A stretch of DNA of 64,000 nucleotides from Prunus persica (Eukaryota; Streptophyta; Magnoliopsida; Rosales; Rosaceae), in NCBI RefSeq assembly GCF_000346465.2, contig NC_034010.1, positions 11,762,945 through 11,826,944 on the forward strand, read 5' to 3'. The notes under the pieces were generated by a model that saw only the letters and a list, made by a program, of their open reading frames with translations, made no database searches and was not told where the DNA came from. How positions within the stretch are numbered: the first letter of the stretch is position 1; every line of letters begins with the position of its first letter. This document shows positions 1 through 64,000 of the stretch, one piece after another. Made by a program: the position numbers and the translations under genes.

Positions 1-2510
1 TATACAGCAATGACTGTAGCTCCTATTTCCTCCATGCCTGCAAATTGTGTAATATCTTCAGGCAGGAGGAAGGTATCGCGCTCTAGACCAAAGACCTCCT
101 TATCAATTGTAAAGTGCAGGGTCTTATCTTGAGGCACGAGTGTCGTTTCCACATAACGACAAAGGGTTTGTAAAGAAGATGGCGCCTCCATATTTGAATA
201 ATCAACAACTTTAGTAACCTGTTTAAAGAAATAAAAAAAATGACGTGGTAATTCAATAAAAACGACGGTTTAAGGAATAAACCGTCGTCTGAAAACAATT
301 TAAACGACGGTGAAAAAACCGTCGTGGTGAATTATTTATTACGTCTTAGAAAACAATTCCGCCGTCTAAGTTGTAAACAAACGACGGTTTAAAGAAAAAT
401 ATCGACGTCTGGAATTTTGAAAAACAAATAAAAAAGGTAAAGTTATGTGAACATACCTGGTCGTCATCTTCTTTCTCCTTTTCATCTTGTTTTTCTTCCT
501 TATTCTCTTCATATATGACGTCGGGAATGATTAACTCCGTCGTCTAAAAACCACAAAGTTTTAAAAATAACGACGTTTAATGGCGTGTAAAACAAGTAAA
601 CTAAATACGACGTGGTATTGAAATACAAACGACGGTTTATTTTTAAAATCGTCGTGGTATGTATTTCAAACGACGGTTTTATTAAAAATAACGACGTCTA
701 ATGGTTTTTAAAAAAACAGAGAATTCAAAGTTCAGATATGTTACCTTTTCTTCCTGATGTTTCCCATTTTTGGCAGTATCATCCTCAAAATGCTGGGATC
801 TCACATCACCTCCAGAGCAGCTTGCTTTGTCAGACATTGGATTTTTGGGACTTTGGCTAATTCTGGGTTTAAGCATGCTTGGATCAAAATTGGGAATTAA
901 TTGGGAAAGCTGACTCAGGAAATGCTCCCTCTCAGCCTCTACCAATTGTTTCGTTCTAGCCTCCATCCTTAAAGCCTCTTCCCTTGCCTTAGCCTCCATC
1001 TTTTTAGTCTCTTCTTGAAGGAGAACTCTTAAACTGTCCTTCAAACGGTCGTCAAAGCTCACTCTCTGTGGTTTGGGTAAATTGAAATATTGCTTTGGTG
1101 AGATCCCAGCACCTACTCCTCTGACCCTGCCTGGATGCTCGGGGCCCAAAGCCATGGTCAGCACATCATTGCTGCCAGAGACGGTGACTTTGCCTTCTGA
1201 GACTTGTTTTTGCAAATCATCCTAAAACAAAGATATATAAAAAAGTAAGAACAAAAACACACGACGGTTATTTATATACAAACGACGTATTATATAATTT
1301 CACACGACGCAATAACATATAAATCGACGTTATTATAATTTATCACGACGGTAGTTATACCGACGTGGTTAGTTCTTTAAAACGACGAAATTAATAAACC
1401 ACCGACGTCTTATGTAACAGAGGGATGATTCAATATTCACACCTTTAACGACGTTGTTTAAAACATATCGACGTAGTAATTTAATACAGACGACGCGAAA
1501 TTGAACCACCGACATCTTGTGCTATAATTACAGAAAACAGAGTTCTGATTCCTATTTAGACCTTTAACGACGTGTTTTAAAAAATGTCGACGTGGTAATA
1601 TCATTCACACGACGCAAAATATAACATAAGACGTAATAAGAATTATTCACAGTTTAATAAAAATTTAAAACAGAGTGTGTAGGCTTACAATTAATTTTGC
1701 TTTCTCTGCCACCTTTGGATCAGGGATGTTACCATGTTTGTCCTGTCTAGCTCTCTTCCATAAGGTAGATCGATCAATTTCTACCCCAGGCATGGTTTCC
1801 TCTAATTGATCCTCCAAACCGGCATATCCTTTTCGAGACAATCGATGATTGTACTCGAGTTTCTCCCTAATCTATGCATGTTGAGAATGCACAGACTCAA
1901 AATCTTTGGATAGCCTTGAAGCTACAAAGGCATCCCATTGTGCTTTCTCTATGAATTTATATGTTTCAGGGGGTTGGCTTAATCTCTCCCTGTCATTGGT
2001 GTATGGAAGGATATAATGCCTCGTTAGTGTAGACTTGAAATCCTTCCATTTCTTGGCAGCAGAAGCTAAGACAGAGTTCTTGCCCCCTTGACCTACTACA
2101 AAAGCAATGTCAACTGCTTCCCAAATCTGCTCCTTTATATCCTTGGGGATTTGAGCCCATTTCAAGTCCACAAGTGGAACTCTGGAGCGTGCCAACACAC
2201 CAATATAGGACTGCATCTCACTATGAGCTTGGCCAATTCCTTTCCCCCTTTTATTGTACTCAACAATTGGCCTCAGTTTCTGCAGTTTTCTCTTCACAAC
2301 ACGAGGCATTGTGCTCATACCTCGACCAGCCTTTGAATCATCAGATATTGTTGTCCCGCTGGTTGGTTCTGTATCAGCAGATGATGAAGCAAACTTCATC
2401 TTCTTCGAAGACTTCATTATCTTCGAAGACTTCTCTTGAGGAGGTACTTGCTCCTCACCTCCATTTTTCTTGGAGCCAGAATCCTTACTTTGGTCTTGGT
2501 GAGAAACCAT
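1..2510 (-). pseudogene. Broken TnpA-like/Ulp1 gene of CACTA-1 (exons 1-4, rest off window)
   Basis: Four exons align with the intact gene at 47451-51303. Exon 1 is 2510-1689, starting at the ATG read from 2510 and ending at a GTAAGC donor. Exon 2 is 1221-745, the same 477-nt length as its counterpart. A Glu/Lys-rich exon 3 lies around 520-457, and exon 4 runs from 218 leftward out of the window. Exon 1 encodes the plant Ptta/En/Spm transposase domain (Transposase_24 type). It is interrupted by TAG at 1872-1874 where the intact copy has CAG (Gln). Exon 3 is shortened and has lost the usual acceptor, so this copy probably makes no full protein. Introns carry the CGTCG/CGACG arrays. Confidence 0.85.
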
Positions 2511-2689
2511 TTTTACAGACAAAACTGCAAGTGAAAATATTTCAAGAAAAGATTAAGAACACAAACGACGGTTATTAATAAAATACGACGTATGATATGA
2601 TTTGAAACGACGCAATGAAATAATATCAGACGTAATAAATTTTTAAAACCAAGGTAAACAACGACGAAATAATTGACTACAAACGACGT

Positions 2690-3440
2690 GATAATTAACT
2701 ATAAACGACGGAATATTTATATAACGTCGTGGTATTGATGTTCACACGACGTCAGTAGTAATATACCGTCGTCTATATAAGGATCCAAAACCCTTCTTTC
2801 TTTCTCTGTGAATGTTTGATTGCAGATTTGATTTTTCTGAACCATGGTTTTTGTTTTCTAATTTGATAAAGTACAAGGCCAAGAAAGAAAGTTTTGGAAT
2901 CTTATATAGACGACGGTATTTTAATATGACGTCGTGGTATTAACATTCACACGACGTAAAACAATAAGATACTGTCGTCTATATTAGATACCAACCCTAA
3001 TTTCTTTTTCTTTATATTTTATCAAATTAGGGAAAAACAAAAACCATTGTTCAGAGAAATCAAACCTGCAATTAAACAAGCAAATAAAAAAAAGACTAAA
3101 ATTTTAAAAACAACTTTGTCAATTTTCAGACGACGCTAGAACGACTGACGAACCGTCGTGGTCTACATATTTAACCACGTAAATAAGAAGCTACCGTCGT
3201 CTTATTTAGTTGAGGTAGTTGTCTTCAAAGTTGGAAACTTTCCCTCTTTGTCTGTATATTTTATCGAACTTGGAAAGAAGTAAAATGATTTTGGCCAGAA
3301 AAAAGGTAAAAAGATTTTTCAAACAAAAAACGTATGAGCATGCAAAACAGCAACCAAAATAGTGAAAATGAAAGCTTACCTTTTGCGTGCAATGAAAGCA
3401 AGAGGAAGACGATGGATGTTTAAATTCAGAGACGACGAAG
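2690..3440. repeat. Threefold repeated leader of the CACTA-1 TnpA gene
   Basis: A unit of about 200 bp occurs three times with divergence (about 2700-2890, 2900-3080 and 3120-3300). Each holds a motif pair of the type GTCGTGGTATT, a GTCGTCTATA-like stretch, then a T-rich stretch with CTTTATATTTTATCAAATT-like sequence in the reverse direction. CACTA-2 has one copy of the same stretch at about 47120-47240. It lies upstream of the TnpA start codon, so it is probably promoter or 5' leader sequence. Confidence 0.6.
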
Positions 3441-3969
3441 AAGACGATGAGATACTCTGAAAGTGCTCTGACAAGGAAAAAAGTCTAAAAGTTTTCTCTG
3501 GGAGATTGAAATTTTTAATCGGGTTTGGAAAAAGTGCATGTGTAAGTCAGGTAGACGAAAAGTTGCTTACATATAAAACCATTTCAAAAAAATAATACGG
3601 CGGTTACATATAACTACGACGTATAAATTACAAAATACGACAGTACGTTTAACTTCGGACGTGGTAAATAATTACGACAGTAGTGTTGTAGGTACCGTCG
3701 TAGTAAACTCAAAATTAAAGTACATAAGTAATAACTCACGTCATGGTAGATCATTTAACACGTCGGTTTTATTAATGTACCGACGTGGATTTATGTAATA
3801 TACGTCGGTAATACCGACGTTGATTTTACAATTTAAACGGCGGTTTTTTTGTAAGGACCGCCGTTGGTTTTAAAAATTTATTCTATAAATTTGTCGCTTT
3901 CATTCATTTTCGGTTTACATTTAGGGTTCCAAGTTCTTCCTCTCTCAGAGACACTGTCTCTCACATCTC

Positions 3970-4366
3970 AAAGACAGTAATTTGGATGTCTTTCTCAAAG
4001 AGAAATTGAGCTTACTCGCATCAAATCTATGTCCACAAGAAGAAGCTTGTCAACTAGCCTTCTCACTTCCTTGATCAAGCCTGATAGGACACTTAGTGCT
4101 TCTGAATACTCCTTGCTTTCCATCAAAAGAGATGCAAGCCTGGCCTCCACTCGCTGTCGAAGGAAAGTTCGCTTCTCAGGGAAATCTGAAGATCAGATGT
4201 GCCTGATCCTCTGCTTGATTTTCTTGGCTAAGAAGATCCGTCAGATTTGTGATAGCCTCTTCCTTTATCCGTAGAGCTTCAGAAGAAGAAGATGGGTTTC
4301 AAGAATGCGATAAAGAATAGAAATGGCTTCAGATGGCCTCTAAAGCATGAGCAATCGAATCAGTGC
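3970..4366 (-). pseudogene. RPN6: Captured fragment of the 26S proteasome lid subunit RPN6 (PSMD11)
   Basis: Read on the minus strand, 4182-4030 encodes peptides such as VEARLASLLMESKEYSEAL and LSGLIKEVRRLVDKLLLVD, characteristic of the N-terminal half of RPN6/PSMD11, a 26S proteasome lid subunit. Upstream pieces match further N-terminal RPN6 sequence (DSIAHALEA, then SSSSEALRIKEEAITNL). Between them a middle portion is deleted and the frame changes. After about 4033 the homology continues in another frame (SKLNFSLR). It is therefore a degenerate gene piece. It lies inside CACTA-1 between the subterminal array and the TnpA leader, on the same strand as TnpA. CACTA-2 has a shorter version at 47021, so the capture predates the split of the two copies. 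The ORF on the plus strand here (4029-4274) is an antisense shadow. Confidence 0.83.
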
Positions 4367-4479
4367 TTTGAACTATACTTTGAACTATACAAGTCAATGC
4401 TTTGAACTATACAAGTCCTGCAGAAAGATAAAGGACCAAACTATTAAAGAAACTGAAACTGTTAAAGAAACCCCAAACT

Positions 4480-5717
4480 AACACGACGCAATATTTGTTT
4501 TGCGACGTGGAATCTTTTCATTTAACGTCGTTAGGTTTAATATAACCGACGTGGATTTGAATTTTTAAATTATGAATAGAATTTTTTTTCCCGTGACTTT
4601 TCAGTTTATTTTTCAATTACAGTGCGTTATAAATAGAGTTTTTTTTCCGGAGGAAATTTAAAATGAAGGAAATTAATGTTCTGGAATATGTAAAGTTTCT
4701 TTTTTGGATGACAGATTTAAATAAAATAATAATATTAAAACAACGACTGTTTTTGTATTACTGTCGTCGTTTTTCGTCGTCTTAAGTAAGACTAAGACGA
4801 CGTAATATATTTGTTGAGCGACGTTGATTTGTGTTTTAAACGTCGTTAGGTATAATATAACCGTCGTTGAAAATTGTCTCTCTGATTGCAAATTTGCAAC
4901 GACGTTAGGTATAATATTTGTAGATACACAAACGCACACACACCATCAACTTCCAAAAAATTGTCTCTCTGATTGCAAATCTGTGTCATCTGTTAAGATT
5001 ATGATGTGGAACAGAGTTCCATCTGGTAAGATTTCGTAACTCTTGGGATCTCAGAAAAATATGATTATGTCGGCGGTTTTCTATATAAACCGTCGTGGTT
5101 ATTTCAATTCTTGTCATTAAGTAGATCTACCGACGTAGGATAAGAAAATCAAAGAAAAAAATTGTTAACAAAAATTCTTATTAAGACGACGGTTTAAATT
5201 AAAGGTACGACGTATAAAATGAATAAATACGACGTTAAATTTTATAGTACGATTTAAAGATAACGTCGTAGAACTATACCAGAATGACGTCGATATATTT
5301 ATATTTTTCGTCGTTGTACATTAATTTAATACGGCGATATTTTGTATTTTAAAGCCGTGGATTTGTTTGTAATTATACAGCGTCTTATACGAAAACCTCG
5401 TCGTGTTATTTTATGAGTAAAAACGGCGGCTTTTATTGAAATCGTCGTCTTTACTTTCTACGTCGGTCGATTCATAACTTCTGCCGTTCTTTGTTGGCTT
5501 TGATTTTACACTGCGGAAATCTGTTTCAAATAGACGTCGGTTGTTTAATTAAGTACGTCGTTGTTTTTGAACAGCCATTTGAATCTCCATTTTTTAGTTG
5601 TCTAAGGTGGTATTACACGACGGTGTTTTTAGAACCGTCGTCTTTTTAAAAACCACGACGGTTTTCACTGAGACCGTCATTGTTTTCTGGTCGTCTTTTT
5701 CACTTTTTGTAGTAGTG
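4480..5717. repeat. CACTA-1 5' subterminal motif array
   Basis: From 4480 to the terminus the sequence is AT-rich and punctuated every 15-25 bp by CGTCG or CGACG cores, often as ACGACGG or CCGTCGT and often in facing pairs. It is nearly identical, in mirror image, to 46015-46960. In En/Spm elements subterminal repeats are TnpA binding sites; assigning that role to this motif is inference from position. Confidence 0.8.
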
Positions 5718-6002
5718 GTACCTATTTTGGATAGACGGACACATAACTATATACAACCGGTTACACTTATGATAGTTTTTACCAACCACCCAGTTCATGA
5801 ATCTATTGCGTTGTGAGGAGGGGAGAGAATATGTTACTTTCGTGGCATATTAATAATGTTTAAGAGGGAGTTGATTTCTTTTTCAATGTCATCCTAGCCA
5901 TTAAAACTGATTTCATCTAAGGGCTAAATTTTTTTTGTACAAATGTGTGGTTTTTTTTGTGTCCTCCGATCCTGACATATATATATATATATATTCAACC
6001 AC

Positions 6003-6621
6003 ATAAATTGTCTTGTTTCCCCGCAACGATAGACTTATCTAACAATAACATTGTTGGTGATATACCTGCTGAGATCGGACAATTGCACCTTCTCTACCAG
6101 TTGGCTCTTTACTCCAACAACTTCTCCGGTGTCATTCCAGACCAAATATCTAACCTAAAAAATTTAGAGGGTTTGGATCTCTCCATGAATCATTTTTCTG
6201 GAAGAATTCCATCGTCATTGGCGAGCCTTACTTTCTTGAGAAAATTTAATGTCTCGTACAATAATCTTGGAGGACCAATTCCAACAAACACTCATATCCA
6301 AACCTTCAACACTTCTGCCTTTGAGGGGAATCTAAAACTTTGTGGTGCCCCACTTCCTAATAAGTGCGGATCAAATATGGGCATTGATGAAGATGACACA
6401 AACAACAAAGACTTGGACAATGAACCTCATCAACTTCCATGATTTTATATTTTCACTGCGTTGGGGTTCATAGTGAGATATTTTGGGGAGTGTGTGGTTC
6501 TTTAGTTGTTAACAAGACATAGAGATACGTATATTTTTGATTCATCGACAATGTACAAGATAGGTTGTATGTAATGGTAACAATGCCCATCAACACGATG
6601 AAAAGAAGGCTTAGAGGCTAG
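6003..6621 (+). pseudogene. 3' fragment of an LRR receptor-like protein gene
   Basis: This is a diverged copy of the last part of the gene at 10120-12348, starting abruptly at the equivalent of 11735. It encodes three C-terminal leucine-rich repeats (IDLSNNNIVGDIPAEIGQL, then SNLKNLEGLDLSMNHFSG) and the LRR cap ending in LCGAPLPNKCG. It then hits TGA at 6440-6442 where the intact gene has TGG. Further on there is a small indel near 6475 and a TAG in the membrane-proximal tail. No 5' half, signal peptide or promoter is present. Confidence 0.92.
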
Positions 6622-7679
6622 ACATATATTATTATAGTTTTTATTTTACATTTTTTTTGTTTGCTTTTCTTTTTTTCTTTCTTTGCTTTTGTGTTCCCAA
6701 TGTAATAAGGCACAGTTTGTTCTTATAGTTATGTCTTATTTTTCGGATACGATTTCCTCACGGTGGCTTTTGCAAGCAACAAAAACGACAGGTTGTGGCT
6801 TTGAAAAATCATGAATACCAAATCAACTGAATACAAAAATGGTTATAAAAGATTAATGCAACACAGGTCAGTCCGCAGGCTTACGAAAGCAAAGCAAGCA
6901 ACAAATACAAAGTTCCGCTACATATTGTTCTTTATACTGGCAAAACGGACACATTTGGCTATCCAAGTCAGTCCAAATATATTTTTATGGATGCACAGAA
7001 TTAAGTGAAACGAACTTAATTTGACAGAAGGACAATACAATAATCTTCTTTGAAATTAAACTTTCGGCAAGGTTCCATCCGAATGCTATTTGAGATATCA
7101 AATCTTGGTGATTCTAATGTGAATGTGATTTCATATCCTATTTTATTTGTACAAGTGCAAGGCTATGGCTATATGAAAGAAAGTTAATGCTCCCTCAGAA
7201 CAGGTGTGCAAAGGAAGTATGCAAATAACCAAACACACTAAGTAGAACAAGAACACTCAAGAAAATCTAGAAGCTAATGTTTCCGAGGAACTAATTTCCA
7301 GAGGCTAGATTATTGTACTTTTAATTTTACAGTTCCAGTTGTGTTTCCTTACGTAACAGTTTGTTCTCATAATATGTCAATCTGACGCATATGCCGTATG
7401 TGACAAGCCATTTACGACAGTTGGAAGAAGAAAAGAACGTCGTAACAATCTTTCCAACTTTTTCAACGCGGTTCCTTCTGCTGGCAGCAGGGGCAAAGTG
7501 CTTCGATTGATCGCAAGCTTTGAAATAAGGAGGTCCTCTCACCGTGGAGGCCTCCTTTTTAGACCTAATAATGTGGTCTACAATTATGGTTGTTTGACAA
7601 TTTCCAAGTCTTAAAAGTAATGTTTTGCGGCTTTAATAATGCATTGTTTTCAAGCTAAAAGAAAGAGAAAGTCTGCAGC

Positions 7680-8560
7680 TACGCATTGACAATTTCTGAG
7701 TAGGCCCTGCGAGGACGTTCCAGCACACAACAGCAAGTCTGGGCAAGGCGTAGAGCCCACCAACCCTGAGAAAGTCTATAAATACCTATCAATATTATTC
7801 ACTTTCCACACCAAATTTTCATACAAATTCTTCTCCTTCTAATATTATTCACTTTCCACACCAAATTTTCTACTACTCAATATCATTTGTGTAAAAATAC
7901 AAATGGCCTCTTCTATCGAAGCCGGAGGGTCGTGGACAAATGTTCAAAGGGGTCAAAATCTTGGTGACGAGGTAAAAAATTTCTCATTGCCGTTTTATTC
8001 AATTTAATGTCATTTTTTTTGTTATTTTCTATTTAATTTTTTTAATAGATCATGCAAGGCAAAACAAATGGCTCCTCAAGTGAACAATGCCCGCAGTCGG
8101 TTCTAGTGGTACGTTCCGTGTCGAAAATAATGGCATTATTACGTCATCCGAAAGAAAATACTCCCACATGTCTTGATCTGTGGAACCGTCCATGTACTCA
8201 ATTGTGTCAGACTATGAGGACCGGGAGTATTTCAATTGTATGATGAGTGAGATGTGAATTTTATAATAAATACAGACACATGGCAATTGAAAATATTATC
8301 CAAAAATTTTATCTGAAATTTAAGATGCGAATTTTATAATAAATATGACATGTGGCAACCGAAAATTTTATCCGAAATATGAGATAAGAATTTTATAATA
8401 AAAATTGACATGTGGCAACTGAAAATCTTATCCAAATTAATCGTTTAAGTATAAAAAATATATAAAAATTTACAGTGAATAGTAATTGCCTTTTGCCATG
8501 GCAATGGGTGGAAACACACCTTGCCTTTTGCAAGGGTTGACACTATTCACATAAATAGTA
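7680..8560 (+). mobile_element. Deleted PIF/Harbinger derivative (copy A)
   Basis: A TATA-like TATAAATA at about 7779 is followed by a short ORF1 start at 7903 (MASSIEAGGSWTNVQ), then a segment ending GGTCAAAATCTTGGTGACGAG with a GTAAAA donor and a TTAATAG acceptor. This matches the first exon and intron borders of ORF1 in the Harbinger element at 43854-59740 with most of the exon removed. The end near 8500-8545 shares the GCAAGGG-type sequence seen at the left end of that element. Exact termini could not be fixed. It was present before the segmental duplication. Confidence 0.6.
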
Positions 8561-8649
8561 TCTGCAAGTATTTTATACTACAATAGCCTTGTATTCTTGC
8601 AAGTATTTTATGTGATTTTAACCCTGTTTGCGCCGGTACTAAAGATCCT

Positions 8650-8830
8650 ATCACAAGGTTCCATCCAAATGCTATTTGAGATATTAAATCTTGGTGATTC
8701 TAATGTGAATGTGATTTCATATCTTTATTTTATTGGTACAACTGCAATGATATGGCTATATGAAAGAAAGTTAATGCTCCCTCAGAACAGGTGTGCAAAT
8801 AAGACTTGTCCTTTGAATTAAGTAGCAAAG
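8650..8830 (+). repeat. Third partial copy of the duplicated segment
   Basis: The sequence from GGTTCCATCCAAATGCTATT through the CAGAACAGGTGTGCAAATAA region repeats 7070-7215 and 17660-17830 with a few differences. It shows a further short local duplication. Confidence 0.85.
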
Positions 8831-8865
8831 TCCTCTCCTGGTGGCAGCCACTTAAGACCCAATGA

Positions 8866-9175
8866 CGTCTTCTCTTTGAATATGAATAATTTGCTTCATG
8901 CGGTTGTTGTTTGCTGACTTCTCTGAATATGAATAACATGCGGTTGTTGTTTGCTGACTTCTCTGAATATGAATAATTTGCTTCATGCGGTTGTTGTTTG
9001 CTGACGTCTCTGAATATGAATAATTTGCTTCATGCGGTTGTATTGCTTCATGCGGTTGTTGTTTGCTGACTTCTCTGAATATGAATAATTTGCTTCATGC
9101 GGTTGTTGTTTGCCGACGTCTCTGAATATGAATAATTTGCTTCATGCGGTTGTCTGTTTGCTGACTTCTCAATTT
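8866..9175 (+). repeat. Minisatellite, unit about 45-62 bp
   Basis: About six units, each beginning TCTCTGAATATGAATAA and continuing through TTGCTTCATGCGGTTGTTG and TTTGCTGAC. Unit lengths vary through loss of the TTTGCTTC part or extra CATGCGGTTGT copies. No coding function is apparent. Confidence 0.9.
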
Positions 9176-9254
9176 CCAGTGGACTTCTCAATTTCCAGTG
9201 GTCTTCCCAGTGGGCTCCCTATTTGCTTCATGTGGTTGTCTGTTTGCCAACTTA

Positions 9255-10020
9255 GAGCATTCATAATGGGCTCCTTAAATCATCAATTTAGACAAATTTT
9301 AGGAAGGAATTCCTATCCACCTATTAAAATAGGGGGATCTTTAAGAGCATCTACAATGGGCTCCTTAAATCACCTCGCTAAAATTTAGGGAGGAATTGAA
9401 AAAACCCACCTCCAACCATGCTCTCTATTCAGTTCCTAAAATATGGAGACCTCTAGGAGCTCCTAAATCCGAGGAGAGAGAAAGGACTCCTAGTGACTCT
9501 TTATAATTAAATGCTTCTTTATTTAATATTATTTTAAGTATTTATTTAAAACCAACTATTTTTTATTGTTGCTTTTGTGTCTACACTTTATTCAAAAATT
9601 GAATTTAAAAATATTTATGACTCTTTAAACTAGGGAGTATGGTTGGAGTTGAAATTTTATAGAGAGCTCCTAAAATAGCTTTCTAGTGTTTTTAGCTAAA
9701 TTTTAACTAAAAAATAGAGAGCATGATTATGGATGCTTTAAGAGCTCCTAAATCTGAGGAGAGAGAAAGGACTTCCAGTGGCTACCTATAATTTAATGCT
9801 CTTTTATTTTATGATTATTTTAAACCTTTAATTAATATTAACTATTTTTTATATTATTTTTTAATAGAGATGGACCAATTAAAAAAGAGTTATAGCATTT
9901 ATGACTCCCTAAACTAGAGAGCATGATTGAAGTTTAAATTTTATAGAGAGCTTAAAATAGCTTTTATATGTTTTTAGCTAAATTTTAACTAAAAAATAGA
10001 GAGCATGATTGTGGATGCTC
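9255..10020. mobile_element. Tourist-like MITE (PIF/Harbinger type), outer
   Basis: The ends are GAGCATTC at 9255 and GATGCTC ending at 10020, imperfect inverted repeats flanked by TTA on both sides (9252-9254 and 10021-10023). A 3-bp TTA duplication is typical of PIF/Harbinger elements. A second member is nested inside at 9344-9737; without it the outer element is about 369 bp. It has no coding capacity. It ends about 30 bp upstream of the TATA box of the receptor-like protein gene. Confidence 0.85.
9344..9737. mobile_element. Tourist-like MITE nested inside the outer MITE
   Basis: It starts AGAGCATCTACAATGGGCTC and ends ATGGATGCT, flanked by TTA at 9341-9343 and 9738-9740. Its internal sequence (the block with GAGCTCCTAAATCCGAGGAG) matches that of the outer element at about 9741-9765, so both belong to one family. 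Confidence 0.85.
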
Positions 10021-10050
10021 TTACATATCGTATTCAAGCATCGTTGCTCT

Positions 10051-10060
10051 TATATATATA
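10051..10060 (+). promoter_or_regulatory. TATA box of the receptor-like protein gene
   Basis: TATATATATA lies 60 bp upstream of the ATG at 10120, with a short CA-rich leader between. It directly follows the MITE end at 10020, so sequence further upstream of the core promoter is transposon-derived. Confidence 0.6.
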
Positions 10061-10119
10061 CAAACCTGTGAGCAACGAACATACACAAAGCAACGTTGCT
10101 AGTGCAACCTTATAACTTA

Positions 10120-12348
10120 ATGGCTCGTGGCTTCCTTCTCTTCATCTTATTCTCTTACATTATATCTATAAATATTCATGCCTGCAACCAAATTGAAAGA
10201 TGTTCCCTTCTGTCCTTTGCCTCCACTCTCTCTTCTCCTCCTTTAAATTGGACATCCCTTGATTGTTGTCACTGGAAGGGCATTACTTGTGATCAAGATG
10301 GTTGGGTCACCCATTTGCTCTTACCTTCCAAAAGGCTCAAAGGAGGTATCTCTCATTCTTCACTTAGAAATCTCACACATCTCACCCACTTGAACCTTTC
10401 CCACAACTCACTATATGGTTCACTTGAGACTCAATTCTTGTTGTCTTTGAATCGTCTTGAGATCCTTGATTTGAGCTATAACCATCTTTATGGGGTGCTA
10501 CCACTTTCTCTACCATCCAGCAAAATTCGGATAGTTGATTTGTCGAGCAATCACTTCTTTGGTGCAATTCCATTTTCATTCTTCCAACAAGCAAGCAACT
10601 TGACTAGTTTCAATGTCAGCAACAATACCTTCACAGGGTATGTCCCATCCTCTATTTGTCTCCATTATTCTCCCTTTGTTAGGCTATTGGACTTTTCTTC
10701 CAATCAATTCGGTGGCAACCTTGCTCTTGGGCTAGGGGAGTGTTCTAGACTGCAGGTTTTTCGTGCTGGTCGCAATAACCTTTCAGGGTTACTTCCAGAA
10801 GATATCTATAATGCTACCAAACTTGAAGAAATTGCGTTACCTATCAATTCACTACGTGGAGCCATTAGTGATAAAATTGTCAACCTCACCAACCTTAAAA
10901 TCCTTGACCTCTACCTTAATCAGCTGAGCGGCGAGCTTCCTCTAAATTTGGGGAAGCTCTCCAAGTTGAAGTTTGTGACCGTTGATTTCAACAATTTAGA
11001 AGGTACTATTCCCACATCTTTGATGAATTGCACAAACCTTGTAGAACTATGTTTGGGATTCAACAACTTTGAAGGAGATATCTCCATGCTTAATTTCTCC
11101 AGATTTAGTCAACTTACAAAACTTGACCTAAGGTTCAATAACTTTACTGGTATGTTTCCAGTAAGCCTTTACTCATGTAGGTACCTAAAAGCCATTGCAT
11201 TGACTGGAAATCATCTAGAGGGACAAATTCAAATTGAGATTCTTTCATTGAAATCCTTGTCCTTCCTTACCCTAGGTTACAACCTATTCACCAACCTCAC
11301 AGGCACAATGAAGATATTGATGAGTTGCAAAAGTCTTCACGCACTCTCGCTTGTTGGTTCCTTTGTAGGTGAGGGAATGCCATTTGATGATGGCATGGTT
11401 GATTTTGACGGATTCCAAAATCTTCGGCTATTGAATATGGCTGGTTCTAACATCACTGGTGAAATACCTGTGTGGTTATCAAAGCTCAATAATCTAGAGA
11501 TCTTGATTCTGGCTTTTAATCAAATCACCGGGCCAATTCCAAGTTGGTTGGGGAATCTTCCTAGACTGTTTTTTATCAATTTGTCATATAACCGAATTTC
11601 AGGTGAATTTTCAAAGCAACTTTGTAGACTACCGAGGTTTGTTTATGAACCTACTGCATCTCAAGTAGAGCAATATGAATTTGAATTGCCAGTCTACAGT
11701 AGCGTAACTGCAAATCAATCTTTTCTACCTTTTAAATTGTCTCTTTTTCCGGCAACGATAGACTTATCTAACAATAACATTGTTGGTGATATACCTACTG
11801 AGATCGGACAATTGCACCTTCTTAGCCAGTTGGCTCTTCACTCCAACAACATCTCCGGCGTCATTCCAGACCAAATATCTACTCTAAAAAATTTAGAGGT
11901 TTTGGATCTCTCCATGAATCATTTGTCTGGAAGAATTCCATTGTCATTGGCGAGCCTTAATTTCTTGAAAAAATTTAATGTCTCGTACAATAATCTTGGA
12001 GGACCAATACCAACAAGCACTCAGATCCAAACTTTCAACACTTCTGCCTTTGAGGGAAATCTAAAACTTTGTGGTGCCCCACTTCCTAATAAGTGCGGAC
12101 CAAATAAGGGCATTGATGAAGATGACACAAACAACAAAGACTTGGACAAAGAGCCTCATCAACTTCCATGGTTTTATATTTTCACTGTGTTGGGGTTCAT
12201 AGTGGGATTTTGGGGAGTATGTGGTTCTTTAGTTGTTAACAAGACATGGAGATATGTATATTTTCGATTCATCAACAATGTACAAGAGAGGTTGTATGTG
12301 ATGGTAATAATGAGCATCAACAAGATGAAAAGAAGGCTTAGAGGCTAG
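10120..12348 (+). CDS. LRR receptor-like protein (RLP2/RLP3-like, kinase-less)
   Basis: An uninterrupted 742-residue reading frame. The first ATG with a good signal peptide is at 10120 (MARGFLLFILFSYIISI); the open frame upstream of it has no ATG. In order it shows a secretion signal (about 1-22), the LRR N-terminal cap with paired cysteines (LDCCHWKGITCD), about 20 extracellular LRRs of LxxLxLxxNxxxGxIP type, an island region around residues 510-545, four more LRRs, an LRR C-cap (LCGAPLPNKCG), an acidic juxtamembrane stretch (DEDDTNNKDLD), one membrane helix (FYIFTVLGFIVGFWGVCGS) and a short basic tail (KMKRRLRG) without kinase. The layout fits plant RLPs related to PSY1R-type receptors. These act at the plasma membrane in immunity or peptide perception, signalling through partner kinases. 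The ligand is unknown. It is intronless, as usual for RLPs. Confidence 0.92.
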   Translation: MARGFLLFILFSYIISINIHACNQIERCSLLSFASTLSSPPLNWTSLDCCHWKGITCDQDGWVTHLLLPSKRLKGGISHSSLRNLTHLTHLNLSHNSLYGSLETQFLLSLNRLEILDLSYNHLYGVLPLSLPSSKIRIVDLSSNHFFGAIPFSFFQQASNLTSFNVSNNTFTGYVPSSICLHYSPFVRLLDFSSNQFGGNLALGLGECSRLQVFRAGRNNLSGLLPEDIYNATKLEEIALPINSLRGAISDKIVNLTNLKILDLYLNQLSGELPLNLGKLSKLKFVTVDFNNLEGTIPTSLMNCTNLVELCLGFNNFEGDISMLNFSRFSQLTKLDLRFNNFTGMFPVSLYSCRYLKAIALTGNHLEGQIQIEILSLKSLSFLTLGYNLFTNLTGTMKILMSCKSLHALSLVGSFVGEGMPFDDGMVDFDGFQNLRLLNMAGSNITGEIPVWLSKLNNLEILILAFNQITGPIPSWLGNLPRLFFINLSYNRISGEFSKQLCRLPRFVYEPTASQVEQYEFELPVYSSVTANQSFLPFKLSLFPATIDLSNNNIVGDIPTEIGQLHLLSQLALHSNNISGVIPDQISTLKNLEVLDLSMNHLSGRIPLSLASLNFLKKFNVSYNNLGGPIPTSTQIQTFNTSAFEGNLKLCGAPLPNKCGPNKGIDEDDTNNKDLDKEPHQLPWFYIFTVLGFIVGFWGVCGSLVVNKTWRYVYFRFINNVQERLYVMVIMSINKMKRRLRG

Positions 12349-12599
12349 ACATATATTATTGTAGTTTTTATTTTACATTTTTTGTTTTCTTTTCTTTTGT
12401 GTTCCGATGTAATAAGGCACAGTTTGTTCTTATAGTTATGTCTTCTTTTTCGGATACAATTTCCTCACGCTAGCTTTTGCAAGCAACAAAAGCGACAGGT
12501 TGTGGCTTTGAAAAATCATGAATACCTGCAGGCTTATGAAAGCAAAGCAAGCAACAAATACAAACTTCCGCTATATAATGTTCTTTATACTGGCAAAAC

Positions 12600-12930
12600 T
12601 GTTGAATTATAAGTGCTTGAGTTGATTTCAGGTTAAGAGTTTTGTTTTCTGCTTATTTGTATTTCTTTATACTTAGTCCAGGTGTCATAGCTTGATTGGT
12701 TAGATAGTGAATGGCTGAGATTGCTTTGATAAAATGCATCCAGTTGGTACTGTGCATAACGGTTATTTCTTCTCACACTAAGAGTGTGTTGTAGTACTGA
12801 AAATATGAGCTAATGAGAATGTTCTCTCTGCTACACGTATAGCAGAGCAGTTTTTGGATTTCTTCAAGTTTTCTTAAATTCTCTTCTCTCTTCTCACAAA
12901 ATCTCATACACAGATCCTAAAACTCTAACA
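12600..12930 (+). repeat. Copia-1 5' LTR
   Basis: A 331-bp LTR with TG...CA ends. It is identical to the 3' LTR except for C/T changes near 12673 and 12734 and one missing A near 12633. Confidence 0.95.
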
Positions 12931-13085
12931 TGGCCTCAGAGCCAGGTTGGATTATCTAAAGCTGGGCGTTGTTCTGTGAAGAAAATCGATCGAGGTGAGC
13001 TCATTCTAAGCTCACGAAGCTGATTGAGCTCGATCAAAGGTCGAATCTGAAAACATCTTGTTTCCAGGTGAATTTGAAATTCGTA

Positions 13086-16000
13086 ATGGCTGGATCTGGA
13101 AGTTCAGAGGCTAGAATCCCCATTTTCTCAGGTGAGAACTATGAATTTTGGTGGATTAAGATGGTAACCATATTCAGATCATATGGTTTATGGGGTTTGG
13201 TAGAGAAGGGGTTTTTAATCCCAGATTCAAAGACGAAGAAGGAATCTGAGGATGGTTCAGAAGAAGAAGTTGATGAGAAAACAGCTGCGATTCTCATGAA
13301 GGATGCGAAGGCCTTGGGTATCATTCAAAATGCTGTTTCTGCTCAGATTTTTCCCAGAATTGCAAATGCTGACTCTGCAAAGATGGCTTGGAATCTGCTG
13401 TACTCAGAATATCATGGTGGAGAGCATGTTAGATCGGTAAAGCTTCAAAACCTTAGACGTGAATTTGAATACACTAGGATGCGTGATAGTGAAACCTTAT
13501 CTGAATATCTTACTAGACTAACTGAATTGATTAACCAAATGAAAACATTTGGTGAAGTTCTGTCAAATGAGAGGCAGGTTCAGAAGGTGTTAATTAGTCT
13601 AAGTAAGAAGTATGACCCTATATGCATTGTGATTGAAAACACAAAGACACTAGAAACTGTGGATTTGCAGGAAGTAACTGCCATTTTGAAGAGTTAGGAG
13701 CAAAGGCTTGAAATGCATAGTGTTGATATAGCTGAGAAGGCATTTGCCTCATTCACTGTGAATTCAAAGGGTCAGAACAAAAATGCTTCTCAGTCTGGTT
13801 CATCTAAGTCACAGAGAAGCTGGAACTCTAAAGGGAAGTCATGGGAGGCAAAAGACAAGTCACAGCAGAATAATTATTCTGCACAGAACCACACTTCAAC
13901 ACAGTTCTCAAATCAGGAAAACACAAAGCCTCAATGCAAGGTGTGTTCAAAGCATCACTTTGGTGAGTGCAGGTATAAGGGAAAACCAAAATGCTATAAC
14001 TGTGACAGATTTGGACATCTTGCTAGAGACTGTACAGTGAGCAAAAATGTGCAGAAGGCTAATTGTGTAAATCAAATGGAGGTTACAGGAAACCTGTTTT
14101 ATGCCAATTGCTCAACCACTGAGATCAAAACCAATAAATGGTATATTGATAGTGGCTGCAGCAATCATATGACAGGAAATTTAGAATTGCTGGTTGATGT
14201 GAGAACTAATGTAGTTGGGAGAGTACAAATGCCAACTGGTGCACTAGTGAGTGTAGCTGGTATTGGCTCACTGAGTATTGATACAGCAAAGGGCAGGAAA
14301 TACATCAGAGAAGTAATGTATCTGCCAGGATTGAAAGAAAATCTACTAAGTGTTGGGCAGATGGATGAACATGGGTACTGTCTGGTGTTTGGAGAAGGGA
14401 TGTGCAGGGTATTTGATAGCCCATCCATGGATTATCTCATCATAAAGGTGCAAATGAAGAGTAACAGATGCTATCCTGTCTCTTTTCTAGCTGAAAAACA
14501 GTTACTAATGAAGACTAGTTTTCTTCAATCCACATGGATTTGGCACAAGAGACTTGGTCATCTGAATTTTGGAGGATTGAAGCAGCTAAGGGATAAAGAA
14601 ATGGTACATGGTTTACCAAAATTGGAAGAACAAAGTGGTGTGTGTGAAGGGTGCCAATTTGGAAAACAGCACAGAAATGTTTTTCCAAAATATCAAGCTC
14701 AAAGAGCAAGCAAAGTACTAGAGCTAGTACATGTGGATCTCTGTGGTCCCATGAGAAATGAGTCTGTTGCAAGGAACAGATATTTCATGCTGATTATAGA
14801 TGATTTCACAAGAATGATTTGGGTATACTTCTTGAGAAACAAGTCAGAAGCCTTCTATTGTTTCAAGAAGTTCAAGTCCATGACTGAATTACAAACTGGA
14901 CACAAGGTGCAGTGCATAAGAAGTGACAGGGGTGGAGAGTTTCTGTCTACTGATTTTTTGGAGTTCTGTGAAGCTAATGGCATTCAAAGGCAGCTTACAA
15001 TGGCCTATACTCCTCAGCAGAATGGAGTAGTTGAGAGGAAGAATAGAACTGTCATTGAGATGGCAAAATCAATGTTACATGAGAAGGGAATGCCTTATTT
15101 CCTATAGGCAGAAGCTGTGCATACAGCTGTCTATTTGCTGAACAGATGTCCTACCAAAGCTCTCAACAACATTGCTCCATTCGAAGCATATAGTGGAAGG
15201 AAGCCTGGAATTGCACATCTGAAAGTGTTTGGTTCTCTGTGTTATGTTCATATGCCAACTGAATTGAGACACAAGCTGGATCCTAAGAGTACAAAGGGAG
15301 TGTTTGTGGGATATGCAACTTGTGAAAAAGGATATAGAGTTTTTGATCCTGTTTCTAACAAGCTTTTACTGTCAAGGGATGTGACATTTGATGAAGAAAA
15401 TGCTTGGCATTGGACAGACAAAAATGGTTCAGTTATGACAACATACTCAATTGAAAACCAAGTAGACTTGGACTTGAAATTTGACAGTTCTAATGAGAAT
15501 TCTACTGGTACACCTCAAACTTTGGATATGCAAGAGAGCACTTCATCAACTCCAGGTGATATAAGCAGTGAAGAAAGGAGAACTCAAGCTTATGATCACA
15601 CCCCTCTAAAATGGAGAAGGCTAGATGATGTTCTAGCTCAGTGTAACTTGTGTATCATGGAACCAGAAAAATATGCTGATGCTGCTCAGGATGAATCTTG
15701 GCTTAAGGCTATGGAAGATGAACTGCAGATGATTGAAAAGAATGAAACATGGGAATTGGTAGATAGACCAACTGAAAAACCAGTGATTGGAGTTAAGTGG
15801 GTGTACAAGACAAAACTGAATTTGGATGGCTCTGTGCAAAAGAATAAAGCAAGATTAGTGGCTAAGGGGTATGCTCAGAAGCCTGGACTGGATTATAATG
15901 AGACTTATGCACCTGTAGCCAGATTGGACACCATTAGAACACTTATTGCTCTAGCTGCTCAAAAGGATTGGAAATTGTTCCAGCTTGATGTGAAGTCTGC

Positions 16001-17216
16001 TTTCCTTAATGGTGTGCTGCAAGAGGAAGTTTATGTCAATCAGCCTGAAGGTTTTGTAATTAAAGGTAAAGAAGACAAGGTTTATCGTCTGCATAAAGCT
16101 CTTTATGGTCTGAAGCAAGCCCCAAGGGCTTGGTATGGAGAGATAGACAGCTACTTCACTCAATGTGGTTTTGTGAAAAGCTTAAGTGAAGCAACCTTGT
16201 ATACCAAAGTAAGGGGAGATAAGGAGATTCTAATTGTGTCTATCTATGTAGACGATATTGTGTACACAGGGAGCAGTCAAGCATTGTTGGCTGAATTCAA
16301 AGAAGACATGATGGCTAAGTATGAGATGACTGATTTGGGCTTACTTCATCACTTTCTTGGCATGGGAGTTATTCAGACTGAGTCTAGTATATTTCTACAT
16401 CAAAAGAAATATGCTAGCACCTTGTTGAGCAAGTTTGGTTTGATTGAGTGCAAATCTGTGACAACACCCCTTGTTGCCATTGAGAAACTAGCTAAGGATG
16501 ATGGGAGTGGAGCTGCAAATGAAGAACAATACAGAAGCATTGTTGGTAGCTTGTTGTACTTAATTGCTACAAGACCAGACATTATGTATGCCTCAAGTTT
16601 GCTAGCTAGATTCATGCACTGTCCTACAAATAGACACTATGGAACAGCTAAAAGAGTTTTGAGATACATCAAAGGAACTCTGGACTATGGTCTTGAATAT
16701 GTGAAAGGCAAAAGATCAATTCTAATTGGCTACTGTGACAGTGATTGGGGAGGATCAGTTGGTGATTGCAAGAGCACATCAGGGTATGCTTTTAGTTTTG
16801 AAAGTGGAGTATTTTCTTGGGCCTCAGTGAAACAGAACTGTGTTGCACTGTCTACTGCTGAAGCTGAGTACATCAGTGCAGCTGAGGCTACTACTCAAGC
16901 TATTTGGCTTCGATTTGTGCTAGAGGATTTTGGAGAGCTTCAAACTGAAGCTACTCCATTGCATTGTGATAATATCTCAGCAATTGCAATCACTAAAAAC
17001 CCTGTATTCCACCAGAAGACAAAGCATATTGACAGGAGGTATCACTTCATCAAGGATGCATTGCAAGAAGGAGTAATCAATCTGGAATATTGTCCTACAA
17101 ATGAATAATTGGCTGACATTTTTACCAAACCTCTGGCCAAAGACAGATTCAATTATCTCAGAGGCATGCTTGGAGTGAAATCACCTCAAGACTTAAAGGG
17201 GAGTGTTGAATTATAA
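13086..17216 (+). pseudogene. Copia-1 gag-pol with three in-frame stops
   Basis: One continuous frame of 1,377 codons from the ATG at 13086 to TAA at 17214, just inside the 3' LTR. Domains in Ty1/Copia order: gag (about 1-200), zinc knuckle (KPKCYNCDRFGHLARDC), aspartic protease (WYIDSGCSNHMTG), GAG-pre-integrase (WHKRLGHLN), integrase core (HVDLCGPM, then RSDRGGEF), reverse transcriptase (KWVYKTKLNLDGS through YVDDIVYTG) and RNase H (GYCDSDWGG, LSTAEAEY). The integrase preceding reverse transcriptase marks it as Copia, TNT1-94 type. The frame is broken by TAG at 13695, TAG at 15105 and TAA at 17106, with no frameshifts. The element cannot make a full polyprotein as read. Confidence 0.95.
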
Positions 17217-17535
17217 GTGCTTGAGTTGATTTCAGGATTAAGAGTTTTGTTTTCTGCTTATTTGTATTTCTTTACACTTAGTCCAGGTGTCATAGCTTGA
17301 TTGGTTAGATAGTGAATGGCTGAGATTGCTTTGATAAAATGCATCCAGCTGGTACTGTGCATAACGGTTATTTCTTCTCACACTAAGAGTGTGTTGTAGT
17401 ACTGAAAATATGAGCTAATGAGAATGTTCTCTCTGCTACACGTATAGCAGAGCAGTTTTTGGATTTCTTCAAGTTTTCTTAAATTCTCTTCTCTCTTCTC
17501 ACAAAATCTCATACACAGATCCTAAAACTCTAACA
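17204..17535 (+). repeat. Copia-1 3' LTR
   Basis: A 332-bp LTR ending CTCTAACA, followed immediately by the second copy of the AAAAC duplication. Confidence 0.95.
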
Positions 17536-18339
17536 AAAACATACATATTTGGCTATCCAAGTCAGTCCAAATATATTTTTGGATGCAAAGAATTGAGTGA
17601 AACGAACTTAATTTGATGGGAGGACAATACAATAATCTTCTTTGAAATTAAACTTTCGGGAAGGTTCCATCAGAATGCTATTTGAGATATTAAATCTTGG
17701 TGATTCTAATGTGAATGTGATTTCATATCCTATTTTATTGGTACAACTGCAAGGCTATGGCTATATGAAAGAAAGATAATACTCCCTCAGAACAGGTGTG
17801 CAAAGGGAGTATGCAAATAAGACTTGTAGACAACCGAAGACTAACCAAACACACTAAGTAGAACAAGAACACTCAAGAAAATCTAGAAGCTAATGTTTCC
17901 GAGGAACTAGTTTCCAGAGGCTAGATTGTACTTTATATTTTACAATTCCAGTTGTGTTTCCTTATGTAACAGTTTGTGGAAATTGTCAATCTGACGCATA
18001 TGCCGTATGCGACAAGCTTTTTGCGACAGTTGGAAGAAGAAAGGACGTGACAATCTGTCCAACTTTTTCAACGCGGTTGCTTTTCTTCTGCTGGCAGCTG
18101 GCGCAAAGTGCTTCGATTCATCGCAAGCTTTGAAATAAGGAGGTCCTGTCACAGTAGAGGCCCCCTCTTTAAACCTAATAATGTGGTCAACAATTTGGCT
18201 TAATGAAAGGGGGTTTGGAGAATTTGTATTCTGCAGTTATGGTTGTTTGACAATTTACGAGTCTTAAAAGTGATGTTTTGCCGCTTTAATGATGCATTGT
18301 TTTCAAGCTAAAATCAAGAGAGAGTCTGCAACCACGCAT

Positions 18340-19450
18340 TGTGTGCCCTTGACTATTTCTGAGTAGGCCATGCAAGGGCGTTCTAGCGCGCAACAGCAAG
18401 CCCGGGCAAGGAGTGGAGCCCACCAACTCGGGCAAGCCCACGGAAAGAAATGGCCCGAGCTGCTGCCTTCGGGCGGCTTACGTCATTGCTGACGCCACGC
18501 TAGCGTCAGCGCAATAATTTGAATTATTTTTTTACCAATTACAAGCGCAACGTTAAAAAAAATGAAAAACTTGCACTAACTCCAGTGTTGCATCAGTACA
18601 GCTTTACTCAACGGCTCTAAGCCACGTTGCGACTCTTAGAGGGTCTGATCTAGGGTTTGTGCTCCAATCCAACGGTTGCCAATTTTTTGGCTAAAAAATC
18701 GAAAACATTTGTAAAAAAATACCAAAAATTCTGAATTTTTTTTTCTATAAATACCTACCAATATTATTCACTTTCCACACCAAAATTTCTACTACTAGGT
18801 TTCATTCGTGTAAAAATACAAATGGCCTCTTCCATCGAAGCCGTAGGGTCGTGGATAAATGTTCGAAGCGGTCAAAATCTTGGTGACAAGGTAAAAAATT
18901 TCTAATTGCTGTTTTATTCAATTTAATGTCTTTTTTGTTGTTGTTATTTTCTTGCATTTCCAATTTAATTTTTTTAATAGATTATTCAAGGCAAAACAAA
19001 GAAGAGGAAAACCATTACACATGGCTCCTCAAGTGAACAATGCCCACAGTCAGTTCCCATGGTGCTTTCCGTGTCGGAAATAATGACACTATTACATCCC
19101 CCGAAGGAAAATACTCCCCCATGTCGTGATATGGTGGAACCGCATCCGCCAATGATTGAGTCGTCCTTGTATATGATTGTGTCGGACTATGAGGACACGT
19201 GGCAACAGAAAATCTTATTCGAAAATTTTATGCAAAAATCTTATCTGAAAATTTTATTCAAAATATGAGATGAGAATTTTATAATAAAAATTGACACATG
19301 GCAACCGAAAATCTTATCTGAAATTCTAATCCAAATTAATCGTTTAAGTATAAATTTTTTTTTTTTAAAAGTTAAAGTGGATAGTAATTGCCCTTTGCCA
19401 TGTCAATGAGTGGAAACACACCTTGCCTTTTGCAAGGGCTAGGCAAGGGC
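18340..19450 (+). mobile_element. Deleted PIF/Harbinger derivative (copy B)
   Basis: A fuller version of the segment at 7680-8560. It has a promoter region with TATAAATA near 18749, an ORF1 start at 18823 (MASSIEA, then SWINVRSGQNLGDK), a donor GTAAAA, an intron, and an acceptor AATAG before 18981. The promoter region matches the minus strand of 59460-59600 in the larger Harbinger element (CCAATATTATTCACTTTCCA). Most ORF1 codons and all transposase sequence are absent. The second-exon remnant shows a short open stretch of no recognised function. Confidence 0.62.
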
Positions 19451-19639
19451 CGACGTCATCGGAGACAATATCAAAATGTGTGCCCGTGATATACAATATG
19501 TTCTTCCTAGCATTTTTCTTTTTTAAAACCCCAAAAATGCTTCGTTTTGAATGACTACTCCTTGTATGCTACGCTACATTTTTAATGTCTTGGACTTTAA
19601 TTCACGGGAAAGATGTGCATATCTGCCCTATATTGTGCG

Positions 19640-19851
19640 TGCTACCTGTTGGGATATAAATTGTGAATTTTGTGCAGGTTGAATTTGAGGAATGTTTAAT
19701 TTACAGGGGAGACTGCCGAAATTTCGGTAGAAAGTCTCGTGCCTTTATTCCTTTTTGGGAAAAAGAATATAGTTTTAGAAGTGGGCCCGACATCGGAAAT
19801 TTCCACAGGATTCGTCTCGGGTTACGAGGAAATTCGAGGCGGGTCCTGTCA
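19640..19851 (+). mobile_element. 3' end of an LTR (Gypsy-like family), truncated
   Basis: The segment with GGGGAGACTGCCGAAATTTC, TTCCTTTTTGGGAAAAAG and the ending GGGTCCTGTCA matches 42440-42632 block by block. It shares its terminal GGGTCCTGTCA with the solo LTR at 22906-25480. The upstream boundary is not recognisable. The open frame at 19663-19962 is not supported as a gene. Confidence 0.6.
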
Positions 19852-20540
19852 AGTAAATTGAAACGAAAGATTACAAAACAGATCTTCTCACAGTTATTTG
19901 CCCATCTATGTCAAACAATAAAAAAGAAGATGTTCAACATGTATCCTATTATTACCTTGTAAATGGAGAAATTAATGACTAAAGCATGAGTTTAGTCTCG
20001 CAGCAGGTGCAAAGTAAAAATGGCACCTTTACTCAACTCTCTCTGCTTCTCTGACTAGCAAAATGCATAGCCCCTTTGGAATTTGTTTTGTGTTGGTTCG
20101 CATATAAACAGAGCAATGAAAGACAGAAAAATAGGGGACTCCACTAAAAGAAAGAAAGAAAGTCTGATGGGGGGTTGGCCACGTTGCATAGACTTTGTGT
20201 TTTGTGTTTGTGTGTGCAAACAATCAAAACAAAAGATGGGTTTTGGTGTTGGTAAATACACAAAACAAAAGATGAGTTTGCCTTAAGTACGGGACAGAGT
20301 CGGGTGCAATTGTTCTCCAATTTTATAAGGGCTACACTTCCTTCGCATGTCCAATTCCTTTGCGTCTCTAATTCCTGAAGTCCCAATTGGAGTATGATTG
20401 ATCCACCTAAAGGATGAGCTTCGCGCTAGTGGTTTTTTTTTTTTTTTTTTTTTGTCACGAAGACTACAATTGTGAATCAATTTCTGTTCATGGGTCAGTC
20501 AAAATATCAAGGCCCCGAAAGCAGAATAGTGTGTTGTCTA
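19852..20540. other. Intergenic, no feature supported
   Basis: AT-rich sequence with short overlapping open frames on both strands and a 20-base T run near 20432-20452. No domain, splice structure or repeat boundary was seen. Confidence 0.5.
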
Positions 20541-20544
20541 CCTA

Positions 20545-21290
20545 TTAATTCTCCAAAGCCCAAAATTCTCAGAAGGCCAAAATATTTAACGGGTGATCCA
20601 AACAATTGCCCATTAAATATACAAGGCTCGAAACAAATTAATGGGCTGTAAAAAATATTTACCCATTAGTTCTCAAAAGCCCAAAATATTTAATGGATGA
20701 TACAAATAATTACCCATTAAATTTACAAAGGCCCAAATTACCTATTATATGGTTCATGGATCAATTTTAAAAATATTTGGGTCCAAGTGCAAATGTCAAT
20801 TTCAGAAAATTAGTAGGTTAATCAAAATTGCTCATTATTTTTCTTGGACATCGACAATAAGAAAAATGGTACAAAATCATCCAATTTTTCCTATGGGTCA
20901 TCTATCGATGCAAATTTCAATGAGACTAAATTTAAATCTCTCAAACACAAATTCTCAATTAGTGGGCTACACTTATCCATTAATTATCAATTTTTTCTCA
21001 TAGGTCATCTACCCATGCAAATTTCAATAAATCTCTTAAACACAAGCTCTCAATTAATGGGACACACTTACCCATTAATTTCCAATTTTTACCATAGGTC
21101 ATATACCTATGAAAATCTCCAAATTGTCTCAAAGACACAAATTCTCAATTAGTGGGCCACACTCATCCATTAATTTCCAATTTTTCTCAGGGGTCATCTG
21201 CCCATGAAAATTCCAATGAGGTTAAATTCAAATCTCTCAAACACAAATTCTCAATTAGTGGGCCACACTTACCCATTAATTTTCATATCA
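20545..21290 (+). repeat. Diverged tandem repeats (120-bp then 95-106-bp units)
   Basis: Two units about 120 bp apart share TTAATTCTCCAAAGCCCAAA-like sequence (20545 and 20665). From about 20890 to 21290 four units share ATTCTCAATTAGTGGGCCAC, starting at 20951, 21046, 21141 and 21247. Each also includes CCCATTAATTTCCAATTTTT and a CATGGGTCAT-type stretch. This probably belongs to a non-coding LTR or internal region of a retrotransposon. Confidence 0.75.
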
Positions 21291-22457
21291 ATTTCCGAAC
21301 TACGTTGGTTTGATCCCGTCAAGGGTATGTATGTAGTCTAGCATCCTAGTAGACGCAACCGCAACCAAATTTGAATCCCTGATTTATTTTTCCAAAACAC
21401 ATATTAAAATCAAATCCTTGGTTTATTCATCTAAATTCACTCAAATATTTTTTTCAATCAAATTCATTGAAATTTCACTTTTCTTTTTTTTTTTTTTTTT
21501 TTTTGCAATGAGTCATTTATTCATTGCAAATCTTTGAACTACGAGTGGCTTGATTCTCGCAAGGGATACGTAGACACCCTAAGGTTGGACTTGGGAGCAG
21601 TCGCAAAACCAAACACACACATTCTATTTCTTTATAATGGAATCAAAGGGTGTTCCCTTGAAGCAAGGGATTGTAATTAAGAGACACTGCGTCTCGAATG
21701 GGTCGAATCTAAAATGATAAAACCCCATTATTTAATTAGTATTGGTGAAATTATGTTAGGAGGATCATATTTTCCTTCAACAATCATAGATGCTAAAGTA
21801 TAATCAATGGCATCGGTAAGAAACGTCAAAAATTTGTGATGATGCCTTTATACCCATTTAGTCTTATTAATTATAAAATCGATGCCTAAGATACTAACAG
21901 CATCGGTTTTTAGATTTGTCGATCCATATGTGGTGTTGTGTAAAGTAAAATTTGGCATAGTGAGACGATATGGAACTTACCTGAAATTGAGTTAGAGGCG
22001 GCGACGACGAGATGCAGAGAGGAGACGGCGATGGGGACCGCGAGTGGCTTCTTCGATTGGAGCAACAACGGCAAAAATAGAGCGATGGTGGGTGTGGGTT
22101 CAACTCAAAGTAATATTTGTGAGAACTGGAGAGTTTGTAGATGAGAAGGAGGAAGTCAAGGTTTGGGTTAGAAAGCTCGAGATAGAGCGAGTTAAGGTTT
22201 TGTTTTGTGTTTCTTTTTTTTTTTGGCTAAGTGTTAGGCGCAAAATTTAAATGGAGCGAAAACATGGGTGGCACGCAAAAAAAATTTGAGGGAAAGGCTC
22301 AAAATTTATTACCGAGGGTATTTGGCCTCCCTCGGAAAAACGTCATCATAACAAATAAATTTAAAAATAAGAAAAATAAACTAAAAAAATCCTATGAACT
22401 CCTTGTGACATCCTCTTCACCTTAAAACTCTAAAAATATAATTTTTGAATTATAAAA
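21290..22457. other. Repeat-derived region without supported genes
   Basis: Two blocks near 21296 and 21537 share GAACTACG...TTGATC...AAGGG and a following GTAGAC or GTAG; a third relative is at 42070. They look like pieces of one non-coding retrotransposon family. From 21980 to 22220 there is a G+C-richer stretch resembling a 5' leader. The block 22355-22457 is repeated at 26855-26966. Confidence 0.45.
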
Positions 22458-23165
22458 GAGTGCTGCTAAACGAACCCTAATATTAACTAAGCACACCCTA
22501 CTATCAAATTATTTATTGAATTACTAATTTATCCTAATATAAAATGACCAAAAAGGATATATTAAATTGTGAAACACCGTCGACGACTCCTCCACCGAAC
22601 ATAGCAACGCCTCTTGCATAACATCATTTCCTCCACTGTCACACTAACACCGTCGTCATACCATCCACTTCTGCACCGTTACAGTAATGCCGCCGTCGTA
22701 CCATTATACTGGAGTCGTGGTCATCTAGTATTGGTAAATCTCATTTTAATTTTGTTATCAAATGGGTTATACTGTCTTGATTTGTTCTTCACGGGCTAAA
22801 ATATTTTGTAACCTTCCTCTAGAAATTGGTTTTAATTTGTTCTTCAAAGGGAGAAGTTTATGGGTTGTTTAATATTGATTATCTGAAGAGATCCATGACC
22901 ATGTGTGTAATGACCCAAACCTAAAATTCATATTTAATGAGTAATTTATTATGTGGAAAGACAATTTTGCCCTTGGAATAAATTATGAACTCAAAGTTGA
23001 CTTTTTGACCGAAAAGGAATTTGACAATTCCACATACACCGTTGCGTAGAGCACGACGACACGAGTTCATAGACACGAAGTAAGCTCGAATCGGAGTTTT
23101 AACGAAGAAAATACGATTAAAATATCACGAAGGGCAAAACAGTAAATTGGAAAATCAGATAACCT

Positions 23166-23203
<38 letters not shown>

Positions 23204-25865
23204 CCCGAGCCATCCTCCCTCTCTGTTTTCTTTCTCTCCCTCCCGTCGCCCTCCACTTGTTAGAGCCGCCACCACCGGCCATCCCAAGCAGCAAGACCGG
23301 AGCCAAAATGACCGGCGTCGCGCCGCCACCACACCCAGCCCAGCCCGCTGCCGGCCGCTGCCGTCAGCCGCCGGAAACGGTGAAAAACGAGTCGGTTTTG
23401 TCAAAACTTCCAACCGCTCGTTCTCCTTCAATTCTCTTCCAAATTTGTCGAGTAAGTTATGGTTTTCTAGCTATTTGTCATGCTCTAGCTGATGGTTGGG
23501 TAGGTTTGCATCGATTTTGACCGTAGCTAGCTCAGTTTGCAAATTGGAATTCGGCCGACTTTCGGCCTCCGTGTTCGGCCACTTCCGGTCAGTTTTTGGG
23601 GTTGGTCCAAGAACAAAAGTGGTTCCAAATATAGTGTTATACCTAGGATAGGAGTTTGGAGCCTTTGTTTTGAGATTTTCCGGCGATGCGTAATCGCTTT
23701 GGACACCCATCGCTGCCGACGCATGCGGCGGCGCGTGGGCGAGTGTAGTGCAGTGACACTGTATCCTGATGTGATCCTTAGGTCGTCACGAGCGCGTAGG
23801 AATTCGCGGATCTTAATTTGGATACCGTTTGAGCCTCGAACGGATTTTCCATATCGTGCGATTATCGGGTTCAATACTGTTGAGCCGTTGGATCGTAACC
23901 AGGTTCAGATATGTTATTCTAGATAATTTTAGAAACGTGTAGGATTCGACGGATCTTGAATCGGAGTCCCGGATACTCCGAAAACGCGAACCCTAGGGCT
24001 AGGGTTTAGAAATTATGCGATTACAGGATTGTGAACAATCCGACTGTCCGATCGACATCCATACCCTCGGGACATGTGTCCTAAATATATTGGACCTTCT
24101 AGCGGCATCCGGATCATATTGTGAGGTCATGGACCCGTGGGGTCCCGGATTGACTCTTTGGACTTTAGCGCTTTTTGAGTCCCAAGATACCGCGAAACTA
24201 TCCCACGTGGAAGGAAAGCTGTTATGGGCATAGGGATCACTTTAAATTGACGCACGTACTTTTAGGAGCCGGGGGTAGGGTTTTTAATTTAATACTATAT
24301 TGTATTAATAGAATATTATGGTCATTGAATCAGGCACCCGGGCACCAGTTGACTCGCAGGAGGGACCTTCAAGAGGTCCAGCGAGCTCAGACTATTAGTG
24401 AGTGGACTCTTTGTTTTAATAAATGAATTTAAGCAGTTCAGTTTCAGTTATCAGCTGTTTTATTCTGTTACCTAATTTATGTTGCATGCTGCCGAGTGAC
24501 ATTTCCTTAAAGCATATAGGAACAGATATTCTTGTTCATTATCAGATAAATGGCAGCAGAATTTTAAAGGTTACAGAAAGTTAATTATTCAACAGATTTC
24601 CTTCAGAAACTTTATAATTTCTTAAATCACCTTGTACCCAGATATTAAATGTTGCCTTCGGATTATATTTGTTGCCTTCGGTTTAGTCAGCATGCTTGAC
24701 AGTTGCCCCACGAGTTCCTTGGTACTCGAACTCGTGTGGAGCGAGTAATGCGGATAAAGGTGGACTACGGTTCCCTGAATCCTGCAAGTTGCGGCTCGGA
24801 CTGACTTCGTGTCACTGAGACCTGCGAGTATGTGTCACCCACGGTGATGCAAGGAATTGACGGATATAAGGATTTGACGGAAATAAGGGTACACCTAGGT
24901 GATAGTTTTCAACTGTTTTCAAATGTATAGTTATATACATGCATTGATTTCAGAAATATAGAAAATAAGCTAGTTTATATAACTGGTTTTACAGTGGGGT
25001 TAGTATGTTCATATAGTATTTTCTAAACTTTGTTTTTGGGTTCACTCACCCTTCTTGTTGTTTTGCGCCCCCAGGCAGTAGACGTGCACAGGAATCCACC
25101 ACCGGGCCACTTCCCATCTTCCGCGCCTTTCTTTGATGTAGGATTTGTATTTTGTACAAAGATTCACTCTTTTGTAAATTCTTAGTAGTCGCTCTGACGT
25201 TTTGCCCTAGACTGAGCTTTGATCTTTTGGCATGTGTATATCTATGTATGCTGGCAGTTGGTTATATATATATACTTGTTTTGACATGTGTAAAGATTTT
25301 GGTATTGAGCCAGATACAAGGGAAACTTTGCCGGTTTTTCGGTAGAAGTCAACCTTGTTATTTTTATCATGTTTTGTATAGAAGGGCAAATAGGTCATTT
25401 GTGCCTGACATTCGCCAGATGTCGGACACACACAGGGTCTGGCTCGGATTCCAAAGTGGAATTTGAATCGGGTCCTGTCAATGTGGGTATGCTGTAGTCT
25501 TGCTGCAGACATCGAAAATGCCTTCATAGCTTTTCTGGTTTAGATTCAAATAATATGTTAAGGGCCCATGAAAATCCCTGCATATAACTTGTGAAACCAA
25601 ATAATAAGTTGAATGGTTGTGTCTGTAGTTCAATTCAATACATTTATAAATACGAAAAGAGGGCACGAATTCATGTAAAAAGAGAAACTTGGTTTAGGAT
25701 TGGTATTAGAGTGTTGTGTAATAGAGTGTATTAGGGTGTAACATGGATACTTGTGGTAGTTAAATAGGGTGTACTTAGTTAATTTTATATTTTAATTAAA
25801 ATGTTAGGGTGTACTTAGATCATAGGGTGTACTCAGTTAATTTTAGGGTTCGTTTAGCAGCACTG
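22458..25865. mobile_element. Terminal-inverted-repeat element with 8-bp TSD, interrupted
   Basis: The ends are AGTGCTGCTAAACGAACCCT (from 22459) and its reverse complement ending CAGCACT at 25864. They are flanked by TTATAAAA on both sides (22450-22457 and 25866-25873). The related sequence at 26940-26975 shows the uninterrupted form (TTGAATTATAAAATACAAAG). An 8-bp duplication suits hAT-like elements. Subtracting the nested solo LTR leaves about 828 bp with no coding sequence. Confidence 0.8.
22906..25480. mobile_element. Solo LTR, 2,575 bp (Gypsy-like family)
   Basis: It begins TGTAATGACCCAAACC and ends GGGTCCTGTCA, giving TG...CA termini, flanked by a perfect 5-bp duplication ATGTG (22901-22905 and 25481-25485). 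No gag, pol or second LTR lies inside, so it is read as a solo LTR left by LTR-LTR recombination; a non-coding element of that length is the alternative. It includes a (TC)n run at 23168-23195 and a G+C-rich middle. Several open frames inside (for example around 23257-23926) are chance frames. Confidence 0.85.
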
Positions 25866-25873
25866 TTATAAAA

Positions 25874-27005
25874 ATACAAAGTGATAACAAAAGTCAACTT
25901 TGTTCATAGACAAATCAAAACATTCTATCACATAACACTCTTGTTTATTGGATCCAATGATTCTCATTAAGTCAAACATGTGAAATCAATGGTGTAACCA
26001 GGAATTTATTTAGGGCCTAGCTAAATTCTTTTTTCTTGGCTTCATCTATAATATAATATATAATGATTCAAATTGTCTAGGAAATTATTTTTTTGGTAAG
26101 GGCACTAAAGCCCGAAAATAGCATAACTAAACGCTAATGAGGCCTATAATTTAGTTAAATCTAGAAATTATTTTTCCAAACACTAACACAAATAAGTACA
26201 ACCAAACCCAAACAATAAACACAAATCAATAGAACTAAAAATTGGAGCCAATTAATTAGCAAACAAACAACCAATGAATAAAGATCAGAAACTTGAGAAA
26301 TAAAGGTGAAGTAATACCTTAGATTGCATGCAGATTGGGGAAGATTCATAGTTTGGTACCATTGATTTAATGATGTTCTACCACAAACAATAATGTTGTA
26401 TTTATTAATGTTGTACCATTTATTAATGTTGTATTTGAGTTTGACCAACCACAAACAATAATGGAGCATGAAAATAAGTGTAAGTTGTGTTATTTTAATG
26501 TTATAATGTTTTACTGTTCCTTTTAAAAATCTTTTTGTAAGTTATGTTTGTCTGATCTTGCCCCTTTCTGTTGGCTGAGGAAAAAAAAAGGGTACTATGT
26601 TTGGCTATGAGGTAGTAGGCTAAAAGAGTTTGTAGCAATCTTCGGTGCATCTTTACTCTTTTTATTTAATTTTTTATGAATTGTTTAAGATAAACGTAAT
26701 AAATAGTAAGATAAACGTAATAAATAGTAAGATAAACGTAATAAATAGTTTATAGGCCTCCTGTTAGAAATGCTAACGGAGTGCCTTTAAGAGGTTGACA
26801 CCTGTCAATCCATTCTATTTCATATTATTTCTTTAAGATTTAAATTTTATAATTCATAATAAATAAATTAAAAGTCCCAAAAATACATCGAAAATTCCTA
26901 GGAACTTCTTGTGACATTCTATTTGCCTTAAAGCTCAAAAAATCTAATTTTGAATTATAAAATACAAAGTAATAACAAAAACTCAATTTTGTTCATAGAC
27001 AAATC
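25874..27005 (+). repeat. Duplicated AT-rich block and intergenic sequence
   Basis: ATACAAAGTGATAACAAAAG with TTTGTTCATAGACAAATC at 25874-25917 recurs at 26967-27005. Its left part (GACATTCTATTTGCCTTAAA region, 26905-26966) recurs at 22400-22457. A 17-bp unit AAGATAAACGTAATAAATAG is repeated three times at 26689-26750. Nothing coding is seen. Confidence 0.65.
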
Positions 27006-27029
27006 CGATGGAAATGAGAAGCGCCTAAA

Positions 27030-27406
27030 AAATAGTCCAATAATTCCGAGGGAGTGAGAAGCTCCTCGGAAATAGTCAAACAATTATGAGGGAATGAGAA
27101 GCTCCTCGGAAATAGGCAAACAATTCCGACGGAATGAGAAACCCCTCGAAAATAATCATCTTATTTCTGAAAAAAAATATTTTTTGTCGTTAAAAAAGTT
27201 GGCGCCAAGTTTTCCTGCCAAATAAATTACATTTCTGACGACCTTAAAGACTTTTTCTGAGGGTAGTTCCTTTGTCGGAAATAAATTTAAGCCCCGTGAT
27301 ATATTTCCAACGGATAACATTTTTTGGTCAGAAAAAACACTTTTACCGAGAGAATTTCGGGGCCCTCGGAAAAAGTTGGTCAGTAATGACACTTTTTTTT
27401 GTAGTG
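27030..27406. mobile_element. End of a second CACTA family
   Basis: The sequence ends TTTTTTTTGTAGTG at 27406, the reverse complement of CACTACAAAAAAA. Before it, subterminal units of about 43 bp (ATTCCGAGGGAGTGAGAAGC with CTCCTCGGAAATAG) occur about three times from 27040 to 27155, then single CTCGGAAAA or CCGAGAG motifs. Similar CCGAGGG/CCTCGGAAAA motifs lie at 22310-22345. The opposite terminus was not found. The motif differs from the CGTCG family elsewhere in the window. Confidence 0.6.
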
Positions 27407-28098
27407 TGTGGCCTAGACGGGAAGCTGTTAGAGCGAGTGTGGAAAGCCATTTCTTGTTTGTGTATTGTGACAGGATAGAGAAGAAGACCTTGTAGTTAAT
27501 GCACAATTGAGATTGATGTGTTCCTTAATATATAGTGTCGGTTGAGGCAGGGGACCCGTACAACTCATGAGCTGATTCATTTTGCATATAAAATCCCAGA
27601 GTCTGCTATTATAATTGAAGAACCATTATATTTTAATGTGATGATCGCACGTGGAGAGGCAAAACCATGCATCCTATTAATGTAAGTGATATCTTAATTT
27701 CATGATTGTTGCTCCAGGAGCTAGTGGAAAAACCATGCAATACCGATTAACCATGCAATATTCTGTTTCCATATTGTAGAAAAATGCTTTGTAGCAGACT
27801 TGATGAACTGTTCCCCGAACAGCACGAAAACAAGCACAATTATCTCTATTGGATGTGAGATCTGAGTCTGCCATGTGAGTGTCATGGATTACTTAGTCCC
27901 ACTGATTTGATTATTTTCCTGGAGATAATTAGACATGGACAGACTTGACATCGATTTAACATATTTGTGAAACTTATGAGTTTTACCAGCAAATGCTTCG
28001 TGTTGTGATGTTATTAAGTTTTATCAGAAAGAAAAAAAAAAACTAAAATAAAATTGAGGTTAATTCATTGAGCAGTGATCCTTCCAGTATTAGAATCA
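27407..28098. other. Intergenic, no feature supported
   Basis: No long open frame, splice pattern or repeat end is visible. A small minus-strand open frame at 27677-27874 has no recognisable domain. Confidence 0.5.
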
Positions 28099-28744
28099 GT
28101 TTTCAAAAAATCGGCCTAGGCGGGGGCGCTTAGGTGCTAGGCGGGGGGACACTGCCTAGGCGGCGCCTAGGTGCTAGGCGGGAGGACGCTGCCGCCATTT
28201 CACCCCAATCGTTAGGGGTAGGCGCCAGGCAGTTAGGCAGCGCTTGGGCGGGTCTAGGGGCCTAGATGGGTCGGATGGCTGCTTCTCTACTCTTCTCGAC
28301 CCAACCAATAGCAGCGACGGCTTCTTATCTACTCGTCAGAGGTATCTTTGAATTTTTCTTCTTTTCTTTGTAGCTATTGCTGGACTCATCTTATTTCAAA
28401 GGCGCGAAAGAGGAGATGATGGAGGCAGAGAAAGAGGAGAGACGATGGAGGTAGAGAGAGATGGGAGGTTATGGAGGCAGAGAGATGAGGGATAAGCGAG
28501 GATAGGGTTCGTCCAAAAAAAGTGAAGATAGGGTTAGTGAAACGCTGTGTTTCACTTATGGGCTGGTATTTTAACAAGGTTCTCTTATGAGCTTGGACCC
28601 ATATACTAAAACATAACCTATTTGTGTTTTTATTTCAACCCTCTGCTTGACATCAAAGCATATATCATGATTCATATATATATATATATTTGTAATAATT
28701 TTGGTATAAATTTATACTGCCTACCGCCTAGCGATTTTTCAAAC
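28099..28744. mobile_element. G+C-rich terminal-inverted-repeat element
   Basis: It starts GTTTTCAAAAAATCGGCCTA and ends GCCTAGCGATTTTTCAAAC, imperfect inverted repeats rich in CCTAGGCG. The left 180 bp repeats GCGCCTAGGTGCTAGGCGG-like units. A second member of similar net size is at 29292-34763. No clear target duplication was identified, so the superfamily is not assigned. No transposase is present. Confidence 0.7.
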
Positions 28745-29291
28745 ATTGGTATTCATTTTCCCAAAAATCGTATGAGAACAAAAAATACTGTAATATTGAA
28801 ATAAATTGTGGAGAGAAAAGTATTGATTGAGTATCCGAGAAAATATATTGTAAGCATTGTTCATGTACAAGCATGAGCCAAATCAATTTTGGATGAATCA
28901 TCCAGAACTAAGTTAAATCAATTTTGGATGAATCATCCAGAACTAAGTTAACATCCTAAGCTAGTGGTTGAGGATGTTGAGGAAGGAAACTCTGGTTTTG
29001 ATCAAAGGCCTTGAAAGGTGTTCAGGTGACTCTTCTAGATCTTATAGGCACAACTCCAAATTTTGCAGTTGGTTTTGTGTGTTCTCAATGATGTTATCAG
29101 ATTCTGCTGTCTTATGACCAAAAATGAGTTGAAAGCTGCATCCACATTTGCAAATTCATTTGCATCTATTTCTTCTTCCTTATGGTGCCTGATGAGTATC
29201 TTGTTAATGCAAGTAAGCTTATTGTCTGGAATGAGTTGTACGATAAAGCAACATGCATTTCATCTAGGAAAAAAGAACATGAAATGCCAAT
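28745..29291. other. Intergenic with a 36-bp direct duplication
   Basis: AATCAATTTTGGATGAATCA with the following ATCCAGAACTAAGTTAA occurs twice in tandem at about 28879-28950. The rest shows no supported gene. Confidence 0.6.
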
Positions 29292-29834
29292 GTTCGAAAA
29301 ATCGCTAGGCGGTAGGCCGGTAGCAGGCGAGGCCTAGCGCCTATAGGAGTAATCAGAGCCTAGACTTTTCTTTTTATATATTATTATTTATAATTCTTTT
29401 GTATTATAAATTATAAATTAATACCAATATCATGCAAAATAAAATGATATATAAATTAGAGGCCTAAATTAGAAAGTACCATAATTGATATAAAACATGG
29501 GGAAAAAGTTAAGCATAAAGCATATAATAATACTCTATTATTCAATTAACATATTTAGTTAAAAATATTACATTACAATTTTTGGGTATAGACCGAAAGG
29601 GTTTTTGTTTGTTGGGCCCATAACTCCTACCCACCAAAACGATACGTATAGCTTAATAACTCCTACCCAACAAAACGACGCATACAGCGTATTCCATTAG
29701 GTCATCTTCTTCGCGTTTACCACCTGGTGTTGCCGCCACAAGCTCATGGAACAAATCCAGCCAAATCTTCTTCACTTAATTTATCACATGGTGCCGCCTA
29801 AAGCTCTCGGAAATGAAGGATCCGCCCAGGAGCC

Positions 29835-30187
29835 TGTTAAAGTATAAGTGTTTTTAGCTGAGTGTGTTTATCGTTTAATTGTGAACCATTGGATCACAGT
29901 CCAATGGACAGCTGAGATGTATTCTTAGTTATAGTAGAATTGTGCCAAGTGTAGCTATCTCATAGGATAGTTTAATCAATGGTTAGATTGGATGATGTAA
30001 GAGGGAATATTCGATTCCTAACGGTTATATTGTACTGCACAGCTTGTGCATGACTATGTGAGATAATAGACTCAATTTTCATCTTCTTCTTCTCCAAGTT
30101 TTCTCTCTGTGTTTTCTCTTCCTACATGAGCTCCATCTATCAATAATCCAAAACCTGAAAACAGATCATAGTCTGTGAGTTCTAACA
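29835..30187 (+). repeat. Copia-2 5' LTR
   Basis: 353 bp; TGTTAAAGT start and TTCTAACA end. Differs from the 3' LTR mainly by single-base length changes around 30058-30097. Confidence 0.94.
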
Positions 30188-30292
30188 TGGTATCAGCTGC
30201 CTGGTTTGATTGTTTAGCTGGGCGTTTGAATCTGTGAAGGAAGTGAGCTGCGATTTCTGACGAACTTGCTTTCTTGGAGATCTGTGTCTAAC

Positions 30293-33200
30293 ATGGCAGG
30301 ATCTGGAGGTGGTGAGCTGCGAGCTCCGATCTTCAATGGTGAGAACTATGAGTTCTGGAGCATAAGGATGAAAACCATTTTCAAATCTCATGGGATTTGG
30401 GAATTGGTTGAGAAAGGAATAGGAAGCTCAGATTCGAAGGGAGCTGATGAATCTGATGCAAAGCAGAAGGAAAAAGAGGAATTGAGTGGTGCTGGGGAGA
30501 TGGCTCTAGCTGAGATCCTGATGAAAGATGCTAAGGCCTTGGGGTTGATTCAAGGAGCTGTATCTGAAGGGATCTTCCCTAGGATTTCTCATGAAGAATC
30601 ATCTCATGGAGCTTGGAATATTCTGAAGCAGGAATTTCATGGTGATAAGCAGGTAAGGAGTGTAAAATTACAGAGTCTTCGTAGAGAATTTGAATATACT
30701 AGAATGAGACAGGATGAATCACTATCTGCTTATCTTACAAAGTTGTTTGATCTGATAAATCAAATGAGAGGTTATGGAGAAAGAATTGTGCAGAAAATGT
30801 TAATTAGCCTGCTGCCTGTGTACGATCCAATCTATTCTGTAATTGAACATTCAAGGGATCTAGATGTAATTGAGGTTCAAGAGGTGGTAGCCTTATTGAA
30901 GAGCTTTGCTCAAAGATTGGAAAGACATCATGAGAACACGACTGAGAAGGCCTTTGCTAGTCTGAGTGTGGATTCCAAATCAGCTAAGGCCACTGGAAAT
31001 CAGAATAACAAGCAGCAGAAGAATTGGAAGGATAAGGGGAAGAAGTGGGATAATAAACCTGCGGATGGAACTAAAAATCCTTGCAAACATTGTGGGAAGT
31101 TGCATTATGGAGAATGTAGATTCAAGGGCAAACCGAAGTGCTATAACTGTGACAAACTTGGTCACATTGCCAAAGACTGCTATAGTAAGAAAACTGTGCA
31201 GCAGCAGCAGCTTCAGTATGCTACTCAGGTTACCACTACACCAACCATGTTCTATGTCAACAATGCAACTGAGAAAAGGTCCATGGAAGAGGTATGGTAC
31301 TTGGATAGTGGGTGTAGTAACCACATGACTGGTAGAGAAGATATCTTGATTGATATTGATAGGAATGTGACAGCAAAAGTTGCAATGGGGACAGGACAGT
31401 TGGTTGATGTTATTGGAAAAGGAAGCTAGATGGTTGAAACTAAAATGGGAAGGAAATATATCAAGGAGGTGCTGCTGGTATCTGGTCTCAAAGAGAACCT
31501 ACTCAGTGTTGGACAAATGATGGAACATGGATATTTTCTAATTTTTGAAGATAACAAGGCAGAGGTTTATGATGATAGCTCTCTCTCAAATCTGGTGGCT
31601 AGAGTGCATATGAAAGGAAATAGAAGTTTTCCTTTGAAACTTCAAACAGACTTACATGTTGCACTAAAAGCAAGCATAAGTCAATCAACATTGCTTTGGC
31701 ATAGGAGAATGGGACACTTAAACTTCCAGAGTTTGAAACTGCTGCAGAATGAAGATATGGTGCTTGGTCTGCCAGAAATTAAAAATGTGAATGCAGTGTG
31801 TGAAGGCTGTACTTTTGGAAAACATTGCAGGAAGGCTTTTCCAAAAGAAGCAACCAGCAGAGTTACAACTCCACTGGAATTGGTACACATTGATGTGTGT
31901 GGTCCAATGCAAACTGTTACAAAAGCAGGAAACAGGTATTTCCTTACTTTTATAGATGACTGTACAAGAATGTGCTGGATCTATTTCTTGAGATGCAAAT
32001 CTGAGGTATTCACAGTGTTTAAGAGGTTTAGAGCCACTGTTGAATTACAAAGTGGATATAAGGTGAAGAAGCTAAGAAGTGATAGGGGAGGAGAGTACAC
32101 CTCTAATGAGTTCAATAAATTATGTGATGAAATGGGAATGGATAGGCAGCTTACAGTGGCATACTCACCACAGCAGAATGGTGTGGCTGAGAGGAAGAAT
32201 AGAACCATAGTGGAGATGGCCAAGTGTATGATGTTTGAGAAGGGCATGCCACTTGAGTTTTGGGCAGAAGCTATTAATACTGCAGTGTATGTTCTAAACC
32301 GAAGTCCAACTAAAGCTTTGGACAAGAAAACACCATTTGAAGCCTATAGTGGGAGAAAGCCAGGACTTAAACACTTAAGAGTGTTTGGATCTTTGTGCTA
32401 TGCACATGTTCCAAACCCACAAAGGCAGAAACTGGATTTAGCAAGCAAAAGGTGTGTGTTTCTAGGATATGGCAGCTGTGAGAAGGGGTATAGATTGTAT
32501 AACATTACCACTAAAAAGGTGATTATCTCAAGGGATGTGGTATTTAATGAAGAAGCTCGTTGGGATTGGAATGCACAGCAAGAATGCAGTGTTTCAGTGC
32601 CACTTACTGAATTTGTGTCTGAAAAGGAGGAAGGGAGCAATGACACAGTTGTGAAGCAAGCAGAACATTCAGTTGAGAATGAGGTGTTATTAGAAGACAA
32701 TGAAGAAAGATCAGTGGTTGACACAGGTACTCAAGATATTGACCACACCCCATTGAAATACAAAAGTCTTACAGAGATCTATGAAAGATGCAACATCTGT
32801 ATCATTGAACCAGAAACCTTTGAAGAAGCTATCAAGGATGCAGCATGGCAAAAGGCAATGGAAACTGAACTTGAGATGATTGAGAAGAATGAAACTTGGG
32901 AATTGGTAAAAAGGCCATCTGATAAACCTGTAGTTGGAGTCAAATGGATCTTTAAAGTCAAGCTAAATCTGGATGGATCAGTTCAGAAAAAGAAAGCAAG
33001 GCTAGTAGCTAAAGGCTGCACTCAAAAGCCAGGAATTGATTTCAATGAGACATTTGCACCAGTTGCTCGGCTTGATACAGTGAGAACACTAATAGCTTTG
33101 GCTGCTCAGAAAAGATGGAAGTTGTTTCAGCTTGATGTAAAGTCAGCTTTCTTAAATGGAGTGTTACATGAGGAGGTGTATGTGGATCAACCTCCAGGAT

Positions 33201-34360
33201 TTGTGGTTAAAGACAGGGAAGACAGAGTTTATAGACTCAAGAAGGCTCTTTATGGTCTTAAACAAGCTCCAAGAGCTTGGTATGAAGAAATTAATTCATA
33301 TTTTACAGCTGCAGGATTTCAGAGGAGTCCTAGTGAGGCTACATTATATGTGAAAGCTGCAGAAAGTGGAATCCTAATTGTTTCACTATATGTAGATGAT
33401 ATCATCTACACATGAAGTTCTGAAGAATTGGTGATGAACTTTAAAACTGAAATGATGAAAAGATATTAAAAGACTGATCTGGGATTGTTGCACCATTTTC
33501 TGGGATTGGGTGTGATACAAGCTGAGTCCTACATCTTCTTGCATCAGGAAAAATATGCAAGAACATTGTTGGACAAGTTTGGTTTCAAAGACTGTAAAGC
33601 AGTTTCAACTCCACTAGCTATGAATGAGAAGTTATCCAAGGAGGATGGAAGTGAACAGGCTGATGAAAAGGTGTACAGACAGATAGTTGGAAGCTTGCTA
33701 TATCTGACAGCAACAAGGCCAGATATCATGTTTGCTGCAAGTCTCTTGGCTAGATATATGCATGGACCTACAAAGAAGCACATGGGAACTGCCAAGAGAG
33801 TACTTAGATACATTCAAGGTACTCTAGACTATGGCATAGCGTATGAGAAAGGAAAAGAGGCAATGCTGGTTGGATATTGTGACAGTGATTGGTCAGGTTG
33901 TGAAGATGATATGAGGAGTACTTCTGGCTATGCTTTCCATCTTGGATCAGGTGTTTTCTCTTGGGCATCAGTTAAGCAGAGCAGTGTAGCACTATCTACT
34001 GCAGAGGCAGAATATGTTAGTGCAGCTGAAGCTACAGCTCAAGCAATCTGGTTAAGATTTGTTCTATCTGATTTTGGTGAGGAACAAGTTGAGGCTACTC
34101 CAATCCTATGTGACAACACTTCAGCAATTGCAATAACAAAGAGCCCTGTGCATCATCACAGGACAAGACATATAAGTAGAAGATTTCATTTCATTCGTGA
34201 TGCTTTGCAAAATGGTGAGATTGATCTGTTATACTGCAGAACTGGAGAGCAGAATTCAGATATCTTTACTAAGGCATTGGCAAGGGATCGGTTTGAATAT
34301 CTAAGGAGCAAGCTTGGAGTCATCTCAGCTAAACACTTAGAAGGGAGTGTTAAAGTATAA
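30293..34360 (+). pseudogene. Copia-2 gag-pol with three in-frame stops
   Basis: A single frame of 1,356 codons from the ATG at 30293 to TAA at 34358 inside the 3' LTR. It has gag, zinc knuckle (KPKCYNCDKLGHIAKDC), protease (WYLDSGCSNHMTG), GAG-pre-integrase (WHRRMGHLN), integrase (HIDVCGPM, then RSDRGGEY), reverse transcriptase (LYVDDIIYT) and RNase H (GYCDSDWSG, LSTAEAEY). Stops are TAG at 31427, TGA at 33413 (right after the YVDD box) and TAA at 33467. There are no frameshifts, matching the pattern in Copia-1. Confidence 0.95.
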
Positions 34361-34696
34361 GTGTTTTTAGCTGAGTGTGTTTATCGTTTAATTGTGAACC
34401 ATTGGATCACAGTCCAATGGACAGCTGAGATGTATTCTTAGTTATAGTAGAATTGTGCCAAGTGTAGCTATCTCATAGGATAGTTTAATCAATGGTTAGA
34501 TTGGATGATGTAAGAGGGAATATTCGATTCCTAACGGTTATATTGTACTGCACAGCTGTGCATGACTATGTGAGATAATAGACTCAATTTCATCTCTTCT
34601 CTCCAAGTTTTCTCTCTGTGTTTTCTCTTCATACATGAGCTCCATCTATCAATAATCCAAAACCTGAAAACAGATCATAGTCTGTGAGTTCTAACA
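34348..34696 (+). repeat. Copia-2 3' LTR
   Basis: 349 bp, ending TTCTAACA, directly followed by GAACC. Confidence 0.94.
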
Positions 34697-34819
34697 GAAC
34701 CCAGACCCGCCCAGGCCGCTCCTAGGCGCCCCCTAGGCGGCCGCCAAGGCCCATTTTTCGAACTCTAGCAACATATGCATGTGTATGATATTAAAAAACC
34801 AGTTGGTAGGAAATGGAAG

Positions 34820-35901
34820 GTGATGAATGATTCTGACACAGACAATGTCCCACATAATGAATATAAATTAAAGCAAAAATATTTCCTGGGCAGAGTGATA
34901 CAGAACTCGTCACGGGGGACGGGAGGCAGGCAGAGCTGGAATGCTGGATAGAAAAGCTAGCTATTCCGTTTCATATATGTATATATATATGTGTGTATAA
35001 GAGATGGTACAATACCACTCGTATTCTGCATATTTTATGGTTGATTGTGGAATGCATCCCATGACATTGTTACCGAATTGAAGATACTCATGCTATATAT
35101 TATAAGCAAAATATAGGTGCTGATGGGGTTTGTGATCCGGTGGTGGGGAGACAATGCATAAACATCGCTGATATAGTTTTTGGATCCAGATCGAAATCAT
35201 GTTGTGACTGATTCAGCTGTGAAGAGGATGAGTTGCTCATGTCTCCCAAACCGTGTGATATATATTGAGTAGATGCCAAAGGGAAGGAAAGCAAACTGAA
35301 ACACCAAATTGAACATTCAACTGCAAAGTACAAGAATTGTTGTGTCTGCATTTACATGTGAGCTATGCAATGGACCTGCAATATTATAATATAGCATATA
35401 TAAATGCATTTCATGAAGAAAAGCACAAGAAAATTCAAATGCATGCATGTAACAAGGTTCTGAGTCTGGCACAGACAATAAGTAACCACATGATTTTAAT
35501 TGATTTCTTAATGTAAAATGTTGTGTTAGGTGATCATTTCCTTTGAATTTATATATTTCCGAGGCAGAGTTATAGAGAACTCGTCTCCATGGAGGCAGGC
35601 AAGTAGAGCTGGAATGCTGGATATGTGTGTATCAAGTGTATTAAGAGTGTGTGTTATAGTAGAGTATTTGAAGTATCAATCTTATAGAAGTTTGTCTCAA
35701 GTAAGTTTATGTAGAAGCTCTGTGTAGCCTTCAAGCTTCACATCTCCAAAATTATGTTGTTTCTTTAGTTCGTTGTATTGTATTTCTTCCTTCATACTTA
35801 GAGTGCATGTGCATAAAGCTAAATCCATCGATAGGCAGGCTTATACACCTAATTGAACATTCAATTGCAAGTACATCTCACCTTCTCTTTTCCCATAGAA
35901 G
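34820..35901 (+). repeat. Duplicated upstream region of the DUF241 gene
   Basis: Two diverged copies of an upstream block: GACACAGACAAT, then GCAGAGTGATACAGAACTCG, then AGAGCTGGAATGCTGGAT at 34835-34950, repeated at 35470-35622. The leader-like AATTGAACATTCAA stretch occurs at 35308 and 35853. This suggests a tandem array of such genes in which the first copy has lost its coding part. No other gene is seen in this span. Confidence 0.65.
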
Positions 35902-36410
35902 AAATGGCTGCCTCTCCCTTAAACTCAAAATCACATATCCATGCTCGCTCTAACAACTTGCCTTCAACATCACACCCTTCTGTTACAGAATTTGAGGAGA
36001 ACTTGTGCAGATTAAGGGCTTCAGAAACTCTCTTCATCATCATCCTCATCCACAGTCTAAGTAGACTTCGGGATTTGCATGAATGTGTTGAAAATTTTCT
36101 CCTTTTGCCACTCACTCAACAAGCCTTGGCACAAGAGTGTGAAGACAAATGGATCAATGAACTACTAGATGGATCCTTGAGGCTCCTGGATGTGTGTGGC
36201 ATCATTAAGGATGCCCTTTTGCAAACAAAGGAATGCATGCATGAACTTCAATCAATTATGCACAGAAGACGGGAGGTGACATGAGCTTCCTGAGTGAGGT
36301 TAGAAAATACCTTGCCTCTAGGAAGAATGTCAAGAAGGCCATGAACAATGCCTTATAGGTCAGGGAAAGTAACTGCACAGACAAAAACCACGAGACTCCG
36401 GCTGTGGTCA

Positions 36411-37811
36411 CACTACTACAAAAAACGAAATTGACAACGGTAATCCACCGCCGTGATGCTTTGAAAACCGTCGTTAAATCGACCGCCATCTTTTGAAGCC
36501 TCAAACTACGACGGCTTTCCACCATCATTGTTTATCTGTAAAGACGACGGTTTTTAGTAAAACCACCGATGTTCTAATGTAAAGACAACAGTCTTTTGTT
36601 AAAAACCGTCATTGTTTATGGGTAAAGACGACGGCTTTTGTTTAAAAGACGACAGTATTTTGTTATAACCGTCTGTCATTTACGGGTAAAGACATCGGAA
36701 TTTTGTTAAAAAAAGGTCATTGATTATATATAAAGACGACGGTATTGTGTTAAAAAAAGTAATTGATTATATGTACAGACGACGATTTTTCCAATAAAAC
36801 CGTCATTATATTAAGTATGTTGTCTAATGAGTTCCCAAGCTGTTACATTTTAGTTTTTTGTTTCCTATGATTCTATACAACGATTTTAACTAGAAAACCA
36901 ATTATAATGCTTTATTAACGAATAATACACTCAAAAATTATTTCTTTCATAAAACTTGAAGATTCAATAGTTATTACATAGTCAACCAATCTTTATTCTA
37001 TTACATACATACTTCCTACCTATAGTTAGAAATAATGGAGCTCACAAATTCTACTAATTTGATCTTAACTTCATCAATTTGTTCTTGGGTTGACTTAGCT
37101 CTGCCTTTTTGTACATTTTCCAAGAAGTTGGTGTCGAAAGGACCTGCACGAAAGAGACCCAAATACTTTTAAACACAAACCTGTTTAGCAGCAACCAAAC
37201 CTTAGCAAAAAGATCTATGCAGCTTTAGAATGACAGCAACTTGAGAAAATTGGTAAAAAGCTCCAAAACATTCAAATTTTAATCAAAAAAATCTAACCAA
37301 AGCTCTAATAAATAACTGTAATTAGAAGGAAATTAGAAATTATATACTCACCAAAGGAGGAAGGAAAAACAATGGGCCAGCATTTCAGCAAGCCAATGGC
37401 CATCACTTGCCCGCAAGGCTGAAAAGAAATGAACAAATTTTCTCAGTGAGGCTGTGGCCTTTTCACATGTGATTTCCTCGCCATCCTCCAACCTTTACTG
37501 GGGGAATTGTCTGCTTGAAGTTCTCCTCTTTTAGGAACTGCAGTTTAGTGAACAGAGGATTATGATTGGTATTAGAGAAAAAGTAAGTTAATTCCTGATG
37601 CTGATTATAGAACAAACTTATGAGTGCTAAAAACAAGAAAAGGAATTCAAAAGTTGTCATGTTCAAAGCTAACTATTTGTCTAGTTGTATTTTTCTTTAT
37701 TTCTTTATATAAGTGCATATTCAAGAAAATCTTATATATAGTGCAGATTAAACATAGGATCCCCTAACTTAACATATTTTGTAAATGTCTCAATTGTTGT
37801 AAATGGATATT

Positions 37812-37872
<61 letters not shown>

Positions 37873-38031
37873 CCATACGTGCAGTTTGCAGTTTGCAAAG
37901 AAGAAGCTGCAGAAACCTTATTGTAGAGTTTGGTTATGTAGCTAAGAATGAAAGAGAGGTGGGGTTGGCCAGCTAGCTAGCTTATATATATACATATGTG
38001 TGTGTGTGTATGTATATGTATGGTTAATACG

Positions 38032-38083
<52 letters not shown>

Positions 38084-39564
38084 CTGCAAGTGCAGTTTGC
38101 AAAGAAGATTGTAGAGAATTTGCAAATGAAACCTCACCTTGCAAGTAAAAAAGGCAGAGAAGGGCAGACCTCAACCAATAGCCAAACACAAACACAAAGA
38201 AATTAGAAGACCAAAATTCATGAAACCTAAACAACTGCTTGTCGGAATATTGATTTAAACTAAGCACTCAAATGAACAAGCACAAAGTAAATATTGAAGG
38301 GAAACTAAGAAACAAAAAACAGAGTAGGGAGAGGTAGTTCTCGACTACTCATCCTCCTCAAATCTCTCTTTTATTCTATTCTTCTGTTTCCTCCTTCTCT
38401 CTCTTACATTACATTTCTAGGAGGTAGCTCGCGAGTTAACATGAATATGCTTCCAAATTTGAGTAAATTCACAATATAATTGCCAAATCAAACAAAAACA
38501 CTACAGTCAGAGTCAGATTCAGTGAAAATAATAATAATTAAGCTCAAGACAACAAAACACGAAGATGAACACTGAAATCCACACCTGCAAAACAAAAACA
38601 AAAAAAATCCCCATAATAATCAAACCCATTGATACAAATAAAACGGCGGAGAAAGCTAAACCAGTAGAACATAACCCTAGAAACAGATTCTTGCCCAAAT
38701 AAACCCTAGAAAAAAAGGAAGATGATGAAATTTGTGCTTTGTTTTGGGAATCAAAGAAAATGAGAGAAAGAGAGGGACAAGGTGAGGAGGCTAACCTTGA
38801 AGATGTTGACCTCCTATGGCGGCGAGCTCGGTGAGGACGACAGCTAAGGGCCTGAAGTGGCCGCGAATGTTAAATCGCAAACGGTGACTCCTCCTATGGC
38901 GACGAGCTCGGGGACGACGACAGCGAACAGTTACAGATTTGTTTAAGAGACTGAGAAGATGCGATGAGAGGGGAAGAGTTGAGGGAGATTCAGAGAGTTA
39001 AGGAATGTTTCAAAAGGAGGGAGACAGATGTTTCAAGCTGTGTGGAAATCCGAAATTTTTCGGTCGAGGGCGAATAAACTTAAGGGAGATTCAGTGTGAT
39101 ATCCAATATAGGAGCCTAAATTATAAAAAAAACATATATGAAATGAATTTTAGAAACACGCTCAAAACTCATTTACAACATAACAAAAAGGCTTTTAACT
39201 TCTTTTAAATTACAAAATTGTCATTGATTTCTTAAAACAAACTCAACTCAAAAACCTCATAAAAAAGCCCAAAATATGTTTATATAAATTAAATGGTGTA
39301 GGGTTTATTTATAGTTTTAGTGCTAAGAATGGGTATATGACTAAATATCTCTAAACTTAAGTGCCCTTTATGTTTAGCGTGTTTTCAAAAGACGACGTTC
39401 ATTAATTGAGAACGTCGTAGTTTTAAAATCAACTTGCTTTTAGTAGCGTATGAGATCATATACCACGACAGTTTTGTAAAAACATAATCTTTTAAAACAC
39501 AACGACGGTTTTAAGGTACATCGTCGTCTATTTTTTGTTGTGGTTTAAGGATATTGTAGTAGTG
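36411..39564. mobile_element. CACTA-3: non-autonomous CACTA element
   Basis: A 3,154-bp element beginning CACTACTACAAAAAACG and ending ATTGTAGTAGTG, flanked by TCA on both sides (36408-36410 and 39565-39567). Subterminal regions (36440-36830 and 39390-39530) contain ACGACGG/CCGTCGT motifs of the CACTA-1/2 family, more diverged. It lacks a transposase. The inside holds apparent gene fragments on the minus strand, two GA-rich microsatellites (37815-37868, 38036-38078) with similar flanks (GCAGTTTGCAAAGAAGA), and a 5'-leader-like G+C-rich stretch around 38800-38990 with a GGTTAGCC donor-like site. Confidence 0.93.
37016..37143 (-). pseudogene. Remnant last exon resembling the CACTA TnpA/Ulp1 C-terminus
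   Basis: On the minus strand an acceptor GTGCAG precedes an open stretch of about 42 codons ending TAG at 37016-37018. Its peptide STQEQIDEVKIKLVEFVSS resembles the last exon of the CACTA-2 gene (QEAIDEVRNEWAEFV). No catalytic-domain exon is visible upstream. It could also be part of another captured gene. Confidence 0.45.
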
Positions 39565-39882
39565 TCAACATGTTGAAAGAGTAAGATGCGGTCACTGTTG
39601 CTTTGTTTGAATCCTTGTTGTCCTTTATACCTGGTTCAAAATCAAAATCAAGCAGTTGGTCATTTGTTTCCAAGCTGGGGAAGCCCAAAAGAGTAGCTTG
39701 TGAGGGCGAGGAAGTTGCGAATACGAATGAACTTGAGAAGGTAGATGCTGCATTGCAATCCCTTGTTAGTCACAAGTCAAAAAAATATGATAACACAATG
39801 CAAGTCGAGGATGTGCAAATTTGGCTCCAGGATTTGGAGGCAAACATTCAAGACATTGAAGAAGGACTTGAGTGCCTGTTCA

Positions 39883-40339
39883 CAGTGGCGGATTTAGGAT
39901 TGGAAAGCCAATTGGGCAAAACTTACATATTAAAATTCGACGGTACGAGTGAATTTCATTAATAAGCAGAAAAAGATACACCTAGTCATGGGGACATAAT
40001 GAGTCTTACCCTTAAATGCATCTATACATAAATAAAAGCTTAACAACAACAAAAAAAACTACAAGTAATTTCAACAAAATCACAAAATTTTAATTCAATC
40101 CTTATGTAAATCCTAGAATACTCAATTTTAAATTAAAATTATAATTAAAGATATAGAAAAATTAGAGAATTATAAACTACTTTTGTTTGTAGAAAGTAGA
40201 GGAAAATATACTGTCAAGTTGTCCACTGCCTAGACAAGATAGCAGGAAGATGCAACAAATAGAGGGGGAAAGAAGATGATGTTGCTGCCGTGGGATTGCT
40301 ATAAAATAGAAGAGATAAACAAGCTGATGTGATGTAGCC

Positions 40340-40380
<41 letters not shown>

Positions 40381-40542
40381 TATATGGGACCGCTTTCTCT
40401 TGGATGGGCAACATGTGTATTGGGTTAGCTTTTAATTTTTTTAATTTGAGACTGCCCTTATAACATATGTAGGTTCTAAAAATTAAAAAAAACTTTGGGA
40501 TGGGTGGGCACCCATCCTGCCCTGTGAACAGATTCGCCACTG
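39883..40542. mobile_element. hAT MITE (Tip100/Ac-like ends)
   Basis: A 660-bp element beginning CAGTGGCGGATTTAGG and ending GATTCGCCACTG, with a perfect 8-bp duplication CCTGTTCA (39875-39882 and 40543-40550). An 8-bp duplication and CAGTGGCG ends are typical of hAT elements. No transposase; includes an (AG)n run at 40342-40377. Confidence 0.93.
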
Positions 40543-40600
40543 CCTGTTCAAGCACTTAATAAAAACCAGAGTTTCCCTTCTCAACATATTCAGCCATTAG

Positions 40601-41520
40601 GCATGAAAATCATCATGCAGTATAGAATAGGCATCCAATTTTGTAGAGATTAAACATACTTGTATATTAAAGAGATATATGCTTATTTTCTTTTCAGATT
40701 CAAAAGTAATATGCCCCCTTGACACAACATATATCTGCTCTCTGTCTTTGCTTTGTCCATCTTTTTTTAATTTCAAAACCAATGCCATTATAGAAAAACT
40801 CAAAGCTAATTCAACCAAGTGCCAGTTTTTTATCAATACTTAGATTTCAACCGTAAGCATCAGAATATATGAGGCTTGCTTCTGCCAAATTTCGTGTAAT
40901 TTAATTCGTTATCGTTGTCAAGATTCCGTTTGTCTCAAATTGTGATTAAACACAGATAACAATTCTTAAGATTCAGATGGTATAGCTCCACAGAAGTAAT
41001 TAAGAATGATAAGTTTAACACAATGTGCATGGTAGATTTAAACCTCCGCATGTCTTCTTCTCTTTGTAGGGGATTGCTCCAACATGCCTAAATTATTTCC
41101 TTGCATCATTCAAAGACAAAAAGATCGTGGCGTTTGCAGGTCTTGCTTCCTCTGAACACTCAAAATTTGATGGATTTAACAAAATTAATGTTATAATTAA
41201 GTGTTGTGTTTGCCGGTACATGTCAGCTATGCAATGGAAGTTGGAACTCGAAACATATAAGGTTATGGCAAGCTGGAAACTTTCTGATGATTTGTTTAAT
41301 AATGAGGAGATCAAATAACAAGAAAAGAAGTTGGAACACAATAACCAGCTAAGGTTCACTTTCAGTAGGAGGGTTATAAATTTAGTTGGAGGGCAGCAAT
41401 AAAAATACACATTAAAATAGGTTCACTTTCAGTTATGTTATTGAATATATTTTCATTTTGATCATATGTGTTTTTCAGTTGCATTTAATATATTATTGTT
41501 TTTTGTTTTTGATAAAGAGC
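40601..41520. other. Intergenic, no firm feature
   Basis: After the DUF241 pseudogene the sequence is AT-rich. Two short exon-like stretches at 41060-41150 and 41218-41317 (the second encoding YMSAMQWKLELETYKVM) could be gene remnants, but no domain was recognised. Confidence 0.4.
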
Positions 41521-42632
41521 GACATTTTTATTGGTAAGAGGAACATAAACAAGTACAAAGCCACTATGGTGTTAAACCATATTTGGTTTATGTTAAAGCT
41601 TATTGAAAATTAGTCTATGGAGCTATGCGATAGTATGTTGAGGTCGCACGTGGCGTAGGTTATTCGGCGTGTTGACAGACCCCATACGTGGCGTTGGTAG
41701 TACCGGCGTATGGGGAGATATTGTGATATGATATTGAGGTCTCGCGTGACGTAGGATTTTTCGGCGTTGAGACAGACCCCACATGTGGTGTTGGAATTTC
41801 CGGCATATGGGGAGATTATGTAATTGTGAGGTCCCACGTGGCGTAGGTTATCCGGCGTGAGGACAGGCCCCATACGTGACGTTAGTAGTACCGGCGTATG
41901 GGTAGATTATGTGATAATATATTGAGGTCGCACGTAGCGTAGGTTATCCGGCGTGTTAACAGACCCCATACATGGCGTTGGTTGTACCGGCGTATGGGGA
42001 GATATTGTGAATAACAAAGAGATGAATAAAGGTATTGTATGTGTTTGGAATCGGGTTTTTAAGGAAAGAACTACGTGTGGCTTGATCCCTTGGTAAGGGT
42101 ATGCAGGCAGCCTAGAGTAATGCCTAGGTGCAGCCGCGGGTTAAACTTTACTCATGTTGTGTGATGGAGATTGGTTCAGACCTTGTTGTTGGTCCTGAAA
42201 TTTAGGTGAAAATGAGATGTCGTCTTGTCAGGAGGTTTAAATTTTGTATGTTTAATATTTGGGAATTTAGATGATGAAAATCGCATTTGGCATTCATAAA
42301 TGCTTTTGAGTTTATATTTGCATTGTTTAGAGTTTTTTGGTGGTTTGTTGTGAATTATTGGAAGGCCGAAGGCTGTTTATGTGAATTACATGAAATTATA
42401 TTGTGCATGCTGCCAGTTGTGGATATAAAATGTGTTTTATACAGGTTGAAATTTTAGGCAATGTTCAATTTACAGGGGAGACTCTGCTGAAATTTCGGTA
42501 GCAAGTCTCGTGCCCTTATTCCTTTTTGGGAAAAAGGATATAGTTTTAGAAGTAGGCCCGACATCGAGGTGATGTCGGGAATTTCTACAGGATTCGTCTC
42601 GAATTTCGGAAAATTCGGGACGGGTCCTGTCA
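41520..42632 (+). mobile_element. LTR fragment (Gypsy-like) with internal tandem repeats
   Basis: It ends GGGTCCTGTCA at 42632, like 19640-19851 and the solo LTR at 22906-25480, and shares with 19640-19851 the block from GGGGAGACT to that end. A tandem array lies inside at 41638-42006. The block at 42070 (AACTACGTGTGGCTTGATCC) resembles 21537. The left end and target duplication could not be found, so it may be truncated. Confidence 0.6.
41638..42006 (+). repeat. Tandem repeat, four units of about 97 bp
   Basis: Units start at about 41638, 41734, 41826 and 41932 with TTGAGGTCGCACGTGGCGTA. Each includes ACAGACCCCATACGTGGCGT and TACCGGCGTATGGGGAGAT. The units are CpG-rich and have no coding function. 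Confidence 0.9.
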
Positions 42633-43306
42633 TAAATTTCACAACAAAGTGATTGATAAGTGTGTAGGTGCCAACTTAGTTTGGATGTACATATTTTATA
42701 ATGATGCACTCCATAATCTTATTCTAGACTTTATTGCCACTTACACTTTATTTAGTTATGTTTTTTATTTTGAATTTTTTTGTACCTTTACAATGTGTAC
42801 AATGTATTTATGAGGATATTAAACTTCGAAGAGTTTGATTGATGCCTTTATGTATTCTCTTTTGTGCTTTGCTAGGTTTGTTTCTATATTTATAAAGAAC
42901 TTTCAACAATTTAAAAGCACATGTGTTGATCTTCAAAACCGGTTCTAGATGTCGGCACAGCACTGCTTTTGGGGCACCAAGCTACTCCTGGTTCTAAAGA
43001 TGTTTTATTATGTGAACGGGTATGAGTTTCTGGTATATCCGGGCTAAAACTTCGGGGTTATGCAAGTTTACTTCGAATTACTTTGTCTCCATCTCTTGGA
43101 ATCCTAGGAAAATCGTACAGCAAAATTGAGGTTTGCTTTCACATGCACATGTGAGTAAAATGTCTCACATCTTTTTTACTGTTAAGTGCATACCTGCTTA
43201 ACAATCCCTTTTCTTGTTGCTTTGTCCCTTACTTATTTTCTCCAGCTTCGTCCAAAAAAAAAAAAAATTACTTATTTTCTCTAGCATATATATATATATA
43301 GATATA
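42633..43306. other. Intergenic, no feature supported
   Basis: AT-rich, with a 15-base A run near 43254 and a (TA)n stretch before 43307. No genes seen. Confidence 0.5.
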
Positions 43307-43706
43307 CAGAGAGCTTCCATTGAGGGATCCCTCAAATAAGCTTATTTGAGGGATACCCCTTGTAGACCCCACTCCAGATTGTATTTCACTAATCCAAACG
43401 TCTATTTTGTAGATACTCATTCAAAGATCATCTCTACAAAAAATCACTTGAATCGGATATCATTTGACCACTCAATTGAATTATTGAAATTTTAGTATTT
43501 TCTTGAAGCACCGTGTTCATTGATTTTGTAAGACACAATTGGATATCTAAACGGTTTCCGATTTGTCTAATTTTTTGTAAGGATGATCTATGAATGAAGA
43601 CCTAAAAAATAGATTGTTTGGATCATTGGGGAAAAAATTGTAAGGTACCCTAAAGGCCGTCCCTCAAATAAAATTATTTGAGGGATCCCTCAATAGAAGG
43701 GGACTG
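43307..43706. mobile_element. Terminal-inverted-repeat MITE inserted in a (TA)n tract
   Basis: About 400 bp with inverted ends: the left inner sequence CCATTGAGGGATCCCTCAAA then TTATTTGAGGGA, the right TCCCTCAAATAA then TTTGAGGGATCCCTCAATAG. The termini CAG...CTG abut TA-rich flanks, so a TA duplication (Tc1/Mariner-like) is likely but cannot be proven in a TA repeat. The inverted repeat itself contains a palindrome (CCCTCAAATAA...TTATTTGAGGG). Confidence 0.75.
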
Positions 43707-44338
43707 TATATATATATAAAACAACCTGAAGTGGGCCTCATGTTATTAATAAAATAATAATTTGACACATTCCTTGGAGTGAAGAGAGAGATTTAACATC
43801 TAATTTAAATGTCCAAATCAGCCATCAAATAAAATTTTGACTATTTATATTTAGAGCATTTTCACCTCAAATGGCAAGGGGAAAGACAATTACTATTTAC
43901 TTAATTTTATTTTCTATTTTTTATACTTAAACAATCAATTTTGATAAGATTTTCAGATAAGATTTTTGGGTGTCACGTGTCACTATTTATTATAAAATTC
44001 TCATTTCAAATTTCAAATAACATTTTCGGATAAGATTTTCGAATAAAATTTTAGGATTAAAATTTCGGATAAGATTTTCGATTGCCATGTGTCTATATTT
44101 TGTTATAAAATTCAGATCTCAAATTTCAGATAAGATTCTTCGTTGCCACGTGTCGATATTTATTATAAAATTCTAATCTCATATTTCAGATAAGATTTTC
44201 ACCCTCTAAAATTACGCCACGTGTCATCTCTATCTTCTAAATCCCTCTATAAAACTACACCCTCAACTCATACCTCTCACATCATTTCCTCTCTATCTTT
44301 TCATTTCTCATGTTTTACAAAATACATTCTACTCTCAA

Positions 44339-45498
44339 TGAATAACCTAAAGAGGGTGTTGGGGAGGCAACAGCGAGAAGATGAAGAAATCAGGCGCAGA
44401 CATGCTGAAGAAGATTATGAGTTGGATGAAGAGGAGGATGAAGTTGTTTTAGGGGTGGGTATGCTCAATCAATCAAGTCAACACCACCATGGTCGTGTCT
44501 CGAACGTGGACAGACATAGGCACTCTCGGGGTAAGAATCTCTTGGAATATTACTTTATGCCAAATTCGTGGTATTCTATTTTTGATTTTCGAGGGAGATA
44601 TAGAATGCAGCCCTATTTGTTCCAAAAAATTATGCATGATGTTTGTAATTACGATACGTACTTCGTTCAGAAATACGATGCTATTGGGGTTTTGGGTCTT
44701 TCTTCCATAACAAAAACTCACAGCTGCTTTACGTATGCTTGCGAGGGATTACCTCCACAAACCTACGCCTAGGGACCTCCAAAGGCTTCTACAAAAAGCC
44801 GAGGCTCAAGATTTCCCAAGCATGATTGGACGCATTGACTGCATGCACTGGCAGTGGAAGAATTGCCCAATTGCTTGGTAAAGAGATTATGGGAATAGGA
44901 AGGGCAAAAAAAGTATAATTCTAGAGGTCGTTGCTTTATTCGATACCTGGGTTTGGCATGCCTTTTTTGGAGTTGCCAGATCTCAAAACGACCTCAACGT
45001 GCTTGGTCAATCCCCGATATTCAATGATGTCTTGAGAGGTCATTCCCTCAATATCACGTATCAAATCAATAATACCGTATACTGGTGTGGGTACTACCTA
45101 GCCGACAGAATTTATCAGAGGTGGACGACATTTGTAAAAACAATTTCGAATCCCCATTTGGAGAAGGAAGGAAGCTTTGCTGCCTTTCAAGAGGGTTATA
45201 GGAAAGATGTGGAAAGGTGTTTTTATATCCTCCAAGCTCGTTAGGCAATTATTAGGGGTACTGCTTGTATGTTTGATAAAGAGGTGCCTTGGAGCATTAT
45301 GATGACTTGCATCATCCTCCATAACATAATTGTGGAGGATGAGTATGATTATGATGCCCCAGAGATGTTCGAACCCGATCCCATGAACATGACATTGACA
45401 AGAATTTATGAATGGCCCATGGGAGGAGCACGAACCGTTGACTTGATCGAGCACTTATGTTCAATGAAAGGCAATCACAGTGGATTAAGTCAAGTTTA
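44339..45498 (+). pseudogene. PIF/Harbinger (HARBI1-like) DDE transposase
   Basis: A TATA-like sequence TATAAAAC lies at 44250 and the ATG at 44339. The frame encodes an acidic N-terminus, then LEYYFMPNSWYSIFDFRGRY, a plant HARBI1-like signature. It loses frame near 44705-44765, where codons normally found between two domains are missing. In another frame it continues with DDE-nuclease blocks: FPSMIGRIDCMHWQWKNCPI (first Asp), FDTWVWHAFFGVARSQND (second Asp) and IMMTCIILHNIIVEDEYDYD (acidic third residue region). TAA at 44879 and TAG at 45242 also interrupt it. It normally cuts and pastes the element together with ORF1 protein; this copy is inactive. Confidence 0.9.
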
Positions 45499-46014
45499 AT
45501 GCTTTGTTTGGAATTATGCCTTGTTTTAAATTATGTTTTGTTTTCAATTATGTTTTGTTTTGTGTGTGGTTTGAAATGAATTAAGATTTGTTTTGATGTA
45601 TGTTTTTAATAAATAGCTATATTATTTAATGCTTTCTTTATTCAATAAAAGAGAAACAATACAACAAATTAATACATATGGCAACTCTTTGAATACAACC
45701 TAATGGTTTTGATTATTTAACCAATCCATATTGCTAGGTCCATCGTCAGGGAAAAGCTTTCTTCTCATAACATCCCTTGTTTTAGCTTCCAATAGGACTT
45801 TGTTTCAGGAGACATATGGCTCATATCCATGGCCATGATTTCATCTCTCTGTCCTCCATGTCTTATTCTTGTGCCTGCTGCCTTTCAATTGCATATGCTT
45901 CATACCGTGCCTTGTCAGCTTCTTCTCTTATCAAGTCTCTCTCAATTCTCAGTGCGCCATTCTTAGTAATTTGATCCAAAATTTTTGCACATTCAGTGTT
46001 CAAAGTGCTCCCTA

Positions 46015-47015
46015 CACTACTACAAAAAGTGAAAAAGACGACCAGAAAACAACGACGGTCTAAGTGAAAACCGTCGTGGTTTTTAAAAAGACGACGGTTC
46101 TAAAAACATCGTCGTGTAATACCACCTTAGACAACTAAAAAATAGAGATTCAAATGGCTGTTCAAAAACAACGACGTACCTAATTAAACAACCGACGTCT
46201 ATTTGAAACAGATTTCCGCAGTGTAAAATCAAAGCCAACAAAGAACGGCAGAAGTTATGAATCGACCGACGTAGAAAGTAAAGACGACGATTTCAATAAA
46301 AGCCGCCGTTTTTACTCATAAAATAACACGACGAGGTTTTCGTATAAGACGCCGTATAATTACAAACAAATCCACGGCTTTAAAATACAAAATATCGCCT
46401 TATTAAATTAACGTACAACGACGGAAAATATAAATATATCGACGTCATTCTCGTATAGTTCTACGACGTTATCTTTAAATCATACTATAAAATTTAACGT
46501 CGTATGTATTCATTTTATACGTCGTACCTTTAATTTAAACCGTCGTCTTAATAAGAATTTTTGTTAACAATTTTTTTCTTTGATTTTCTTATCCTACGTC
46601 GGTAGATCTACTTAATGACAAGAATTGAAATAACCACGACGGTTTATATAGAAAACCGCCGACATAATCAGATTTTTCTGAGATCCCAAGGGTTACGAAA
46701 TCTTACCAGATGGAACTCTGTTCCACATCATAATCTTAACAGATGACACAGATTTGCAATCAGAGAGACAATTTTTTGGAAGTTGATGATGTGTGTGCGT
46801 TTGTGTATCTACAAATATTATACCTAACGTCGTTGCAAATTTGCAATCAGAGAGACAATTTTCAACGACGGTTATATTATACCTAACGACGTTTAAAAAA
46901 CAAATCAACGACGTTGTTTCAACGACGGTTATATTAAACTGAAACCGCCGTTGTTTCAGTTTCTTTAACAGTTTGGTCCTTTATCTTTCTGCAGGACTTG
47001 TATAGTTCAAAGCAT
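46015..47015. repeat. CACTA-2 5' subterminal motif array
   Basis: CGTCG/CGACG cores recur every 15-25 bp. Near the end they form facing pairs, for example ACGACGGT then AACCGTCGT at 46051-46076, able to form stem-loops. Both cores contain two CpG sites in an otherwise CpG-poor, AT-rich background. Confidence 0.85.
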
Positions 47016-47020
47016 TGACA

Positions 47021-47113
47021 ATGTCTTCATCATATCTCCCAGCAACTACTGATTCGATTGCTCATGCTTTAGAGGCCATCTGAAGCCATTTCTATTCTTT
47101 ATCGCATTCTATT
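47021..47113 (+). pseudogene. RPN6: Captured N-terminus of RPN6 (26S proteasome lid subunit)
   Basis: From the ATG at 47021 the reading frame gives MSSSYLPATTDSIAHALEA, matching the start of plant RPN6 as remembered, then a TGA at 47080 and frame-shifted remnants (SILYRI-like codons). The middle portion kept in CACTA-1 at 3970-4366 is deleted here. It lies upstream of the TnpA start on the same strand. Some captured 5' leader (TTGTATAGTTCAAAGC) precedes it and also occurs, repeated, in CACTA-1. Confidence 0.72.
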
Positions 47114-47344
47114 CTTTAGATTCCAAAACTTTCTTTCTTGGCCTTGTATTTTATCAAATTAGAAAACAAAAACCATGGTTCAGAAAAATCAAATCTGCAA
47201 TCAAACATTCACAGAGAAAGAAAGAAGGGTTTTGGATCCTTATATAGACGACGGTGTGTTATTATTATTACGTCTTATTTTATATTATTTCGTCGTTGTT
47301 TAATTACCTTGGTTTTAAACATTTATTACGTCTGAGATTATTTC

Positions 47345-47400
47345 ATTGCGTCGTTTAAAATCATATCATACGTCGTATTTTATTAATAACCGTCGTTTGT
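47345..47400 (+). repeat. Phased motif array in the 5' leader intron of TnpA
   Basis: CGTCG cores at 47349, 47371 and 47391 (22- and 20-bp steps), inside TTGCGTCGTTTAAAATC, ATACGTCGTATTTTATTAA and ACCGTCGTTTGTGTTCTTA. It ends shortly before the probable acceptor CACTTGCAG at 47436. It matches the distal parts of introns 1, 4 and 5. Confidence 0.75.
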
Positions 47401-47450
47401 GTTCTTAATCTTTTCCTGAAATATTTTCACTTGCAGTTTTGTCTGTAAAA

Positions 47451-50400
47451 ATGGTTTCTCAAGACCAAAGTAAGGACTCTGGCTCTAAGAAAAATGGAGG
47501 TAAGGAGCTTGGAATGGTAACTCCTCAAGAGAAGTCTTCGAAGAAGATGAAGTTTGCTTCATCATCTGCTGAGACAGAACCAACCAGCACGACAACAATC
47601 TCTGATGATTCAAAGTCTGGTCGAGGTATGAGCACAATGCCTCGTGTTGTGAAGAGAAAACTTCAGAAACTCAGGCCAATTGTTGAGTACAATAAAAGGG
47701 GGAAAGGAATTGGCCAAGCATATAGTGAGATGCAGTCCTACATTGGTGTGTTGGCACGCTCCAGAGTTCCACTTGTGGACATGAAATGGGCTCAAATCCC
47801 CAAGGATATAAAGGAGCAGATTTGGGAAGCAGTTGACATTGCTTTTGTGGTAGGTCAAGGGGGCAAGAACTCTGTGTTAGCTTCTGCTGCCAAGAAATGG
47901 AAGGATTTCAAGTCTACACTAACGAGGCATTATATCCTTCCATACACCAATGACAGGGAGAGATTAAGCCAACCCCCTGAAACATATAAATTCATAGAGA
48001 AAGCACAATGGGATGCCTTTGTAGCTTCAAGGTTATCCAAAGATTTTGAGTCTGTGCATTCTCAACATGCACAGATTAGGGAGAAACTTGAGTACAATCA
48101 TCGATTGTCTCGAAAAGGATATGCTGGTTTGGAGGATCAATTGGAGGAAACCATGCCTGGGGTAGAAATTGATCGATCTACCTTATGGAAGAGAGCTAGA
48201 CAGGACAAACATGGTAACATCCCGGATCCAAAGGTGGCAGAGAAAGCAAAATTAATTGTAAGCCTACTCACTCTGTTTTAAATTTTTATTAAACTGTGAA
48301 TAATTCTTATTACGTCTTATGTTATATTTTGCGTCGTGTGAATGATATTACCACGTCGAAATTTTTTAAAAAACGTCGTTAAAGGTCTAAATCAGGAATC
48401 ACTACTCTGTTTTCTGTAATTATAGCATAAGATGTCGGTGGTTCATTTTCGCGTCGTTTGTATTGAATTACTACGTCGAAATGTTTTAAACAAGGTCGTT
48501 AAAGGTGTGAATATTGAATCATCCCTCTGTTATCTGTAAATAAAGCATAAGACGTCGGTGGTTTATTCATTTCGTCGTTTTAAAAACTAACCACGTCGGT
48601 ATAACTACCGTCGTGATAAATTATAATAACGTCGATTTATATGTTATTGCGTCGTGTGAAATTATATAATACGTCGTTTGTATATAAATAACCGTCGTGC
48701 GTTTTTGTTCTTACTTTTTTATATATCTTTGTTTTAGGATGAATTGCAAAAACAAGTCTCGGAAGGCAAAGTCACTGTATTTGGCAGCAATGATGTGCTG
48801 ACCATGGCTTTGGGCCCCGAGCATCCAGGCAGAGTGAGAGGAGTAGGTGCTGGGATCTCACCAAGGCAATATTTCAATTTACCCAAACCACAGAGAGTGA
48901 GCTTTGACGACCGTTTGAAGGACAGTTTAAGAGTTCTCCTTCAAGAAGAGACTAAAAAGATGGAAGCTAAGGCAAGGGAAGAGGCTTTAAGGATGGAGGC
49001 TAGAACGAAACAATTGGTAGAGGCTGAGAGGGAGCATTTCCTGAGTCAGCTTTCCCAATTAATTCCCAATTTTGATCCAAGCATGCTTAAACCCAGAATT
49101 AGCCAAAGTCCCAAAAATCCAATGTCTGACAAAGCAAGCTGCTCTGGAGGTGATGTGAGATCCCTACATTTTGAGGATGATACTGCCAAAAATGGGAAAC
49201 ATCAGGAAGAAAAGGTAACATATCTGAACTTTGAATTCTCTGTTTTTTTTAAAACCATTAGACGTCGTTATTATTAATAAAACCGTCGTTTGAAATACAT
49301 ACCACGACGATTTTAAAAATAAACCGTCGTTTGTATTTCAATACCACGTCGTATTTAGTTTACTTGTTTTACACGCCATTAAACGTCGTTATTTTTAAAA
49401 CTTTGTGGTTTTTAGACGACGGTGTTAGTCATTCCCGACGTAATATATAAATCCCACGACGTTTACTATTTACCATCGTTTAATAATTTAAGACGTCCAT
49501 AATTCTTACATACTGTCTTGTGTTTTGTCTTACCACGACGTTTGAATTTAATTTTTTTAATTTCTCTACATTCTTTATTACTTAAAACAGAAAAATGAAG
49601 AAAAAAAAGATGAAGAGAAGAAAGAAGAAAAACAAGATGAAAAGGAGAAAGAAGATGAAGAAAAGCATGACGACCAGGTATGTTCACATAACTTTGCCTT
49701 TTTTATTTGTTTTTCAAAATTTCAGACGTCGATATTTTTCTTTAAACCGTCGTTTGTTTACAACTTAGACGGCGGAATTTTTTTCTAAGACGTAATAAAT
49801 TATTCACCACGACGGTTTTTTCACCGTCGTTTAAATTCTTTTCAGACGACGTTTTATTCCTTAAACCGTCGTTTTTATTGAATTACCACGTCATTTTTTT
49901 TATTTCTTTAAACAGGTTATTAAAGTTGTTGATTATTCAAATATGGAGGCGCCATCTTCTTTAAAATCCCTTTGTCGTTATGCGGAAACAACACTCCTGC
50001 CTCAGGATAAGACCCTGCACTTTACAATTGATAAGGAGGTGTTTGGTCAAGAACGCGATACCTTCGTCCTGCCTGAAGATATTACACAATTTGCAGGCAT
50101 GGAAGAAATAGGAGCTACTGTCCTTGTTGTATATATGAGGTTTGTCATTCTAAAATAATACGTCGTTGGTTTATTTATTGCGTCGTCTTAACTATCTAAC
50201 CATGTCGTTAGTATGTACCGTCGTGATAAATATATTATAACGTCGTTGTCTATTTCAGTACGTTGTGTGAAATTTTATAATACGTCGTTTTGTTATACAT
50301 AACCGTCGTGTGTTTTTTTGTGCTGACTTGTTTATATTATTTTATATATTTAGGTACTTACACGATGTTTTGAAACAAGCAAATATGTGCAGCATGGTTG

Positions 50401-51303
50401 GCTTTATCGACCCTGCTACAGTTAGTGCCAACTCTGGCACAATAGCTGACAGATCACGACTGGTAGCAGCTCGACTTCAGAGGACTGACGGTGAACAGAT
50501 TTTCATGATGCCTTACAATCCAGGGTTAGTCTCCTTAACAGGATTTTGTTTTTATGATTTTCAATAAATGACAGCGTATAAACTAACCACGTCGGTGTTT
50601 TATTTTATTGAGTCGTTTGAAACTACTAACCACGTCGGTAGTTATTTATCGTCGTGATAAATGTATAATGTCGTCGATTGCTACTTTTTTCGTCGTGTGA
50701 AATATTATAATACGTCGTTTTTGTAAATAACCGTCGTTTTTATATTAATTTTGTGCAGTCGTCATTGGATCTTGCTGATTGTGAGAGCAAAGAGGGAAAC
50801 CGTCTATTTTCTGGATCCTCTGCCAGGAAATCGTGTGGTCGATGAAGAGGCCAAAAACATCGTGAACAGTGCTATAAAAATTTATAATTCTCACATAGCC
50901 AGATCAGGCCGTAAGGCAGTAATTTGGAAAACTCTGTCAGGCACACCAAAGCAACCCAGCAGTGTCGAATGCGGGTATTATGTGATGCGCTTCATGAGGG
51001 ACATCATCATGGATCCTTCCTTGGCGTTTGAGAAGAAGGTAAGAAGAAATTACCTTCATACATTTTACGTCGTTTTTTGTATTATCAACGACGGTCATGT
51101 AAAATTACCGTCGTTGAATAGATATACTACGTCGGTTATGAAAAATATCGTCGTCTGTGATTGAATTTCTTTTTATTTATAAACCCTAGTAGTCATTGTT
51201 TATGCAGTATGCCAAGGGAAAACAGGAAGCACCATACCCCCAAGAAGCAATTGATGAAGTCCGGAATGAATGGGCAGAGTTTGTTTGCCTTCACCTGGAA
51301 TAG
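47451..51303 (+). CDS. TnpA-like protein with Ulp1 (C48) peptidase domain
   Basis: Seven exons join in phase: 47451-48257, 48738-49214, 49591-49677, 49916-50139, 50354-50524, 50759-51038 and 51208-51303, giving 713 residues with no stop. All junctions are GT-AG. Residues 60-270 form the plant Ptta/En/Spm transposase domain (Transposase_24 type; YNKRGKGIGQAYSEMQSYIG, then RSTLWKRARQDKHGNIPD). Residues 270-428 include a coiled coil (LLQEETKKMEAKAREEALRM). Exon 3 is a Lys/Glu tract. Residues 560-690 are a C48 cysteine peptidase with His591 (RHWILLIV), Asp608 (FLDPL), Gln654 and Cys660 (VECGYYV), so the catalytic set is present. C48 enzymes process SUMO-like modifiers; here a role in regulating transposition is inference. 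A 5' leader intron probably ends at 47436. This copy could supply protein in trans. Confidence 0.88.
48585..48700 (+). repeat. Phased motif array in TnpA intron 1
   Basis: CGTCG cores start at 48609, 48630, 48650, 48672 and 48693, steps of 21, 20, 22 and 21 bp. The order of flanks (ACCGTCGTGATAAAT, TTGCGTCGTGTGAAATTA, AATACGTCGTTTGTA, ATAACCGTCGTG) is repeated in introns 4 and 5. Confidence 0.85.
50155..50312 (+). repeat. Phased motif array in TnpA intron 4
   Basis: CGTCG-like cores start at 50161, 50181, 50203, 50219, 50241, 50261, 50283 and 50304; most steps are 20-22 bp. The last five units match the intron 1 array in order and flank (TACCGTCGTGATAAAT, GTGTGAAATTTTATAATACG, ATAACCGTCGTGTG). 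Confidence 0.85.
50585..50740 (+). repeat. Phased motif array in TnpA intron 5
   Basis: Cores start at 50590, 50611, 50633, 50650, 50672, 50691, 50713 and 50732, steps of 17-22 bp averaging about 20. Flanks (CCACGTCGGTAGT, CGTCGTGATAAATGTA, CGTCGTGTGAAATATTATAA, AATAACCGTCGTTTTT) match introns 1 and 4. Confidence 0.85.
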
Positions 51304-51599
51304 GGGAATTATTGAACACTTGATATTTATGTATAATGTACAAATTTTGTCTATAATATATAATGTAAAAATTTGTTGAGGTTTTCTTAAATTAAAAAAA
51401 AAAACAAACATACAAATTGCGTAACCGACGTGTAATACTTTTCCAACGACCTAATAAAGTCAAAAAACCGTCGTTTTTTGTTGTTTCGTTTTAAACAAAT
51501 CCGACGTAAAAGGATATTTAGACGACGTTATTTGAACAATTGAGTCGTTTATGGTTTACAACGTCTTCAATTTCTTAAGGGTTCAGGGTAGTACTTTGT

Positions 51600-52850
51600 A
51601 ACGACAGCGGTTAAGTCGTGGAATATATATTTTACGTCGGATAGTTAAATATCCGCCATGGTTTCTCATTTAAACGACGTCATTTTAACAACTTAGTCGT
51701 CTATTACAATTTACAACGTCTACAATTTATTAACACCGACGTGGTTTGTTGTTGTGATAAGAATATTTTATTATTTTTATATCAAAATATTCAAAATAAA
51801 TTTAAAATAAATCAGAAAAATGCAAAGTCAACTCCTATGAAGTCATTGATATATTTTCTTCCCCCTAAACCTTGAAAAAATTCATTTTGAATAACAAAAA
51901 TTTAAAATGACCATCCAAAACAAAATTGTTTTGATGAGTCATAAAATCACTTCTAGTTTTATGGTTTAGGGTTTAGAGTCTAGGGTTTAGAGATTAGGGT
52001 TGTTATTTATTGGGGTTTATTTTTAAAGTATAATTTTTGGGTAGTCTAGGGTATATATTAGGCTGTAAAACCATAAACCCTTTTATAAACTTAATTTTTT
52101 AAATTATATAATTTAGTTTTAAGGGTTTAGGGTATTAATTTTTAACGACGGTGGTTGAGTCGTGGAATACATATGTTACGTCGTGCAGTAAAATATCCGA
52201 CATGGTTTCTACTTTAAACGACGTCATTTTAATATGTAAGTCGTCTATTATAATTTACAACGTCTACAATTTATTAACACCGACGTGGTTTGTTGTTGTG
52301 ATAAGAATATTTTATTATTTTTATATCAAAATATTCAAAATAAATTTAAAATAAATCAGAAAAATGCAAAGTCAACTCCTATGAAGTCATTGATATATTT
52401 TCTTCCCCCTAAACCTTGAAAAAATTCATTTTGAATAACAAAAATTTAAAATGACCATCCAAAACAAAATTGTTTTGATGAGTCATAAAATCACTTCTAG
52501 TTTTATGGTTTAGGGTTTAGAGTCTAGGGTTTAGAGATTAGGGTTGTTATTTATTGGGGTTTATTTTTAAAGTATAATTTTTGGGTAGTCTAGGGTATAT
52601 ATTAGGCTGTAAAACCATAAACCCTTTTATAAACTTAATTTTTTAAATTATATAATTTAGTTTTAAGGGTTTAGGGTATTAATTTTTAACGACGGTGGTT
52701 GAGTCGTGGAATACATATGTTACGTCGTGCAGTAAAATATCCGACATGGTTTATACTTTAAACGACGTCATTTTAATATGTAAGTCGTCTATTATAATTT
52801 ACAACGTTTTCAATTTCTTAACCCCGACGTGGTTTTTCAGTCGTCTTTAT
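51600..52850 (+). repeat. Tandem duplication, 544-bp period, between the two CACTA-2 genes
   Basis: Units start at 51600, 52144 and 52688 with AACGAC(G/A)GxGGTTxAGTCGTGG. The first two are full length and nearly identical; the third breaks off near 52850. Each contains motif clusters, a stretch with TTTAGGGTTTAGAGTCTAGG that resembles plant telomere repeat, and AAAATGACCATCCAAAACAA. No coding function. Confidence 0.92.
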
Positions 52851-52989
52851 ATCTAAATATTCAAAATAAATTTAAAATTAATCCGAAAAATGAAGCGTCA
52901 AAATAAACGGCGTTACGTTCAGTGTTTCCGTCGTGGAATATTACATTTACGTCGGTTCTTGTAGAACTTTCGCCATGGTTTTTCTTTCG

Positions 52990-53807
52990 ACGTTTTAAAG
53001 AGCGCGCTCTCTAAAAATTTTCGCGCGCCCTAAATTTTTTAGATTTGGCTCTTATTCTTATACTTCTAACCCTGAACCCTAAAATTTTCATATTTCGCGC
53101 AACATAACATTTCGCTCTCTCACTTCTGCTCTAATTAAAAGTTGCACTCTCCAGGCTCCGTCGAATCTGTGAGCTCGTCCAACCTGTAAGTACAAACCCT
53201 ATCTTCCCCTTGTAAATTCATTGAATGATATTAGGTTGTTTTGTTAAAGGGTTTTAGGTATATGCTTTGCGATCTGTTAATAATGTGCTTATAGGTATGG
53301 GTTCATGGATTTTCTGTTTAATGGGTTCATGGATTACATTATCTGTTATGTTGAATTGGGAATGGATTTAATTTTGTCGGATCTTTTAATCACCCTATGT
53401 TATGTTGAATTGGGAATGGATTTATTGTTTTCATGCTTGGTTTCATGTATATGTTGGTTTCTTGCTTGGTTTCATATATATGTTGTGTTCTTAATGGGTT
53501 TTGGGTTCTTGAAAATAAACTGAGACACGACGCCTTTTTAGGCATACGACGACGATTACATGACGGTTTATGAAAAAACCGTCGTTGTATTACTTATACA
53601 CGACGGTTTTTTCATAAACCGTCGTTTGTATTACTTATATTAGACGACGTCTGTTGAAAATCCGTCGTCTATATATGCCAAATACGTCTGTTTTTGTTTA
53701 AAACCCGTCGTCTCTGTTGTGTATTACTTGCTATTAGATCTTTGTATAATCTGCTATAGTGATGGTCATTGCTTGTATTTTCACTTTATTATAGATAATA
53801 GGTTATA
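52990..53807 (+). promoter_or_regulatory. Promoter, leader and 5' intron of the CACTA-2 transposase gene
   Basis: A motif-free G+C-richer stretch at 53000-53185 (CGCGCTCTC, CTCTCACTTCTGCTC) resembles a transcription start region. It ends in a CCAACCTGTAAGT donor at about 53188. The acceptor ATAGGTTATAG lies just before 53811, upstream of the ATG at 53817. The presumed intron carries CGTCG motifs from 53525 to 53715, including a long inverted repeat. Confidence 0.5.
53558..53628. repeat. Long inverted repeat of motif pairs
   Basis: GACGGTTTATGAAAAAACCG then, after TTGTATTACTTATACA, the exact reverse complement CGGTTTTTTCATAAACCGTC. Each arm is itself a motif pair around a T- or A-rich centre. 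It lies in the leader intron of the transposase gene. Confidence 0.85.
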
Positions 53808-53816
53808 GTGTCGGAG

Positions 53817-56800
53817 ATGGATAAGTCATGGATGCACTCGGATAGAAGATCGAAGGCATATGAGTTTGGGGTGGAAGCATTTTTGAACTTTGCTGTAGAA
53901 AATCTTCTAACTACAACACATATCCGTTGTCCATGTGTTAAATGTGTTAATTTGAAGTTGTTTGGGGTTGGAATTATAAGGGATCACTTATACTTTAATG
54001 GAATTGACCAAAGCTATAAGAATTGGACATTTCACGGAGAACCTTGGGAAGCAACTACTAATGCTAGTAGAAATGTTGAAGAAGATGATGGCCATAGTAG
54101 GTACAGTTTTGTGTCTGAAGAAATTGATATGGATGATAATGATTTTGGTGATTTTGGTTCCGATCCGTATGAGTTTGCCAATGTGATTGGGGATGGAGAT
54201 CAACCAGTGTACCCTGGTTGTAGAAAGTACACGAAGTTATCGGCATTAGTGAAGTTGTATAATTTGAAGGCAAAACATGGGATGAGTGATGTCTGTTTTA
54301 CAGAATTATTGATACTTCAAGGCGATTTGCTTCCATAAGGAAATACAATACCAACCTCTATGTATGAGGCTAAAAAGACTTTGTGTGCATTGGGGCTGAG
54401 TTATGAGAAAATGCACGCATGCCCCAATGATTGCATCTTGTATAGGAAGGAGTATGAGGATTCAACTAATTGTCCTACTTGTGGTATCTCAAGGTGGAAG
54501 GAAGGCAAAGATTCAATCTTGAAAGAGGGTGTGCCAGCGAAGGTGGTGTGGTATTTTCCTCCAATTCCAAGGTTTAAAAGGATGTTTCAATCAGATGAGA
54601 CAGCTAAGAGTTTGACTTGGCATGCTGCTAGAAAATCAATTGACGGTCAGATGTCTCATCCGGCGGATTCCCCGTCTTGGAAACTTCTTGATGATAAATG
54701 GCCTGAGTTTGGTAATGAGCCGAGAAACTTGAGATTGGCTCTTTCATCTGATGGATTCAATCCCCACAGTTCTCTAAGTAGCAGATATAGTTGTTGGCCG
54801 GTTATCTTAGTTACATATAATCTCCCTCCATGGCTGTGCATGAAACGAAAGTTCATGATGTTAACCTTATTGATTTCCGGTCCTAAACAACCCGGAAATG
54901 ATATAGACGTCTACTTGGAGCCTTTGATTGATGATTTAAAATCTTTGTGGGATGGGATTAGAGGAGTGTATGATGCACATAATGGAGAATACTTTACACT
55001 CAGAGCTGCATTAATGTGGACAATTAATGATTTCCCCGCCTATGGAAACTTATCTGGTTGTGTTGTTAAAGGATATAAAGCTTGTCCAATATGCGGCGAT
55101 GATACACCTAGTCACAGGTTGAAAAATGGCCACAAAAATTGTTACATTGGGCATAGAAAATGGTTACCAATCAATCATCCATATAGGAGGCAACGTGCAG
55201 CTTTTAATGGGAAACCTGAATATGGCATACCTCCCGAGCCATTAACCGGAGAAGAAGTGCTGCATATGGTTGAAAATGGTGACAGAGTTTGTTGGAAGAA
55301 GAAATCAATATTCTTTGATCTCGAGTATTGGAAATACCTTCTTGTGAGGCATGCCCTAGATGTTATGCACATTGAGAAGAATGTTTGCGATAGTATCATT
55401 GGTACATTGCTGGAGATCCCTGGAAAAAAATAAAGATGGGATTGCTGCTCGATTAGATTTATTGAACATGGGGGTCAAAACTGATTTGCAACCCAAGTAT
55501 GGAGAAAGACGTACTCGTTTGCCTTCTGGGCCTTGGAATTTGTCAAGAGCAGAGAAGAGAGAGGTTTGCAATTCTTTCTATGGTATGAAGGTCCCTGAAG
55601 GTTATTCTTCAAATATTAAAAATCTTGTATCTTTACAAGATTCAAGACTTCTTGGCCTTAAATCACATGATTGTCATACCTTAATGCAACAATTGCTCCC
55701 TGTGGCAATTCGTTCTGTTTTGGAGAAGCCTGCAAGGTATGCAATAACTCGTTTGTGCTTATTCTTCAATGCTATATGTGCAAAGACTGTTGATGTTTCC
55801 AAGCTAGATAAGTTGGAAGAAGATGTAGTAGTTACTCTGTGTTTGCTTGAGAAGTACTTTCCCCCTTTATTCTTTGATATCATGGTTCATCTAGTAGTAC
55901 ATCTTGTCAGAGAAGTTCGTCTATGTGGGCCAGTATATTTTAGGTGGATGTATCCGTTTGAAAGATATATGAAAGTGCTGAAGGGGTATGTTCAGAATCG
56001 TACTCGTCCCGAAGGTTGCATTGCTGAGCGGTATATAGCTGAAGAAGCGGTAGAGTTTTGTACTCAGCATTTATCTGATGTTAGTACAGTTGGAGTGCCT
56101 TCAAGCCAAAAGATGGGAGTTTCAAAGCCATTATCAGGTTGCACAGTGAGCGTAGTTGATCAGGACCTGTTGAATCAAGCACATCTATATGTCTTGGAGA
56201 ATACGGAGGAAGTCCTACCTTATATCGAGTACGTATGAGTTTTATTCTTTAAGTTTCCATTTTAAATTATTTCTTATGTTTATCTTATATATTTGGGACC
56301 GTAATGCTTGAATTTTTCGTGTCATGTAGGCAACATATGATCCACATCAAGACTGCTTATCCAAAATTTAGAAAGAGAACAAAGTGGCTGCAGGATAAGC
56401 ACAATAGCACTTTCATTCAATGGCTACGCTTCAAGGTATATGTTGTTGAATAACATATTTCTTTTTTAATTTTCTTCTTATTTCTATGTTAGATTGAATT
56501 AAGATATGATTAATTTGCAGGTTCAAAGTGAACTTGAGGAAGACAATCATGGCGTATCAGAAAATTTAAGGTGGCTAGCAGCTGGTCCAAACATGGCAGT
56601 GCCATTATATAGGAGCTATCTTATTAAAGGTATTAAATTCAATATCAAGGCACAAGATGATGTGCGGACAACTCAAAATAGTGGAGTTTATTTACTTGCA
56701 CATACCATGCAAGTTGCTAGTGCCAAGGATAAAAACCCAATTCTCTCAAATATGGGTTTCTATGGTGTCATTCAAGAAATTTGGGACCTTGACTACCAAA

Positions 56801-57165
56801 AGTTTACAATCCCAGTCTTTAGGTGTGATTGGATAGATAGTTCTGGTCTTGTAGTCGACGAACTTGGATTTACCCTTGTAGATTTGAGTAAAATTGGACA
56901 TAGGAATGACCAATTTGTTTTGGCTTCTCAAGTCAAACAAATATTTTTTGTTGACGACCCGATGCATCGTGGTTGATCGGTAGTGTTATCAATGCCTAAT
57001 AGAGAATATAATGATGTTATTGGTGATGAAGTCTTAGGTGATGTGATAATTGAGTGTAAGCCATTTACTAGAGGGATGCCAAATGTTGACACAGTTGATG
57101 AACTGGTGGGTGAGTTAGGTGGTCAAAATATTCGAGATGGGTGTGAAGATATATGGATTGAATGA
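53817..57165 (+). pseudogene. CACTA transposase (TnpD/TNP2-like), two stops and one frameshift
   Basis: Three coding exons: 53817-56228, 56330-56435 and 56521-57165. They encode the transposase-associated domain (MDKSWMHSDRRSKAYEFGVE; CPCVKCVN), the Transposase_21 (TNP2) core (CPNDCILYRKEYEDSTNCPT; CWPVILVTYNLPPWLCMKRK; RAALMWTINDFPAYGNLSG), a DUF4218-type region (CGPVYFRWMYPFERYMKVLK) and a DUF4216-type region (VIQEIWDLDYQKFTIPVFRC). Breaks: TAA at 54336-54338, one extra A in the run at 55424-55430 that shifts frame, and TGA at 56974-56976. The order matches intact relatives otherwise. It would cut the element ends; this copy is probably inactive. Confidence 0.93.
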
Positions 57166-57239
57166 TGCTTATGTAATTGGCAGTGTATGACATTAATTTT
57201 GTAATATATTGTAATGTGATTTCTTCACTTTCTACATTC

Positions 57240-58775
57240 AAATAAAACATGACGTTATTGTGAATCAGTTATTCAGCATATTTACCGACGTCTTAAAGCA
57301 ACGTAACAATGAAGAACCACGACGCTATTGTGAAGCAATTATTCAGGATATCACGTCGGGGAAGGATTAAGAACCGCCATGTAATTCAAAAATACACGAC
57401 TCCAATCCCATAATACCGACGTCTAAAAAACGAGATATATAATCTGAACGTTAAAAAATACGACGTCATCATACATTTTCCACGTCGCAAGTTCTTTTAT
57501 AAACGAAGAGGAACGAAATGAATTCCGACGGTAATTCATTATAACCGCCGTCTAATATCAATTAAACGACGTTATTTGTAATACGGCTCTCATCATAATC
57601 AACGCCGTCTATATGTTCTGTAATACGGCTCTCATTTATTTGGAACCGACGTTGTTTAGAAGTTCAACGTCGTCTATATTAATAAGTGCGTCGTGAGTAA
57701 TGAATACATATAAATACAACGTCGACTATATAAATGCCACCGACGTTGTTTCGCATTTCAACGTCAACTATATAAATACATACGTCGTAAATAATGACAC
57801 TGACAACTATTTCCACGTCATCTTTTTTAGAAAAATCGAAGTGGAAAATTTATTTCACGACGGTTGTTTGTAAATAAGAGACGTAGTAGATATCAATAAC
57901 GTCGTCTTCTCATGTATTTAAAGACGTCATATTTTTTCTTGTCGTAAAAATTGTATTTAACGGCGTAGTGTTTTAGTTGTCGTCGTTGTATGTCTATCTT
58001 GCGGCCTTGTTCTTTTAATATGTGTCATATTTTTCCCTTTTAACGACGGTGATTTGTTTAAGTTGGTCGTCTATTCTCATCCTCGACTATTTTTTAGAAC
58101 TTTAGCAGACTAAACACGTCTGTTTTTATTTGTTTTCGACGTTGTTTTATTTAACAACGTCTAATATTTATCGTCGTTGTTTGTTTATGAAAATAGGACG
58201 TATAAATTTTGTAATACGACTCTCATATATTTGTAACCGACGTTGTTTCGTTGTTCAACGTCTATTCTATAAATACATACGTCGTAAATAATGACACTGA
58301 CAACTATTTCCACGTCATCTTTTATAGAAAAATCGAAGTGGAAAATTTATTTTACGACGGCTGTTTTTATATAGTCGACGTAGTAGGTATCAATAACGTC
58401 GTCTTCTAATGTATTTAAAGACGTCATATTTTTTATTGTCGTGAAAATGATATTTAACGGCGTCTTGTTTTAATTTTCGTCGTTGTATGTCTATCTTGCG
58501 GCCTTGTTCTGTTAATATGTGTCATATTTTTCCTTTTTAACGACGGTTTTTTTAGAGAGTTGGTCGTCTATTCTCATCCTCGACTGCTTTTTTAGATCTT
58601 TTTGCAGTACAAAGACGTCGTTTTGTATTTGTTGATGACGTTGTATATTTTAACAACGACGGTGATTTAGCGTCGTGGTTTATGAGGGAAAAGATGACGG
58701 TGGATTCCACGACCATTGAAAAACCGAATACACGACGGTGATTTACTGTCGTTTTTTTTCTTTTTTGTAGTAGTG
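57240..58775. repeat. CACTA-2 3' subterminal array with 497-bp tandem duplication
   Basis: Motif cores continue from just after the transposase stop to the terminus. Two units about 497 bp apart (around 57730-58080 and 58227-58575) share ATAATGACACTGACAACTAT, TCGAAGTGGAAAATTTATTT and TGTCTATCTTGCGGCCTTGT. Confidence 0.88.
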
Positions 58776-59740
58776 CTATTTTGGCCTTTGCCACCTTTCT
58801 CCCAATAGGCCTCGGCTCACGTTGGATTGGTGAGTCTTGATCCATTGGGGAGTCCAGTGGCGAATCGGTTGCAGGTGAATTGCGGAGTGGTGTCTCATTC
58901 AAAACAATCGTCGGACCAGTGAAAATAATTTTGAATCTCAAACAATTCTTCACAACGTCCCAACATTGTTGATTGATGAAACTTTTTTTGCCTTGGCAAA
59001 TGACACCGAACCACATTTGTGTTTGAATAATCTATTAACAAAATTAGACATGCAAGAAAATATATTTTTAAAAAAGTGACATTAAATTGAATAAAACGGC
59101 ATTTAAAAATATTTTACCTGGTCGCCAAGATTTTGACCGCTTCGAATGTTCTCCCTCGCTTTTGCCAACGTATCTCTCAATTTCCCTAACTCTTTATTCA
59201 AAATGTTTCACCTACTAGCCAATGCCATTTCCGTACGAGCCGAACCCGATCTTTCACAAAATTTTCCATGAATTTTTCTCCACATATGAGATGACTTCAT
59301 CTCATTGCCCGTGATTGGACAATGACCAACTTTTACCCAACACTCACACAACAAAATATCTTCCACGGTTGTCCACGCGCCCACGGAAGAGGCCATTTGT
59401 ATTTTTGCAGAAATGAAATTTAGTAGTAGAAAATTTTGTGTGGAAAGTGAATAATATTGGTTGGTATTTATAGAAAAAATTTCAAGAATTTGTTGATATT
59501 TTTTACAAATTTTTCGAATTTTTTTAAGCCAAAAAATGGACAACTGTTGGATTTGATAAGATTTTTGGATCGGAGGCTCCAAGAGAAGCCACATGGCTTG
59601 TAGCCATTGGTTTCGGGCAGTTGTGGGTCAGCACTGGCTTTAGCACAAGAAATCCAAATTTTTTTTTATCATTAACGCGTGCATTCCACGTGCCAACGGT
59701 AAAAAAAAATTATAATTAGATCCCTCTTTTTTTCCTTTAT

Positions 59741-60526
59741 CTTTTTGGGTTTTAGAGAAATTTTTATGGATGGGAAGTGGGGGAGTTAACTGAGTTCTAT
59801 TCTAGAAAATGTTGTGTTGGTCCCATCAAGGCATGATAGGAGAATTTGGGGGTTGGATCTTCAAGATCTCTTTCTTGTTATTTTCCTATGCATGGAAACT
59901 AATAGACGACTCTTGTCTTTCTCTTTTTGGTTCCTCCCATGCAATTTGGAAGGCCCAAGTACCACAAAAGGCATGAGTTTCAGCTTGGATTATTGATATG
60001 TGACTTGTCTTAATGGTGCGTAACGTGTAAGAGTGTAGAGTGATGCTAAATGTTCGAACCTCTCTATTGCTCAATTTTCCGGTTATACATTATACAATGT
60101 CAGTCTGTTGGAGTGCGTTTTCACTGTCAATAGTAGGACGCTCACAAACAAACACAACAATCTCTTGGCCAACTCCTGGCCATGCTAATAAAAAAAGGCA
60201 AACACTTTCATATCAAATTCAAGAATATTAACAAGATTAGCAAAAAGAACAATGACCACAATACAAGCTTTCATATAGTTTTCGCTAGACAGCAATTTAA
60301 GAAGACTAGCAACAAGAACGAACACTCAAATTCAAACTTTGACAACCATAAAAACTCATCAATCCTCAAAAAAAAAAAAAAAAAAGCAATACGAAATGTT
60401 GTCCTTCCTGTAGAGGAAGTTATTTTACAAACCAACAAGTAAAATAAAAATATACGTCATTCAAAGCAAGGGACCCTCCACCCAACCAAAACAAGCAAAT
60501 AACAATACACATCAACACAACCACAA
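59741..60526. other. Intergenic, no feature supported
   Basis: Includes a 19-base A run near 60367-60385. Short open frames have no recognisable motif. Confidence 0.5.
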
Positions 60527-61129
60527 TTAATATTTATACATAGCGAAGCAGAGCAACACCAAGCACACAAAGTACAGATGAGTAATGTTGAAATAATTTG
60601 GCTTTTTGGACTCGTTGCCACAATTGAAAACCCCAACAAACTGGCTGTCTTTTGCATCAACCTCATTATTTTCAATGTCGCAGCCTGTCCCCTGATCACG
60701 GTTGTTGCACTCGAAAACCCCAACATGGTGGCTTTTAGCACGGCAGCTACCTGTTGCTTTAATTGAATTCCCACGAATGGTAGCGGGACTCTCGTTGGTT
60801 TTATTGGTATTTGTGGCCTCACTTTTTTTGTTTCGTGGGAGCTCTACTTGTTCAGTTCCACGCAGAAATTTTTTTTCTGCCAACTCCTTGTGCAGTTTTC
60901 TAGCTTCATCTAGAGACCCATCTTATATGCAGGCAAGGCAAAGATAAAAAAGAAAAGACTCTTGGGTAAAAACATAAATTCCATACTTAGCATAACACAC
61001 ATTATATATGGTGCATAGAAAGAGAGAAGATATGGAACCTTGTTTGAGCGCTTCTTCAGTTCTTTCTTCTGGGGACTCAATGATTACAGTGGTGCTTGTA
61101 GAACCCATCTCCTTGAGCCGTTTGTTGAG
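60527..61129 (-). CDS. Terminal exons of an unrecognised plant gene (tail-anchored protein?)
   Basis: Two minus-strand exons fit together: 61129-61039 (acceptor GGGAAG, donor CAAG|GTTCC) and 60921-60527 (acceptor ATATAAG). The junction completes a codon (CAA, G|AT) and keeps one frame of about 160 residues to the stop at 60527. The joined part reads EEALKQ then DGSLDEARKLHKELAEKKFL, charged and probably helical. A Ser/Thr/Asn-rich middle follows, with two copies of a VGVFxCxN motif (HHVGVFECNN and QFVGVFNCGN), and a C-terminal hydrophobic segment (ITHLYFVCLVLLCFAMYKY) that could anchor it in a membrane. A possible leader exon ends near 61782 (GATTCAG|GTATTT). The family was not recognised; it may be a fragment. 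Confidence 0.5.
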
Positions 61130-61459
61130 CTTCCCATTTTATATGGAAAGAATTTTCAAATAACTGGAGTCAGTTGATGAAAAACACTCTTTCATTAAAA
61201 TTGAGATACACCACACCTCAGACGAAAGACTCTTTCCATAAATGGAAGTTCCTAATTACACAAACTCGTTAGGCATGCACACAAACACACTCACAGAATC
61301 ACATCAAGGGCAACGACGTTGTTTTTCGACCGGAAGACCGAGAGCTAAAAATTAAAATATTAATAATAACAATTAATACACACCTTCAATTGATATATAA
61401 AAGGTCAGAAGCAAGTCTTAACCTCTATGGACAATAAGAACTAGATATGCGCTTTGAAG

Positions 61460-61491
<32 letters not shown>

Positions 61492-63140
61492 TTCTAATAT
61501 AAAGGAGCTTTTTGTGTGGAAAAAATTTCAACACAAAATTTACAGGAATATTCATGATGAACTTGGAATAGACTAGTCCGGTTAACATTTACTGATGATC
61601 AAGTCAAGCAACTTTTGTGTGGAAACATTTTCCTAATTATCCATTAGTCTAGACAAATTTGGAATTAAAAGAAAATAGTACTGCACAAAAGTAGTTGAAA
61701 CTTTTTGTTTCTTCTTCAGTGTTCATGGTCCTTTCACATTGTGGTAAGAGATCAAAACAACTTTAAAACTTGAGAAAATACCTGAATCAACGCAGAAGGA
61801 GATCAAAACCACGATTGAAGTTTCGAATTGGAATCCGAAACTTCACGGCGTTGCCGGGCTTCTGATCCGGGTCGCAGGCTGTTGTGCAGTTATCCGATTG
61901 TTTCTGATTTTTGCACTGTAGTCCCCCAATTTATAGTAACCAGGGAATAGCTACTGTATACTGTACACTATTCACTGTTTAGTCCTCCAATTAAATTTCA
62001 AAACTTTAAAATTTAATTTCTCCTTCATTATAACTCTGATTCACAAACCGTTTGCGCCCACACTTTCATGATATCGAGCTTTATTTTTGTAGTCAAAAAT
62101 ATAATTTTCTCACTTTAATTTCTTGAACAACCTTTGAAAAAAATATTAAATTAAATGTAAGGGCATTTGAGTCCAAATAAATATTAAACACTCGTAAATT
62201 TATTATTTCCATATTAAACCAAATTTATAAAATGCTCAATATTATTATCCACCTAATATGATTTTTTGAAACATTAATAACAACAAAATCCCATTTTTTT
62301 TTTTGGGAACCTCGAAGGTAAAAACTTAAGCAATTTTTTCAGTGAAGTAGTCTCGCTACTAGATATACAAATTCATGCAAGTATTAATAGCAACCATGCC
62401 TATTAAATTAGTATGGGATGGGATAGGCATTAGTTTTTACTACAATTAAAGTGAGTTTCAGAATTTTGCTAAATAACGTGGAAGATATAGTAAATGAGAC
62501 GAGTAGCAGTTTAAAGGGACGTCAGCCAAAGAACCAAGGGGACGAAACAAGTACAATTGCATCTTTTTTTAATTTATTTTTGGTCGAAACTCACTTTCAA
62601 TAAACGAAAGGGAAAGGATGGGCACAACCCAATACAATCAAACAACAGCATCAAAAAAACCAGAACCAAACTAACAACAGTAAAACCCCAGGGAGCATTA
62701 AAAAGAGCCACGCAGGCCAACCACACCAGACTGACCCAAAAAAAAAGCCACCAACTAGCTAGGACAAAGCAAACTAGAACGCCGCCCCAGTAGACGTGCG
62801 TCAGTTCCTAACTGGACAAGAAAACCTTAGATTTGTGGAGGACAAGTGTTTCTCTCTTTGTGGCCGACGGAAGGAACTTTTGGTCTTTCTTTTTTTTTTT
62901 GAGTGCGGGGCGTGCCACCACCAAGCCCCGAATTTGGGCTTGAATGGAATGTGAGTAGATGGATGTGTTGCGTCCGAGATCTGACTTTAATCAAACGAGT
63001 GTTCGACCGAGCAAGGAACCTCCTCACGGCCTAGGTTCTTTCACTACCTCGGGGTCAAAGCTTTATGTGAGCGACCAAATGATGTGGAGTAGGTGGAGAT
63101 GAAGATTAAAGGTGAAACGTAATGAAACGAAGAATAAGTG
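61130..63140. other. Intergenic; microsatellite and possible leader exon
   Basis: (TA)n at 61463-61492. A G+C-richer stretch at 61790-61890 could be the 5' exon of the minus-strand gene above. No other gene is supported; open frames at 62557-62793 and 62827-63027 are low-complexity or chance. Confidence 0.4.
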
Positions 63141-63319
63141 CGTAAAGTAAAGGTGCTTAAACTTAAGGCAAAACATCACTTTTGGTCCCTGTAGTTTACC
63201 ACTTTTATCACTAATCATTTTTGCCCCTGTGGTTTTCAATTTAAGCAATTCAAGTCCAATCTCCAATTTCTGTCAAATTAGGTTAACTGTTGTTATTTGT
63301 AGAGGGGCATTTAAGTCCA

Positions 63320-63327
<8 letters not shown>

Positions 63328-63355
<28 letters not shown>
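63328..63355 (+). repeat. (AG)n microsatellite
   Basis: An uninterrupted AG run in a purine-rich leader-like stretch. The preceding 63180-63310 sequence (TTTTGGTCCCTGTAGTTT; TTTTTGCCCCTGTGGTTTTC) looks like a dispersed plant repeat. Confidence 0.85.
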
Positions 63356-63356
<1 letters not shown>

Positions 63357-63576
63357 AAAAGATAGGGGAAGAGAAGCTGTCAGCCACACAACCAGCTCAC
63401 ACGCCAACCACCACTCTTCGCCATCTCCTCAACCCGGTACAACTCCGCCATTGCCATCTCTTTCCCTTCTCGTTTTTTTTTTTGGGATTCCAATCTCTTG
63501 TTTCTCTTTCAGTACTCTTTCTTTCTCTTGGTTGACAAAAAAAAAAAAACTCTTTGATGAATTGTTTGTTCCTCAG

Positions 63577-63795
63577 AATATCACAACAACAAGAAAGTAT
63601 GTGAAGAGTGGTTTTCTCGTATTTATGAGCCAATGATGAATGCTGGATTAGCTCTCCAATGCCATGATGCTACAATTCAGTATTGTGCTCTGCGTTTATA
63701 GGAGGTGAGGAATCTTGTGGCTTCAGCTTTGAATGAAAAGTCTAGGTCACAAGTAACTGAGAACCTCCATAATATCAGGGCCAGATTTTCGAGGT
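63577..63795 (+). pseudogene. SMG1: SMG1-like exon (nonsense-mediated decay kinase), one stop
   Basis: After an acceptor-like TTTGTTCCTCAG (63576) the frame reads CEEWFSRIYEPMMNAGLALQ, then CHDATIQYCALRL, a TAG at 63700, then EVRNLVASALNEKSRSQVTE and NLHNIRARFS. From memory this matches a conserved segment of plant SMG1, the PI3K-like kinase that phosphorylates UPF1. Homology ends near 63793 at TTCGAG|GTGGTG, which could be an exon end. The following sequence is unrelated in frame. The stop and the surrounding repeats suggest a gene fragment, but the next exon would be outside the window. Confidence 0.55.
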
Positions 63796-64000
63796 GGTGG
63801 AGTTTACTGGGTTGGGGAGATTGGGGCGTGTGTGGTGGTTGGCGTGTTGGCTGGCGTGGGTGGTTGTGGCTGACGGCTTCTCTTCCCCTTATCTCTCTTT
63901 CTTTTCTTTTTTTTTTTTAAAATTTAAATTTAATATAAATATAAATTTTTCTTGTTTTTGGACTTTGTTGGTACCGTAACTGATCGAGCAACTAGCTAGG

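Follow-up and report, generated by a model that had tools for sequence, protein, structure and literature searches.

What might arrays of a short motif be doing inside the introns of a transposon's own gene? The question is raised by a CACTA element in a 64,000-nucleotide stretch of the peach (Prunus persica) genome (the window), whose TnpA/Ulp1 gene had been noted, in a sequence-only reading, to carry copies of one phased array at the ends of its leader intron and of introns 1, 4 and 5.

The element and its motif arrays

The element is bounded by CACTACTACAAAAA at 46015 and 58775 and is flanked on both sides by CTA, and thus has the CACTA termini and 3-bp target-site duplication that define the superfamily [Table 1]. 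Its tnp2-type transposase (PF02992; E = 1e-96, 54339-55430) is likewise that of a CACTA element despite the broken frame, and the repetition of the motif in both subterminal regions (22 cores 5', 31 cores 3') and the presence of a second protein with a Transposase_24 domain are those of an En/Spm-type TnpA system. This second protein, of 713 residues, matches Transposase_24 (PF03004, described in Pfam as a plant transposase of the Ptta/En/Spm family) at residues 184-310 (5.1e-13; 49.8 bits, cut-off 28.7) and Ulp1 (PF02902), the domain that characterizes CACTA-ULP elements, at residues 581-681 (8.8e-12; 45.8 bits, cut-off 20.7). A sub-threshold match to Tim54 was also returned by Pfam. Structure prediction from an alignment of 26 of at least 120 homologues (the protein itself included), picked by eye for spread, yielded a mean pLDDT of 36.6, too poor to reveal a DNA-binding fold. 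Among the matches listed, proteins from almond, apricot and other Prunus genomes have 72-95% identity to it. The exon ends, splice sites and leader intron of the gene were deduced from the reading frame, the GT-AG rule and an almond gene model. The copy studied here is devoid of the leader exon and leader-intron donor found in its relatives, and its 5' subterminal region is without ~1.4 kb that a left-hand partial copy has; a deletion of this size at 47110-47118 apparently removed both, so that the leader intron is reduced to its acceptor part.

Table 1. Features of the peach CACTA element (window coordinates; cores are CGTCG-type motifs, given as CGTCG + CGACG where both were counted)
Feature	Position	Strand	Content
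CACTA element	46015-58775	+	12,761 bp, both ends present
5' subterminal region	46015-47249	.	22 cores, both orientations
Leader intron, remaining acceptor part	47250-47436	+	4 cores
TnpA/Ulp1 gene	47451-51303	+	seven coding exons, six coding introns, 713 aa
TnpA/Ulp1 exons 1-4	47451-48257, 48738-49214, 49591-49677, 49916-50139	+	
TnpA/Ulp1 exons 5-7	50354-50524, 50759-51038, 51208-51303	+	
Intron 1	48258-48737	+	13 CGTCG cores; internal repeats upstream, then the 8-site array at the end
Intron 2	49215-49590	+	5 + 5 cores; missing from both family B loci
Intron 3	49678-49915	+	4 + 2 cores; related to intron 2
Intron 4	50140-50353	+	6 cores here; copy of the 8-site array
Intron 5	50525-50758	+	7 cores; 8-site array copy in which one site has a single-base change
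Intron 6	51039-51207	+	4 + 1 cores
Intergenic region and TnpD leader	51304-53816	.	28 cores, both orientations
TnpD-type transposase gene (tnp2, DUF4218, DUF4216)	53817-56976	+	frame broken here
3' subterminal region	57180-58775	.	31 cores, both orientations

The six coding introns hold 47 CGTCG or CGACG cores in 1,711 bp (13, 10, 6, 6, 7 and 5 in introns 1 to 6, or 25-30 per kb) and the seven exons none in 2,142 bp. The exons are therefore free of the motif, as had been stated, though this carries no weight as evidence by itself because only 0.33 occurrences would be expected from their own dinucleotide frequencies. The observed/expected ratio of CpG is 0.27 in exon 1, 0.21 in exon 2 and 2.4-3.0 in the introns. 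The location first given for the arrays, in the leader and in introns 1, 4 and 5, was correct but incomplete, since introns 2, 3 and 6 and the subterminal and intergenic DNA carry them too. Both the core CGTCG and a preference for T after it are alike in the introns and the subterminal regions, as might be anticipated if the arrays served only the assembly of a transposition complex, in the manner of the En/Spm subterminal TnpA sites, with the intron sites as auxiliaries; we consider this highly improbable, as we know of no need, in En/Spm, for sites lying several kilobases inside an element. Cores have a single orientation in introns 1, 4 and 5, where the paralogous arrays lie near the acceptors, an arrangement suited to the kind of feedback on the element's own transcript put forward in the sequence-only reading, in which the protein, bound to the intron arrays, would slow RNA polymerase or alter splicing. 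Given that orientation is mixed in introns 2, 3 and 6, however, and that subterminal and intergenic DNA is filled with the motif as well, such feedback is a quite improbable role for the arrays.

Common origin and spacing of the arrays

Local alignments were compared with 200 shuffles in which all cores were fixed in place and the spacer letters shuffled. Against this null, the reported likeness between the leader and introns 1, 4 and 5 extends beyond the CGTCG core, both among the three coding introns (z = 31.7 for introns 1 and 4, 20.9 for 1 and 5, 22.4 for 4 and 5) and between the leader and introns 1, 4 and 5 (z = 9.1, 7.0 and 5.5), each score being reached by 0 of 200 shuffles. Compared pairwise, the ends of introns 1, 4 and 5 differ at 24-29% of spacer positions, and at 0, 1 and 1 of 40 core positions. 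Judged by these alignments, they are paralogues of one 8-site array, the last part of which is shared by the leader, whose last three sites align with them. Introns 2 and 3 form a related pair (z = 10.0) that resembles the rest only weakly (leader-intron 2, 4.1; leader-intron 3, 4.0; intron 1-intron 2, 2.6; intron 1-intron 3, 3.8; intron 2-intron 5, 5.2; intron 3-intron 5, 3.4), the scores of the weak pairs being reached by 0-5 of 200 shuffles. Neither intron 2 nor intron 3 shows significant similarity to intron 4 against the spacer-shuffled null (z 0.9 and 0.0), and intron 6 shows none beyond the core to the leader or the other five introns (z -0.7 to 2.1).

The spacings of 21, 20, 22 and 21 bp claimed for the end of intron 1 are found in the sequence and in the family consensus alike. 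Across the entire element there are 104 distances of up to 70 bp between successive cores, of which 50 measure 19-22 bp. The phase statistic reaches 0.49 for a period of 20 bp and 0.41 for one of 21 bp, whereas 300 random placements gave at most 0.22 and 0.20, respectively; the core spacing of ~20-21 bp is thus far outside random placement.

The intron 4 segment is tandemly duplicated in other copies in the genome: rows read by eye revealed a second copy of it in 22 of the best 40 loci, and the duplication was read directly in locus L052. Repeats also occur inside intron 1, the intergenic region and the 3' region. The proposal that the introns were created or replaced by array duplication is accordingly borne out as regards the shared ancestor of the arrays and the duplication of intron 4 within the family, but not as regards the creation of the introns themselves. 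Intron 2 is the sole coding intron seen to differ by presence between subfamilies.

Core conservation between subfamilies

Conservation was assessed within the one genome, between two subfamilies ~8% apart: family A, represented by a consensus of at most 26 copies, and family B, represented by two loci (one for intron 6). Intron counts come from 25 loci (L002-L006 and L039-L058), with L007 and L008 entering the first comparison only and L009-L038, many of which are the same places with shorter flanks, excluded; 20 loci were taken by choice from the genome matches, not at random, and copy numbers are lower bounds, the own-genome searches scoring the best 40, 143 or 150 candidates.

Between the families, changes affect 2 of 128 core CpG positions when these are classed by A and 3 of 124 when they are classed by B, against 23 of 201 and 23 of 206 other G/C positions of the introns. 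Changes confined to single copies of family A number 45 in core CpGs versus 69 at other G/C (classed by A) and 44 versus 66 (classed by B), and the contrast of fixed with single-copy changes in cores and other G/C has p = 0.0021 and 0.0057, respectively, by Fisher test. With the cores of either family pooled, the ratio of single-copy to fixed changes is 50:5 versus 69:40 (p = 0.00016), and without intron 1 the test gives p = 0.11 (classed by A) and 0.011 (classed by B); the evidence for constraint comes from ~31-36 cores and from two loci of family B, in alignments that tend to lock onto cores and may favour agreement there. Families A and B have identical core spacings in introns 5 and 6 and in the final array of intron 1. 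Intron 4 has lost, at both B loci, sites that A retains, and one of its spacings differs by 3 bp.

Within family A, single-copy events per site amount to 0.33 for core CpG, 0.34 for exon CpG and 0.28 for other intron G/C. Core CpGs being lost about as often as exon CpGs, inserted copies give no indication of lasting protection, and conservation within the family was rejected as proof of constraint. Polymorphisms common to at least two copies are commoner in cores than at other intron G/C (17 and 9 classed by A, 14 and 12 classed by B), which speaks against the explanation favoured below. It is only the family B comparison and the paralogous introns that set the cores apart from their spacers. 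Because cores are conserved between A and B though single copies lose their CpGs normally, the data point to purifying selection on the core sites, and the intron sites look functional. Similar constraint is seen in the TnpA/Ulp1 protein when measured in the same way, with single-copy to fixed ratios of 173:54 for nonsynonymous and 76:50 for synonymous changes (p = 0.0023; exons 1, 2, 4, 5 and 6).

Two further explanations bear on these results. CACTA noncoding DNA may grow by duplication of subterminal repeats, the introns having merely taken up functionless pieces of array; the frequency of array duplication described above and the ordinary rate of core loss in single copies agree with such neutral filling, which is nonetheless distinctly unlikely in that cores outlast spacers in both comparisons, that of paralogous introns and that of subfamilies, with their spacing mostly kept. 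Alternatively, as conservation implies no more than use of the sites by something, they might be bound by a host transcription factor and enhance the element's genes from introns and promoter, in keeping with the arrays upstream of the gene and within its introns. We regard this too as unlikely, sites being plentiful also in the 3' subterminal region, which lies far from the TnpA/Ulp1 gene.

Putative landing sites and known systems

The explanation we favour, with about even confidence, is that the arrays are element-wide landing sites for the element's own regulatory protein, kept by selection and serving to counter silencing. The noncoding DNA, six coding introns included, would then be a field of CGTCG(T) sites about two helical turns apart, which selection would keep on elements still transposing. 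Preservation of motif copies while the surrounding DNA changed suggests that the arrays are bound, perhaps by the element's own protein, the TnpA-type protein being the likeliest candidate. By analogy with VANC on VANDAL elements, it would coat the element from end to end and open silenced DNA, and the intron arrays would allow it to reach across its own gene. Arrays in subterminal, intergenic and coding-intron DNA and the motif-free TnpA/Ulp1 exons count in favour of landing sites; the two short introns of the TnpD gene (93 and 84 bp), from which the motif is absent, count against them. More tentatively, CACTA elements might possess, independently of the VANDALs, an anti-silencing mechanism in which a TnpA with an Ulp1 (SUMO-protease-like) domain acts through phased CGTCG sites and introns are selected as landing strips. 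If landing sites are indeed what the arrays are, introns of transposon genes would be a place to seek anti-silencing sites; with so many near-identical copies present in a single genome, existing methylome methods could test the idea directly, and the comparison of single-copy with subfamily-fixed changes offers a simple detector of working sites in repeats.

En/Spm shares with the peach element its CACTA ends, 3-bp duplication, tnp2 transposase and TnpA-type protein with Transposase_24, and the Spm motif differs from the one described here. TnpA of maize En/Spm binds subterminal repeats (PMC8195511) and that of Spm has been linked to demethylation (PMC10398659). Whereas the En/Spm sites lie, in the accessible portions of these accounts, in the subterminal regions, the peach arrays also fill the six coding introns of a separate TnpA/Ulp1 gene. 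In grapevine and rice, CACTA-ULP elements similarly combine a Ulp1 domain with a CACTA element, but intron motif arrays such as those of peach are not mentioned in the available text (PMC2528002). Tgmt* of soybean, another CACTA element, has an intron-rich gene and a repeated subterminal motif, its repeats being reported, in the part of the paper at hand, in the two borders (PMC2613891) and those of the peach element also in introns. In peach itself, a locus of another transposase family (L061, assigned by its tnp2 match only) has CGTCG-containing repeats upstream of the transposase frame, and no CACTA ends were found in that stretch.

The closest parallel is VANDAL21 of Arabidopsis, a member of the Mutator superfamily, for which the accessible text describes motif arrays in the introns of VANC21 and VANB21 and occupancy by VANC21 of introns, intergenic and terminal noncoding regions (PMC5735166). 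For the VANC protein, binding to the arrays and demethylation have been demonstrated, and it removes silencing. Arrays in a transposon's own introns, of which the sequence-only reading knew no description, are consequently known for transposons in general; for CACTA elements, none were found in the literature searched, as far as the available texts go. As in the peach element, a short tandem motif occupies terminal, intergenic and own-gene intron DNA in VANDAL21, and repeats are gained and lost between copies (PMC5735166, in the part available). The peach element, with its CACTA ends and tnp2 transposase, is not of Mutator type; VANDAL21 belongs to another superfamily and has another motif. 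Conservation of cores between subfamilies in CACTA introns is the new element of our analysis and, if our explanation is true, two unrelated plant transposon superfamilies would share one design, in which a self-encoded protein is matched by sites across the noncoding DNA, introns included.

The element and the distribution of its CGTCG-type motif

The TnpA/Ulp1 gene product of the CACTA element, a protein of 713 residues encoded by seven coding exons, contains Transposase_24 (residues 184-310) and Peptidase_C48 (residues 581-681) matches that both lie above the curated Pfam cut-offs. P0001, a Prunus dulcis gene model, shares 675 of 713 identities with the spliced product and spans all six exon joints. 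Of its 18 gap positions, 14 fall within exon 6; the intron 3 acceptor accounts for three and the intron 2 joint for one. A structure model of the protein was uninformative. The window copy of the element is probably non-autonomous, as its TnpD-type gene contains an in-frame stop codon and the frame is also broken. Another tnp2-type transposase gene, with CGTCG-containing repeats upstream, is found at a further locus of the same genome (L061).

Features of the window (window coordinates)
Feature	Position	Strand	Remarks
Partial copy, same family	1-5717	minus	truncated by window start; with intron arrays and leader exon
Core-bearing stretch	21900-23100		7 CGTCG-type cores
Shorter stretch	36411-39564		CACTACTACAA at bounds on opposite strands; 12 CGTCG-type cores; perhaps a non-autonomous relative
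CACTA element	46015-58775		both termini CACTACTACAAAAA; CTA flanks each side
5' leader intron, remaining acceptor part	47250-47436		
TnpA/Ulp1 gene	47451-51303	plus	six coding introns
Intergenic direct repeat	51575-52835		~717 bp, 96% identical, offset 544 bp; degenerate telomere-like TTTAGGG runs
TnpD-type gene, window copy	53817-56976		with tnp2, DUF4218, DUF4216; downstream of TnpA/Ulp1 gene
3' subterminal direct repeat	57739-58681		~445 bp, 88% identical

In the TnpA/Ulp1 gene, 47 copies of the core motif (CGTCG or CGACG) lie within the 1,711 bp of its six coding introns and none within the 2,142 bp of its seven exons. Elsewhere in the element, 22 cores are located in the 5' subterminal region (up to 47249), 28 in intergenic sequence and 31 in the 3' subterminal region; the introns of the TnpD-type gene carry no motif. 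Given the low CpG content of the exons (observed/expected 0.19-0.79, versus 2.4-3.0 in the introns), their lack of cores is expected, and the real signal is the enrichment of cores outside the exons. The base following the core is T at 65-100% of sites, depending on the region. Across the element, 50 of 104 successive core-to-core distances of at most 70 bp measure 19-22 bp, and the best period among those tested is 20 bp, near and slightly under two helical turns. In 300 random placements within the same segments, the value for this period was always less than half of that observed. The intron arrays are real and well above chance.

Relationships among the intron arrays and their copies in the genome

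The sequence-only reading had taken the intron arrays for copies of one phased array, and this was borne out for the end of the 5' leader intron and for those of introns 1, 4 and 5, whose alignment is far above a null with cores fixed and spacers shuffled. Introns 2 and 3 form a related pair, weakly similar to some of the other arrays, and intron 6 displays no significant similarity to the other introns beyond the core under a core-keeping spacer-shuffle null. The family consensus places the same eight sites in introns 1, 4 and 5, one core having been lost through a single base in intron 5. Spacers differ between these paralogous arrays at 41/168, 43/147 and 43/149 positions and cores at 0/40, 1/40 and 1/40, core columns being any column with a core in at least one of these introns. 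The alignment may itself have anchored on the cores, and core agreement would then be inflated.

A search of the genome (227.5 Mb, 192 sequences) with exon 1 returned 902 candidates, the best 143 of which were scored and are all 95-100% identical; the element family is thus a large and recent one. Core counts come from 27 copies: 25 fetched ones plus the window copy and the partial copy to its left.

Cores and splice-site ends per intron in measurable copies
Intron	Cores per copy	Copies (n)	GT..AG ends, as script-placed
1	6-14	27	25/27
2	5-10	24	14/24
3	4-6	25	14/25
4	6-15	26	23/26
5	5-7	26	25/26
6	3-5	25	25/25

The low GT..AG counts at introns 2 and 3 accompany variability of exon 3 as well as a deletion: in 10 of 24 measurable copies of the main subfamily (family A, which includes the window copy), a 212-213-bp stretch replaces intron 2, whose acceptor is taken away together with the start of exon 3. 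A second copy of an intron 4 segment is present in 22 of 40 loci (counted from rows; best 40 of 935 candidates scored), and direct reading of one fetched locus, L052, shows that its intron 4 is 406 bp long and contains 15 cores. The donor of the leader intron was found in all seven fetched copies checked and the leader exon piece in six, the seventh (L002) extending less far upstream; both are present in the left partial copy and neither in the window copy.

Conservation of the cores between two subfamilies

The second subfamily (family B) comprises two loci, L059 and L060, which share 97.9% identity. Their identity to the window is 91-93% over the two main stretches and 83-88% in a 315-bp stretch surrounding intron 3. 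Intron 2 is missing from both, the coding sequence being continuous there; L060 retains introns 1, 3, 4, 5 and 6, and L059 introns 1, 4 and 5, with an intron 3 devoid of donor and an unreadable intron 6. The two families were compared over introns 1, 4, 5 and 6, with introns 2 and 3 left out and the B state of intron 6 taken from L060 alone; single-copy changes served as the neutral yardstick.

Changes between families affect 2 of 128 core CpG positions when these are classed by A (3 of 124 by B), compared to 23 of 201 other intron G/C positions (23 of 206 by B), while single-copy changes number 45 versus 69 (by A) and 44 versus 66 (by B), yielding Fisher p values of 0.0021 and 0.0057, respectively. 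Pooling the cores of either family gives 50:5 versus 69:40 (p = 0.00016). With one intron dropped at a time, p lies between 0.00059 and 0.11 (by A) or between 0.011 and 0.037 (by B), and with a single B locus at a time between 0.0028 and 0.029. All of these tests overlap with one another and do not constitute independent evidence. Applied to the exons as a control, with shared polymorphisms (46 and 35) excluded, the method returned 173:54 for nonsynonymous and 76:50 for synonymous changes (p = 0.0023). A lower mutation rate in unmethylated active elements would not suffice alone to explain core conservation, since the core CpGs changed less than both the other G/C positions and the A/T positions (37/700 by A, 36/701 by B).

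Other observations speak against a functional reading. Polymorphisms common to at least two copies are in excess in the cores (17 versus 9 at other G/C by A; 14 versus 12 by B). These shared changes probably reflect repeated CpG loss, so within the family the cores enjoy no protection. Single-copy core loss proceeds at an ordinary rate, and in intron 4, sites kept in A are lost from both B loci and one spacing is shifted by 3 bp. The absence of the motif from the TnpD introns and the uninformative structure model count on the same side. Altogether, we consider the intron arrays to be probably functional, as putative sites for the element's own protein.

Comparison with known transposon systems

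Repeats of CACTA elements have been described in subterminal regions (PMC2613891, PMC8978399, PMC8195511), and the occurrence of Ulp1 in such elements is already known (PMC2528002). One study treats the introns of the transposase gene, the word "subterminal" being absent throughout its main text (PMC4158355). Intron motif arrays in CACTA elements were not found in the open-access literature searched, subscription papers falling mostly outside this scope. The architecture itself is already known from another superfamily: VANC21 accumulates on the introns, intergenic and terminal noncoding regions of VANDAL21, whose motif regions are often tandem repeats, with repeats that vary in the VANC21 and VANB21 introns (PMC5735166). 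The same VANDAL noncoding regions are targeted by host RNA-directed methylation, and Spm TnpA correlates with demethylation (PMC10398659). What is new here is the presence of this architecture within a CACTA element, along with evidence that selection has acted on the sites in its introns.
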